The translations under genes and the position numbers were made by a program. Shown here piece after piece: positions 1-64,000 of a stretch of 64,000 bases of DNA. Under the pieces are notes generated by a model, which saw nothing but the letters and a program-made list of their open reading frames with translations, ran no database searches and had not been told where the DNA came from. The stretch lies in NCBI GenBank assembly GCA_947561585.1, contig CANNZV010001461.1, forward strand, positions 62,001 through 126,000, given 5' to 3'. Every line of letters begins with the position of its first letter. The first letter of the stretch is position 1. The stretch is from Caprella mutica. Taxonomy: Eukaryota > Arthropoda > Malacostraca > Amphipoda > Caprellidae.

Positions 1-987
1 CAAGTCATTTTATTCATACATGTTGCCACAAATTGTTTGACACGAGCGTACAGAAACGGATCTCTATCACAAAATTGAAAATCCTTTCTATTATCGATAG
101 TTAGTTAAATTTTGAAAATTGTTTTTTACAAGAAAATGTACCAAAATTCGGTTTTATTAATAATCTATTGAAATTATCTTAATAAAAAATACTTTTGAAA
201 ACAACAAAACCAAATGAATAGGATAAAATTAATAAAATAATCACTATTATGTGAGTACTTAAACTCTTTTCTTCTGAGTTGATTTTAAAATCCCATTAAA
301 CTTACAAAGAAAGAATGGCATACCAGCTATGTAATTTAAAGGTCCTCTCCAGGCTCCGAGAAAAAAATGAGTTTATTACATAATATTATAGATTTAAGGT
401 CTAGGTTTATTATTCTCCAAACTACATACGATTCGGTTCGGTATTTATTTTATAATTTGTTTTTAGAGTTTTTAATACTCTGTGTGTAACAATTGAGCGA
501 ATCACTAACCTGACGCTGAAGAAGAAGATTGTACACTCTTTGATTTGATTTCAAATTTGAATTATCAAGTTATAAATTTCCCTGAAGTATATAAACGTTT
601 CTATAATCAGTTCATCCAATTGTATACATTTACATTAATATTAAATGGATACCTAAAACCTAGTTGACAATCAAAAAAATGGTGAACATTCTATTTCTTC
701 AGACTGAAAATTAGCAAGTTGGAAGTAAAGAAGGTTTTTCAGATTTTTGATTATAAAAATCTTTAAAACCATATAAACTTAAAAAATATGCTACCAAATT
801 TCATGAGGTAAGAAATATTAGCCTCATTGAATTGAACAATAAAAAAATTGCCTGGAGGGGAACTTTGAAGTTAAATGATACTGTAATAATACACTCTACT
901 TTAACTTAAATGATGAGGTTGATTTCAAAAATTGCAATCAAATTATTTATAAATACTATAATGTTTTTTGTTCAATTAACTTTGCAG
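1..987. other. Upstream or intronic host DNA, no gene seen
   Basis: AT-rich sequence with no convincing exon. It ends in a polypyrimidine-like tract and TTTGCAG acceptor at 981-987, so at least its 3' part is probably intron. The same sequence recurs in units 2 and 3. Confidence 0.5.
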
Positions 988-1135
988 ATCTAAGAGTCAA
1001 ATACACAGAAGACTACCCCAGCACTGGAAGTAACCCTATCAGAGGGGGATCCATCTTGACGATTGAGCACGTACCTGCTGACGGCAAAGAAAACCTCTAC
1101 AAGATTATCAAAAACATTCTTCCTGAATCAAAAGA
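988..1135 (+). CDS. Host gene exon a, unit 1 (unknown protein)
   Basis: The exon is bounded by acceptor TTTGCAG and donor GA|GTGAGT. It is open in one frame for 48 full codons with two bases at each end (LRVKYTEDYPST... to ...NILPESK). Phase 2 at its end matches the next exon at 1,368. It recurs at 29,470-29,617 and 46,834-46,981. Longer open frames running across its donor are out-of-phase read-through. I do not recognise the protein family; the call rests on splice signals, phase match and conservation among copies. Confidence 0.55.
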
Positions 1136-1367
1136 GTGAGTATATATATAGAAAAGAGCTAATTGGATGTAGATGTGAATATAAAATAGTCAAAAAAATT
1201 AGCAGTTGTAATGAAATAATAATTCAACGCGGTTATCGTTACGTAACTTACATTTCGTTGTTACCTAATAATCATAACTATATTATATCCAAACGTCGAG
1301 ATTACATTCTATTATTGGAGCAGATTTCTCTTTTTAATGCCCACACTGTTAACTCAATTCTTTTCAG

Positions 1368-1492
1368 ATTCGACTATATATGCTTGAGACATTGTTATCT
1401 GACAGACACTGACGTCAATGAGCTGCTGAAGCAATTAGAAAGAGAGAAAATAAGGACAAAATGGGAAGAAGTACTGAAGTGAAGGAACAAGG
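1368..1492 (+). pseudogene. Host gene exon i, unit 1, with 1-bp deletion
   Basis: Acceptor CTTTTCAG at 1,360-1,367; candidate donor GG|GTGAGA. In units 2 and 3 the exon is 126 nt and stays open to the donor in the phase needed by exon b. Here one G is missing (AAATGGGAAG against AAATGGGGAAG), the frame shifts, and a TGA follows shortly. Unit 1 is therefore broken at this point unless the missing base is a sequencing error. The encoded stretch before the shift (TDTDVNELLKQLEREK) looks helical and charged. Family not recognised. Confidence 0.55.
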
Positions 1493-2171
1493 GTGAGAGT
1501 GTATGAGGCTGGTGAATGATCGAGCGTGAGGCTGGTGACCAGTGGGTGAGTGTTAAGCTGAGGATTGAGTGAGAGTGAAGCTGGTGAATGAGTATGAGGC
1601 TGGAGGCTGTTAAGTAAACATGTGACTGGTGAGTGTGTGAGGCTGGTGATCGAATTTCAGTATTAGTAAGTCACAAATTCATTTTTTCAATTTTTTATTG
1701 TTTAATTTCTTCTAAACCAAATGTTGTAGTCGAATATGCACCAATAATTTCAGATATGGTTGACAACTAACCATTCCATTAGAGTCAATGAGCGTCTGTG
1801 CATTCATTTTATTAAATCTTACTTTCAAAGATTTAGCAGTGGTATGCCAGTATTTATTATATCAGAATTTTTTTACTTTAAAACCTTAAAGTGCCACCTA
1901 AAATTTATCTTAAAACTACTTTCTATAATTGGAAGACCATTCGAGTTTGTCAATTTAAAATAAAGATCAGATAATCACATAATTCATTGTTCAATCACAA
2001 ATAGTTTTCAACATTCTGATAAATGAATTTAGCAATTAATTAATAAATTTAACACACCCTTATTTACACATGTGTTGTTATATCCATTCATCTCTGTTTT
2101 CTTGGATTAGACAGTAGTGATAACCTATTTAATGTTAACTAGCTGTCTACTATCACATTTATTTATTTCAG

Positions 2172-2211
2172 GGTGACTAAAGACGAATCTAGAAACTTGT
2201 ACCTTCATTTG
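2172..2211 (+). CDS. Host gene exon b, unit 1 (40 nt)
   Basis: Small exon between TTATTTCAG and G|GTGAGT. It has one leading base then 13 codons (VTKDESRNLYLHL) and ends in phase 0, which matches exon c. It is identical in all three units. Product unknown. Confidence 0.5.
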
Positions 2212-3096
2212 GTGAGTGAGAGAGAAGGAAAATAATTTTCTGAAGTGCTTAGAAACCAATTGTTTGATATTCATTAGTTATTCAATTTCATGATTAATAT
2301 GATATTGAATTGAATCAATTTCTAAAGAAATTAAGTATTTTTTTTTTTTGCGAAAGCTAAAGTATTTACCAATATCATGAAAAGAATTTTTGTGTAGGTA
2401 GAAACTTATCCTGACTGAATATATTTATTAGCTATATACATATATACAGAATGGAAATATAGGTGAAAAGATTAGCTACACACTTTAGTATATGAATTGA
2501 CACCCTTTCTGTAATTAAGTTTAAATGTTTACTTTCTACACTATATGTGAACAAGACAAAGAGGTTATTCAAGTTCTGTGTAAACAAGACAAAGAGTTCA
2601 CTTTACAATATCTAGGGAAAGAGTTTAACTTAAACATTCTCTGCATCAAGTCAACGGGTTTAGTTCAGACGCGTCAGAATCATAATAAAATATTTGATAT
2701 ATTGAGTAATAACATATACTATATATAAGATACAGAATATAATTCATTTTCAGAAGAATTTGTGGCATTTTACACGATAGGTTTGGAATTTTTATTAAAT
2801 TTCACTATATTATTATCGTAAATATTATTCGAGTCAAAGTTTGAGTTCATGTAAATTCTTTACAACTGGTAATTGTATTAAAGGCATCTTAATCTTCTAT
2901 GAAAGGGTTCGAGTCTCAATTAGAAAATTTGTATTTGTTTCACCGAAAATTTAATTGATTTATGTCTATGATTGTTTCTCTGAAGTGTCGAAATTGAATA
3001 ATTAAGAAATCTAGTTTGTAAGACAGATAATTGATGTTAGAAAAGCTGTAAATTATCTATATACCACACATAAATATTGAATTTTCGTACCAACAG

Positions 3097-3164
3097 GCAG
3101 TTAGTGAAGAGGAAAAAAGAAAAACGAGAGAAGCATCAAATTCCAATAGGAAAATATTTAGGAG
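3097..3164 (+). CDS. Host gene exon c, unit 1 (end uncertain)
   Basis: Acceptor CCAACAG, then an open charged stretch (AVSEEEKRKTREASNSNRK). Its 3' limit is unclear: a weak donor AG|GTTCTT lies at 3,165, and if that is not used a TAG stop follows at 3,175-3,177 at the edge of the hairpin that seeds the minisatellite. Conserved in units 2 and 3. Confidence 0.4.
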
Positions 3165-3167
3165 GTT

Positions 3168-3210
3168 CTTCAATTAGTAGCTCTTCAATAGAAAGAGCTA
3201 CTAATTGAAG
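3168..3210. repeat. Hairpin at the head of the 20-bp minisatellite
   Basis: The 18-nt arms CTTCAATTAGTAGCTCTT (3,168-3,185) and AAGAGCTACTAATTGAAG (3,193-3,210) are perfect reverse complements with a 7-nt loop. The right arm is the first minisatellite repeat. In unit 2 the hairpin is present near 33,117-33,156 with a slightly mismatched right arm and without tandem copies. Confidence 0.85.
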
Positions 3211-3508
3211 TGAAGAGCTACTAATTGAAGTGAAGAGCTACTAATTGAAGTGAAGAGCTACTAATTGAAGTGAAGAACTACTAATTAAAGTGAAGAGCTA
3301 CTAATTGAAGTGAAGAGCTACTAATTGTAGTGAAGAGCTACTAATTGAAGTGAAGAGCTACTAATTGAAGTGAAGAGCTACTAATTGAAGTGAAGAACTA
3401 CTAATTGAAGTGAAGAGCTACTAATTGAAGTGAAGAGCTACTAATTGAAGTGAAGAGCTACTAATTGAAGTGAAGAGCTACCAATTGAAGTGAAGAGCTA
3501 CCAATTGA
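3197..3508 (+). repeat. 20-bp minisatellite, about 15-16 copies
   Basis: Tandem CTAATTGAAGTGAAGAGCTA, in strict 20-bp register with few substitutions. Unit 2 has none at the same place (33,121-33,160) and unit 3 has about four (49,040-49,112), so copy number varies strongly among paralogues. Confidence 0.93.
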
Positions 3509-3510
3509 AT

Positions 3511-5240
3511 GACTAAAGAGTGCAGAGAGTGGAGAAAATCAGAGTAGAGAACCTGAGACTGAAGATCTAAAAAGTTAGGAAGCAGAAGAAAGAAAGGCTC
3601 CACAATGAAGCTTGTTGATGTAAATTATGTAATCTAGAGAAAAATATATGGTTCATTAAATTAATTGCAGGAACTATTAATGTGAATGCAGAGTTTGAAA
3701 TGATTGGATTATTGATTTACATTAAATGTTAATTATTCATCGTTATTTTTGTATATGTTGGACATTTCTTTTGTGGTTTGCTTATTTTATTTATTTTCGT
3801 AACAAAACTCTGATTAACATTGTAATAGAAAACGATAATTTATCTGTATTATTTCATATATTTTTTTTAAAGTGATGAACAGATATTAATAACATCACTG
3901 AATATTTTTGTTGAATTGTTACTATTAGAAAAAAAAATCTAATATTTTGGTAGAACTGAAATATTTCGTAATGTAACACAATAAATGTTACAATTGAATT
4001 ATAGATTTGTTCTGTGGAAACTGAATTTTATTGTATCTGATATATGTATCATATCTGATTCTTCATTTGAAAAAAAAATTTAAATTAATCTGCCGAACCT
4101 CAACCATAAATGAGATTTTGGAAAAAAATATTTCAGTTATACATACATTTAATTAGGTAGGTTAGATTTTCTTTTTATCAAATTGGTCAGTTTCCAAAGA
4201 AGCACTTTAATATTGTAGATGCAATGCTTTTGCCGTATGTCCTCTACTAAATAAATCAGTCGGAAAGTTGTCTCTTTACAATAAGTTTGGGAGTAGCAAT
4301 CATTGACTCCAAAGCAACTCCATGCAATGATTCGATGATTGGAAAACATTTTTACCAGAGAACCAAAAAGCTGATTTGTTTACTTTTTTTTTATTACCAC
4401 CCTTGTTTTTATCTCCATAATTGAATTATAATATCAACTTGTAAGTAAAAATCGATTTTTTTTCTTCAAAAATACCAATATACATGATGCAAAATTATTT
4501 TTGATTTATTTACTTGATTTTTAGGGGGGCTGCAAGTTATGTATCTCCTCTGTCAATTTTTGACTTTCAGTGATTATATTGGAATAATTAGATGCGCAAA
4601 TAATTCAGCACAAAAAAATAAACTTTTTCCAAATTACGTTTCTTGGATTGAACAAAATATACATCTGTTTTTAATATAGTGGCTCTGATGGCATAACTTT
4701 TGATATAAGATGAATTCTAAATTTATGCGAGCTTAGCTCTGTTATACTCTATGCATATTTTTTTGTTTTCTACAAGAAAACAAGCAATAGTACTTTTCAA
4801 GAGAGCCAAAAGAGTGAAATTCTTTTCAGAATAAAATTTTAAATCTTGTTGTGGAATTCTTTGCGTATCTAATGATATCCATATCATCACTGTATGTCAA
4901 AAATTACGGAGGAGGAGACAAAAGAGATTCCTCATTCGACGTTTTTCATGTCTTAACAAATTTAAAAAAAAATCTTGGGGGAACGATCCATATTTTCCTT
5001 ATCTTCTCTTATTTAAGAAAACTCTATATTTGTTAACCGATTGTTCTGATATTTCCTAAGTGTAAGTCACTTTGAAAATAAAAAAAACTCTTCTTATTTT
5101 TGTAATATTTCTAATAAAGTAACAGGGAGTCCCAAATGAGTTGGTTGGAATGATTCTACAGTACTAGTCAAAAATATCGGGTACAAAATAAAACTCGCCA
5201 TAACTTTAACAAGGACTATCTTATCTTAATAGTTTTTCTA
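3511..5240. other. Intronic or intergenic host DNA
   Basis: A purine-rich stretch (about 3,530-3,610) follows the minisatellite. The rest is AT-rich with no exon I can support. Short open frames at 4,149-4,349 and 4,851-5,036 are not convincing. Confidence 0.5.
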
Positions 5241-5904
5241 CAGGTTGGTCATAAATATAGGGTGATTAAATTGCTCTTGCGCGAGATATGTAATTGTTGA
5301 AGGATATCAAAATGGGTTTGTCTACACAGTCACAGTATTTAATAAAGAAAGAATTCCTTATTATGAAAAACTACAGGAAACAATGTTTACTAAAAAAATC
5401 ATTATATCCTATTTTTCTCAATACATTTTTGTTCCCGTTTTTAATTGTTTTCTTTGAATCTTTTGAGCATATCAAAATAACTTTCAATGAATTCACACCA
5501 TGCGTTATTCATTCTCTTAATTGATCCAGATTATCAGGTGGGGAGGAGTATACATCATTTTACAAATGAGTGAGATAACCCAACAAGAAATAACCGCAAA
5601 TAAGCTGGGTTAATCGGTGGCCATTCAATAAAATGACCTTTGGCAATTACACGGTATTCAAAAACTTCCCAATGTCGATAGTTGGCAAGTGTTCTGTGTA
5701 CTGAGGAATCATGTATACCCTGCATCCACCATACTCAATTCAGAAGTTCTATATAGTATATTGCAGTTTCGGAATTACCCGCTGATTCAACATAAAGTTT
5801 CTTTAAAAAATCATGCTAATTTTTTAACCTACTTTATTAATAAACAACGCTTAAAATAGCTATCGCAAGAGCAATTTCACCACCCTCTACTTATGACCAC
5901 CCTG
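5241..5904 (-). mobile_element. Decayed Tc1/mariner-type element, unit 1
   Basis: Terminal inverted repeats start CAGGTTGGTCATAA on the left and CAGGGTGGTCATAA when the right end is reversed, and match imperfectly for about 50 bp. TA flanks both ends, as expected for Tc1/mariner insertion. On the minus strand near 5,620 a decayed stretch resembling the WPP...P..... transposase motif can be read, followed by a degraded DDE-domain tail with stops and frameshifts. The inverted repeat continues past TA into the flank (TTTTTCTA/TAGAAAA), so a larger fold-back is possible. Unit 2 copy: 34,951-35,613. Confidence 0.6.
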
Positions 5905-8726
5905 TAGAAAAGCTATTATAAATATATAGAAACAAACGAAAAATGTGGTAATAGCTGGTAAAATACTGCATTAACCATAGAAAACATCACGGAAATACGA
6001 TGGATCTTTTTAAAGTTATGACGATTTCAATAACATTCCTCTTTTGTAACCAAAAACTATCATGATTTTTGAGGGAGGGAGGAAGGAAAGGGTGTCGTTG
6101 GACCCCTTCCTGGGGTGGGGTAGGGTTTTAATGTTCGTAGCTACATACTAATATGGGATATGGAAGCCTACCACCTAGAGACATAATTTCTGTCAGAATA
6201 AATTGAAAATTTACACCAAATTTAAGAAGTAGACCCCTTTCAAAAGGTCACAGTGATAATATACTGCAAAATATTTTCCCCTAAAATGACCGATTGCTGA
6301 TATTCTTCGTTAATATAATTGTAATCAGGGAATTAGGAAACGGTGTATTTAAACATTTATAAATATCAGATATATTATTGTTCTGAATTTTTCGGAATTG
6401 GGTCCTAAATTTTCTTTGCTAAAATTGAGAGGGTAGGAGAAAAATTATAAGACTATCTTGAGTTACATGTTATAATAAAAACATAAAACGAAATTTGAAA
6501 TGGTATTCAGTTTTATAACCAGTAACATCATGTATGTATAATGAATAGAGTAATAAAAAAATTAAAGTGGAGGGGACCTTTTATAAAAAATAGTTACTAT
6601 GATATGAATTAACATTTGAATATAAATTCAAAATAAATATTTTCAAACTTTTTACACTGATGTTACTGAAAATTTATCCATGGGTTCTTAGTTTTAGTTG
6701 TTATTATTGTTTCACTCTATATTTAATGAATGAATTATTGTCATATGTCTAAATTTATACTATATAGTTTGAAAAAAGAGAAAAGAATGAAGAACTTCTC
6801 AGGAGAAACATAAAGACTCTTTAGTCTGAAGAAAGTCCACTGTGAAAACTTTAAAATTTATGAAAATAATAAGAAAAATAAATAACTGAACACATCTACA
6901 TTTTTGTTTAATTTAACTTGATAAGATAAATTTGATTCAATTTGACTAGATCCATAAATTTAGTCACAATGAATATAATTAGTAGTGTTTAAATCAATTT
7001 TGCTTCTGATCGGGCGATATTAAGTCGAAAAATTAACTTACTACCACAAGAATTGATTCAAAATTATCTACATTCAAAGTTTAGAATATTAGAAAATAGG
7101 AGTTTTTCTTATGGATCAAACCGAAACAATTATTTTCAATCCATTACTTACCACGCGAGACACTCAATGAAGTCTTGGCACTCACCTTGGTGTTAATTTC
7201 CATCTACTTTTAATTTGGAGTGTCAGTTCACCGGAAGTTTTGTCGTCAGCGGAAACTTCAGCCTTTTAATTTACCCTCAGTGGGCCTGGAGACCCACCTT
7301 CTCCACAAATGAGCCCAACATGTATAAATATCAAATATTTACCTAGAAAATCAATATTACTCTGTGTTAGCTGATAATAGAGTATCGGTACCACCTTAAA
7401 TAAGTCGTGTAGTTATAGTGATGGAAAGGAAGTCTAATGTAAAGACATACACCGGTTTTATTACAACTCGCACTTATGAAAAGTTAATTAAGTGTGGAAC
7501 TTGGCTCGCAATTATTTCAACTGGTATAAAAAATATTTCTGGAATAACTTTGGAAATTAGGTTTTATTTTGTTTTCTGTTATGATGTTTTTCGTCGCAAA
7601 AATTACAAACATTATGTTCATTCTGGTGAGCTAAATTAAAAACGATTTTATTGTATATTATATCGTATTTTATACCTTATAAATAGGTAGTCTTATAAAA
7701 GATCTTAAGTTTTTATAGCTCTTACCTTTTACTTGATGAAACACCAAGGACTCAAGGTAGTTTAATTTTATATTAATTGGATTTCTATTGAAATATGTAA
7801 GCTGGGTATATGTTTACGAGAAGAATATACAGTTTTTTTTCAGTCAAGTAATATATATTACTTTGATAGATTTTAGGCATTCTACTGCATAGAGATTTTT
7901 TTTAAGTACACACAATTACACATAGGAAATTGAATGCAATGCCTATATCGAACAATATGGTGCGGAGACGTGTATTACTACATACTTAATTAATATTCAT
8001 AAAATTGATTATTCTATCACCTAAAAGCTATCCTAATAAATTGGCTTGATCTTATAGACTCCTAGGACAAAAATAGAACAATTAGTATACTAGAACAATA
8101 CAAATGCAATAAGCAACTGAAATGTACGGAAGGCACACTTGTTAAAACAGTTGATCATTAATTTTGGTGCAATGAGCCCCCAGTGGTACTTAGGAACTAC
8201 TGAACTTCTACTTATTGAAATTGTTAATATATAATCCTTGATGTACTTCCATAACTGAAAGATCTTTGGCATTTTATCTTACTAAAAGAATCAAAAATTA
8301 CTGCGATAATCAAAATGCTATGTATACCCAAAGTATCTTCGTTAAATCAAATCTAGTCATGACTCATGAGCCTTGTATTTAATGAAGAAATATTGTCTTT
8401 CTTAAAGTCTTGAGCCTTGTATGAAGCATAACCTCCCATCCTAACATTTATCACATCCACACACTCGTGAGATCCCCCATTATGACCATTTTCAGTGAAG
8501 CAATCGTTTACGCTGGTCAAATTTTTATTTTATATATTTAGGTGAGTAGTTAGAAATGAACACAATAATTATCTTCCATACTGAACAGTGTTTTAAATCC
8601 CCTAATTATAGCAATCCTTATACATAGAGGGTACCGTCATCAGTTTTGTACCGGACACTTCCCGCTGTGACAATTAACTTTTAATCCCCACCATTTATAC
8701 TCTTATTAACTTATTCTCTTCCATAG
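5905..8726. other. Host DNA without a supported gene
   Basis: Holds a G-rich tract (6,062-6,130), the candidate excision footprint at 6,533-6,538, and a GC-richer stretch (7,140-7,330) of unknown nature. A 73-codon open frame at 7,418-7,639 is kept in unit 2 (38,084-38,305) but lacks recognisable features. The part 7,705-8,308 recurs inverted at 50,077-50,592. Confidence 0.45.
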
Positions 8727-8841
8727 AAAAGGCTACTGTTCGAAGGATAGCAAAACCAATTCAAGATAACGTGATTCCAAAGCTCCTTCATACATTGAAA
8801 CTTGATGAGTTACAGCCTGACATTAAAGAGGAAGTATTAAG
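8727..8841 (+). CDS. Host gene exon d, unit 1, non-canonical donor
   Basis: Acceptor TTCCATAG, then an open helical stretch (KATVRRIAKPIQDNVIPK and on) of 37 codons plus two bases. It would join exon e in phase, giving a continuous helical repeat-like sequence. The expected donor reads AAG|ATGAGT where consensus would be AAG|GTGAGT, and the same A is present in unit 2 (39,502). Either an AT-AG intron is used, another site is used, or the gene is disabled in both copies. Confidence 0.45.
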
Positions 8842-9144
8842 ATGAGTTGTTGATTTAAACCTCTTCTAACTATCTTTGAAATAGATTGAATATTGTTTTG
8901 TTTCTATATTACATATTTGAAATTTATGACTAACTTACTTCCCAAAGAAGAGTGTCGTTGTGATCATTCAGTTTTTATGATATTTCTTTTATCATATCAT
9001 AATATCCAGTAAATGTGCCATAAGTATTAAGTTGTGAAAATATATATTAGATTGTTAGAAGATAGTGATTGGCTTTTAGTATTTGAAGACTGTTCCAGAG
9101 TTCCGGTCTCTCTATTTTGTACATCAGATTTTAATTTTGTGATA

Positions 9145-9733
9145 CAGCAAAGCCAAACCTCCTATTAGACCAAGAATTTTTTGTAACTGTACTGGAAAAA
9201 ACCTCGTACTAGACAAAACACAATTTTTATCACCTTACAGTTATTCTAGTGTAAATATTACAAGGAGTAATAATCACAATACTGTTTTAAAGATAATTCC
9301 CTAATTTGAATAATGTATTATAATTATTTATGCTGTTTTTAGGATAAAACATAAGGCAGAATAGGTTTCAGATTTAATGGTAGAGTCTGAGCTAAAAAAA
9401 TTGATGTGAAAAGTTATAGAAAACTAGATACAGTGAAGACTATTCAAATTATATAAAATGATAATTTAATTGAAAGAATATTATATTCATTTTAATTGAG
9501 GCAAAAAAAAATTCATACTGTTTCTAAATATGTTTCACGTCAAAATAAGTATGTTAGTCACCATTAATTTGGCATTAAAGTTATCATAAACAAATAAAGC
9601 TATCGAAATATTTAAGTCACCGCTTTACTTTTAGAGAAAACGATTTTGGTCTAATAGGAAACTAATAAAGTGAGTTTCTTACTAGACCAAACAAACTTGG
9701 AACGAAACCCTGGTCTACTACGAGGATTTACTG
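9145..9733. mobile_element. pogo/Tigger-like MITE, unit 1
   Basis: Inverted termini flanked by TA. In unit 2 (39,804-40,418) the left end reads CAGTAAAACCTCGTAC, the pogo/Tigger-type start, and the right end reversed reads CAGTAAATCTTCGTAG. In unit 1 about 30 bp are missing just inside the left end. No transposase is seen. Confidence 0.65.
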
Positions 9734-9864
9734 TATCTCGATTTTGTGCACAAACTATAAACACATTTGAAAAACATACATTGAGTACGAAAAAAATATT
9801 AATCCAAAATACTTATCCACTAATCCGATTATTAATGTGTTATAAAAATTAATATCTTCAACAG

Positions 9865-10324
9865 GTACGTTAACATCATTAAACTTCTGATTTTGGAAAC
9901 ATTGGCAAATGGTGAGCTATCAAAAAACTGCGACACCTTCATTCAACTACTGAGGAAATACTTCAAACAAAGGGATCATTATCCTTCTCCTGCCTATCAC
10001 TTAGATCTCATTCTGTCATCAGACAGCAATGCAGATATCATTAGCTTTGTTTCCGACTGCTTGAGAGATTGGAAAAGGTATAGAATAGAGTGCAACAGCC
10101 ACATCAAACCCATGACTGATGTGATACATACTTTGCAAACTAAAGTTAAAATTAACTACAGTAATCATGAAGTTACAAATACTCAACACATTATCAAACT
10201 ATTGACTGTGATGGGAGATAAAAGTGAAATTTGGCTTGATTTCAATCATAGTTACGACAATTACCAACCATTGGAGAAAGAATTCTACACGCAGCTGAGG
10301 AATAGCAAGTTAGTTACTTTTAAT
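9865..10324 (+). CDS. Host gene exon e, unit 1 (large exon)
   Basis: Acceptor CTTCAACAG at 9,856-9,864, then a long open frame of about 150 codons with an alpha-helical look (ETLANGELSKNCDTFIQLL, SFVSDCLRDWKR). The end is uncertain: GTTAGT at 10,309 or GTTAAT at 10,325; only the second keeps the frame of exon f as seen in unit 3. Unit 2 copy at 40,550-41,009 has conservative changes. Family not recognised; a helical-repeat fold is only a guess. Confidence 0.5.
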
Positions 10325-10381
10325 GTTAATATCTTATGCATCTGTATTTCAATTTATATGAATCATGTACGATGATTTCAG

Positions 10382-10480
10382 TAGAAAAGTAGCTATTTTC
10401 TTCTACACCTGTTCCCTGCAACTCCTGATGAACGGGAGAAAGATGAAGAATATGTAAATGGTAAAAATGAGAAATGGTAA
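10382..10480 (+). pseudogene. Host gene exon f, unit 1, first codon is a stop
   Basis: After acceptor GATTTCAG the frame reads TAG and then SSYFLLHLFPATPDEREKDEEY. In unit 3 the same exon starts TAT ATA GAA and runs open for 27 codons to a TAA. Units 1 and 2 both have TAG here, so either the acceptor is shifted 3 nt (AG of the TAG itself) or these copies are damaged. Confidence 0.42.
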
Positions 10481-12546
10481 ATAATGGTAAAAATGAGGTG
10501 TCAACTGAATTGCTGAAGAATCTCAGCACATATTTTCCGAGTCATTTATTATCCCCAATAAATTAGTCTTATCCGTGATATATACTTTCACCCCTTTTAT
10601 AATGCTGACTTACCCTCAGTGTCTGTTGATATCTAATATATATTGACTGCAGATGATACTACATTTATTCAATGGTTGTTTAACCCAAAACTTCACCTGT
10701 GAATTAATCAAGCAGACTAACTTTAAATGTTACAGTTTTTATTATTGAATACCGTTACATTAATATTTACAATTTGTAAAAGTGGGAGACTTAAATCATA
10801 AGTTATACCTTTCTCAGAGTTGTGTCAATTTTATACTGATACCTAGGTATCTAGTGTGCTATTTTATCATCTACAACACATAATAGTAATTTGGGCATCA
10901 AGATATCAAAAAAGCTGATTAACTACAATTTCATAAGTTATTGTTGTTACAAAAAAAGTGATACGTATTATAACATTACATATAATTTTTACTCAGAGGA
11001 TGAGTAGCAGTGGCTTATTTGACCACTTTGACTTATTCTTCAATTGACCCTTTATAACTTTAATTAATTGGAACGTTAATAACAACCAATTTTATGATAT
11101 CCTTGAAATTTATAAATAGGAAAGCAAACAATAATTTTTTTTCGTATGAAAAAAGAATGAATTACAATTGTGTTTAACTATATGTAGAGCACACGTTTTC
11201 TAATACAAGAAAGGTGAAGGTGCACTTAAGCTTCGACTGAGATCGTCGAAGCTACTCTTCCCCTTCTGTTGTTTTTATTAAATATTACCAATTTAATAAA
11301 TGAAAGTTGTAGGTATCATAGTAACTATGATACCTACTACTTATAATTTAGCAGTCTTATCGCATATTCCTTTCGTAGTTTCTGCCAAAAGGACTTTTTG
11401 AACATTTTTAACTTCTATTTCATTTGTAAAAAATGAAAAATGTAATCTTATTTAAAATAAGAGAATCATCTATCTAATGTTATATTACAATATTAAATAA
11501 CAAGTATATTATGCTATTAAATAAGTCAGTGCAATATTTGTATTTCGTTTCCAATTTATTATATTTTTTTTTTCAATCATCAATCACATTTATAATATTT
11601 AATAAAACAACAGAAAGGGAAGAATAGCTTCGACGATCTTAGTTGAAGCATAAGTGTACCTTTACCAAAAGAAATCGTACACATGAGCTTTAACTGATCT
11701 CTTATTAAAATATTTACGAATTATTACCCAAAATACGTAACTCGAATGGAGACACAAATGTCTTCATAGGTCTTAGACTATGAAGGAATAAATATCATTA
11801 CTAAATATGGATGAGAGAAATGTTAAAAAAATATCAAAAAGAAGTATAACACAAAAGAAATGGTAAAACTTAGAGACATTAACAAATCGTTAGAATCATT
11901 TCGTTTCAAGTTACCATTACTGATATAAAATCAACTCATGATCTGGCATTACATTGCAGATGTAATTCATTTACCCTTATTTCACGCATATAATGCAAGA
12001 AAAACAGCCTAATTAAGAGGTGCATTATGTATTTATTGAATTTACCTAGCTATACGCATACGTGCAGCTGTTTATTATATTTGATAAGTTACGTGAACAT
12101 ATATACATCTCTCAATGAATTAATATGAGTTTGAATTGTAAATCTAATTCGAAATATTTTAGATAGATAGTGAAATGTATATCTGTTCTATCATTTTAAG
12201 TTGAAATAACAAATATATTTTACTTTAAATATGGTTTTGATAAACTTAGCTGTATCAAATTGTTCTATGATTGTCCTAATTTCAATAATCTTTTTCTCTC
12301 CATTGTACAAATATTTATTAGAGTCAATTTACTATTTATTTGTTTATAATTATGAGCTATTAAACACACTAATTGCAAGATTGGTTCACAGTATACAAAG
12401 GAAATAATATTTGAATGATGAAGATAAAAATTGTATTATTCATTATTAATATCTAAATAATAAATTCCTCTTGGTTAGGTAATATACTAACACATAATCC
12501 TTTGATTATTATTTTAATCACTAATTTATTTTCTACCCCAAAATAG
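10481..12546. other. Host intronic DNA around the fold-back MITE
   Basis: Apart from the MITE at 11,213-11,666 I see no exon, RNA gene or recognised repeat here. Confidence 0.45.
11213..11666. mobile_element. Fold-back MITE with ~75-bp arms, unit 1
   Basis: Left arm GGTGAAGGTGCACTTAAGC... pairs with the right end reversed (GGTAAAGGTACACTTATGC...) over about 75 bp including GATCGTCGAAGCTA. Between the arms lies a perfect 14-nt-arm palindrome (GTAGGTATCATAGT) near 11,310-11,340. No coding capacity. The target duplication is unclear; AAGAAA occurs at or near both sides. Unit 2 copy: 41,912-42,365. Confidence 0.8.
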
Positions 12547-12704
12547 TATCAAGTGCAAGGTAACTGGATTTAAAGCTTGTATTTCATCAGGAGAACATCT
12601 CTCCATTGTGGTAAGAGTTTTGAGAAGTAAAAGACTGTATATCAGCATTCCGTCTGTCTCTAACATCAGTTTTGAGGCCTTGAAGGAATTCAATGGATGG
12701 TTAG
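12547..12704 (+). CDS. Host gene exon g, unit 1
   Basis: Acceptor CAAAATAG and a perfect donor G|GTAAGT bound 52 open codons (IKCKVTGFKACISSGEHLSI through EALKEFNGWL). The phase at the end (1) matches exon h. Whether it belongs to the same gene as exons a-f is not certain, because exon f may end in a stop. Unit 2 copy: 43,249-43,406. Confidence 0.55.
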
Positions 12705-12809
12705 GTAAGTAAAACAGCTGATTACTAAAAAAGTTCATTCTTCATCATTCTTTCACATGAATTCATATCAAAGATTGTAATCTTTCTTATAAATTAATAT
12801 TATATTTAA

Positions 12810-13106
12810 CCCTTTAGCGGGCAAGTATCACTCGAGTGATACACCATTATTTTTAGTTCATTATTTTTCTCATATGTTTTTCTACCTTTATATTGTATTA
12901 ATAAACCACAGACAATAACAGACATTGTTGTCTTTCAAATAATCAATGAAAATACAATAAAAATATCAGTTTCAAAAAAAAAAACATTTTTTTTTAATTT
13001 TTAAAGAAATTCACAGGAATAAAAATATCTTGAAAAGTGTTAAACTATGACATATCAAAAATTTAGAACAATCTGACGAGTTTATTGGTCAGTGCCCGCT
13101 AAAGGG
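12810..13106. mobile_element. piggyBac-like MITE, present only in unit 1
   Basis: 297 bp with termini CCCTTTAGCGGGCA and TGCCCGCTAAAGGG, flanked on both sides by TTAA (12,806-12,809 and 13,107-13,110). Unit 2 has a single TTAA at 43,508-43,511 in identical flanks, a clean empty site. Just inside the left end is the 18-bp palindrome GTATCACTCGAGTGATAC. TTAA duplication is diagnostic of the piggyBac superfamily; no transposase is encoded. Confidence 0.93.
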
Positions 13107-13478
13107 TTAATCATATATAGTAATAATATTAAATTGAATCATCCCTAGTAGTATATGTTGAATATTAAAATCCTCTCTACAACTTAATATGAAGTATTAT
13201 AATTTTCCATATTAATTCTTCTATAATAATACAATCCATCCTATAAATATTGTCAATATATATTCAATATTGCAATATCTGCTCTTTATATATATGTATT
13301 TAAACCTAATAATCTAGCAAAAAATTCAGGCCGAACTTGATCTTATGGAAAAATATCATTGAACTTTAATTCTAAACCGAAACAAACTTTTTTCCTGTCT
13401 TTTTATTTGTTTATATATTTATACGCAATTTGCTATGATAAGATATTCATATTATGGGCTTATATTTAATTATTTTAG

Positions 13479-13528
13479 ATGTCTGTATAGAAGTTCCCTC
13501 CAGAGGGAGAAGAGAGAGTCAGTGCTAG
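13479..13528 (+). CDS. Host gene exon h, unit 1, terminal
   Basis: Acceptor TTATTTTAG, joined in phase to exon g, codes for a short basic tail (VCIEVPSRGRRESQC) and ends at TAG 13,526-13,528. Conserved in unit 2 (43,876-43,925). Product unknown. Confidence 0.5.
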
Positions 13529-15032
13529 GAAAGTGCCATAAAGTACACAATCCCCATCTATAAGTGATACCTAAGATACATTTTCTTCTATCAAGAACTT
13601 CATTTTTAAATCGCAAATTAGAAGAATAGAATATAAGTCAAATTCCGTTTAGATACACTACTTTAAAGTGAAATAATTGATTTTTATGTTTGTTAATCAT
13701 ATATTGTCCTATATCGTATGAGGCGCTACATACGTTGTTGAAAATGACCCCTTCCAGCCTGAACACCGAACGACACACGATTCAGATCATCCTTGCAAAA
13801 TTTCTCGAGAGTCTCCTGGCTATATTTTTAACTGAAGCTTTGTATACGTTGTATAAGAGTCTCAATGGAATCTGGTCATTCACAAACTAACATAAACTCG
13901 AGTTTAGGCGGCAGATGCAGTGTAATGTAGTGGGCCACCGTCTGCCATCTTCCAAAGTAAAGAAGGCGTTTCAGATTGGCGTAGTCAGGGTCAAATAAAG
14001 TCCTGTAGCAATCTGAGGTATGAAACACCATTAACCGGTGACAAGAACCATCATTGACAAAGAAAGCGTGAATGGTTGGGACCACTCGATTAATTAAGGC
14101 AACAAAGGGTCATTACCTTAACATAATAACTATCATTTGTTAAGCTCGCAGATATTTCGAGGATTTTCAATTATTTATGTGATTTTTGATGAGGAAACAG
14201 AACTTCACGTCAATCCAAACGATTTTATTGACAATATTAGATGGTTGCTGCAGAAACTGACTTAACTGCTTTCTCTGTGCTTTGTGGACATCATTTAATG
14301 TTTGAGCTGAAGTGTAGTGATAAAAACAGTAACAAGGTTCGTGTCCAAAGATCCTCCAACTTGGTTTCGATGGGTGAATTCTCCAGAATTTGTTTTTCTG
14401 AAATAGAAACTTGAGGTTTGTCCAAATAAACCCTTCACCTCCAGGATAACTATTACTGTTTTTTTTTCTTGTGGATGGTAAAAGTTTCATTGAAATATCA
14501 AGATCTCTTGTGAACTTTTTCGGGTGGTAAAATCAACGAAGTGTAGCATGAATTCTCGGCGTGCTGTTGGAGGAGAATGTGTTATTGCAAACTGCAAGAC
14601 GATCCTTCTCTTCCCAAGATCAGAAAATATTTTTCAGGTTGAAGATGGTTGAACAAAATAGAATATTATACGTGATATACCTTGCAGAATTTCAAGTTCC
14701 CCTAACTATTAAATTTTTTTGTGTTATGTATTTCAATTTCAAATAGATCACAATTCTTTTGTGTTTACCAATGGATATGTAAATTTCAAATGAAGGTTTT
14801 TATGAAAAAATAGCAAAAGGTCTATAATTCATGCTTATTCAATAATTTTAGTGAGAGCAGTTCGCACGAACAAGCATCTAGAACTTTAGATCAGTGAATA
14901 TTATTTCGATGGGATGGGTAATACGGTTAATATTAATATATTTCTTATTATTTAATACTAATGCAATGCTCATTATTATTGTGTTCATTTTCAATAATAT
15001 TTAAAACTTTGATCAAATCTTACAAATTTGTT
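13529..15032. other. Host DNA left of the Polinton
   Basis: Contains two minus-strand open frames (13,876-14,085 and 14,167-14,490) whose order and relatives are kept in unit 2 but which match nothing I recognise. They may be remnants of an old transposable element. Confidence 0.35.
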
Positions 15033-15038
15033 AATGAA
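15033..15038. repeat. Left Polinton target-site duplication AATGAA
   Basis: AATGAA abuts the element's first base (15,039) and is repeated at 28,104-28,109. The orthologous position in unit 2 (45,473-45,478) has a single AATGAA. Six bp is the size known for Polintons/Mavericks. Confidence 0.97.
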
Positions 15039-15328
15039 AGTAGTGGCATTATGGTACATCTAGCCCCTGCCCCTGGCCGAGGGGGGGCACGCGAGGGGGG
15101 CAAAATCGGGTGCGTAATTTAATTAGGTTACAATTTTGTTATCAGATAAGAAATTAGGTTGGATATTTGAAATAAATATTATTTTTGGTAGTATGGTAGA
15201 TCTAGCCCATACCCCCCGGGGCGAGGGGGGCACGCGAGGGGGGCAAAGGCGGGTGCGTAATTTAATTAGGCTACAATTTTGTTATCAGATAAGAAATTAG
15301 GTTGGATATTTGAAATAAATATTATTTT
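15039..15328 (+). repeat. Left terminal inverted repeat of Polinton
   Basis: About 290 bp made of two ~140-bp tandem modules, each an AT-rich part (GCGTAATTTAATTAGG...) and a G-rich part (GCACGCGAGGGGGGC). The first ~155 bp match the right end almost exactly; the second module has diverged (CATACCCCCCGGGGCG). A third, more degenerate module (15,329-15,530) carries the hairpin GGAGGGGGCACAGCCCCCTCC. Confidence 0.9.
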
Positions 15329-15528
15329 ATTGAAATTATGTTAGGAGGGGGCACAGCCCCCTCCTCCACAAAGACACGCGGGGGGCACCGGGCGGTTGCG
15401 TAATTTAATTGGGTAACAGTTTTTTATTAGATAAGAAATTAGAATGGGTATTTAAAATAAATATTATTTTTATTGAAATAAGTTGAAAGTATGTTAGGAG
15501 GGGGGCACAGCCCCCCTTCTTCCCAAAC

Positions 15529-15996
15529 AGTGTAACTAGGTTGCTGATTGTAACAGATAATCATTTGGGTCAGGTAAGTGCCTTTTCCAGTAGGGGCTCA
15601 TTGAAATAACTCGAAGCTGTTTTTTTAAGTAGGTTCTCTTTTTTTTTATCATATAGATTTCATTTGAGGTAGTTTCTACTAGGTTAATATTTATATCTGA
15701 ATAAAAAAATGTTTCTTTATAGAAGGAATAATATCTTATGAACTACAATTGTAAATCCATGAGGAATGAGAGAAAGATGGGATTTAATACTCAAGATATA
15801 TTTAAAATAATAATAATGATACATTTCTGAATACAATAATGATGAATATATATTAAATTAAAATAACTATTTTCATATTTAATAAACTATACATTAACTG
15901 TTTTACATTCAAGTTATTAATTTTTATTTTCAAAGAAAAATAATATACATTTAAAATACATTAACAAATGTGACATGATTTTAATAGCACACAAAA
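15529..15996. other. Polinton non-coding left arm
   Basis: Between the left repeats and the spliced gene. It holds a minus-strand AATAAA at 15,923-15,928, a candidate poly(A) signal for the spliced gene. No gene seen. Confidence 0.45.
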
Positions 15997-17170
15997 TTAT
16001 TTTTTTTTGGGTTTCTTGCTAAGCCATTCAATTAACTCTTCTATTTCGCATTCAAGAGCTCTTTTAACCCCTTGAGCACGCAGCACACTTTCCATCAAGG
16101 AGGACTTGCTTCTCTCTAATGCGATATCAACATCATCTTCTTCTTTTGGCACTACTCTAGTCTCGATAGTGTTCCTACCAATCTCCACCTCCTCATTTTC
16201 ACTTTCCAAATCTAAAATTGGAATTGATTTTTTTCGTCTTGAGGGTTCACAAACACCTTTTTTACGTTTTATTGCAGGGGGGACATCACATTTTTTAATT
16301 CTCTTGTTAAGAGGGGTATTTCGATTCTTCTCATTTAACCTTTTAGGTTTTGCATTTAGGTTGGATATAGGGGTATCTATAATATCAGTTGTCGTTGTAA
16401 TACTTTGTGTTCTACCATCTTGTGTTGCATGATGGTCACGAGGAAGTCTAATAATTGATACAGATGTACCTGGTGAAGAGGTGTGTAATGGCATAACACT
16501 ATTAATGACAGGTATAGGAGTGCTAACACGGTTTGAAGTTTTTATGCTAACGCCCCGTTCATAGACTCCGCTGGATGTAGAGGGTAACTCGGTGATGTTT
16601 CTAGTCATTGTTGACAAGGGTGGTGAACTTAACATGCTTTGAGAATCTGAAAAGAAACACATACCAAATTGAACACATAACAACAACAAACAACTTTTAA
16701 ATAAAATCTATTACATTTTTTCAATTTGAAGTAACTTAAATATTCAATTATCAAATCATTTGAAAATCAAATCAATGTTCCGTACATACCTGGATTTCTT
16801 TGGGTTAAAATTCCATAATCAGTTGGCACAGATCCTCTCTCCAATTCTTCTCTTAATGTAAACGGATGTAAGAGAGAAGCTCTATGCGCTTCATCAGGAG
16901 TCATACACATGAAGTGTTTTTGCGATTCTGAAATATATAGATATTAATACAAAATCTTTACATATATTATTGAATGATAAATTAAGAATAAAAAATATAT
17001 GAAAAAAATATAATTGAGTTAATATGAAATTATTTAATTCAACTACATAATCACAACTTACCAGAATGCACCCAGCTATTAGTATCTTTAAGATCATCAG
17101 CAGTAAATTCAGGCATTCCATCCACATATTCCGAAAGATCCGTAAAGTTTTCCTTTTCTTGTCCGGACAT
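15997..17170 (-). CDS. Three-exon spliced Polinton gene, unknown function
   Basis: Exons on the minus strand: 17,062-17,170, 16,790-16,927 and 15,997-16,646. Donors are GTAAGT and GTATGT; acceptors are TATTTCAG and CTTTTCAG. Both introns are phase 1 and the frame stays open throughout, giving 298 residues. Exon 1 (MSGQEKENFTDLSEYVDG...) is acidic, exon 2 (CMTPDEAHRASLLHPF...) is mixed, and exon 3 is Ser/Thr-rich then highly basic (KRIKKC, IKRKKG), with acidic runs and a terminal KKPKKK that resembles a nuclear localisation signal. A TATA box lies 92 bp upstream of the ATG. I recognise no domain. It could be a nuclear regulator or DNA-binding accessory protein (inference). If unspliced, only exon 3 would give a sizeable frame. 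Confidence 0.72.
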
Positions 17171-17261
17171 GATTGATGTTTTCTTTCTTGGGTAAGCACT
17201 GGGGTGGTGAGGATTACGAGATACAACACAATACTGTTAATAGGACATAGACACGTAGCTA

Positions 17262-17269
17262 TATTTATA
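17262..17269 (-). promoter_or_regulatory. TATA box of the spliced Polinton gene
   Basis: TATAAATA on the minus strand, 92-99 bp upstream of the ATG at 17,170. An initiator-like ACAGT falls about 30 bp downstream of it. It lies between two divergently spaced gene ends, so it is a plausible core promoter. Confidence 0.5.
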
Positions 17270-17514
17270 CCACAGCTCTGTTGTCGTAAGGGGTGGTACA
17301 GTATGCCTACTTAGTATTAACTCTTTAGAGAATGAGCAATCTGATAAAGAAATATATGTAGGTCACCAAGTTTTTCGATTTCTACCTCTGGCAGATATTC
17401 AAAATAATTTGATAATATAACTGTACGAAACTATCTATAGAAAAAGATCTACATGAAAAGATAAATCACCGAGTTAAATTTTGTGATATTTTGCATTTGA
17501 GATCTTTATTCATC

Positions 17515-18048
17515 TTAAAATATTTCCCATTTATTTTTAGAAGATGTAATTGAAACACCACCACCTTTCGTTAATTTTTTATTGAGAATATACTTCTCTT
17601 CTATAGGAACAATGTTAAGTAATTCTTCAACTCCATTATGTATTTTTGCACGAGACACCATTAAGGAATGCAAAAGGTTCTCGATGCGCAACGACTTTAT
17701 GAATTTTTCGTGTTTCACAAACCCGTATTTTGATATTGTGATATGATCCAACAGATACATTAAAAGTGATTTTGCTTCATCCCTATATTTTTCAGGTAAA
17801 GTATTAGTTATCGATGTTATATCCATATCTGTCATAGCTTCATCAATTTGTACAGGTTCCTGTGATTTTTCCTCAAAATTATTTTTTTGTGACAATAATT
17901 TTATCTTGACTTCATCTGGTAAGTGACTGTCTTTAATTATATGTTTTTGGTTAGCTAATTCTTCGTTTTCTTCTTCAGCTATTTTTGATTCACATGATTT
18001 CTTCAAGTTTTCATAATCTTCAACCTTAACTAGATAAAAGAATTTCAT
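17515..18048 (-). CDS. Conserved Polinton-associated protein, 177 aa
   Basis: Codes from ATG at 18,048. The N-terminal half is charged and coiled-coil-like (NLKKSCESKIAEEENEE), with a conserved-looking LPDEVKIKLLSQ segment. The second half has LPEKYRDEAKSLLMYL, then a compact domain ending near NKKLTKGGG. From memory this layout (short start, LP.DEK segment, LPK..K.KA.LLL segment, C-terminal domain) matches a small uncharacterised protein that recurs in insect Polintons and is usually encoded next to the partner found just upstream here. It overlaps that partner by 23 nt. Function unknown. Confidence 0.6.
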   Translation of the reverse strand: MKFFYLVKVEDYENLKKSCESKIAEEENEELANQKHIIKDSHLPDEVKIKLLSQKNNFEEKSQEPVQIDEAMTDMDITSITNTLPEKYRDEAKSLLMYLLDHITISKYGFVKHEKFIKSLRIENLLHSLMVSRAKIHNGVEELLNIVPIEEKYILNKKLTKGGGVSITSSKNKWEIF

Positions 18049-18358
18049 TTTGTATAATTGGTAATAGTATATTCAATATGTGTAATCCTTTCAAACCTAA
18101 CCAAAGTTTCCTTTTAACGTCGAATTTAACCGTTCTAGATGCTAATTTAAATAATATTTTCTTCACTCTAACCAGAATTAATTTAGCTCTCTTTGATAAT
18201 TTTAAATTTCCTTTAACGATATTCAAACATATTTCACTCAGAAGTTTTAACTCTTTTATTTTAATTAATTTTAAATAATTGAAACGTTCTTTATTGTTCT
18301 TTCTCATCAACTTATCAACTAATACACTAACTCTTTCTATACCAATTGATTCACCCAT
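18026..18358 (-). CDS. Small basic Polinton protein, 110 aa
   Basis: ATG at 18,358. Residues ~38-100 contain LLSEICLNIVKGNLKLSKRA followed by a basic helix and LWLGLKGLHILNILLP. That resembles, from memory, the small conserved Polinton/adintovirus-type protein with an ICE..NVL.GN..L core and a hydrophobic C-terminus. It overlaps the 177-aa gene by 23 nt in another frame, suggesting co-transcription. Its role (virion component or membrane-active factor) is not established. Confidence 0.6.
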   Translation of the reverse strand: MGESIGIERVSVLVDKLMRKNNKERFNYLKLIKIKELKLLSEICLNIVKGNLKLSKRAKLILVRVKKILFKLASRTVKFDVKRKLWLGLKGLHILNILLPIIQNEILLSS

Positions 18359-18437
18359 TCAATATTTGAATCTGGATAATCCAAATACTTAACGAGAAAT
18401 ACCCTCTTTTTCCCCTTTTTTCTTGATTTCAGAATTT

Positions 18438-19397
18438 TTACTCTATATTTCCAGAATTTTCCACAGCTATCAACTCCTGATTATAGAAACTTCCTTTTAT
18501 TTCCTTGTTTTCCAAATCAACTAGGGAATATGTAAAAGGATGTGTTTTATTTATTTTAGCAACTTTAAAAATTTCCCTTGAATTTTTTATATGGGACTCT
18601 TTATCAAATTTTTTTTTCTCTAAAGAAACGCGTACATGTTCACCAACTCTGAACAATGATGTTAATGGATTAGATTTTAGAATGCGTTCTTTTTTATACA
18701 TTTGTTTGAATGAATCAACAATTTTTTCCCAGTTAGTAATTAAATGAATATCTACAGGTGTCTTATAATGTAAACCTCTATGTTTTGTGAGATTGTATGT
18801 TCGAACGATAATTGGTAATATATCAATATACCTTTCAGTGTTAAACTCTGTTATATATCGACTAATCTTCATTTTTAACGTCCTTATTACACGCTCACTA
18901 TGTGATGCCTTGATCTCTCGATTGAAAATATGATATCCGCATACCTTTATTTTATTTAATAATTCAATTACTAACTTAGATTTGAATTCTACCCCTTCAT
19001 CTGTAAGCATGTTTGAATATTTATAAATCGAATTTGAAAAAAAATGTTCGATTTTCGGTAAGACATCACCACTTTTCAATGATTTAACCATATACACAGT
19101 TAAATAACGACTGAAAATATCAATGAAAACTAACAAATATTTAAATCCATCATTGTCTTTTTGATAGTGTGTCATGTAAGCTGCGTCGACAGCAACAGTA
19201 ATTCCTGGTCCTTTAACCACGAACATTCTTCTTTTGAACTTTTTTTTGGATACTTTATGTAGTGTGTAAGAGTCTTTAGAGCTTAAATATTTAGCAGGGT
19301 TAACTACACCAGCCTGTTTCAATTTAGAAATTGACGCTAAGCCTGCAGAATTTGATAAATCTCTATAAATACTGTCAGGGCTTATATTTGAATACAT
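18438..19397 (-). CDS. INT: Polinton integrase (retroviral-type, DDE)
   Basis: 319 aa. A DDE integrase core is visible: D71 in ITVAVDAAYM, D133 in MLTDEGVEF and E168 in SHSERVIRTLK, with 34 residues between the last two. YLLVFIDIFSRYL is the usual second strand. The C-terminus (GEHVRVSLEKK.F..., then GSFYNQEL) matches the SH3/chromo-like tail of Polinton integrases. I see no clear HHCC zinc finger before the core. It acts on the element's termini to insert DNA with the 6-bp duplication seen here. Its ATG lies inside the 3' end of the ATPase gene (16-nt overlap). All key residues are present. Confidence 0.93.
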   Translation of the reverse strand: MYSNISPDSIYRDLSNSAGLASISKLKQAGVVNPAKYLSSKDSYTLHKVSKKKFKRRMFVVKGPGITVAVDAAYMTHYQKDNDGFKYLLVFIDIFSRYLTVYMVKSLKSGDVLPKIEHFFSNSIYKYSNMLTDEGVEFKSKLVIELLNKIKVCGYHIFNREIKASHSERVIRTLKMKISRYITEFNTERYIDILPIIVRTYNLTKHRGLHYKTPVDIHLITNWEKIVDSFKQMYKKERILKSNPLTSLFRVGEHVRVSLEKKKFDKESHIKNSREIFKVAKINKTHPFTYSLVDLENKEIKGSFYNQELIAVENSGNIE

Positions 19398-20095
19398 TGT
19401 TCTAGATTTTCACCAAAAAGATCAGTTCGAATTAGTAATTTAGAATCACAATCCTTGGTGAAATCTATTAATAAATAGCGATATTTATCCTTCAAAACAA
19501 TTAATTTATATAGCTTTAAAAACGCTTCTCTTTTTTCTTGTGCTAAAAAGGAAGCTGAAAAATATGTTATTTGTCTAATATCTCTCATTCGCAAAAGAAT
19601 TATGTGTGTACAATTCAGCGAGATTATTCTAAATTCTTTACTAGGGAGAAAAATGTTTTGTGTTAAAAGTATAGCTGATACATTTTGATGTCTACCCCTA
19701 ATATAAACCTGCGCTGCAAGCTTTAATTTCTTTGAATCGTATATTATGTCATCATAAATAACAAGAATTGGTGATTTTCCATCATGATCTAAAAAAACAT
19801 TGAAATCATCATCTCGAACAATATCCACGAGCTCCAAATCTGAGCCAATGATAATTATCTTTTTAAATTTATGTTTGTAACGCTGAATTAGTTTTGAAGT
19901 AAAGTAGCTTTTACCACTTCCTGAGAATCCTGCAATAAGAATTCTTGCACAGGTATTAAATAAATCAACGTCACTGCCCAGTATCTTCTCCATTACTGGA
20001 GTATTCATATTCATCTCAACTATTTTATAGGGTAATGATACAATAATAAAATAGATTCCAAAATATTTATTTATTATAAACTTAATATTATACAT
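19382..20095 (-). CDS. ATPase: Packaging ATPase (FtsK/HerA, A32-like)
   Basis: 237 aa from the first ATG, but the start at residue 28 (MNMNTPVM...) is more likely, since the preceding stretch is hydrophobic and AT-rich. Walker A GFSGSGKS lies at 56-63, Walker B ILVIYDD at 110-116, an arginine-rich RGRHQN at 133-138 and the sensor-like LLTQN at 143-147. This order is that of the genome-packaging ATPases of Polintons, virophages and poxvirus A32. It would drive double-stranded DNA into the capsid formed by the neighbouring genes. No damage seen. Confidence 0.93.
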   Translation of the reverse strand: MYNIKFIINKYFGIYFIIVSLPYKIVEMNMNTPVMEKILGSDVDLFNTCARILIAGFSGSGKSYFTSKLIQRYKHKFKKIIIIGSDLELVDIVRDDDFNVFLDHDGKSPILVIYDDIIYDSKKLKLAAQVYIRGRHQNVSAILLTQNIFLPSKEFRIISLNCTHIILLRMRDIRQITYFSASFLAQEKREAFLKLYKLIVLKDKYRYLLIDFTKDCDSKLLIRTDLFGENLEQCIQI

Positions 20096-20109
20096 GTATA
20101 TATTATCAA

Positions 20110-20916
20110 TTAGCCCTCTTCATTCTTCTTGTTTTCTCCTGATTCTTTATTACTCGCAGGAAAATGTTCTGCAGCAACAGCAGTTGTAATGACAGGCATA
20201 TCTTCAATTTTAACCACTCTTGTGTCTATTAGGACTAACTTCTTGTGTATGCCACCTTGTACTGTATAGATGTCTTGATAAACCTTCTCGAATTTAAGTC
20301 TGTTATTCCTTTCGTTTCTTGCCATTTTCTCCTGAAGTCTATTAAATTTATGATTAAACTCTGCTTCAATGTCTTGAATATCACGTTGAACAATTGCAAA
20401 GCTTGCACTTTTTTCAATCATCTTTTTCATGTGAGCAACATCAACGCTAAGTCTTTCATCAATTTCACGTAAGTTTGCATGAAAATTATCAAGCTTGGAT
20501 ATTGCTAACTCATCTCGAACCTGATCAACACCGTTTCTTATGGTTGCAGGTATCTCATCTCGAACCTGATCAACACCGTTTCTTATGGTTACAGATATCT
20601 CATCCCTAACCTGATCAACACCATTCTTTATTTGAAAAAAAGCATTATTTAACCTTTCTTCCATTTTATCATCTTTCTGAAGTAATTTATATTCTTCACT
20701 CTTTTCAATTGTATCAGCAAGCTTCTTAAGTAACCTAATCCCCCGTAATAGAAAAGATCCCATATCTTCTCCAAAACATTCATCATCTTCAACTTCATTT
20801 GTATTAGTTTTCATTGTGTACTTCTTCCAGTGTCGATTGAGATACTGAAAGAATATAATTGAAGCAGATCTATTTATTGCATGTGTGTGAACATGTACAA
20901 ACATGAAGACATCCAC
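20110..20916 (-). CDS. Coiled-coil protein with 15-residue repeats
   Basis: 268 aa from the first ATG at 20,916, which overlaps the protease gene by 47 nt. An ATG at residue 35 (MKTNTNEVEDDE) would remove the overlap and an unlikely leader. Residues ~97-139 contain three copies of a 15-residue repeat, NGVDQVRDEI plus five variable residues, from a 45-bp tandem repeat (20,506-20,640). The rest is heptad-like coiled coil. A trimeric fibre, scaffold or tail-like protein would fit (inference). No family recognised. The C-terminus is Lys/Glu-rich. Confidence 0.65.
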   Translation of the reverse strand: MDVFMFVHVHTHAINRSASIIFFQYLNRHWKKYTMKTNTNEVEDDECFGEDMGSFLLRGIRLLKKLADTIEKSEEYKLLQKDDKMEERLNNAFFQIKNGVDQVRDEISVTIRNGVDQVRDEIPATIRNGVDQVRDELAISKLDNFHANLREIDERLSVDVAHMKKMIEKSASFAIVQRDIQDIEAEFNHKFNRLQEKMARNERNNRLKFEKVYQDIYTVQGGIHKKLVLIDTRVVKIEDMPVITTAVAAEHFPASNKESGENKKNEEG

Positions 20917-21394
20917 GATTATACATCATCGAAGGGCAAAAATTTAATTCACATCTCTGGATACCAATCTTGGAAAGAATTCTTTCAACGATTCTATCAT
21001 TCTTTTTATAGTTATATGAAAAATGAGATAATATTCTTTTCATACTATATTTTTTTGTTAGGTAGAAGGCGAAATAAATGCAATATACACCACATAATAA
21101 TGAATCATTCGATTGAAGCTGATGATTCACAACACTTTTTGCGTTATACGCATTGTAATATTTCAAAATGTTTCCTCCGTATATATTAGGGTGTTTTGAA
21201 AAACTGTCTAAAAAATTAACTTTATTGTCATCAGTGATATGAAACATTAACCAATGCCCCATAAAACCAGAGTCTGAAACACTGTTAACAATGTAGAACC
21301 CTCTTTTTCTCAACCGAAAATTGTTATTTGTGAAAACACCCTGAAAATCACCTCCAATTTCCAAAAATATTTTTTCCAATTGTTTACCATTCAT
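20870..21394 (-). CDS. PRO: Adenain-like maturation protease
   Basis: 174 aa, close to adenovirus-type cysteine proteases (C5 family). The catalytic set is in order: H47 in MGHWLMFHI, D63 in NFLDSF, Q94 in QLQSND and C101 in LLCGVYC. The ATG overlaps the capsid gene's stop in an ATGA arrangement (21,391-21,394). Family knowledge: it cleaves capsid and core precursors during virion maturation. The C-terminal ~30 residues are Cys-rich (CELNFCPS..., CLHVCTCSHTC) and may be an add-on. Confidence 0.93.
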   Translation of the reverse strand: MNGKQLEKIFLEIGGDFQGVFTNNNFRLRKRGFYIVNSVSDSGFMGHWLMFHITDDNKVNFLDSFSKHPNIYGGNILKYYNAYNAKSVVNHQLQSNDSLLCGVYCIYFAFYLTKKYSMKRILSHFSYNYKKNDRIVERILSKIGIQRCELNFCPSMMYNRGCLHVCTCSHTCNK

Positions 21395-22713
21395 ATCAGA
21401 TTATTTGTTGTAACTGTTCTGCGGTAATCAATCTGAATAACACCATTTATTATACCAACAACAAATATAACCATGTTCTCTGTAAGGTTCACAGATGTTT
21501 GTGCACTCAATCGCAAATTTCCCCTCTTTTCAAGGTTGAGGACATCATTTGTATCACATGCTCGTAGATCGAAAGCGAATAGAGTTCTGCCCTTTTTGTA
21601 ATTCGAGTATGTCAACAAATGATCTTTCCCCATTAAATTTTCAAGGGTATGATTGAAGAACCTAGCTGCTTGTGAAGGTAATGAGCCTGTGATTGAACTG
21701 TTAATGTTTCCGTTGATTTCCAATGTCAAAGAGTTTATATTGCAATGTTCTAGATATCCAGAATTTTTCTTGTAATTCCCGTTCAATGCATCTTGAGAAG
21801 TCAGAAAAACAATGACTTGTTGAGGTATGATACCATTAAATATATTATCTAATACTATACTACCACTACCTTGAGGAATAATACTATTCTTAATGATAGG
21901 GCGATTATAAATATATTCAATATAACTATTCTCTACTGTTAGATTTTGGGATAAACTTAATAGAGCGCTAGGATGGGGGATCAACTTTTTCATCCATAGT
22001 TTTGCTGTGGTAATTTTATATTTAAAACTTTGATCAGTATCAGTACCAAGAACAACAGCATGAGAACTTAAATCAAATCTAATCCGCATAGTAACTCCAT
22101 TTAATAAATAAAATCCTGAATCAGCCATTTCAATATTGAGGGGGACGATAGTATGAATTCCTGAAACACAATCATTTTGCATGCTTTGTTCATCACTTTT
22201 AACAGAAGTAGCAGTGAAATGTTCTGGATTGTAAGTATGATGAATATCATTCTCGATTGCTTTATAATACATATTTCTTCCATGCCCACTCATTTCATCT
22301 TTTCCTAAACTCAAATAGTGTTTTATTACTGTCCATATACCAAAGAAAGCATTTGATTCACATTGAACGCTGTTCAGGAAAATAGAACTTTTTGCTAATA
22401 ACCGATGTGCGAAACCATCGACTAAACAGACATTAGTTTGAGCATCAACAGCACTGCCATCTTGTTTTGTTATTGAAATTTTTAACTCCAGTGAAAAAGT
22501 ATCCAAGTCAATAAATTCCTGATCACTCCCATTAATAATAAATTCAATATAATTATCTGTTATTGATTCACTATTTACATTCACATTAGAGGGAAGAACA
22601 TCCCTCTCATATCTGCTAGAAATACCAGCCTCCAATTTATAAGTTCTCTTGTCTGTAGGGAATGCATTTGATATTGCATTATGGTAGCGTTTTGTAGGAA
22701 CTGTTGCAGACAT
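21391..22713 (-). CDS. MCP: Major capsid protein, double jelly-roll type
   Basis: 440 aa starting MSATVPTKRYHN. Residues ~50-130 show the Polinton capsid signature: YIEFIINGSDQEFIDLDTF, then a beta-rich stretch, VDGFAHRLLAKSSIFLNSVQ and GIWTVIKHYLS. The rest is beta-rich with no membrane segments or signal peptide, as expected for a double jelly-roll capsomer. It is somewhat shorter than many Polinton capsids. It lies between the small basic protein and the protease, the usual morphogenesis cluster. The call rests on motif pattern recalled for the family, not on an alignment. Confidence 0.82.
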   Translation of the reverse strand: MSATVPTKRYHNAISNAFPTDKRTYKLEAGISSRYERDVLPSNVNVNSESITDNYIEFIINGSDQEFIDLDTFSLELKISITKQDGSAVDAQTNVCLVDGFAHRLLAKSSIFLNSVQCESNAFFGIWTVIKHYLSLGKDEMSGHGRNMYYKAIENDIHHTYNPEHFTATSVKSDEQSMQNDCVSGIHTIVPLNIEMADSGFYLLNGVTMRIRFDLSSHAVVLGTDTDQSFKYKITTAKLWMKKLIPHPSALLSLSQNLTVENSYIEYIYNRPIIKNSIIPQGSGSIVLDNIFNGIIPQQVIVFLTSQDALNGNYKKNSGYLEHCNINSLTLEINGNINSSITGSLPSQAARFFNHTLENLMGKDHLLTYSNYKKGRTLFAFDLRACDTNDVLNLEKRGNLRLSAQTSVNLTENMVIFVVGIINGVIQIDYRRTVTTNNLI

Positions 22714-22769
22714 GTCTTAATCAGGGTCTGTCTGTAGAGACACTATACTTGAATCAAAAGATATAGCTA

Positions 22770-22776
22770 TTATATA
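22770..22776 (-). promoter_or_regulatory. Candidate TATA box for the capsid gene
   Basis: TATATAA on the minus strand, 57-63 bp upstream of the capsid ATG and next to the end of the preceding gene. AT-rich surroundings make this weak evidence. Confidence 0.35.
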
Positions 22777-22777
22777 T

Positions 22778-23248
22778 TCACAACATGAACTTTTTTGTGT
22801 TGAAAATGTCTTTCTTTGTTACACATTTTTTTCGAATATTCTTCTTCACATTTTTCTTTGCAACAGTTTTTTTCTTTTTAGCACCACCTCTCGCTTTTTT
22901 TGCAACACGTCTCCCTATATTAACTCCAGATTCTATACCTCGCTCTTTAAACACACGTTTAACACTTCTTCCTTGACTTATATCATCTGCTACATTTTTT
23001 GCAAAATTTCCTACTTCCGGAAGAATTATACTCTTAATAAATGGGAGTGCATACCTTGCAAATCTACCAACAAAAGATAATAATGAACCACCACGGTTGT
23101 GATAAACTCCAATATCAGCTAAATTCCCTCCTCTTTTAGAAAAAAGGGTATCAAAATCCTGCAGTGATGGATGTACATATATCACCCTCATGATTGTGGT
23201 GTGATAAATGAAGAAATTATTAGCTTCCAGCAGTTTATATAATATCAT
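22778..23248 (-). CDS. Small basic core or pVI/pX-like protein
   Basis: 156 aa from the ATG that shares its A with the penton stop (TAATG at 23,246-23,250). Met20 (MRVIYVHPSLQDF) may be the true start, since the first 19 residues look like read-through. Next come GGNLADIGVYHNRGG and an amphipathic stretch (SFVGRFARYALPFIKSIIL), then a long Lys/Arg-rich tail (KKARGGAKKKKTVAKKNV). Family knowledge: Polintons and adintoviruses encode adenovirus pVI/pX-like proteins in this place. The GG motif could be a protease cleavage site (inference). Confidence 0.65.
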   Translation of the reverse strand: MILYKLLEANNFFIYHTTIMRVIYVHPSLQDFDTLFSKRGGNLADIGVYHNRGGSLLSFVGRFARYALPFIKSIILPEVGNFAKNVADDISQGRSVKRVFKERGIESGVNIGRRVAKKARGGAKKKKTVAKKNVKKNIRKKCVTKKDIFNTKKFML

Positions 23249-24051
23249 TATTTGAGTTTAAAATGCAAAACGCATAATACCCCTACATCATCATCAAACT
23301 GAATATCATATCCATTTTGATCTGTAATTCTTATTGAAATGTCTTCTATTAATTGCAACCTAACTTGTTTATAGTGCAGCATCGGCACAATCTTCCCCCT
23401 CGTAATATCAGTTGGAATTATATCAAGAATATTTATGGTTTTCCCTCCTAGGTGAGATGGATGAACAATATCTGTATATATAAAAAAACATTCGACTTTT
23501 CTAGGTATCTTTACTGGATTTATAATAAGAGGAAATGATGATTCTGAACTACCCACACCCAAAAAATTAGCCATTTGGGGTGATATATCCCAAAAAATTT
23601 GAGATTTTTCTCCAATAATAGTATGAGATAGTTTTCCTATCGTTATATAACAATCGTTTGTTTTGTATCTGAAAACTGGTTTTTGTGTTCTCTTGCAAAT
23701 CTTTTTAGCAATTAGGAATGAAACAAAATCGTTATTTAGTTGCTGTATCGCTTTAAATACAGATTCACCTGAAATATTTACACTACATAAATATTTGAAT
23801 GTTAAGACTTTAGAAACTAATCCATCATCATTGAAAGTTTTAATATGAATATTTATAAAGAAATCAGGATCAAATTTTTTTATACAATGATAGTTCGGAG
23901 CAAACGATATATTAGATAACGCAACAACATATTCATCAGACAAAAATAAATTTGGAGTTATTTTATTTGTGAACTTTGATGCAATATTATTTCTGTAGAT
24001 GATTTTATTTTCTTTACTGGAGAGATATACGAGAAAGTCATCTTTTGACAT
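23248..24051 (-). CDS. Minor capsid (penton-like) protein
   Basis: 267 aa from the ATG at 24,051 (MSKDDFLVYL). An open frame extends 18 codons further upstream, but the 5' region including this ATG is duplicated just upstream, and MSKDDF is the first shared element. The N-terminal region (NKITPNLFLSDEYVVALSN), IYTDIVHPSHLGG and the C-terminal DISIRITDQNGYDIQFDDDV...LHFKL fit the single jelly-roll minor capsid/penton protein of Polintons as I recall it. It would sit at the capsid vertices. Confidence 0.75.
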   Translation of the reverse strand: MSKDDFLVYLSSKENKIIYRNNIASKFTNKITPNLFLSDEYVVALSNISFAPNYHCIKKFDPDFFINIHIKTFNDDGLVSKVLTFKYLCSVNISGESVFKAIQQLNNDFVSFLIAKKICKRTQKPVFRYKTNDCYITIGKLSHTIIGEKSQIFWDISPQMANFLGVGSSESSFPLIINPVKIPRKVECFFIYTDIVHPSHLGGKTINILDIIPTDITRGKIVPMLHYKQVRLQLIEDISIRITDQNGYDIQFDDDVGVLCVLHFKLK

Positions 24052-24275
24052 CTTGAAGATTAATACTGAAGAATTTTTCATGATCATGGGGGTTTTATTA
24101 AACAAAATAGTACAACAATCACAAATTTATTTACATTTTTATACATTTATTTTTATCCCAAAGTCATCTTTTGACATCTCGAGATTTCATGAACATGGTA
24201 GGTGTTTTATTGAAACTGATAGAACAACTATTACAAAATTTAATAACATTGTTTCAAACATTTTATTTTATCCCA
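24034..24275 (-). repeat. ~120-bp tandem duplication at penton start
   Basis: Copy A 24,034-24,160 and copy B 24,160-24,275 both run from AAAGTCATCTTTTGACATC to TTTTATCCCA. They span the polymerase stop and the penton start. The upstream copy of the start opens a frame of only about 12 codons. Each copy contains a minus-strand AATAAA (24,094-24,099 and 24,206-24,211), candidate poly(A) signals for the polymerase. Confidence 0.85.
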
Positions 24276-27200
24276 AATAGTATCCTTCCTGGTTTACTTC
24301 TTCCTGCTGTTAAGTCGAGTGTGTGAGTGATAGGAAGATGAAGTTGATGAGTAACTTTACGTTTCTTTCTAGGTGGTGTAGGGTTACAATAATCGTTAAC
24401 AGGAATATCAGGGTGACCGAAAGCGATTGATTTAGTGTTATTTTTCCAATATCTTTTAGTATCTATTTTGCTTAATGCTCTTTTTGTATTTATTACAGTG
24501 AATAGCTTATAATTCTGTTTTCTAATATTCACGCATTCAACATATTTAATTTTACTTTGTGTGCTTTTGTGTATATCCAAATATATTTTATGTTTCAATT
24601 CTTTTTGTTTACATCTATTAATACCTTTTAAGGCTTGTTTTGTCGTGTTATCAGATGTTAGAATAGAATAACATTTTGGTTGCAAAAAGACTACCTCTGC
24701 AACATGTGAACAAGTTATTTCAGATTTCAACTTCCCTAGTTGTGATTTATATTTATTTGAATGTAATTTGTGATTAGTTGGATAATTACTCAAATCTAAA
24801 TGTTTATTCAACGGATAAACCTTAAAATGGTCAGAGATTAAAAACGATTTGGAGCTTATAAAATAGGAATCTGTGTCTGTATACATTAAACTAAGTTTAT
24901 CTCCAAATGTTTTTTTGAGAACATTATAATAAAAATTGTACAAGTAGAATTTACTATGTTCTAGAATGTACCAACCTATGTAAATAGGTGTAATCATTTT
25001 GATGTCATCTGAAAAAAATTTTATCATTGCACTCTGTTCTGCAATAGGAATGACTTCTTTAAGCAAAGGGTTTTGAACATGTCTTTGAAACATTTCTTTT
25101 GAGGCGATTAATTTAGTTTCAATTTGATTCTTGCGAGCATTAAATAACAATTTTCCGAATACTGAATTATTCATTAACTTCCATATCGCTCTTTCATATG
25201 GATTCATTGAGTTTTTTCTAAGATTGATATTTTTGTTAATGAAATCACGTAAACATGAATCCTGTTTGAATTCTATAATTCTATGCACTTTAGTAATTTT
25301 TATTCCTAAATTTAAATAAAGTTTTAATAATTTAATAGATATGAGAAAATCCTTTTGTGGAAAATGTGTACCTGTGAGTTTTTTTGTGATATAAGACTCT
25401 GCTAAATTGAGATTCTTCAATATATCCTTGGTGAAAGGTGACATGTGATTAAGATGTGGTTTAAACTGGTTTAACCCTAGTGGTAGTTCATCTGTAGCTC
25501 TTTTTACATGATCAGGAATTTCAAAATCTATCAGTAAACTGTAAGTGTGTTCTCCCTCTAAATTAACTGATGAAATATCAAATTGATCTATTTCACTCTG
25601 TGTGAGTTCGCGTAAGCCCCCTGTAGGTAGTTTATCATGCATCACTGTTGCATACAAGCTATTAAAATCAAGAAATAAACCCTCTGATAATTCCACATCT
25701 GGATCGTAATTCGGTAGTGAGGGATTGTTAAATTTCTTATAACCTTCATTTACCACAGTGAAACCGCCTCTTATGTTCGTTTCAAATATTGTTAAATCTT
25801 CAATGTTATAGAGTAAGTCTAATTTACTCTTAGAGTTATAAAGAGCTGCGCTAATAGCTAATGAGGGTAGAGTGATGAACTGAGCAGCATCTAACTGATG
25901 TTCATTATATACAATATTTCTAAATTTAAGGAATACTTCAGCAAGAAGAAAAACATCACACTGAAGGTACAAGTTCATGTAATCTTCAATGGATTTGCAG
26001 TTTGCCTCCTTGAATAGGGTTTGTGCAAATTTGTAATCATCATCAGAAATATTCGAGTCTTTAAGTCGACTCTTAAAACTACTATGATCTGGTAAGCTGG
26101 TTTCCTGAAGTTTTGATTTACAATCAATATATTCGTAGGGGTAAATGCCCTTACGAAGACATGCTTTTATAGTATTCAATGAATATCCATTTTTTAATAA
26201 CTGTGAGTTAAATAGATTAAATTTATGGGATGAAGCTTTTAAATCTTCTGTGAGTCCCTCTAAACTTTTTTGAAGGAAACTAATACTATCTATAAAACGA
26301 AGTTTAACTTTATTTTTATATTCCACAGAAATTTGAATGGTATTTTGTCCTGCTTTACTGATAATGTGTGTTTTGTAAGCTTTATTAGATAACCCCTGGA
26401 GAATAAATGACGAATCGTATTTAGCAAAGTTATGTGAGATCACAGCTAAATCATATCTTTTTTGGGAGATGCGTGTATTGCATGTGACACAGAGTGTGGC
26501 TATATAGTTACCTTTCAAGACCTTTTTACCAACCTTAATAACCTCAGTATCCCACCCGTGGTGTCGATGTTTCTCTTTATATTTTTTAAATTTAATGTCA
26601 CAAATAGCACATACTTTAGCATCTATGTGTGTTTTCCAGTCATCGGAAGTCATTTCTATTGAGGTGATCCATGTTTTTTGGTGGTTTTGTTTTAAATTTA
26701 TGTAATCATTACCGATGCTGTCTATTAGTCTACCTGCATCGCTTGTGGTTTCAATTCCTGATGCTACAACTGAATCATCAGCTGAATCCACAATGACATA
26801 TGCATACGAGCACAGAATGTGTTCGTGTAATGTATTAACCTTATCTGATTGTTTTAATAGTGCTTCACAATCAAAAAAGGCTATGAATTTAGCTTTTTCG
26901 GTGGCTGCAAATGAAGTAAACTTGAATTTCTTATCTTTTTCAGGTAGTATTACGTTTTGTATGTAAGCAAAGTTTCTGCATGTATGTTCATGCTTGATAA
27001 GATCACCTTTTACTAGGTTTAAACAGAAAGTGCAATATTTATTTGAAGGTAACGATTTATTTTTTTTTCGTGAAAGATGAATAAATTTTTGAATGTTTGT
27101 TATCAAAATTATGTGTTCATTTTCCTTTATTGTACAAAGATAGATGGTTGGTAATCCTATATCATTTGCACTTTTACGTATAACATTAATAGTTAAAATT

Positions 27201-27628
27201 TCATTTTGTTCCTTTAGTTGATATATCATTATATTATGATTGGTGGCTTTTTCAATTTTATCAAAGTGTTCAAGTGTGACTGGATCACCGTTTTTAACTG
27301 GAAATGTAAAATATTTCCCTATATGTTTTTCATAGTGTTTCTTATTTGATCTACTCTTTTTTGTTGATGGCATTGTCCCATCTTGCAACATAAAGAATGC
27401 TATGAGGGACAACTGCACACAATCAATATCAGTTTCAATGTTTAATAGTGATCGAGAACCTGGTAATTTTTCAGGTGTTGGTGAATGTTTACCATAACGT
27501 TTAGTGACTCTATCTGTTGAAAATATTGTAATTGTTGCAGAGTGTATATTTTTTAGTGTCCATCCACTTCCCACTGTTTTAGAATTTGCAATATTGTTAG
27601 TTAATTTAATTGCCCAATGTTCAACCAT
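24263..27628 (-). CDS. pPolB: Protein-primed DNA polymerase B
   Basis: 1,121 aa from the first ATG (27,628). The frame is open upstream into the terminal repeat but without another ATG. Positions below count from a TTG 24 codons further up. Exonuclease motifs: FFDCEAL (D277, E279), HNFAKYDSS (~423-431), YLQCDVFLL (578-586). Polymerase motifs: A LDFNSLY (677-683), B KLMNNSVFGK (841-850), C YTDTDS (940-945). A Cys/His cluster (CTFC...H...C, ~223-241) and a second (CAIC...CVTC, ~364-407) resemble zinc-binding insertions. It replicates the element from protein-primed ends. All catalytic motifs are intact. Confidence 0.95.
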   Translation of the reverse strand: MVEHWAIKLTNNIANSKTVGSGWTLKNIHSATITIFSTDRVTKRYGKHSPTPEKLPGSRSLLNIETDIDCVQLSLIAFFMLQDGTMPSTKKSRSNKKHYEKHIGKYFTFPVKNGDPVTLEHFDKIEKATNHNIMIYQLKEQNEILTINVIRKSANDIGLPTIYLCTIKENEHIILITNIQKFIHLSRKKNKSLPSNKYCTFCLNLVKGDLIKHEHTCRNFAYIQNVILPEKDKKFKFTSFAATEKAKFIAFFDCEALLKQSDKVNTLHEHILCSYAYVIVDSADDSVVASGIETTSDAGRLIDSIGNDYINLKQNHQKTWITSIEMTSDDWKTHIDAKVCAICDIKFKKYKEKHRHHGWDTEVIKVGKKVLKGNYIATLCVTCNTRISQKRYDLAVISHNFAKYDSSFILQGLSNKAYKTHIISKAGQNTIQISVEYKNKVKLRFIDSISFLQKSLEGLTEDLKASSHKFNLFNSQLLKNGYSLNTIKACLRKGIYPYEYIDCKSKLQETSLPDHSSFKSRLKDSNISDDDYKFAQTLFKEANCKSIEDYMNLYLQCDVFLLAEVFLKFRNIVYNEHQLDAAQFITLPSLAISAALYNSKSKLDLLYNIEDLTIFETNIRGGFTVVNEGYKKFNNPSLPNYDPDVELSEGLFLDFNSLYATVMHDKLPTGGLRELTQSEIDQFDISSVNLEGEHTYSLLIDFEIPDHVKRATDELPLGLNQFKPHLNHMSPFTKDILKNLNLAESYITKKLTGTHFPQKDFLISIKLLKLYLNLGIKITKVHRIIEFKQDSCLRDFINKNINLRKNSMNPYERAIWKLMNNSVFGKLLFNARKNQIETKLIASKEMFQRHVQNPLLKEVIPIAEQSAMIKFFSDDIKMITPIYIGWYILEHSKFYLYNFYYNVLKKTFGDKLSLMYTDTDSYFISSKSFLISDHFKVYPLNKHLDLSNYPTNHKLHSNKYKSQLGKLKSEITCSHVAEVVFLQPKCYSILTSDNTTKQALKGINRCKQKELKHKIYLDIHKSTQSKIKYVECVNIRKQNYKLFTVINTKRALSKIDTKRYWKNNTKSIAFGHPDIPVNDYCNPTPPRKKRKVTHQLHLPITHTLDLTAGRSKPGRILFGIK

Positions 27629-27740
27629 GTCTATGTGTATCTCACATTTAGGAGTAATTGTGTGATGTTCAGTCAGTTGTGTATCCCCAGTTTCAAGCAA
27701 TCGTTCCAGATTCGATGTAAAGTTGATCTGAATTCTATAA

Positions 27741-28103
27741 ATTACGCACCCGATTTTGCCCCCCTCGCGTGCCCCCCTCGGCCAGGGGCAGGGGCTAGAT
27801 GTACCATAATACCAAAAATAATATTTATTTCAAATATCCAACCTAATTTCTTATCTGATAACAAAATTGTAACCTAATTAAATTACGCACCCGATTTTGC
27901 CCCCCCTCGCGTGCCCCCCTCGGCCAGGGGCAGGGGCTAGATGTACCATAATACCAAAAATAATATTTATTTCAAATATCCAACCTAATTTCTTATCTGA
28001 TAACAAAATTGTAACCTAATTAAATTACGCACCCGATTTTGCCCCCCCTCGCGTGCCCCCCTCGGCCAGGGGCAGGGGCTAGATGTACCATAATACCACT
28101 ACT
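27741..28103 (-). repeat. Right terminal inverted repeat of Polinton
   Basis: Three nearly identical ~140-bp tandem modules, more homogeneous than the left end, each with the C-rich block GCCCCCCTCGCGTGCCCCCC and the AT-rich block reading TTACGCACCCGATTTTG. The innermost module stops about 110 bp before the first ATG of the polymerase, so polymerase promoter elements probably lie within or next to the repeat. Confidence 0.92.
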
Positions 28104-28109
28104 AATGAA
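28104..28109. repeat. Right Polinton target-site duplication AATGAA
   Basis: Follows the last element base (28,103) and matches 15,033-15,038. Downstream sequence continues as in unit 2 after 45,478. Confidence 0.97.
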
Positions 28110-29469
28110 TATATTTTCTTCAAAATAAGATAAATAAAGTTTCAGGTAGATAGTGATTTAATTGATGCCTTTCATAGATTGTTATCAAGTTGAATTTTTG
28201 TTACGAAATTTAATAAATTATTTTTACTTTTAAAAGCTAAAAATATTATTTTAATAATTATAAATAGTAGTGTGACCAGCAACTATGACACCGTCACAAT
28301 TTTAATAGGTAAATTGTTCAAAAATAGATAGGTAGATTTACTGTTACTAACTAATAAAATTTTGTTCTGAGATTGGTTAATGGTCGGTGATTTGGGTAGT
28401 GTTCGATGATTGGATAAAGTCTTGTGACTTCGAAAGTGCTTGATGATTGAGTAATGAGTAGTGTTCGGATAATTTGTCAAGTCATTTTATTCATACATGT
28501 TGCCACAAATTGTTTGACACGAGCGTACAGAAACGGATCTCTATCACAAAATTGAAAATCCTTTCTACTATCGATACAAAGTTAGTTAAATTTTGAAAAT
28601 TGTTTTTTACAAGAAAATATACCAAAATTCGGTTTTATTAATGATCTATTGAAATTATTTTAATAAAAAATACTTTTGAAAACAACAAAAGCACATGAAT
28701 AGGATAAAATTAATAAAATAATCACTATTGTGTGAGTACTTAAACTCTTTTCTTCTGAGTTGATCCTCAAATCCCATTAAACTTACAAAGAAAGAATGGC
28801 ATACCAGCTATGTAATTCAAAGGTCCTCTCCAGGCTCCGAGAAAAAAATGAGTTTATTACATAATATTATAGATTTAAGGTCTAGGTTCATTATTCTCCA
28901 AACTACATACGATTCGGTTCGGTATTTATTTTATAATTTGTTTTTAGAGTTTTTAATACTCTGTGTGTAACAATTGAGCGAATCACTAACCTGACGCTGA
29001 AGAAGAAGATTGTACACTCTTTGATTTGATTTCAAATTTGAATTATCAAGTTATAAATTTCCCTGAAGTATATAAACGTTTCTATAATCAGTTCATCCAA
29101 TTGTATACATTTACATTAATATTAAATGGATACCTAAAACCTAGTTGACAATCAAAAAAAATGGTGAACATTCTATTTCTTCAGACTGAAAATTAGCAAG
29201 TTGGAAGTAAAGTAGGTTTTTCAGATTTTTTATTATAAAAATCTTTAAAACCATATAAACTTAAAAAATATGCTACCAAATTTCATGAGGTAAGAAATAT
29301 TAGCCTCATTGAATTGAACAATAAAAAAATTGCCTGGAGGGGACCTTTGAAGTTAAATGATACTGTAATAATACACTCTACTTTAACTTAAATGATGAGG
29401 TTGATTTCAAAAATTGCAATCAAATTATTTATAAATACTATAATGTTTTTTGTTCAATTAACTTTGCAG
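28110..29469. other. Host DNA across the unit 1/unit 2 junction
   Basis: No gene seen. It contains the unit boundary at 28,477/28,478 and the presumed intron upstream of exon a in unit 2. Confidence 0.5.
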
Positions 29470-29617
29470 ATCTAAGAGTCAAATACACAGAAGACTACCC
29501 CAGCACTGGAAGTAACCCTATCAGAGGGGGATCCATCTTGACGATTGAACACGTACCTGCTGACGGCAAAGAAAACCTCTACAAGATTATCAAAAACATT
29601 CTTCCTGAATCAAAAGA
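29470..29617 (+). CDS. Host gene exon a, unit 2
   Basis: Copy of exon a with the same splice signals and phase. The intron to exon i is interrupted by the maT element. Confidence 0.55.
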
Positions 29618-29762
29618 GTGAGTATATATATAGGAAAGAGCTAATTGGATGTAGATGTGAATATAAAATAGTCAAAAAAATTAGCAGTTGTAATGAAATA
29701 ATAATTCAACGCGGTTATCGTTACGTAACTTACATTTCGTTGTTACCTAATAATCATAACTA

Positions 29763-31059
29763 CAGGGTGGGGCGTAAGTTTGGAAGCAAATGAAAGTGCA
29801 TATTATAATCCAACGAAAAATATATTTAATAATTTACAGTTATGTATTATTACATAAGGGTTTTAAGAATTCAAAAATCATAAATTTATTCAAAATGTCC
29901 CCCCTTGTTTTTAATAACAGCCTCAAATCTCCTCCGAACTCCTCCTACTGTGGCACGCAACTGTTCTTGTGAAATTTCCTTCCAAGATCTCTGGAGCGAA
30001 CACTTTAAATCATCCACACTGCGATGGAATTTACCACAGGCCTTTGATTCAAGAATGGACCATACCGAAAAGTCCATAGGATTAACATCTGGGGAGCAGG
30101 GAGGCCACATTTCTTTGGACCAAAACCGTGGAAGATGGTTATGGCACCAGTTTTGAGTGACATTTGCAGTATGTGAAGTCGCGCCGTCTTGCTGAAATGT
30201 CCATAGAGTGTCATTACCGAAGTGATCCTTAGCTGACTCCAACATTGGCGTCAAAATATTCTCAATATAACATTTAGCATTGATTTTGGCGCCTTGTTCC
30301 ACAAAAATTAAAGGAGATCTCCAAGTTTCTGAAACGGCGGCCCAGACCATTACTGAAGCAGGTTTCATGGTTCTGTGGACAGTTTTTTGGTTGTATGGGA
30401 TGTCTTTTGCACTTTTACCAATTATTCTGTCATTCCTCCGGTTGTGAGCCATTTCCACTGTGAAAATGTTTTCGTCAGACCAAACAATTTCACAAGCCGT
30501 GCCAGACTTCAATTCTCTCAGAAGTGCTTTGCTTCTCTCCAATCTCTTTTTCTTTACAGCTTCTGACAGAGTCTGTCTCTTTTGGAGGGTGAAAGAGGAC
30601 ATCTTTAGGTCTTCTTTGACAACTCTTCTCATTGTTCTGGGACTCACATTAGCTGTTTTGGCTAACAATCGTATTGACCTTTTCGGGTTCCTCCTGATCT
30701 TCTCTCGGGCACATTTTATCAGTTGTTTGGTGCGTTGTGAGCGTGGTCTACCACTTCTTGGACGACCAGTCAAGTCTCCTCTCTCATTAAAACGCTTCAC
30801 ACACTTCCAAACAGTCGATCTCGCTATTGAGAGAGTCTTTGAAATGACGGAATCTGACTTCCCGGCACGGTGTAGAGCAATAATGGCTTCTCTTTTGTCT
30901 GACATTTTTGAATTGACTAAATTTTTGTAAAAAATAACACTGCCACGTCATAATGTAGTGTCTCTACTATAGTTCAAACCCAATCACCTACTTAGGAACT
31001 TATTTTTAAGAATTATATTAATGTTTGAAAAATTGCTTCCAAACTTACGCCCCACCCTG
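29763..31059 (-). mobile_element. Full-length maT (DD37D) mariner-type element
   Basis: 1,297 bp with 27-bp perfect inverted termini starting CAGGGTGGGGCGTAAG, flanked by TA (29,761-29,762 and 31,060-31,061). Units 1 (~1,280) and 3 (~47,125) carry a single TA in the same flanks. Intact transposase gene inside. It sits in an intron of the host gene. Confidence 0.96.
29886..30905 (-). CDS. maT/mariner transposase, DD37D
   Basis: 339 aa, uninterrupted. Two N-terminal helix-turn-helix regions (~6-40 and ~58-100) are joined by a GRPRSGRPRS linker at 47-56. Catalytic residues are D144 (VWSDENIF), D240 (FQQDGATSHTA) and D278 (SPDVNPMD). The last two are separated by 37 residues, the spacing of the maT clade of IS630-Tc1-mariner. 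WPPCSPDVNPMDFSVW is a typical motif block. It would excise and insert the element at TA. Intact frame and identical termini suggest recent or current activity (inference). Confidence 0.95.
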   Translation of the reverse strand: MSDKREAIIALHRAGKSDSVISKTLSIARSTVWKCVKRFNERGDLTGRPRSGRPRSQRTKQLIKCAREKIRRNPKRSIRLLAKTANVSPRTMRRVVKEDLKMSSFTLQKRQTLSEAVKKKRLERSKALLRELKSGTACEIVWSDENIFTVEMAHNRRNDRIIGKSAKDIPYNQKTVHRTMKPASVMVWAAVSETWRSPLIFVEQGAKINAKCYIENILTPMLESAKDHFGNDTLWTFQQDGATSHTANVTQNWCHNHLPRFWSKEMWPPCSPDVNPMDFSVWSILESKACGKFHRSVDDLKCSLQRSWKEISQEQLRATVGGVRRRFEAVIKNKGGHFE

Positions 31060-31148
31060 TATATTATATCCAAACGTCGAGATTACATTCTATTATTGGA
31101 GCAGATTTCTCTTTTTAATGCCCACACTGTTAACTCAATTCTTTTCAG

Positions 31149-31274
31149 ATTCGACTATATATGCTTGAGACATTGTTATCTGACAGACACTGACGACAAT
31201 GAGCTGCTGAAGCAATTAGAAAGAGAGAAAATAAGGACAAAATGGGGAAGAAGTACTGAAGTGAAGGAACAAGG
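31149..31274 (+). CDS. Host gene exon i, unit 2 (intact)
   Basis: 126 nt with the extra G that unit 1 lacks; open to donor GG|GTGAGA and in phase with exon b. One Val-to-Asp change (TDTDDNELL) against the other copies. Confidence 0.55.
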
Positions 31275-31440
31275 GTGAGAGTGTATGAGGCTGGTGAATG
31301 ATCGAGCGTGAGGCAGGTGACCAGTGGGTGAGTGTTAAGCTGAGGATTGAGTGAGAGTGAAGCTGGTGAATGAGTATGAGGCTGGAGGCTGTTAAGTAAA
31401 CATGTGACTGGTGAGTGTGTGAGGCTGGTGATCGAATTTC
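31275..31440 (+). repeat. Degenerate GTGAGGCTGGTGA-rich tract
   Basis: About 165 bp of imperfect GTGAGGCTGGTGAATGA-like repeats follow exon i in all units (also 1,493-1,660 and 47,340-47,500). They contain many potential GTGAG donor sites. Confidence 0.55.
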
Positions 31441-32157
31441 AGTTTTAGTAAGTCACAAATTCATTTTTTCAATTTTTTATTGTTTAATTTCTTCTAAACC
31501 AAATGTTGTAGTCGAATATGCACCAATAATTTCAGATATGGTTGACAACTAACCATTCCATTAGAGTCAATGAGCGTCTGTGCATTCATTTTATTAAATC
31601 TTACTTTCAAAGATTTAGCAGTGGTATGCCAGTATTTATTATATCAGAATTTTTTTACTTTAAAACCTTAAAGTGCCACCTAAAATTTATCTTAAAACTA
31701 CTTTCTATAATTGGAAGACCATTCGAGTTTGTCAATTTAAAATAAAGATCAGATAATTACATAATTCATTGTTCAATCACAAATAGTTGAAAATTACACA
31801 TGATTTTCTCTGATATTTAATAATTAAACTACACATTTATTTCTTGGCGAGAATATATTCACCGCACAATATCAATAATATAAGTTATGTTCACCATAAA
31901 ATGACCTCAGAATTTCAATTGATTATAATAAAAAGCGATAACCATTTTGAAATTATTCAGGTTAATTTTATTCCTTTGAAATTCTACAATAATTCAACAT
32001 TCTGATAAATGAATTTAGCAATTAATTAATAAATTTAACACACCCTTATTTACACATGTGTTGTTATATCCATTCATCTCTGTTTTCTTGGATTAAACAG
32101 TAGTGATAACCTAATTAATGTTAACTAGCTGTCTACTATCACATTTATTTATTTCAG

Positions 32158-32197
32158 GGTGACTAAAGACGAATCTAGAAACTTGTACCTTCATTTG
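32158..32197 (+). CDS. Host gene exon b, unit 2
   Basis: Same 40-nt exon; the donor here is the stronger GTAAGT rather than GTGAGT. Confidence 0.5.
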
Positions 32198-33046
32198 GTA
32201 AGTGAGAGAGAAGGAAAATAATTTTCTGAAGTGCTTAGAAACCAATTGTTTGATATTCATTAGTTATTCAATTTCATGATTAATATGATATTGAATTGAA
32301 TCAATTTCTAAAGAAATTAAGTAGTTTTTTTTGCGAAAGCTAAAGTATTTACCAATATCATGATAAGAATTTTTGTGTAAGTAGAAACTTGTCCTGACTG
32401 AATATATTTATTAGCTATATACATATATACAGAATGGAAATATAGGTGAAAAGATTAGCTACACACTTTAGTATATGAATTGACACCCTTTCTGTAATTA
32501 AGTTTAAATATTTACTTTCTACACTATATGTGAACAAGACAAAGAGTTCACTTTACAATATCTAGGGAAAGAGTTTAACTTAAACATTCTCTGCATCAAG
32601 TCAACGGGTTTAGTTCAGACGCGTCAGAATCATAATAAAATATTTGATATATTGAGTAATAACATATACTATATATAAGATACAGAATATAATTCATTTT
32701 CAGAAGAATTTGTGGCAGTTTACACGATAGGTTTGGAATTTTTATTAAATTTCACTATATTATTATCGTAAATATTATTCGAGTCAAAGTTTGAGTTCAT
32801 GTAAATTCTTTACAACTGGTAGTTGTATTAAAGGCATCTTAATCTTCTATGAAAGGGTTCGAGTCTCAATTAGAAAATTTGTATTTGTTTCACCGAAAAT
32901 TTAATTGATTTATGTCTATGATTGTTTCTCTGAAGTGTCGAAATTGAATAATTAAGAAATCTAGTTTGTAAGACAGATACTTGATGTTAGAAAAGCTGTA
33001 AATTATCTATATACCACACATAAATATTGAATTTTCGTACCAACAG

Positions 33047-33114
33047 GCAGTTAGTGAAGAGGAAAAAAGAAAAACGAGAGAAGCATCAAATTCCAATAGG
33101 AAAATATTTAGGAG
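33047..33114 (+). CDS. Host gene exon c, unit 2 (end uncertain)
   Basis: Copy of exon c. Immediately downstream the hairpin is present but the minisatellite is not. Confidence 0.4.
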
Positions 33115-33159
33115 GTTCTTCAATTAGTAGCTCTTCAATAGAAAGAGCTACCAATTGAA

Positions 33160-34950
33160 TGACTAAAGAGTGCAGAGAGTGGAGAAAATCAGAGTAGAGA
33201 ACCTGAGACTGAAGATCTAAAAAGTTAGAAGCAGAAGAAAGAAAGGCTCCACAATGAAGCTTGTTGATGTAAATTATGTAATCTAGAGAAAAATATATGG
33301 TTCATTAAATTAATTGCAGGAACTATTAATGTGAATGCAGAGTTTGAAATGATTGGATTATTGACTTACATTAAATGTTAATTATTCATCGTTATTTTTG
33401 TATATGTTGGACATTTCTTTTGTGGTCTGCTTATTTTATTTATTTTCGTAACAAAACTCTGATTAACATTGTAATAGAAAACGATATTTTATCTGTATTA
33501 TTTCATATATTTTTTTTAAAGTGATGAACAGATATTAATAACATCACTGAATATTTTTGTTGAATTGTTACTATTAGAAAAAAAAATCTAATATTTTGGT
33601 AGAACTGAAATATTTCGTAATGTAACACAATAAATGTTACAATTGAATTATAGATTTGTTCTGTGGAAACTGAATTTTATTGTATCTGATATATGTATCA
33701 TATCTGATTCTTCATTTGAAAAAAAAATTTAAATTAATCTGCCGAACCTCAACCATAAATGAGATTTTGGAAAAAAATATTTAAGTTATACATACATTTA
33801 ATTAGGTAGGTTTGATTTTCTTTTTATCAAATTGGTCAGTTTCCAAAGAAGCACTTTAATATTGTAGATGCAATGCTTTTGCCGTATGTCCTCTACTAAA
33901 TAAATCAGTCGGAAAGTTGTCTCTTTACAATAAGTTTGGGAGTAGCAATTATTGACTCCAAAGCAACTCCATACAATGATTCGATGATTGGAAAACATTT
34001 TTACCAGAGAACCAAAAAGCTGATTTTTTACTTTTTTTTATTACCACCCTTGTTTTTATCTCCATAATTGAATTATAATATCAACTTGTAAGTAAAAATC
34101 GATTTTTTTTTCAAAAATACCAATATACATAATGCAAAATTATTTTTGATTTATTTACTTGATTTTTAGGGGGGCTGCAAGTTATGTATCTCCTCTGTCA
34201 ATTTATGACTTTCAGTGATTATATTGGAATAATTAGATGAGCAAATAATTCAGCACAAAAAAAATATACTTTTTCCAAATTATGTTTCTTGGATTGAACA
34301 AAATATACATCTGTTTTTAATATAGTGGCATAACTTTTGATAAAAGATGAATTCTAAATTTATGCGAGCTTAGCTCTGTTATACTCTATGCATATTTTTT
34401 TGTTTTCTACAAGAAAACAAGCAATAGTACTTTTCAGGAGAGCCAAAAAAGTGAATTTCTTTTCAGAATAAAATTTTTAAATCTTGTTGTGGAATTCTTT
34501 GCGTATCCAATGATATCCATATCATCACTGTATGTCAAAAATTACGGAGGAGGAGACAAAAGAGATTCCTCATTCGACGTTTTTCATGTCTTAACAAATT
34601 TTAAAAAAAATCTTGGGAGAACGATCCTATGAGGGGATCTTATCAAATTCAAGAAAACTCTTTATTTGTTAACCGATTGTTCTGATATTTCCTAAGTGTA
34701 AGTCACTTTGAAAATAAAAAAAACTATTCTTATTTTGACCTTCATTTTTCTAATATAATCAAAGAAAGAGAATTCAATGAGATTATTTACTAGGTCAATT
34801 TTAGAATTCTTGTAATATTTCTAATAAAGTAACAGGGAGTCCCAAATGAGTTGGTTGGAGTGATTCTACAGTACTAGTCAAAAATATCGGGTACAAAATA
34901 AAACTCGCCATAACTTTAACAAGGACCATCTTATCTTAATAGTTTTTCTA
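33160..34950. other. Unit 2 intronic DNA
   Basis: Colinear with unit 1 3,511-5,240, with a ~70-bp extra stretch near 34,735-34,805. No gene seen. Confidence 0.45.
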
Positions 34951-35613
34951 CAGGTTGGTCATAAAAATAGGGTGATGAAATTGCTCTTGCGCGAGATATG
35001 TAATTGTTGAAGGATATCAAAATGGGTTTGTCTACACAGTCACAGTATTTAATAAAGAAAGAATTCCTTATTATGAAAAACTACAGGAAACAATGTTTAC
35101 TAAAAAAATCATTATATCCTATTTTTCTCAATACATTTTTGTTCCCGTTTTTAATTGTTTTCTTTGAATCTTTTGAGCATATCAAAATAACTTTCAATGA
35201 ATTCACACCATGCGTTATTCATTCTCTTAATTGATCCAGATTATCAGGTGGGGAGGAGTATACATCATTTTACAAATGAGTGAGATAACCCAACAAGAAA
35301 TAACCGCAAATAAGCTGGGCTAATCGGTGGCCATTTAATAAAATGACCTTTGGCAATTACACGGTAATCAAAACTTCCCAATATCAATATAGTGTCCTGT
35401 GTACTGAGGAATCATGTATACCCTGCATCCACCATACTCGATTCAGAAGTTCTATATAGTTTATTGCAGTTTCGGAATTACCCGCTGATTCAGCATAAAG
35501 TTTCTTTAAAAAATCATGCTAATTTTTTGAGATAAACCTACTTTATTAATAAACAACGTTTAAAATAGCTATCGCAAGAGCAATTTCACCACCCTCTACT
35601 TATGACCACCCTG
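34951..35613 (-). mobile_element. Decayed Tc1/mariner-type element, unit 2
   Basis: Copy of the element at 5,241-5,904; the right flanking TA has changed to AA. Inserted before the duplication. Confidence 0.6.
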
Positions 35614-36244
35614 AAGAAAAGCTATTATAAATATATAGAAACAAACGAAAAATGTGGTAATAGCTGGTAAAATACTGCATTAACCATAGAAAAAATCACG
35701 GAAATACGATGGATCTTTTTAAAGTTATGACGATTTCAATAACATTCCTCTTTTGTAACCAAAAACTATCATGATTTTTGAGGGAGGGAGGAAGGAAAGG
35801 GTGTCGTTGGACCCCTTCCTGGGGTGGGGTAGGGTTTTAATGTTCGTAGCTACATACTAATATGGGATATGGAAGCCTACCACCTAGAGACATAATTTCT
35901 GTCAGAATAAATTGAAAATTTACACCAAATTTAAGAAGTAGACCCCTTTCAAAAGGTCACAGTGATAATATACTGCAAAATATTTTCCCTAAAAATGACC
36001 GATTGCTGATATTCTTCGTTAATATAATTGTAATCAGGGAATTAGGTAACGGTGTTTTTAAACATTTATGAATATCAGATAATATTATTGTTCTGAATTT
36101 TTCGGAATTGGGTCCTAAATTTTCTTTGCTAAAATTGAGAGGGTAGGAGATAAATTATAAGACTATCTTGAGTTACATATTATAATAAAAACATAAAACG
36201 AAATTTGAAATGGTATTCAGTTTTATAACCAGTTACATCATGTA

Positions 36245-37194
36245 CAGGGTGGGGCGTAAGTTTGGAAGCAATTTTTCAAACATTAATATAATTCTTAAAA
36301 ATAAGTTCCTAAGTAGGTGATAGGGTTTGAACTATAGTAGAGACACTACATTATGACGTGGCAGTGTTATTTTTTACAAAAATTTAGTCAATTCAAAAAA
36401 GTCAGACAAAAGAGAAGTCATTATTGCTTCTCTTTTTCTCTCTATTCCGTCATTTCAAAGACTCTCTCAATAGCGAGATCGACTGTTTGGAAGTGTGTGA
36501 AGCGTTTTAATGAGAGAGGAGACTTGACTGATCGTCCAAGAAGTGGTAGACCACGCTCACAACGCACCAAACAACTGATAAAATGTGCCCGAGAGAAGAT
36601 CAGTAGGAACCCGAAAAGGTCAATACGATTGTTAGCCAAAACAGCTAATGTGAGTCCCAGAACAATGAGAAGAGTTGTCAAAGAAGACCTAAAGATGTCC
36701 TCTTTCACCCTCCAAAAGAGACAGCTAAGGATCACTTCGGTAATGACACTCTATGGACATTTCAGCAAGACGGCGCGACTTCACATACTGCAAATGTCAC
36801 TCAAAACTGGTGCCATGACCATCTTCCACGGTTTTGGTCCAAATAAATGTGGCCCCCCTGCTCCCCAGACGTTAATCCTATGGACTTTTCGGTATGGTCC
36901 ATTCTTGAATCAAAGGTCTGTGGTAAATTCCATCGCAGTGTGGATGATTTAAAGCGTTCGCTCCAGAGATCTTGGAAGGAAATTTCACAAGAACAGTTGC
37001 GTGCCGCAGTAGGAAGAGTTCGGAGGAGATTTGAGGCTGTTATTAAAAACAAGGGGGGACATTTGAATAAATTTATGATTTTTGAATTCTTAAAACCCTT
37101 ATGTGATAATACATAACTGTAAATTATTAAATATATTTTTCGTTGGATTTATAATATGCACTTTCATTTGCTTCCAAACTTACGCCCCACCCTG
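36245..37194 (+). mobile_element. Internally deleted maT element
   Basis: 950 bp, same termini as the element at 29,763 but inverted, flanked by TA (36,243-36,244 and 37,195-37,196). Compared with the full copy ~347 bp are missing; the join at ~36,722 falls in a CAG shared by both deletion edges. The start codon of the transposase is also changed. Confidence 0.93.
36353..37116 (+). pseudogene. Transposase remnant of deleted maT copy
   Basis: The helix-turn-helix half (VISKTLSIARSTVWKCVKRF to ...FTLQKRQ) is readable. The deletion then removes the first catalytic Asp and shifts the frame. The C-terminal third (WPPCSPDVNPMDFSVW onward, 36,847-37,116) continues in another frame. It cannot be an active transposase, though its termini could be mobilised by the intact copy. 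Confidence 0.9.
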
Positions 37195-37196
37195 TA

Positions 37197-39386
37197 TAAT
37201 GAATAGAGTAATAAAAAAATTAAAGTGGAGGGGACCTTTTATAAAAAATAGTTACTAGGATATGAATTAACATTTGAATATAAATTCAAAATAAATATTT
37301 TCAAACTTTTTACACTGATGTTACTGAAAATTTATCCATGGGTTCTTAGTTTTAGTTGTTATTATTGTTTCACTCTATATTTAATGAATGAATTATTGTC
37401 ATATGTCTAAATATATACTATATAGTTTGAAAAAAGAGAAAAGAATGAAGAACTTCTCAGGAGAAACATAAAGACTCTTTAGTCCGAAGAAAGACCACTG
37501 TGAAAACTTTAAAATTTATGAAAATAATAAGAAAAAGAAATAACTGAACACATCTACATTTTTGGTCAATTTAACTTGATTAGATAAATTCGATTCAATT
37601 TGACTAGATCGATAATATTTAGTCACAATGAATATAATTGGTAGTGTTAAATCAATTTTGCTTCTGATCGGACGATATTAAGTTGAAAAATTAACTTGCT
37701 ACCACAAGAATTGATTCAAAATTATCTACTTTCAAAGTTTAGAATATTAGAAAATAGGAGTTTTTCTTATGGATCAAACAGAAACAACTATTTTCAATCC
37801 ATTACTTACCACGCGAGACACTCAATGAAGTCTTGGCACTCACCTTGGTGTTAATTTCCATCTACTTTTAATTTGGAGTGTCAGTTCACCGGAAGTTTTG
37901 TCGTCAGCGGAAACTTCAGCCTTTTAATTTACCCTCAGTGGACCTGGAGACCCACCTTCTCCACAAATGAGCCCAACATGTATAAATATCAAATATTTCC
38001 CTAGAAGATCAATATTACTCTGTGTTAGCTGCTAATAGAGTATCGGTACCACCTCAAATAGAGGTGCAGGTCGTGTAGTTATAGTGATGGAAAGGAAGTC
38101 TAATGTAAAGACATACACCGGTTTTATTACAACTCGCACTTATGAAAAGTTAAATAAGTGTGGAACTTGGTTCGCAATTATTTCAACTGGTATAAAAAAT
38201 ATTTCTGGAATAACTTTGGAAATTAGGTTTTATTTTGTTTTCTGTTATGATGTTTTTCGTCGTAAAAATTACAGACATTATGTTCATTCTGGTGAGCTAA
38301 ATTAAAACGATTTTATTGTATATTATATCGTATTTTATACCTTATAAATAGGTAGTCTTATAAAAGATCTTAAGTTTTTATAGCTCTTACCTTTTACTTG
38401 ATGAAACACCAAGGACTCAATGTAGTTTAATTTTATATTAATTGGATTTCTATTGAAATATGTAAGCTGGGTATTTGTTTACTAGAAGAATATACAGTTT
38501 TTTTTCAGTCATGTAATATATATTACTTTGATAGATTTTAGGCATTCTTCTGCATAGAGATTTTTTTTAAGTACACACAATTACACATAGGAAATTGAAT
38601 GCAATGCCTATATCGAACAATACGGTGCAGAGACGTATTACTACATAATTAATTAATATTCATAGAATTGATTATTCTATCACCTAAAAGCTATCCTAAT
38701 AAATTGGCTTGATCTTATAGACTCCTAGAGGACAAAAATATAACAATTAGTATACTAGAACAATACAAATGCAATAAGCAACTGAAATGTACGGAAGGCA
38801 CACTTGTTAAAACAGTTGATCATTAATTTTGGTGCAATGAGCCCCCAGTGGTAATTAGGAACTACTGAACTTCTACTTATTGAAATTATTAATATGTAAT
38901 CCTTGATGTACTTCCATAACTGAAAGGTCTTTGGCATTTTATCTTACTAAAAGAATCAAAATTACTGCGATAATCAAAATGCTATGTATACCCAAAGTAT
39001 CTTCGTTAAATCAAATCTAGTCATGACTCATGAGCCTTGTTTTTAATGAAGAAATATTGTCTTTCTTAAAGTATTGAGCCTTGTATGAAGCATAACCTCC
39101 CATCCTAACATTTATCACATCCACCACACTCGTGAGATCCCCCATTATGACTATTTTCAGTGAAGCAATCGTTTACGCTGGTCAAATTTTTATTTTATAT
39201 ATTTAGGTGAGTAGTTAGAAATGAACACAATAATTTTCTTCCATACTGAACAGTGTTTTAAATCCCCTAATTTTAGCAATCCTAATAGAGGTACCGTCAT
39301 CAGTTTTGTACTGGACACTTCCCGCTCTGACAATTAACTTTGAATCCCCACCATTTATACTCTTATTAACTTATTCTCTTCCATAG
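37197..39386. other. Unit 2 host DNA without supported gene
   Basis: Colinear with unit 1 6,539-8,726, including the uncharacterised 73-codon frame at 38,084-38,305. Confidence 0.45.
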
Positions 39387-39501
39387 AAAAGGCTACTGTT
39401 CGCAGAATAGCAAAACCAATTCAAGATAACGGGATTCCAAAGCTCCTTCATACATTGAAACTTGATGAGTTACAGCCTGACATTAAAGAGGAAGTATTAA
39501 G
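39387..39501 (+). CDS. Host gene exon d, unit 2, non-canonical donor
   Basis: Copy of exon d with the same AAG|ATGAGT at its end. Confidence 0.45.
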
Positions 39502-39803
39502 ATGAGTTGTTGATTTAAACCTCTCTAACTATCTTTGAAATAGATTGAATATTGTTTTGTTTCTATATTACATATTTGAAATTTATGACTAACTTACTTC
39601 CCAAAGAAGAGTGTCGATGTGATCATTCAGTTTTTATGGTATTTCTTTTATCATATCATAATATCCAGTAAATGTGCCATAAGTATGGAGTTGTGAAAAT
39701 ATATATTAGATTGTTAGAAGTTAGTGATTGGTTTTTACTATTTGAAGACTGTTCCAGAGTTCCGGTCTCTCTATTTTGTACATCAGATTTTGATTTTGTG
39801 ATA

Positions 39804-40418
39804 CAGTAAAACCTCGTACTAGACCAGCCTCCTAGAAGACAAACCTCCTATTAGACCAAGAAATTTTTGTAACTGTACTGGAAAAAACTCGTACTAGACA
39901 AAACACAATTTTTATCAACTTACAGTTATTCTAGTGTAAATATTACAAGGAGTAATAATTACAATACTGTTTTAAAGATAATTCCCTAATTTGAATAATG
40001 TATTATAATTATTTATGCTGTTTTTAGGATAAAACATAAGGCAGAATAGGTTTCAGATTTAATGGTAGAGTCTGGGCTACAAAAAATTGATGTGAAAAGT
40101 TATAGAAAACTAGATACAGTGAAGACTATTCAAATTTCATAAAAGGATAATTTAATTGAAAGAATATTCTATTCATTTTAATTGACGCAAAAAAAATTCA
40201 TACTGTTTCTAAATATGTTATACTTCAAAATAAGTATGTTAGTCACCATTAATTTGGCAATAAAGTTATCATAAACAAATAGAGCTATCGAAATATTTAA
40301 GTCACCGCTTTACTTTTAGAGAAAACTATTTTGGTCTAATATGAAACTAATAAAGTGAGTTTCTTACTAGACCAAACAAACTTGGAACGAAACCCTGGTC
40401 TACTACGAAGATTTACTG
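39804..40418. mobile_element. pogo/Tigger-like MITE, unit 2
   Basis: Left end CAGTAAAACCTCGTACTAGA and right end reversed CAGTAAATCTTCGTAG, flanked by TA on both sides. No transposase. It predates the duplication. Confidence 0.7.
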
Positions 40419-40549
40419 TATTTCGATTTTGTGCACAAACTATAAACACATTTGAAAAACATACATTGAGTACGAAAAAAATATTAATCCAAAATACTTA
40501 TCCACAAATCCTATTATTAATGTGTTATAAAAATTTATATCTTCAACAG

Positions 40550-41009
40550 GTACGGTAACATCATTAAACTTCTGATTTTGGAAACATTGGCAAATGGTGA
40601 GCTATCAAAAAACTGCGACACCTTCATTCAACTACTGAGGAAATACTTCAAACAAAGGGATTATTATCCTTCTCCTGCCTATCACTTAGATCTTATTCTG
40701 TCATCAGACAGCAATGCAGATTTCATTAGCTGTGTTTCCGACTGCTTGAGAGATTGGAAAAGGTATAGAATAGAGTGCAACAGCCACATCAACCTCATGA
40801 CTGATGTGATACATACTTTGCAAACTAAAGTTAAAATTAACTACAGTAATCATGAAGTTACAAATACTCAACACATTATCAAACTATTGACTGTGATGGG
40901 AGATAAGAGTGAAATTTGGCTTGATTTCAATCATAGTTACGACAATTACCAACCATTGGAGAAAGAATTCTACACGCAGCTGAGGAATAGCAAGTTAGTT
41001 ACTTTTAAT
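40550..41009 (+). CDS. Host gene exon e, unit 2
   Basis: Copy of the large exon with substitutions such as a Val-to-Gly near the start; open throughout. Same uncertainty about the donor as in unit 1. Confidence 0.5.
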
Positions 41010-41066
41010 GTTAATATCTTATGCATCTGTATTTCAATTTATATTAATCATGTACGATGATTTCAG

Positions 41067-41150
41067 TAGAAAAGTAGCTATTTTCTTCTACACCTGTTCC
41101 CTGCAACTCCTGATGAACGGGAGAAAGATGAAGAATATGTAAAATGGTAA
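41067..41150 (+). pseudogene. Host gene exon f, unit 2, first codon is a stop
   Basis: Starts TAG after TTTCAG like unit 1, then is open to TAA at 41,148-41,150. Confidence 0.42.
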
Positions 41151-41911
41151 AAATGAGAAATGGTAAATAATGGTAAAAATGAGGTGTCAACTGAATTGCT
41201 GAAGAATCTCAGCACATATGATCCGAGTCATTTATTATCCCCAATAAATTAGTCTTATCCGTGATATATACTTTCACCCCTTTTATAATGCTGACTTACC
41301 CGCAGTGTCTGTTGATATCTAATATATATTGACTGCAGATGATACTACATTTATTCAATTTGATTTAGAGTATGGTTGTTTAACCCAAAACTTCACCTGT
41401 GAATTAATCAAGCAGACTAACTATAAATGTTACAGTTTTTATTATTGAATACCGTTACATTAATATTTACAATTTGTAAAAGTGGGAGACTTAAATCATA
41501 AGTTATACCTTTCTCAGAGTTGTGTTAATTTGATACTGATACCTAGGTATCTAGTGTGCTATTTTATCATCTACAACACATAATAATAATTTGGGCATCA
41601 TGATATCAAAAAAGCTGATTAACTACAATTTCATAAGTTATTGTTGTTACAAAAAAAGTGATACGTATTATAACATTACATATAATTTTTAATCAGAGGA
41701 TGAGTAGCAGTGGCTTATTTGACCACTTTGACTTATTCTTCAATTGACCCTTTATAACTTTAATTAATTTGAACGTTAATAACAACCAATTTTATGATAT
41801 CCTTGAAATTTATAAATAGGAAAGCAAACAATAATTTTTTTCCTATGAAAAAAGTATGAATTACAATTGTGTTTAACTATATGTAGAGCACACGTTTTCT
41901 AATACAAGAAA

Positions 41912-42365
41912 AGTGAAGGTGCACTTAAGCTTCGACTGAGATCGTCGAAGCTACTCTTCCCCTTCTGTTGTTTTTATTAAATATTACCAATTAAATAAAT
42001 GAAAGTTGTAGGTATCATAGTAACTATGATACCTACTACTTATAATTTAGCAGTCTTATCGCATATTCCTTTCGTAGTTTCTGCCAAAAGGACTTTTTGA
42101 ACATTTTTAACTTCTATTTCATTTGTAAAAAATGAAAAATGTAATCTTATTTAAAATAAGAGAATCATCTATCTAATGTTATATTACAATGTTAAATAAC
42201 AAGTATATTATGCTATTAAATAAGTCAATGCAAATATTTGTATTTCGTTTCCAATTTATTATAATTTTTTTTCAATCATCAATCACATTTTTAATATTTA
42301 ATAAAACAACAGAAAGGGAAGAATAGCTTCAACGATCTTAGTCGAAGCATAAGTGTACCTTTACC
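41912..42365. mobile_element. Fold-back MITE with ~75-bp arms, unit 2
   Basis: Copy of 11,213-11,666 with the same arms and internal palindrome. Confidence 0.8.
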
Positions 42366-43248
42366 AAAAGAAATCGTACACATGAGCTTTAACTGATCTC
42401 TTATTAAAATATTTACGAATTATTACCCAAAATACGTAAATTGAATGGGGACAAAAATGTCCTCATAGGTCTTAGACTATGAAGGAATATATGTCATTAC
42501 TAAATATGGATGAAAGAAATGTTAAAACAATATCAAAAAAGAAGTATAACACAAAAGAAATGGTAAAACTTAGAGAGACATTAACAAATCGTTAGTTTCA
42601 TTTCGTTTCAAGTTACCATTACTGATATAAAATCAACTCATGATCTGGCATTACATTGCAGATGTAATTCATTTACCATTATTTCACGAATATAATGCAA
42701 GAAAAACAGCCTTATTAAGAGGTGCATTATGTATTTATTGAATTTACCTAGCAATACGCATACGTGCTGCTGTTTATTATATTTGATAAGTTACGTGAAC
42801 ATATATACATCTCTCAATGAATTAATATGAGTTTGAATTGTAAATCTAATTCGAAATATTTTAGATAGATAGTGAAATGTATATCTGTTCTATCATTTTA
42901 AGTTGAAATAACAAGTATATTTTACTTTAAATATGGTTTTGATAAACTTAGCTGTATCAAATTGTTCTATGATTGTCCTAATTTCAATAATCTTTTTCTC
43001 TCCATTGTACAAATATTTATTAGAGTCAATTTACTAATTATTTGTTTATAATTATGAGCTATTAAACACACTAATTGCAAGATTGGTTCACAGTATACAA
43101 AGGAAATAATATTTGAATGATGAAGATAAAAATTGTATTATTCATTATTAATATCTAAATAATAAATTCCTCTTGGTTAGGTAATATACTAACACATAAT
43201 CCTTTGATTATTATTTTAATCACTAATTTATTTTCTACCCCAAAATAG

Positions 43249-43406
43249 TATCACGTGCAAGGTAACTGGATTTAAAGCTTGTATTTCATCAGGAGAATAT
43301 CTCTCCATTGTGGTAAGAGTTTTGAGAAGTAAAAGACTGTATATCAGCATTCCGTCTGTCTCTAACATCAGTTTTGAGGCCTTGAAGGAATTCAATGGAT
43401 GGTTGG
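43249..43406 (+). CDS. Host gene exon g, unit 2
   Basis: Copy of exon g with two amino-acid changes (Lys to Thr near the start, His to Tyr); donor GTAAGT kept. Confidence 0.55.
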
Positions 43407-43875
43407 GTAAGTAAAACAGCTGATTACTAAAAAAGTTCATTCTTCATCATTCTTTCACATGAATTCATATCAAAGATTGTAATCTTTCTTATAAATTAAT
43501 ATTATATTTAATCATATATAGTAATAAAATTAAATTGAATCATCCCTAATAGTATATGTTGAATATTAAAATCCTCTCTACAACTTAATATGAAGTATTA
43601 TAATTTTCCATATTAATTCTTCTATAATAATACAATCCATCCTATAAATATTGTCAATATATATTCAATATTGCAATATCTGCTCTTTATATATATTTAA
43701 ACCTAATAATCTAGCAAAAAATTCAGGCCGAACTTGATCTTATGGAAAAATATCATTGAACTTTAATTCTAAACCGAAACAAACTTTTTTCCTGTCTTTT
43801 TATTTGTTTATATATTTATATGCAATTTGCTATGATAAGATATTCATATTATGGGCTTATATTTAATTATTTTAG

Positions 43876-43925
43876 ATGTCTGTATAGAAGTTCCCTCCAG
43901 AGGGAGAAGAGAGAGTCAGTGCTAG
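43876..43925 (+). CDS. Host gene exon h, unit 2, terminal
   Basis: Copy of exon h ending at TAG 43,923-43,925. Confidence 0.5.
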
Positions 43926-45472
43926 GCAAGTGCCATAAAGTACACAATCCCCATCTATAAGTGATACCTAAGATACATTTTCTTCTATCAAGAACTTCAT
44001 TTTTAAATCGCAAATTAGAAGAAAAGAATATTAGTCAAATTCCGTTCAGATACACTACTTTAAAGTGAAATAATTGATTTTTATGTTTGTTAATCATATG
44101 TTGTCCTATATCGTATGAGGCGCTACATGCGTTGTTGAAAATGACCCCTTCCAGCCTGAACACCGAACGACACACGATTCAGATCATCCTTGCAAAATTT
44201 CTCGAGAATCTCCTGGCTATATCTTTAAGTGAAGCTTTGTATGCGTTGTATAAGAGTCTCAATGGAATCTGGTCATTCACAAACTAACATAAACTCGAGT
44301 TTAGGCGGCAGATGCAGTGTAATGTAGTGGGCCACCGTCTGCCATCTTCCAAAGTAAAGAAGGCGTTTCAGATTGGCGTAGCCAGGGTCAAATAAAGTCC
44401 TGTAGCAATCTGAGGTATGAAACACCATTAACCGGTGACAAGAACCATCATTGACAAAGAAAGCGTGAATGATTGGGACCACTCGATTAATTAAGGCAAC
44501 AAAGGGTCATTACCTTAACATAATAACTATCATTTGTTAAGCACGCAGATATTTCGAGGATTTTCAATTATTTATGTGATTTTTGATGAGGAAACAGAAC
44601 TTCACGTCAATCCAAACGATTTTATTGACAATTTTGGATGGTTGCTGCAGAAACTGACTTAACTGCTTTCTCTGTGCTTTGTGGACATCATTTAATGTTT
44701 TAGCTGAAGTGTAGTGATAAAAACAGTAATAAGGTTCGTGTCATAAGATCCTCCAACTTGGTTTCGATGGGTGAATTCTCCAGAATATTTCTTTCTGAAA
44801 TAGAAACTTGAGGTTTGTCCAAATAAACCCTTCACCTCCAGGATCACTATTACTGTTTTTTTTTTTCTTGTGGATGGTAAAAGCTTCATTGAAATATCAA
44901 GAGCTCTTGTGAACTTTTTCGGTTGGTAAAATCAATAAAGTGTAGCATGAATTATCGGCGTGCTGTTGAAGGGGAATGTGTTATTGCAAACTGCAGGACG
45001 ATCCTCCTCTTCTCAAGATCACAAAACATTTTTCAGGTTTAAGATGGTTGAAGATCAATGTCAAAAATCCACTCTTTATGAACAAAATAGAGTATTATAC
45101 GTGATATACCTTGAAGAATTTCAAGTTCCCCTAACTCGTTTATTCAAAAATGACGCTTCTTAGGGAACGTACATTTTTTTGTGTTATTTCAATTTCAAAT
45201 AGATCACAATTCTTTTGTGTTTACCAATGGATATGTAAATTTCAAATAAGGGTTTTTATGGAAAAAATAGCGAAAGGTCTACATAATAATTCATGCATTT
45301 TTAATAATTTTAGTGAGAGCACTCTATAGATCAATGAATATTATTTCGAGGGGATGGGTAATAGGACTAATAATAATATATTTCTTAATATTTAATACTA
45401 ATGCAATGCTCATTATTATTGTGTTCATTTTCAATAATCTGTAAAACTTTGATCAAGTCTTACCAATTTCTT

Positions 45473-45478
45473 AATGAA
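45473..45478. other. Polinton empty site in unit 2
   Basis: A single AATGAA in the flanks that surround the Polinton in unit 1. Confidence 0.95.
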
Positions 45479-46833
45479 TATATTTTCTTCAAAATAAAAT
45501 AAATAAAATTTCAGGTAGATAGTGATTTAATTGATGCCTTTCATAGATTGTTATCAAGTTGAATTTTTGTTACGAAATTTAATAAATTATTTTTACTTTT
45601 AAAAGCTAAAAATATTATTTTACTAATTATAAATAGTAGTGTGACCAGCAACCATGACACCGTCACAATTTTAATAGGTAAATTGTTCAAAAATAGATAG
45701 GTAGATTTGCTGTTACTAACTAATAAAATTTTGTTCTGAGATTGGTTAATGGTCGGTGATTTGGGTAATGTTCGATGATTGGATAAAGTCTTGTGACTTC
45801 GAAAGTACTTGATGATTGAGTAATGAGTAGTGTTCGGAGAATTTGTCAAGTCATTTTATTCATACATGTTGCCACAAATTGTTTGACACGAGCGTACAGA
45901 AACGGATCTCTATCACAAAATTGAAAATCCTTTCTATTATCGATAGTTAGTTAAATTTTGAAAATTGTTTTTTACAAGAAAATGTACCAAAATTCGGTTT
46001 TATTAATAATCTATTGAAATTATCTTAATAAAAAATACTTTTGAAAACAACAAAACCAAATGAATAGGATAAAATTAATAAAATAATCACTATTATGTGA
46101 GTACTTAAACTCTTTTCTTCTGAGTTGATTTTAAAATCCCATTAAACTTACAAAGAAAGAATGGCATACCAGCTATGTAATTTAAAGGTCCTCTCCAGGC
46201 TCCGAGAAAAAAATGAGTTTATTACATAATATTATAGATTTAAGGTCTAGGTTTATTATTCTCCAAACTACATACGATTCGGTTCGGTATTTATTTTATA
46301 ATTTGTTTTTAGAGTTTTTAATACTCTGTGTGTAACAATTGAGCGAATCACTAACCTGACGCTGAAGAAGAAGATTGTACACTCTTTGATTTGATTTCAA
46401 ATTTGAATTATCAAGTTATAAATTTCCCTGAAGTATATAAACGTTTCTATAATCAGTTCATCCAATTGTATACATTTACATTAATATTAAATGGATACCT
46501 AAAACCTAGTTGACAATCAAAAAAATGGTGAACATTCTATTTCTTCAGACTGAAAATTAGCAAGTTGGAAGTAAAGAAGGTTTTTCAGATTTTTGATTAT
46601 AAAAATCTTTAAAACCATATAAACTTAAAAAATATGCTACCAAATTTCATGAGGTAAGAAATATTAGCCTCATTGAATTGAACAATAAAAAAATTGCCTG
46701 GAGGGGAACTTTGAAGTTAAATGATACTGTAATAATACACTCTACTTTAACTTAAATGATGAGGTTGATTTCAAAAATTGCAATCAAATTATTTATAAAT
46801 ACTATAATGTTTTTTGTTCAATTAACTTTGCAG

Positions 46834-46981
46834 ATCTAAGAGTCAAATACACAGAAGACTACCCCAGCACTGGAAGTAACCCTATCAGAGGGGGATCCAT
46901 CTTGACGATTGAACACGTACCTGCTGACGGCAAAGAAAACCTCTACAAGATTATCAAAAACATTCTTCCTGAATCAAAAGA
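46834..46981 (+). CDS. Host gene exon a, unit 3
   Basis: Copy of exon a with intact splice signals. Confidence 0.55.
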
Positions 46982-47213
46982 GTGAGTATATATATAGAAA
47001 AGAGCTAATTGGATGTAGATGTGAATATAAAATAGTCAAAAAAATTAGCAGTTGTAATGAAATAATAATTCAACGCGGTTATCGTTACGTAACTTACATT
47101 TCGTTGTTACCTAATAATCATAACTATATTATATCCAAACGTCGAGATTACATTCTATTATTGGAGCAGATTTCTCTTTTTAATGCCCACACTGTTAACT
47201 CAATTCTTTTCAG

Positions 47214-47339
47214 ATTCGACTATATATGCTTGAGACATTGTTATCTGACAGACACTGACGTCAATGAGCTGCTGAAGCAATTAGAAAGAGAGAAAATAAG
47301 GACAAAATGGGGAAGAAGTACTGAAGTGAAGGAACAAGG
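47214..47339 (+). CDS. Host gene exon i, unit 3 (intact)
   Basis: 126 nt, in frame to GG|GTGAGA. With exons a, b and c it forms an uninterrupted four-exon series in unit 3. Confidence 0.55.
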
Positions 47340-48018
47340 GTGAGAGTGTATGAGGCTGGTGAATGATCGAGCGTGAGGCTGGTGACCAGTGGGTGAGTGT
47401 TAAGCTGAGGATTGAGTGAGAGTGAAGCTGGTGAATGAGTATGAGGCTGGAGGCTGTTAAGTAAACATGTGACTGGTGAGTGTGTGAGGCTGGTGATCGA
47501 ATTTCAGTATTAGTAAGTCACAAATTCATTTTTTCAATTTTTTATTGTTTAATTTCTTCTAAACCAAATGTTGTAGTCGAATATGCACCAATAATTTCAG
47601 ATATGGTTGACAACTAACCATTCCATTAGAGTCAATGAGCGTCTGTGCATTCATTTTATTAAATCTTACTTTCAAAGATTTAGCAGTGGTATGCCAGTAT
47701 TTATTATATCAGAATTTTTTTACTTTAAAACCTTAAAGTGCCACCTAAAATTTATCTTAAAACTACTTTCTATAATTGGAAGACCATTCGAGTTTGTCAA
47801 TTTAAAATAAAGATCAGATAATCACATAATTCATTGTTCAATCACAAATAGTTTTCAACATTCTGATAAATGAATTTAGCAATTAATTAATAAATTTAAC
47901 ACACCCTTATTTACACATGTGTTGTTATATCCATTCATCTCTGTTTTCTTGGATTAAACAGTAGTGATAACCTATTTAATGTTAACTAGCTGTCTACTAT
48001 CACATTTATTTATTTCAG

Positions 48019-48058
48019 GGTGACTAAAGACGAATCTAGAAACTTGTACCTTCATTTG
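48019..48058 (+). CDS. Host gene exon b, unit 3
   Basis: Identical 40-nt exon with GTGAGT donor. Confidence 0.5.
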
Positions 48059-48943
48059 GTGAGTGAGAGAGAAGGAAAATAATTTTCTGAAGTGCTTAGA
48101 AACCAATTGTTTGATATTCATTAGTTATTCAATTTCATGATTAATATGATATTGAATTGAATCAATTTCTAAAGAAATTAAGTATTTTTTTTTTTTTGCG
48201 AAAGCTAAAGTATTTACCAATATCATGAAAAGAAATTTGTGTAGGTAGAAACTTATCCTGACTGAATATATTTATTAGCTATATACATATATACAGAATG
48301 GAAATATAGGTGAAAAGATTAGCTACACACTTTAGTATATGAATTGACACCCTTTCTGTAATTAAGTTTAAATGTTTACTTTCTACACTATATGTGAACA
48401 AGACAAAGAGGTTATTCAAGTTCTGTGTAAACAAGACAAAGAGTTCACTTTACAATATCTAGGGAAAGAGTTTAACTTAAACATTCTCTGCATCAAGTCA
48501 ACGGGTTTAGTTCAGACGCGTCAGAATCATAATAAAATATTTGATATATTGAGTAATAACATATACTATATATAAGATACAGAATATAATTCATTTTCAG
48601 AAGAATTTGTGGCATTTTACACGATAGGTTTGGAATTTTTATTAAATTTCACTATATTATTATCGTAAATATTATTCGAGTCAAAGTTTGAGTTCATGTA
48701 AATTCTTTACAACTGGTAATTGTATTAAAGGCATCTTAATCTTCTATGAAAGGGTTCGAGTCTCAATTAGAAAATTTGTATTTGTTTCACCGAAAATTTA
48801 ATTGATTTATGTCTATGATTGTTTCTCTGAAGTGTCGAAATTGAATAATTAAGAAATCTAGTTTGTAAGACAGATAATTGATGTTAGAAAAGCTGTAAAT
48901 TATCTATATACCACACATAAATATTGAATTTTCGTACCAACAG

Positions 48944-49011
48944 GCAGTTAGTGAAGAGGAAAAAAGAAAAACAAGAGAAGCATCAAATTCCAATAGGAAA
49001 ATATTTAGGAG
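48944..49011 (+). CDS. Host gene exon c, unit 3 (end uncertain)
   Basis: Copy of exon c (one Arg-to-Gln-type change, ACAAGAG for ACGAGAG), followed by the hairpin and about four minisatellite copies that end at the rearrangement junction. Confidence 0.4.
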
Positions 49012-49112
49012 GTTCTTCAATTAGTAGCTCTTCAATAGAAAGAGCTACTAATTGAAGTGAAGAGCTACTAATTGAAGTGAAGAGCTACTAATTGAAGTGA
49101 AGAGCTATTAAT

Positions 49113-49484
49113 AGGAAATACTTCAAACAAAGGGATTATTATCCTTCTCCTGCCTATCACTTAGATCTTATTCTGTCATCAGACAGCAATGCAGATATCA
49201 TTAGCTTTGTTTCCGACAGCTTGAGAGATTGGAAAAGGTATAGAATAGAGTGCAACAACCACATCAAACCCATGACTGAAGTGATACATACTTTGCAAAC
49301 TAAAGTTAAAATTAACTACAGTAATCATGAAGTTACAAATACTCAACACATTATCAAACTATTGACTGTGATGGGAGATAAGAGTGAAATTTGGCTTGAT
49401 TTCAATCATAGTTACGACAAATACCAACCATTGGATAAAGAATTCTACACGCAGCTGAGGAATAGCAAGTTAGTTACTTTTAAA
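49113..49484 (+). pseudogene. Host gene exon e, unit 3, 5'-truncated
   Basis: Begins inside exon e at the rearrangement junction, so it lacks its acceptor and first ~30 codons. The rest is open (DWKRYRIECNNHIKP...) to the GTTAAT at 49,485. Confidence 0.6.
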
Positions 49485-49540
49485 GTTAATATTTTATGTA
49501 ACTGATTTTAATTTATATTAATCGCATGCAATGATTTCAG

Positions 49541-49624
49541 TATATAGAAAGCTATTTCCTTCTATACCTGTTCAATGCAACTCCTGGTGAACGGGAGAAA
49601 GATGAAGAATATGTAAAATGGTAA
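49541..49624 (+). CDS. Host gene exon f, unit 3 (open)
   Basis: Starts TAT ATA GAA after ATTTCAG and runs open for 27 codons (YIESYFLLYLFNATPGE...) to TAA. This version shows the likely original frame of exon f. Confidence 0.5.
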   Translation, partial: YIESYFLLYLFNATPGEREKDEEYVKW

Positions 49625-50076
49625 ATAATGGTAAAAATGAAGTGTCAACTAAATTGCTGAAGAATCTCAGCACATATGATCCGAGTCATTTATTATCCCC
49701 AATAAATTAGTCTTATCCATGAAATGTACTTTCACCTCTTTTATAATGCTGACTTACCCTCAGTGTCTGTTGGTATCTAATATATATTGACTGCAGATGA
49801 TACTACATTTACTCGATTTGATTTAGAGTATGGTTGTTTAACCCAAAACTTCACCTGTGAATTAATTAAGCAGACTAACTATAAATGTTACAGTTTTTAT
49901 TATTGAATACCGTTACATTAATATTTACAATTTGTAAAAGTGGGAGACTTAACATAAGTTTTACCTTTCTAAGAGTTGTGTTAATTTGATACTGATACCT
50001 AGGTATCTAGTGTGCTATTTTATCATCTACAACACATAATAGTAATTTGGGCATCAAGATATCAAAAAAGCTGATT

Positions 50077-50592
50077 TCTCGCAGTAATTTTGATCCCTTT
50101 AATAAGATAAAATGCCCAGGACCTTTCAGTGAAATGTTAATATTTTCAATAAGTAGAGGTTCAGTAGTTCCTATGTACCTATATACCACTTGGGGGCTCA
50201 TTGCACTCAAATTAATGATCAACTATTTGAACAAGTATGTCTTCCCTACATTTCAGTTTCTTATTGCATTTGTATTGTTCTAATAACTTACAATTTTTTT
50301 TATTTTTTGCCTTCTAGAAAGCTCAAGCAATTTATTAGGATAGCTTTTAGGGGATAGAATAATCAATTCTATGAATATTAGTATGTGTAATGTCTATACT
50401 TAAAAAAATCTATATGAAGAAGGACGCAAAGAGAACTGTCAAAGGAATAACTATTACATGACTGAAAAAACTGTATATGCCTCTAGAAAATATGTACCCA
50501 GTGTAAATAATTCAATAATAATCTAATTAATATGAAATTAAACTACCTTGAGTCTTTGATGTTTCATCAACTTAAAGGTAAAACCTATAAAA
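50077..50592 (-). repeat. Inverted copy of unit 1 ~7,705-8,308
   Basis: This segment is the reverse complement of unit 1 sequence, with noticeable divergence. For example GGGGGCTCATTGCACTC at ~50,190 matches the reverse of the GAGTGCAATGAGCCCCC-like stretch near 8,165-8,185, and CTACCTTGAGTC at ~50,543 matches the reverse of GACTCAAGGTAG at ~7,750. It joins the direct copy at ~50,076 and runs into the 28-bp satellite. Confidence 0.85.
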
Positions 50593-51213
50593 CTAATATA
50601 ACAGTCTAATCAGTACTAAACTAATATAACAGTCTAATCAGTACTAAACTAATATAACAGTCTAATCAGTACTAAACTAATAAAACAGTCTAATCAGTAC
50701 TAAACTAATATAACAGTCTAATCAGTACTAAACTAATATAACAGTCTAATCAGTACTAAACTAATAAAACAGTCTAATCAGTACTAAGCTAATATAACAG
50801 TCTAATCAGTACTAAACTAATATAACAGTCTAATCAGTACTAAACTAATATAACAGTCTAATCAGTACTAAACTAATATAACAGTCTAATCAGTACTAAA
50901 CTAATATAACAGTCTAATCAGTACTAAACTAATATAACAGTCTAATCAGTACTAAACTAATATACAGTCTAATCAGTACTAAACTAATATAACAGTCTAA
51001 TCAGTACTAAACTAATATAACAGTCTAATCAGTACTAAACTAATATAACAGTTTAATCAGTACTAAACTAATATAACAGTCTAATCAGTACTAAACTAAT
51101 ATAACAGTCTAATCAGTACTAAACTAATATAACAGTCTAATCAGTACTAAACTAATATAACAGTCTAATCAGTACTAAACTAATATAACAGTTTAATCAG
51201 TACTAAACTAATA
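50591..51213 (+). repeat. 28-bp tandem repeat, about 22 copies
   Basis: Unit AACTAATATAACAGTC plus TAATCAGTACTA. Copies are near-identical with TATAA/TAAAA and TCTAA/TTTAA variants and one 1-bp deletion near 50,965. It starts where the inverted unit segment ends. Confidence 0.95.
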
Positions 51214-51243
51214 CTATTGAATTCACTGAAATATATCTAATTA

Positions 51244-52000
51244 TGGGGATCGTCTTCTGTTTTTTGCAATTTTTACGGATTTCCTTTTTCACTTTAGTTC
51301 CCTACTGAATATTCCAAAGAAAACATACAAAAAGTTTCATTTTGCTGTGACAACTATAAGTCAGAATGGGAGGGGGGTGAAATTAGGGTGTGCCACAGTA
51401 CTCCTCCCCTGCTAAAATGGGCTTAACCTCCCATTTTTAGTAGATGGCTTCGCCGTTGGCTTGGGTGACCTTGAAGTTCTCTAATAGAGACGAAAAGATC
51501 CCGTTTTTTGTTATGTTTTGATTTTTTTTTTTTGTGTTTTTATAATTTTCAATTTTTTTTCGTTTACTTCAATAAATTATCTCGCTCAAAATAGCGCCAC
51601 TCTTTGGGGGTTGGTCCTACAGAAAAATGAATGAGAGCTAATCTGTTCAGAACGAAATTCCTAAGTTCGTCTAGTAGCCCTTTTTTGGAATTTCAATCTC
51701 TAACTTTCTTTTTAATAAAATAAAACTATTTTCAGATCGAAATTCAAAAAAAGATCTTCTAAACGACCTTAGGATAGTAGTTGAGAACAGATTAGCTTCT
51801 ATAAATTTCTTGTAGGACCAACCCTCAAAGAGTGGCTTTTTTTGGGGGGGGTCGAAAAACAGGTTTTTCGACCCCCACGGTGGAGGGAAAAATGTTCAGG
51901 ACCAACTAAACCTTCTATAACCATTTTTCACCTTAGGTCAAAAATTCAGCTCAATCGGACGAGTATTATTGGTAGCTAGCAAAAAGTGGAGACCATCCCC
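51244..52000. mobile_element. Hairpin-bearing DNA element or MITE
   Basis: Outer ends GGGGATCGTCTTCTG and, reversed, GGGGATGGTCTCCAC form ~25-bp imperfect inverted repeats next to TTA on both sides, suggesting a 3-bp duplication as in PIF/Harbinger elements. Inside, two ~110-bp arms (51,593-51,705 and 51,735-51,842) are imperfect reverse complements sharing CCACTCTTTG.GGGTTGGTCC, with a ~30-bp loop. No coding capacity. Confidence 0.6.
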
Positions 52001-52530
52001 TTAAATGTGGCTACTGAACAATGTGAATGTAAATAAATAAATTTGATTTGATCACATCAAGATATTTTATAAAAACTCGAAGAAACAAACAACTTGTGCA
52101 ATGTGCATGCGTATTACTAAATATAATATCTACCTAATAATAAGGATAAATCACTTAACACTTGAAAATACGGACTAAAATCTTATAATAAACCGTGAAT
52201 GAATACAAAGAATCAAGTTTCAAAATAATTAGCGTGAACGTTGACAACGTATTAATGAAAAATTGATCTAATGTACTGTATTGATGAATATGATCAGATT
52301 AAATCTTTAAATAAGGTTTATTTTACAATATTTAGGACTGCTAATATAATACATTAAAAACTCATTTACTAAGTATAATAGGAATTGTGTTTTGAGAAAT
52401 AGTGAGCTAAGATATGTTAATTCTCAATCGAGCTATATAGTGATATTTATATAGTGATCACATATCACCACTCCAGGTGCCTATTAATAAATTCCAGGCT
52501 GCAATTAATCCATCATAAGTAGTTTGTAAT
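52001..52530. other. Intergenic DNA downstream of the protease
   Basis: A short AATAAATAAATTTGATTTGA tract (52,030-52,055) resembles a non-LTR retrotransposon tail. Otherwise nothing recognised. This is the 3' side of the minus-strand protease gene. Confidence 0.4.
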
Positions 52531-52692
52531 TCAATGCAGGTGGATAGTGATCCATTCCAGGTAGTCAGACACTCTGATGTAAACACCCGGTTTGCCGGCC
52601 CTGGCACACTGGAACCCAGTCGAAACTACTCCTACGATGCGCCAATCGGAAAAACAGGGCAACTTCGTGAGGAGGGGCCCACCGGAGTCACC
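52531..52692 (-). CDS. Serine protease exon with catalytic Ser
   Basis: Terminal exon after acceptor TTCCGCAG, ending at a stop at 52,531. GDSGGPLL carries the catalytic Ser, then [17 protein letters not shown] and [15 protein letters not shown], the canonical C-terminus of trypsin-like (S1) proteases. With the previous exon it completes KDACQGDSGGP, whose Asp indicates trypsin-like specificity for Lys/Arg. Upstream exons add LDLa domains. Confidence 0.95.
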
Positions 52693-52875
52693 CTGCGGAA
52701 CAAAAAAAAGTAAGAGCTTTATCAATTTTACCAAGAAGTCAACGAAAAAATAAAAAATAAATGATTTTTTTTTATTATTCTGGCATCAAAATTTTAATAT
52801 CTATTATTTATCACATTTATAATTTATATTGTTATGAATTGATATAAAAATCTTAAAATGAAATCATAAGTTTAA

Positions 52876-54240
52876 TGCAACCAAACACAGCTAATTACAA
52901 CCTGTGATGATATGGTCATACTAAACACAGCTAATTACAACCTGTGATGATATGGTCATACCAAACACAGCTAATTACAACCTGTGATGATATGGTCATA
53001 CTAAACACAGCTAATTACAACCTGTGATGATATGGTCATACTAAACACAGCTAATTACAACCTGTGATGATATGGTCATACCAAACACAGCTAATTACAA
53101 CCTGTGATGATATGGTCATACTAAACACAGCTAATTACAACCTGTGATGATATGGTCATACCAAACACAGCTAATTACAACCTGTGATGATATGGTCATA
53201 CTAAACACAGCTAATTACAACCTGTGATGATATGGTCATACCAAACACAGCTAATTACAATCAATGGTGATATAGACATACTAAACACAGCTAATTACAA
53301 CCTGTGGTGAAATGGTCATACTCTAAACACAGATAATTACAACCTGTGATGATATGGTCATACCAAACACAGCTAATTACAACCTGTGATGATATGGTCA
53401 TACCAAACACAGCTAATTACACCCTGTGATGATATGGTCATACCAAACACAGCTAATTACAACCTGTGATGATATGGTCATACTAAACACAGCTAATTAC
53501 AACCTGTGATGATATGGTCATACCAAACACAGCTAATTACAACCTGTGATGATATGGTCATACCAAACACAGCTAATTACAACCTGTGATGATATGGTCA
53601 TACCAAACACAGCTAATTACAACCTGTGATGATATGGTCATACTAAACACAGCTAATTACAACCTGTGATGATATGGTCATACCAAACACAGCTAATTAC
53701 AACCTGTGATGATATGGTCATACTAAACACAGCTAATTACAACCTGTGATGATATGGTCATACTAAACACAGCTAATTACAACCTGTGATGATATGGTCA
53801 TACTAAACACAGCTAATTACAACCTGTGATGATATGGTCATACTAAACACAGCTAATTACAACCTGTGATGATATGGTCATACCAAACACAGCTAATTAC
53901 AACCTGTGATGATATGGTCATACTAAACACAGCTAATTACAACCTGTGATGATATAGTCATACTAAACACAGCTAATTACAATCAATGGTGATATAGACA
54001 TACTAAACACAGCTAATTACAACCTGTGGTGATATGGTCATACTAAACACAGCTAATTAAAACCTGTTTGGATATGGTCATACTAAACACAGCTAATTAC
54101 AACCTGTGATGATATGGTCACACTAAACCCAGTTAATTACAACCTCTGATGATATGGTCATACTAAACACAGCTTATTACAACCTGTGATGATATGGTCA
54201 TACTAAACACAGCTTATTACAACCTGTGGTTATATGGTCA
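52876..54240 (+). repeat. 40-bp minisatellite, about 34 copies, in intron
   Basis: Unit AAACACAGCTAATTACAACC plus TGTGATGATATGGTCATACT, regular over ~1,365 bp. The last base alternates C/T among copies, and some degenerate copies (AATCAATGGTGATATAGA) recur at ~53,261 and ~53,981. It lies wholly in the protease intron between 52,693 and 54,276. Confidence 0.95.
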
Positions 54241-54276
54241 CAACTAATTTCACAACTTATTTCTTTTTCATTGTAC

Positions 54277-54437
54277 CTGACAAGCATCTTTCCCTCCTGC
54301 AGCAAGGCCTGCGCACATCCTTTTATTAAAGTTATATTTGTAGTAGGCTTTTTTGCACTGTCCATGTGACCAGATGGGAACCATCACCTCCCTCAAGACA
54401 TTGCTTCCTCTACCCTTATAAGAAGTAGTGCCCCAAC
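54277..54437 (-). CDS. Serine protease exon (middle of S1 domain)
   Basis: Acceptor TTTTCTCAG, donor CAG|GTACAA. Encodes GWGTTSYKGRGSNVL, the loop with QCKKAYY and KRMCAGLAAGGKDACQ. Conserved Cys residues and the specificity-pocket Asp (GKDACQ) are present. Phases match neighbours on both sides. Confidence 0.93.
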
Positions 54438-54798
54438 CTGAGAAAATGGTGTGACATGAACACCAAAATGACAGCTGATTGGAATAAATAAAAAATAAGT
54501 AAAGGGTAAGCTCAGAGTTATCGGATGGTTTCACATTTTCGATTACATAAGAAAGAGTATTTAATAATTATTATTGTAATCGTTTATTAATTGGTATCAA
54601 TGATACCTTGCACGAAAATTTAAAAATAAAAAAGTTGATCGAAAATGTAGACCTTTCCGATAAAACGGAGGTTTCCAAAGGGCCAAGATTCAGGAATAGA
54701 AATATATAGATATAAATATAGAGTAATATATAAATATAGAGTAATAAATGGATTCAATGAAAATAATCAATCGCTCAAATTATAGTTAATTATCTGAC

Positions 54799-54935
54799 CA
54801 ATAACATGGGCATCGCGATTAGTCAAAGAGACGTTTGGAGGAGGCAGGGAAACTGGTTTGACGTAGTCATTGAATGTGATGTCCTCCTTCAGCTCCAAGA
54901 TGGCTATATCATTTTCCAAATTACTATGGTTGAAT
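54799..54935 (-). CDS. Serine protease exon with catalytic Asp
   Basis: Acceptor CCATTTAG, donor ATTG|GTCAGA. Encodes FNHSNLENDIAILELKEDI, with the catalytic Asp in NDIAIL, then YVKPVSLPPPNVSL. Its ends are phase-compatible with the exons at 55,295 and 54,277. Confidence 0.93.
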
Positions 54936-55294
54936 CTAAATGGAATGATGAAATAAATATCAAAAATAAATAATGACATAAATATAAAAAAGAAATAATC
55001 AAATCAATATCTAGATGGAATAATCGGATGAATATTTTACAGATAAAAATAATGATATTATTCAAATCTGTAGAGATTGTCTATAATTAATTTAATAGGA
55101 ATAATATTCTTGTAAATAAGGAAATTTAAGGAAAATGAAATAGTTTTTTTATCTTCTTCGAACAACGGCAATTAGAAAGACAGGAAAGAAAGGCCATCAA
55201 CTAAAATTCTCAGTTTCCCCTTAATTTATTGCTGTTTATAGAAGAGTTTAAAATAGAACTCAGATAGAATTTGGCTCATCTTCAACAAACTCAC

Positions 55295-55393
55295 TGCTCA
55301 TGATACCAAATATCACTGACATTCACATCTTGAGATCTTCCTGACGGTGAATTGAAATCGTACTCTCCAACTCTAACGACAATCTGGTCCGCA
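55295..55393 (-). CDS. Serine protease exon (VRVGEYD region)
   Basis: Acceptor CTTTCAG, donor CA|GTGAGT. Encodes ADQIVVRVGEYDFNS and QDVNVSDIWYHE, the region between catalytic His and Asp, typical of arthropod clip/modular proteases. Confidence 0.9.
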
Positions 55394-56342
55394 CTGAAAG
55401 AAAATTGCGAGTCAGCTCCAATCGTAAAACTCCAATAGTGGAGACTTTTTCTTGATTGACTCTACCTTTGAGTCATATTGCCTCTTCGAGAGTCAATATC
55501 TAGATTTTCTCTCGAATCAATAATGATAATATAACGATAAAAATAATGATAATAATAATGAATGAATAATGATCTAATATAATTGTTCAATATGTTTACC
55601 TATATATACATAATTTATGTATTCAGTTCAAAGGTTTTGTTATTGTTATACCATATAAATGTGTGTTTCTAGAAATAACTAATTTAACTGACTTATTAAA
55701 AAATAATTGTCTTGTGATAGAAATATGTATATAAACAGTACATGGAACCTGCAAATAAAGTTTTCACACACTCATGATATTTTAATAGTTACATCGATTA
55801 TCATGGTATAATAATGATGAATTGGCAAATTTTGAACTATTAGGATTGAGGTTTATTTAATTAGGTTCATGTATTTTTTTTCATCTATGTGTTAAGTTCC
55901 AAGTACATTCCAATATGACTGAAAGATATTTGACCGAATTTAAATGAAAAATGGATTTTTTAGATGAATTGAAATCAATTTTTTTTACAGTAATTCTATA
56001 TTTTAAATTGAAATTAATTATTTTTCAATCTTTATCAATTCATACAGAACACAACATAGAAAAATTATATCGGAGGGTGAACGAAGTGTTACGAATATTT
56101 GAAAGATCATCAAAAGGCGGCACAACTAAGGCGGTAACTATAAGACTCTCAACAACAGTATACGTGACGTGATCAAGGCAACAAATTTAACAAGAAAATT
56201 TATTAATGTTTAAATAAGGTTCCAATAAATATACAATTTAAATTTTTCAATTACCTTGAGGCATGGACTTTATTTAAAGTGTTGTTGTGATGACGTCACG
56301 CACGTAAAATATCTCGATTGCCACTACTATATATACACTGTG

Positions 56343-57310
56343 AAGAGTGGCACTCATCAAGGCCATCTTTAGTGTAACCAGGCCATACCCTTGCTTTGAA
56401 CAGCTGATCGCCGAAATCATAACAAAGCGCTACGCACCTATTAATTTAAATAGGAATAAATAGAGAAACTGGTTGCGTTCTCCTTTAATCGACTTATTTT
56501 TATAGTTACGAGTGGAAATTTGATTTAAATTTTTACAGTTCATTCACTAAAATCTCTGCAATCGACTGGAATATTTTTTTTACTTTAAATTTTAATTTTT
56601 AACATTGAAAATCTTGAATTACCTCAGTCTTATTCACTGTTTATCTAGTATGATGAAACTATTAGCTGTGTTTCACACATGAATATTGAATAATATTTCT
56701 ATGGATTATCATTAATTATTCTTACTACTGCTGAGCTATACCTAACTAAGCACATGATTCAAAGAATTTCAAAGTCCACTCTATTTGTGACATGTTAAAC
56801 TGTAAGTTGTGGCTGTTGTGCTACCATATTTAGGGAGGCCAGACTGCTGGAACAGTGGAACTAGTAAAGTGTTCTCCAAGAAACCCTTTATTTTGCTTTC
56901 TGTTCTCATCAAAACACTTGGAAATAAAGAAGAACACATGCAATTGTCTTTTTTAATTCAATCCTTACAAAGGAACAGGTATCATAATTGTTCATAAAAT
57001 CACAGTCTGAGCAGGTTGTGAATCAATAGCTTTAGGATGTGCCTTTAAACAATGTGTCATCAGCATTCCCAGTCAATAGCAGATATTCTAAAGAATACAT
57101 TGTAAAAAATTTAAATCAAAATTTCACTCGTAATTTAAAAAATAAGTCAATTAAAGGAAAAAGCTACCAGTTTTTTATATTTATTCTTATCTAAATTAAT
57201 GGGATAGTAGCGCTTTTTTATGATTTCGGCGATCAGCTGTTCAAACTATAAACGCCAGAATGGTCCGGCCTGATAAACTATAGATGGCCTTGATCCAGCC
57301 ACTCACGTCT
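56343..57310. mobile_element. Fold-back element with ~200-bp arms
   Basis: The left arm (56,343-56,560) and the reverse of the right arm (57,090-57,310) share ATCAAGGCCATCT, GAACAGCTGATCGCCGAAAT and TAGTAGCGCT-like segments through to TTTGATTTAAATTTTT. By eye identity is about 80 percent. The middle is unrelated AT-rich sequence without coding capacity. Target duplication not resolved. Confidence 0.82.
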
Positions 57311-57844
57311 AGCGTCAGTTCATATTTAAATTTTGTTAACTTGTGTGTTTTGATACTCAAGATCATTCATATGACATTAGGTATTTACATGATTCATTAT
57401 AGGTGTTAATATCATTATTTCGGGCTCCTAATTCACTGATCTACCAATCTTTATTTGCATCATGGGCAAATTATCAAATTGTTCCATATACCATAGCAGT
57501 TAGGCACCGCTATTTAGGTACGAATTCAGCCTAACTAATGTGATAATTCTTTTGAAGAACATTTAGAACTGTTAAAAATATGAAACTGTATCTGTTGAAA
57601 TTCTAGATCCTCTTCTTAATGAGTCTATTTTGAAAGTATCAAGATGGATCAACCATTAAGTGAATATTGACAATACTTCAGAATGTACTTACCTATTTGG
57701 TCCATGTTTCAAAAAGGGATGGTAGGAAAGTCCCTAGTTTAGGATCAAGTTAGTAAATTGCGTCACTTTAATTAACTGCAGTTTCTTATCTCAGAAACAT
57801 TAATAACTATCATGGCTTCAAAGCACTTGTGAAATAAATAAAAT

Positions 57845-57990
57845 CTAGCAAACAGCACACTGTGGAACAGTTGGTGCATCTTGCCCAGACCAAGGCGCCA
57901 AGTTATACCAAAATACCGCTTCGATTGGATCCATCTGTCCTCTCTCCACTGAGTATATATAGGTATGGAGGTAGCATGCCTTGCAACGAA
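57845..57990 (-). pseudogene. Retroelement integrase tail, split by insertion
   Basis: Minus-strand reading contains MDPIEAVFWYNLAPWSGQDA, a block that follows the integrase core in this kind of LTR retroelement pol. It is the continuation of the pol remnant at 59,800-61,330, separated from it by the insertion at 57,991-59,755. Confidence 0.65.
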
Positions 57991-59755
57991 AAGTGATGCC
58001 AAAAAGTGGCGCCATGGGCATGTCATCCCCCAATGCACCCCTGCCACTCGGTGCAATAGGGTTGTATGCCCCTCCTCCAATGCTCAGTGCTAATCAATTA
58101 ACAGTCGAGGGAGGCAATGTTGTTCTGTTCTGTTTGTAGCTATCAAAATTTTGATAACATATTATTTACCAATTGTGATGATATTTTATTTCTAAAAACA
58201 TGCTGTTTACTAATTGTCGCAATTGGTGGGATTTATGAAAACATTATTGTTTATAGTTGGCTTCTCATTCAATTTTATTATATTCAGATTGAAAGGTAAA
58301 TTAAAAAGGTTAAACAATCATAATTGTTTTAATTACAACTCATTTTTAACACTACTTTCTGGTTTAGAGGATAACGCTAAGGTAGGCTTGCATGCTTCAT
58401 TTACTATCTCTTCTCATTTTCCTCTTAGAATTTTTGCTAGGTAGGAATTTAGGTTTCATTTACTTACTCATTTTCTTCTTCCATCTTTCCCAATCCACAA
58501 TCTTTTTAATTAAGTAACTGCTTTTGTGCATACCTGAGCTTGGCCAACGAATCGTGGTAGATGAATTTGTTCACATAGCCACTTTCCTTTCTGACTGCCT
58601 CTTCAAGTCCCATGTATTTAACTTCCTTTTGATATTAGCGATATAGTTTTTGGTTCCAAAACAGACTTCAATTCTTTGAGTCATAAGATTTGAGAATAAA
58701 AAAAGTATCAAGTTGCATAGGTAGTTTTTATCATTATATTATTAAACTCAATAGTACTGAATGTAAATGAAAATAATATGCTGCATTATAAGGTGGGATA
58801 TATTTAATCCCACCATGCAACTTGTGTTCATGAATAATATTTTTATGGTGGTTTACGTATTTTCCCACCATGTAACAAATTTAACAAAATATGTAAGATA
58901 AAATAAACCCCTTACATACGTATTGATTGCGTTTGTACATAAAATACTTTTATTTATTATTTACTTCCGTTGTATGGTAATTTATACATATATTTTCTCC
59001 ATGCTGATCAGATGTCAACAAGAGTTATAAATATATTTAAATTTTGCATTCATTCTAATAGAATGATCAAGTCATGACGTCACACTAAATTTCTGGATAT
59101 ACGTGTATGGGCCATTGCTTCTTTTTTCTTATAATGTAATTTAATCTCAAACTTTCTTGCAATAAATTAGTCAAAAATAGTCAGTAACATTGTATTTCTT
59201 TTTGAGAAGTATATGCTTTGACCCATGGATAAATTCTTATATTTTTTATGGTTTAATAGTATTTTTTATTGTGAATTTATTATGATTTGAGCATACATTC
59301 TCTCTGTTCATCTTGTTATTACTGTAAATTGTAATAAAATTATAGTTTTAGTGAGATGTCAAAGCAAAGTGGTAATTATATCATACACTTTTTCATCATA
59401 GAAATTATCTGTATTTGTCATGTAAGTAACTATTAAATCTTTAAAAAGTAGGGTTTCAAGAAGTGCATGAGGTATAGAGAGGTATTAAAATGAGTAGTGT
59501 CTCACACCCACATCCTCTCCTTTCCGTGCATTCTGTTAAACAGATGTGATGATGTGAGTGGGAGGGGCGCCATTGGTTTAGACCACAGTATAAAAAAACA
59601 TACATAGCAATGACAATAGAGTGATAAGTAGTGACAATTTTGGTTTTAGAGTGTTGCTGTGATGACGTCACGTACACTAAACTTCTCGATTGTCACTACA
59701 TATTCCATATACTGGTGTTTAGACACGCCCATGGCGCCACTTTTTGGCATCACTT
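57991..59755. mobile_element. 1.77-kb element nested in retroelement pol
   Basis: 34-bp inverted termini starting AAGTGATGCCAAAAAGTGG (57,991-58,024 and 59,722-59,755) with one mismatch. The interior is AT-rich and contains no transposase I can recognise. Clear target duplication not found: flanks read GCAACGAA on the left and GTGCCTTT on the right. Confidence 0.75.
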
Positions 59756-59799
59756 GTGCCTTTGCTATGCTATCTCCATTTTTATTTACACTCAGTACC

Positions 59800-61330
59800 T
59801 CTCTCAGCCATAGCCTTAATAATTCGGTGGTGTCGTTCCACAATCCCATTACCACTGCCCCAATACGCAGCTCTAAAATAGGACGATATTTTGACACTTC
59901 TGTAGAAGGTCTTGGAACAGCTTAGATCTAAATACTGTAGCATTATCCATCAGGACCTCCTCAACAGGGCCACGCTCAAAAAGAATAGACTCCAACTGAA
60001 TGCTAATGAATTCAGCAGTCTATCTAGCCAATTGTCGCCAAATTGCAAACCTTCCTGGTCCACAATCTACAATAGATAAATAAAGCACATTCCTATAGTG
60101 AGTCACATCGATTGCTATACTTTTCCAGTCTTCAGCAACCGCCAACTCTCTGCTCTGGTGAGTTACAGGAGCTGGATCGATTGATTGGTACTGCATACAC
60201 TGCCTAACGACTCTATTAACAGACTCACGTGAGATAGTAGGATCAACTGTCCGTGACAAATATAGAGTTCTCTCAACTCCCATATGGTGCATGTTATGTC
60301 TGTCTTCCAAAGTGGTAGCCATAGCACACATGCTAGTCTCCGAGTTGTCATTAGTCTCTCCCTCTACTGCAAGCCACGATTTCTTATCTCGTGTCAGAGT
60401 GTCAGCTTTATTTTCCTCGGACGGCATCAGCTTAATCGAAATAGTTAAGTTCAATTCCTCGATTAAAGTCTTTAGTATTCCTAACCTTCTCTTAACTATT
60501 ATTTCGGCAGCTCCCTTAGTTTTAACTCGTTTGTCCTCTGATAATGACAGATTAACCCAACCTTAAAGTAGCTGAATCTGTAATCAGTTTAACGTTGCTG
60601 ACACCCCAATTAACTGCTAGATTCAAGCCTTTCAGCACAGCTTCAAGCTCTGCCACATTTATGTGATTAAAATCATTTCTCTTTCTAAGCCATGCGTCAT
60701 CCTCCACAACAACATCACCGATCTCTAGCACTACTCCTAAAGCTATTGAGCTTGCATCACACCACACAGTTGCATCCACATTTGGTGGCACAGCCCTTTT
60801 TCCTCTCACCAGATCCTTATTTCTAACTCTCTCAATAACCTCCCTCATCATTGTTTCCACTGATGTTCCAATAGTATCCGTCCAGCTGCTACCCTGTGCT
60901 GCCCTCTTTACATAACTACAAGCAACTCTTAACCAACCAACTACCGGGTAATGACCCACCAATCTTCCACATATAGAAAACAACTCTCTTCTTGACATAA
61001 CATCAGGTAGCTCTGGAATAATGTTTCCTCTTCGGAAGAAGAGCTCACCAGACTTATCTTTCAAAAGTTTCAGTCTAAGTACTGAGCCCCATCTAATTCA
61101 TCTGGGGATTTGATGGAGAGCCCAAATCTCGATAAATGTTCAGTCACAGTGGACACAGAGACCTTCGATTTGTCTACAAGAATATCGTCTGTGTATGAAC
61201 TAGTGCCACTCTTAACGTCAGGAGAACTGGATAACACAGTTTTGAGTATTTTCGACATAATTCTTGGTGCAGAGCTTAATACAAAACCAAGTCCATTTAA
61301 TTTTCTATGGCCCCGCAATAACTTTCTTCT
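59800..61330 (-). pseudogene. Degenerate LTR-retroelement pol (RT-RNase H-INT)
   Basis: Minus-strand fragments in order: reverse transcriptase with SYTDDILVD (61,070-61,318); thumb/RNase H with VWCDASSIALGVVLE, E in NVAELEAVLKGL and D in LITDSATL (60,552-61,064); integrase zinc-binding HHMGVERTLYLSR...CMQY and core entry DWKSIAIDVTHY (60,020-60,454); then MDNATVFRS and, in another frame near 59,830, GNGIVERHHRIIK. Frame changes between blocks show decay. Ty3/gypsy-like organisation is most likely; no LTRs were identified. Confidence 0.85.
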
Positions 61331-61482
61331 TGGTACAGTGTTACCATTTCAGTTCATATCGACAGGTAAAGTCATAGTGCGGTTATGGAAGATTAAAGAG
61401 GTATCTTGTCTCAAATATTGTATGGCAGCATATAACTTTCACCCAGCGAATACCAAGTTGATGTCAACCTTACCTCTCCTTA

Positions 61483-61910
61483 AGGGGCCTTTACACGAGC
61501 ACTGGTCAGTGCCACTATTCACCACACTTTTTCACCACACTGCCCACCAATTAGCTAAGCGCCTTTACACGAGCTGGATGTGCTTTGGTGGGCACTGACA
61601 CTTTAGTATCGTGGTTAGCATCTAATATGCTATTAAACGCTAACGCTGTTAGTGTTTTATCTTTATAATGTTTAGATTTATTTTCCATAGGCATGCTCGC
61701 TCTTCAACTAGGCCAATGAAAGGGGTTGTTGATTGTCTGGCAATCGTTACTGACAGACAGTGGCACTTTGTGGTGAGCGTTCGCTCTCAGAGCGATAGCT
61801 TGGTCACCACCAAGTTTTGCCAAGAAGGTTGTGGCAAGTAACAAAGTGGGCGTGTCATTGAGCAGTGTCACCACAAAGTGGCACTGAGCACTTACCGTGT
61901 AAAGACCCCT
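61483..61910. mobile_element. PIF/Harbinger-like MITE inside a protease exon
   Basis: 428 bp with termini AGGGGCCTTTACACG and, reversed, AGGGGTCTTTACACG, flanked by TTA on both sides (61,480-61,482 and 61,911-61,913). A 3-bp TTA/TAA duplication is typical of PIF/Harbinger. Inner sequences repeat CAGTGCCAC and its reverse. No coding capacity. It sits in the coding exon that carries the catalytic His. Confidence 0.88.
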
Positions 61911-62067
61911 TTACAGTGAGCAGCTGTTAGGATATGCCTGTTAGTAAGGATAGCTCCCCCGCAGAAATGTATGCCAGAAGAAGAGTAGAGGAGAGCTGCC
62001 ATGAAGGGCCAATCGTTAGGATTAGCAGAGACACCTCCAGCGATGCGTGATTCAAGGTCGTCATTTG
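61896..62067 (-). CDS. Serine protease exon with catalytic His
   Basis: Acceptor TTTCAAG at 62,068. Encodes ESRIAGGVSANPNDWPFMA, with the R|IAGG activation site, and FCGGAILTNRHILTAAHC with the catalytic His. The MITE begins two codons later. A perfect GTAAGT inside its terminal repeat (61,890-61,895) would end the exon after KGVFT plus CG, in phase 2 as the next exon needs. The presumed original donor GTAAGG lies beyond the MITE at 61,468-61,473. Confidence 0.88.
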
Positions 62068-62569
62068 CTTGAAAATGAAAAATATTCTTAAACCATACGA
62101 ATAGGAATTATTCCTCTTGTATCAATTTCAAACAACAAGTTTTATACAATCTATATTCAGAATCGTAAACCTTAATTGGAGGAATTGATATGGTTTTTCA
62201 ATCCTTCACTGCCCAATTAGAATAACTTGTTTGTGGTGTTTCACCTCCACATACTTTAACTGCAATGATTGTTAGTTGTTGCCCTTAGCACCTGTTTTTA
62301 CTCACCATTTTAATATCTTTAGACTAATTAATTAAAAGTGGGGTGTTTCTTAAGATATTTCCTACCTTTTCATGCTACAAGCACCTGTTTCAACTCACAT
62401 TGCAACTTGCCACCTGTTTTTTTTTCACCTTGATACCTCTCTGTATTCACCTTACAACACAATTTTCAACACATTTACAGTCTCTCTCATCACACATCCA
62501 GTCTCTTTCATCACCTACAGTCTCTCTCATCACAATTTCTTTAGACTTAGTATTTTTCATCACACTTAC

Positions 62570-62704
62570 TGTATTTTTCATCACACTTACTGTATTTTTC
62601 ATCACTGAAGTCGGCGCAGTGGTTGTCTCCATAACATTTGATGTGTGATGGAGCACATTCACGTTCATTGCGGCAGTAATTACCTGTTCCCGAACAAGAG
62701 TCAC
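62570..62704 (-). CDS. LDLa domain exon (proximal to protease)
   Basis: Acceptor GGTCAG; reads DSCSGTGNYCRNERECAPSH and IKCYGDNHCADFSDE, the LDL-receptor class A pattern with Cys spacing and the calcium-binding D/E motif. Two donors (GTAAGT at 62,585-62,590 and 62,564-62,569) lie in 21-bp tandem repeats. Only the second includes the sixth Cys (SKC). Both give the phase of the protease exon at 62,067. Confidence 0.88.
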
Positions 62705-63046
62705 CTGACCAGAAAATATGAGTTATTAATAAAGTTATATTATAGTATTAAAATAGGTTAATTGATAAATTTATGTTAAAAATTAGTTGAATATTGGACA
62801 TAGGGTAAAATTTTCTTGGTATTGTCATTATTTGATTTCAATAATTTCTGTATTCGACAACAGTGATTTTATAATATAGTCCTATGATTTCAGTATTCAA
62901 CTTCAGTATTTTACCTTAGTAACTTCTTAAGCGATCACAGTTTGATCGTACCATTTTCATGTTTCCATCTTTCTTTTCAAATTATTTTATAATGTTGTAT
63001 TATGAGTAAGGTTAAACAGACTGTTAATCTTTCTCATAGCACTCAC

Positions 63047-63160
63047 AGTCATCCTCATCACTCCAATCATCGCAACCGTTGTATCCATTACATCTAGAGC
63101 TAGATGGAATACATTTACGCTTATTTAAACATTTGAAAGCACCTCCATTACACGAGTCAC
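63047..63160 (-). CDS. LDLa domain exon (distal)
   Basis: Acceptor TTGTCAG, donor T|GTGAGT. Reads DSCNGGAFKCLNKRKCIPSS and RCNGYNGCDDWSDEDD, with the final Cys completed across the splice junction. Clear LDLa domain, calcium-binding residues present. Confidence 0.9.
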
Positions 63161-63688
63161 CTGACAAAAAAATAAAAGTTATGTATCAAAGTTATGGAAA
63201 TAAAATTACGTATTCTTTAGGACCATCACATTCCTTAAATGATTCAATTTTAAGTTATGTCTTAAAGTTGAATCAAATCCTGCAGCTGTCACCAATTGTT
63301 ATACGTATATTTCTGCGGGTCACAGACAGACAAAAAACTTTCAGATTTGAAAGGGATTATATGTAATTATAGAATTTATAATATATTTTCATAACTTAAT
63401 CACTGATTCAGTACAAAAACAGATGCAAAATTTTATTCACATAAAAATTACATACATACAAAAACAAACTTTACTATTTACCATCCTATTTTCAGCGATA
63501 ATTATTCCCGAAAATTGCTATTAGAGCCACTATGTAATAAGGCTCCCCAGTTCTTTTTACGCTATAAAAAGGGTAACTAATACACTTTTAACAGTTATTC
63601 TTCATAATTAGAAATAACATATATGATAACTATTCATTCTACACATATATGAGCAATTATGAGCAGATTAATGGGGAGACGAACTGAC

Positions 63689-63766
63689 AGCGTGTTCCAC
63701 CATTAAACTTCAGTCTAGTTTCTTCTTGCTCTGCAAGAGGTTGTGTGTGCCATTGCTTCTCTTCAC
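63689..63766 (-). CDS. Candidate upstream exon of the protease
   Basis: Acceptor TTTCCAG, donor T|GTCAGT. 25 open codons (EEKQWHTQPLAEQEETRLKF...) with the same phases as the LDLa exons. No domain recognised, so the call rests on splice signals and phase. Confidence 0.4.
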
Positions 63767-63829
63767 CTGGAAACCACGCTGTAAGTTGAAATTTATTTTC
63801 ATAACTTACTGTGATTTAACTATGCAGCC

Positions 63830-64000
63830 CTATTTTCGAAATACGACTCCCTCCAATGGATAATAAGGGTTTTTACGTGTTTTCAATGATGGCTGTCATG
63901 AAATACGACACCTTCCAAATGTAAAAATTATACACGACTCCTCAATCTTATAATGTGATATTTTGCTAATTGGAAAGAGATGGCTGTCACGAAACACGAT
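63830..64000. repeat. Local repeat at window end
   Basis: Imperfect repeats of GATGGCTGTCAYGAAAYACGA and AAATACGACWCCNTCCAA at ~63,838, ~63,888 and ~63,980. Cut by the window end. Confidence 0.5.

Follow-up and report, generated by a model that had tools for sequence, protein, structure and literature searches.

How could a protease gene still be read when a MITE lies within one of its coding exons, directly after the motif of the catalytic His? This question is raised by a 64,000-nucleotide stretch of the Caprella mutica genome (contig CANNZV010001461.1, positions 62,001 to 126,000; hereafter the window, in whose coordinates all positions are given). On its minus strand the window carries an LDLa–trypsin serine protease gene of two LDLa-like and five protease exons, of which the phases match and which are stop-free to the end. 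LDLa exon 1 (63047..63160) is the one stretch matched by Pfam Ldl_recept_a (PF00057, E 7e-11), and LDLa-like exon 2 (62591..62704), with 51% identity to exon 1 across 35 amino acids, is not reported by Pfam as a second stretch. The protease part opens with a 172-nt exon (61896..62067; acceptor TTCAAG/CAAATG, the slash marking here and below the exon boundary) that contains the IAGG start, the catalytic-His motif TAAHC and a MITE-encoded tail, GVFT plus CG. The next exon (55295..55393), reading ...ADQIVVRVGEYDF..., is entered in phase 2 and is followed by the exon with the catalytic Asp (NDIAIL; 54799..54935), the exon GWGTT...GGKDACQ (54277..54437) and the last exon (52531..52692), running from GDSGGP with the catalytic Ser to the stop at 52531. 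Pfam Trypsin (PF00089) matched across the whole domain with an E of 1e-61. The identity as an S1A trypsin-like protease with LDLa is given by the presence of both Pfam domains and of all three catalytic motifs, His, Asp and Ser.

Relatives of the protease were taken from the best 120 matches of each of two protein searches. They were mostly arthropod proclotting-enzyme-like, polyserase-like and 'venom protease'-named proteins with about 28-50% identity, and the LDLa protease of a mirid bug (P0038) showed 45% identity to the protease over the domain. None of the relatives in these searches was close enough to be an orthologue, and neither a near-identical protein nor an annotated product was found among the best 120 of each search. 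By a motif scan of 19.2 kb past the window end, which gave two stray matches, neither the 5' end of the gene nor further upstream LDLa exons were found.

The surroundings of the gene are rich in other repeats. The intron on the side of the MITE also holds a retroelement-like fragment on the minus strand (60555-61064; PF13456 RNase H-like and DUF7047) and an inverted repeat of about 180 nt with 83% identity (56395-56572 and 57065-57245), perhaps another transposon. The last intron of the gene contains a tandem array with 40-bp spacing (52880-54260), and a second array with 28-bp spacing lies past the end of the gene (50590-51213). Elsewhere in the window, a Tc1-like transposase frame (DDE_3) is open at 29889-30905 on the minus strand and encodes a protein 98% identical to P0223. 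A cluster of large open frames on the minus strand (17515-27700), judged Maverick/Polinton-like by eye, includes a weak integrase-core match below the cut-off (PF00665) and a 1145-amino-acid frame without a Pfam match. Long duplications occupy 1-16000, 28100-45050 and 45472-50076, in pieces longer than 900 bp and up to 6.3 kb, with 92-99.8% identity.

An earlier note on this DNA, made from the letters alone, had claimed that a MITE was inserted in the protease exon with duplication of TAA, that its removal restores an older exon end, and that its terminal repeat supplies a donor in the same phase so as to leave the downstream frame intact. The analysis agreed with the note on each of these points. 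The MITE is located at 61483..61910 on the minus strand, a 428-bp element with ends AGGGGTCTTTACACG and CGTGTAAAGGCCCCT and no notable coding frame, and was recognised by its inverted ends (35 nt, imperfect, 83% identity) and by 40 further copies in the genome. The two copies of the target-site duplication, at 61480..61482 and 61911..61913, are TTA on the plus strand and TAA on the gene strand, perfect and intact. Its position is directly after TAAHC and only a few bases short of the older donor of the exon. When the MITE and one TAA are taken out, the flanks join as GCTGCTCACTGTAAGGAGAG/GTAAGG, the exon measures 163 nt, and its end reads AAHCKE plus AG/GTAAGG; the reconstructed empty site is thus predicted from the sequence to read TGTAAGGAGAG/GTAAGG. 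When the MITE is kept, the exon reads GCTGCTCACTGTAAAGGGGTCTTTACACG/GTAAGT over 172 nt and ends with AAHCKGVFT plus CG/GTAAGT.

Two splice donors are therefore to be compared. The donor borne by the MITE, ACG/GTAAGT (61890..61898; exon end 61896, GT at 61895-61894), lies about 16 nt inside the element end, and the older donor, GAG/GTAAGG (61468..61476; exon end 61474), is displaced and, with the MITE donor in use, intronic. Relative to the older donor, the MITE donor adds 9 nt to the exon in identical phase. As the two differ by nine bases, the next exon is met at 55393 in the same phase, and the downstream frame, open from there to the stop at 52531, is unchanged. The end of the exon would change from Lys-Glu-(Ser) to Lys-Gly-Val-Phe-Thr-(Arg), so that the split codon would be preceded by five full codons instead of two, in agreement with the about three and six residues of the earlier note. 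With a matrix of average donor weights, not fitted to this species, the scores were 6.22 bits for the MITE donor and 6.46 bits for the old donor. By the same matrix, no other site on the gene strand between 62067 and 61440 (628 nt) exceeded 4 bits as a donor. The MITE donor occurs at one end of the element only, immediately past the terminal 16 nt of the TIR; at the corresponding place of the opposite end the letters are AGCACT. As read by eye, no acceptor contributed by the MITE is evident in this orientation.

The chance of such an arrangement was estimated by dinucleotide shuffling of the MITE in place. Among 20,000 shuffles, 0.31% yielded an in-phase donor of at least the same strength before or at the first stop, and looser thresholds raised this fraction to 0.4% (6 bits), 0.8% (5), 1.7% (4) and 4.1% (3) with 5,000 shuffles each. 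The reversed MITE gave no in-phase donor at thresholds of 6.2, 5, 4 and 3 bits. The shuffle figure is one obtained after the fact, because insertions that kill a gene go unseen and survivable ones alone are observed.

For the origin of the donor, the MITE family was examined by a DNA search of the same genome (903 Mb, 7200 contigs). This search gave 576 first-look candidates, of which 40 were scored, with 45 matches listed. After partial or nested pieces and repeat fetches of the same places were dropped, the family set consisted of 41 full-length copies including the focal one, the 40 others being those most similar to it among the 576 candidates, with 91-96% identity. ACACG/GTAAGT was found in 39 of the 41 copies (38 in register and one shifted by an inserted T), and the remaining two read CTAAGT and GTAAAT. 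As the donor is shared so widely, it very probably came with the element when it jumped; birth of the donor by mutation in the focal copy is ruled out by the same count. The 15-nt leader in front of the donor is open in all three frames, which by our own estimate happens by chance in about one of two cases for 15 nt and is unremarkable alone. Target duplications are alike on both sides in 38 of the 41 copies (TAA 24, TTA 11, TGA 2, TCA 1) and unequal in 3, a TWA duplication alike on both sides being found in 35. Among the 41 copies there are 39 distinct site sequences, and two of these are almost the same. Targeting of splice donors as a rule of the family is ruled out, GTAAG being present at 2 of the 39 site sequences. 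Copies L022 and L036, L013 and L016, and L042 lie within or beside MITE pieces, or share flanks, be it across contigs or twice within one locus; shared flanks may mean that the assembly has kept haplotypes or duplications separate. The MITE end pattern gave no match in viral contigs and two stray matches in prokaryote contigs.

The earlier note had also proposed a search for other copies acting as donors. For each of the 41 copies, the sequence upstream of its donor was inspected (in most cases 300 nt, never more than 400), and ten stretches of at least 45 amino acids proved open, one of them the protease itself. Pfam gave no significant match for the nine others, with one stray hit at E 0.21; a second host exon was thus not recognised in this small sample. 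Stretches L028 and L041 look reverse-transcriptase-like by eye, for which Pfam gave no confirmation. The match of L007 and L011 past the element end was considered as a paralogous exon and ruled out, as the flank reads differently by eye.

Taken from the genomic sequence, the most probable explanation is that splicing takes place at the donor of the MITE and that the protease functions with three additional residues. A PIF/Harbinger-like MITE would have inserted in a TAA just past TAAHC, a few bases upstream of the old donor, in an orientation and phase that let its GTAAGT, about 16 nt inside one end, continue the reading frame. The spliceosome would then close the exon at the MITE donor, and everything from there to the next exon (remaining MITE sequence, older donor and former intron) would be removed as a single intron of about 6.5 kb. 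In the mature protein this would add three residues to the surface 60-loop, KE(S) becoming KGVFT(R). We infer both the use of the MITE donor and the activity of the enzyme. Against this explanation, the old donor scores slightly higher, and two donors further on in the gene are off consensus, G/GTCAGA after the exon at 54799 and CAG/GTACAA after that at 54277.

A mixed use, overlapping with this explanation, is conceivable at somewhat long odds. The transcripts would then be spliced at the MITE donor, at the old donor or by skipping of the exon, and the MITE would also lower or regulate the output through unproductive splicing. The presence of two nearly equal donors 422 nt apart fits such mixed use. 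Splicing at the old donor, which would keep the MITE in the message, makes an exon of 594 nt that ends in a different phase, and this form bears an immediate in-frame TAA at the MITE donor itself; an in-frame stop in a retained form is a target for NMD. Skipping of the 172-nt exon would remove the catalytic His and shift the frame. Against mixed use, exon definition usually prefers an exon of the 172-nt type.

It is unlikely that the insertion simply disabled the gene or this allele, with the exon skipped or the old donor used together with the retained MITE. The product would be a truncated protein, and the gene would be decaying, or its function would survive via an empty allele or a paralogue. 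The old donor is indeed intact and scores no lower than its competitor (6.46 vs 6.22 bits), and the lack of a near-identical product in the two protein searches agrees with a disabled gene. However, all later exons and catalytic motifs are intact even though none of the 41 copies has diverged further than the focal one, and no other copy exceeds 96% identity, so that the 40 copies scored out of 576 candidates gave no sign of a second filled allele. Compared with the consensus of the others, the focal copy carries 16 substitutions (3.72%) and 2 single-base deletions, while the others differ by 0.23-2.15%; its terminal branch measures 3.43%, against 2.23% for the next longest and a median of 0.72%. 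The insertion thus looks old, as judged against the copies most like the focal one, a choice by which older relatives may be missing from the comparison. Adjacent changes in the focal copy, such as three neighbouring bases, may be single events, in which case the age is overstated.

The coding sequence of 954 nt contains no stop and no frameshift. Had the gene been dead since the insertion, 1.6 nonsense changes and 4.5 indels would be expected in these 954 nt when all changes are counted (probability of none, 0.0023), and 0.8 and 2.2 when only changes private to the focal copy are counted (0.048); the test carries little weight when restricted to substitutions (P 0.20-0.44). Because the insertion looks old and the coding sequence is nevertheless undamaged, a gene that stayed in use with the MITE donor is favoured.

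The added residues stand directly after Cys58, in what we take to be the 60-loop of chymotrypsin numbering, as placed by alignments. Loop length, counted in residues from the Cys to the GE motif, is 12 with the MITE donor and 9 in the reconstructed empty form. Among 222 relatives, 279 AAHC-like sites with a GE-like motif could be counted (124 of 403 sites were without a recognisable motif), and the loop is 11 at 150 of these sites, 12 at 35 and 9 at 13, with 25 sites at 9 or below. By a stricter motif applied to the first 120 relatives, 52 of 60 loops are 11 long. The MITE-form loop aligns gap-free to that of the mirid protease P0038. Against the relatives, therefore, the MITE form is of ordinary length, and it is the reconstructed ancestor that is short. 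Either the ancestor was short-looped, or the exon end was altered otherwise before or after the insertion; we infer the state before the insertion from the joined flanks. A wider proposal, in which donor and open leader serve the family as an 'escape hatch' so that exonic insertions in one orientation survive, and in which the lengthened 60-loop beside the active site was kept as it changed or restored enzyme function, appears quite improbable.

The earlier note had called the case rare, which is overstated in view of the transposon-borne donors near termini described in PMC5432752 (maize Ds1) and PMC9860276 (Introners). In the former, Ds1 contributes three donors as well as two acceptors, all of them closer than 35 bp to an end of the element, and Ds preferentially provides donors. 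The titles of Dennis (1988) and Wessler (1991), cited in PMC3260210, describe Ds1 as behaving like an intron and as being spliced from the message and from exon sequences. Like Ds1 (about 400 bp; PMC3260210), the MITE is a short non-autonomous element, and its donor, which in 39 of 41 copies lies some 16 nt inside the element, falls within the 35 bp of Ds1. In contrast, the plant element Ds makes an 8-nt target duplication whereas that of the MITE is a 3-bp TNA, which sets it outside Ac-Ds; and where Ds1 brings both donors and acceptors, the MITE would give a donor alone, by which an existing intron grows.

Introners are non-autonomous and intron-making, and an Aureococcus family adds four residues (PMC9860276). 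Both Introners and the MITE are non-autonomous DNA elements with TIRs and a TSD, and the splice site of the element itself is used in Introners and probably also in the MITE; Introners make new introns in many genes, whereas the MITE would replace one old donor, with one exonic copy recognised. In our reconstruction the empty-site join keeps a same-phase donor for the same next exon, so that no new intron would have been made. That the family is itself Introner-like and spreads by making introns is highly improbable, since, despite a built-in donor near one end and a TSD and TIRs of the sort that many Introner families have (PMC9860276), the intron seems older than the insertion, no acceptor is evident by eye, and the nine open stretches in the 40 other copies lack a significant Pfam match.

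The element resembles the insect PIF/Harbinger MITEs, for which PMC9033116 gives TWA, AT or AWT duplications, lengths below 800 bp, TIRs, many copies and intronic insertions. It shares with them TWA in 35 of 41 copies, 35-nt TIRs of 83% identity, a 428-bp non-coding sequence and 576 candidates in the genome with 40 scored, the assignment being made from target duplication, ends, size and copy number. In silkworm, 308 protein-coding transcripts have ORFs to which TEs contribute (PMC8476886). As a caution for the present case, junctions predicted in Drosophila between intronic transposons and mRNA were without RT-PCR support in one re-study (PMC11462757). A partial literature search met no report of an animal MITE replacing the donor of an exon, which is no claim of absence.

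The kind of event is already known from the transposon-borne donors of maize Ds1 and from codon-adding Introners, and the protease MITE is probably a case of it in an animal genome. It would be a clean one, in which the end of a DNA transposon itself replaces an exon boundary and in which many sister copies are available for comparison. It also raises questions that can be tested: whether exonic insertions of donor-bearing MITEs survive preferentially in the donor orientation, and whether such MITEs extend protein loops.
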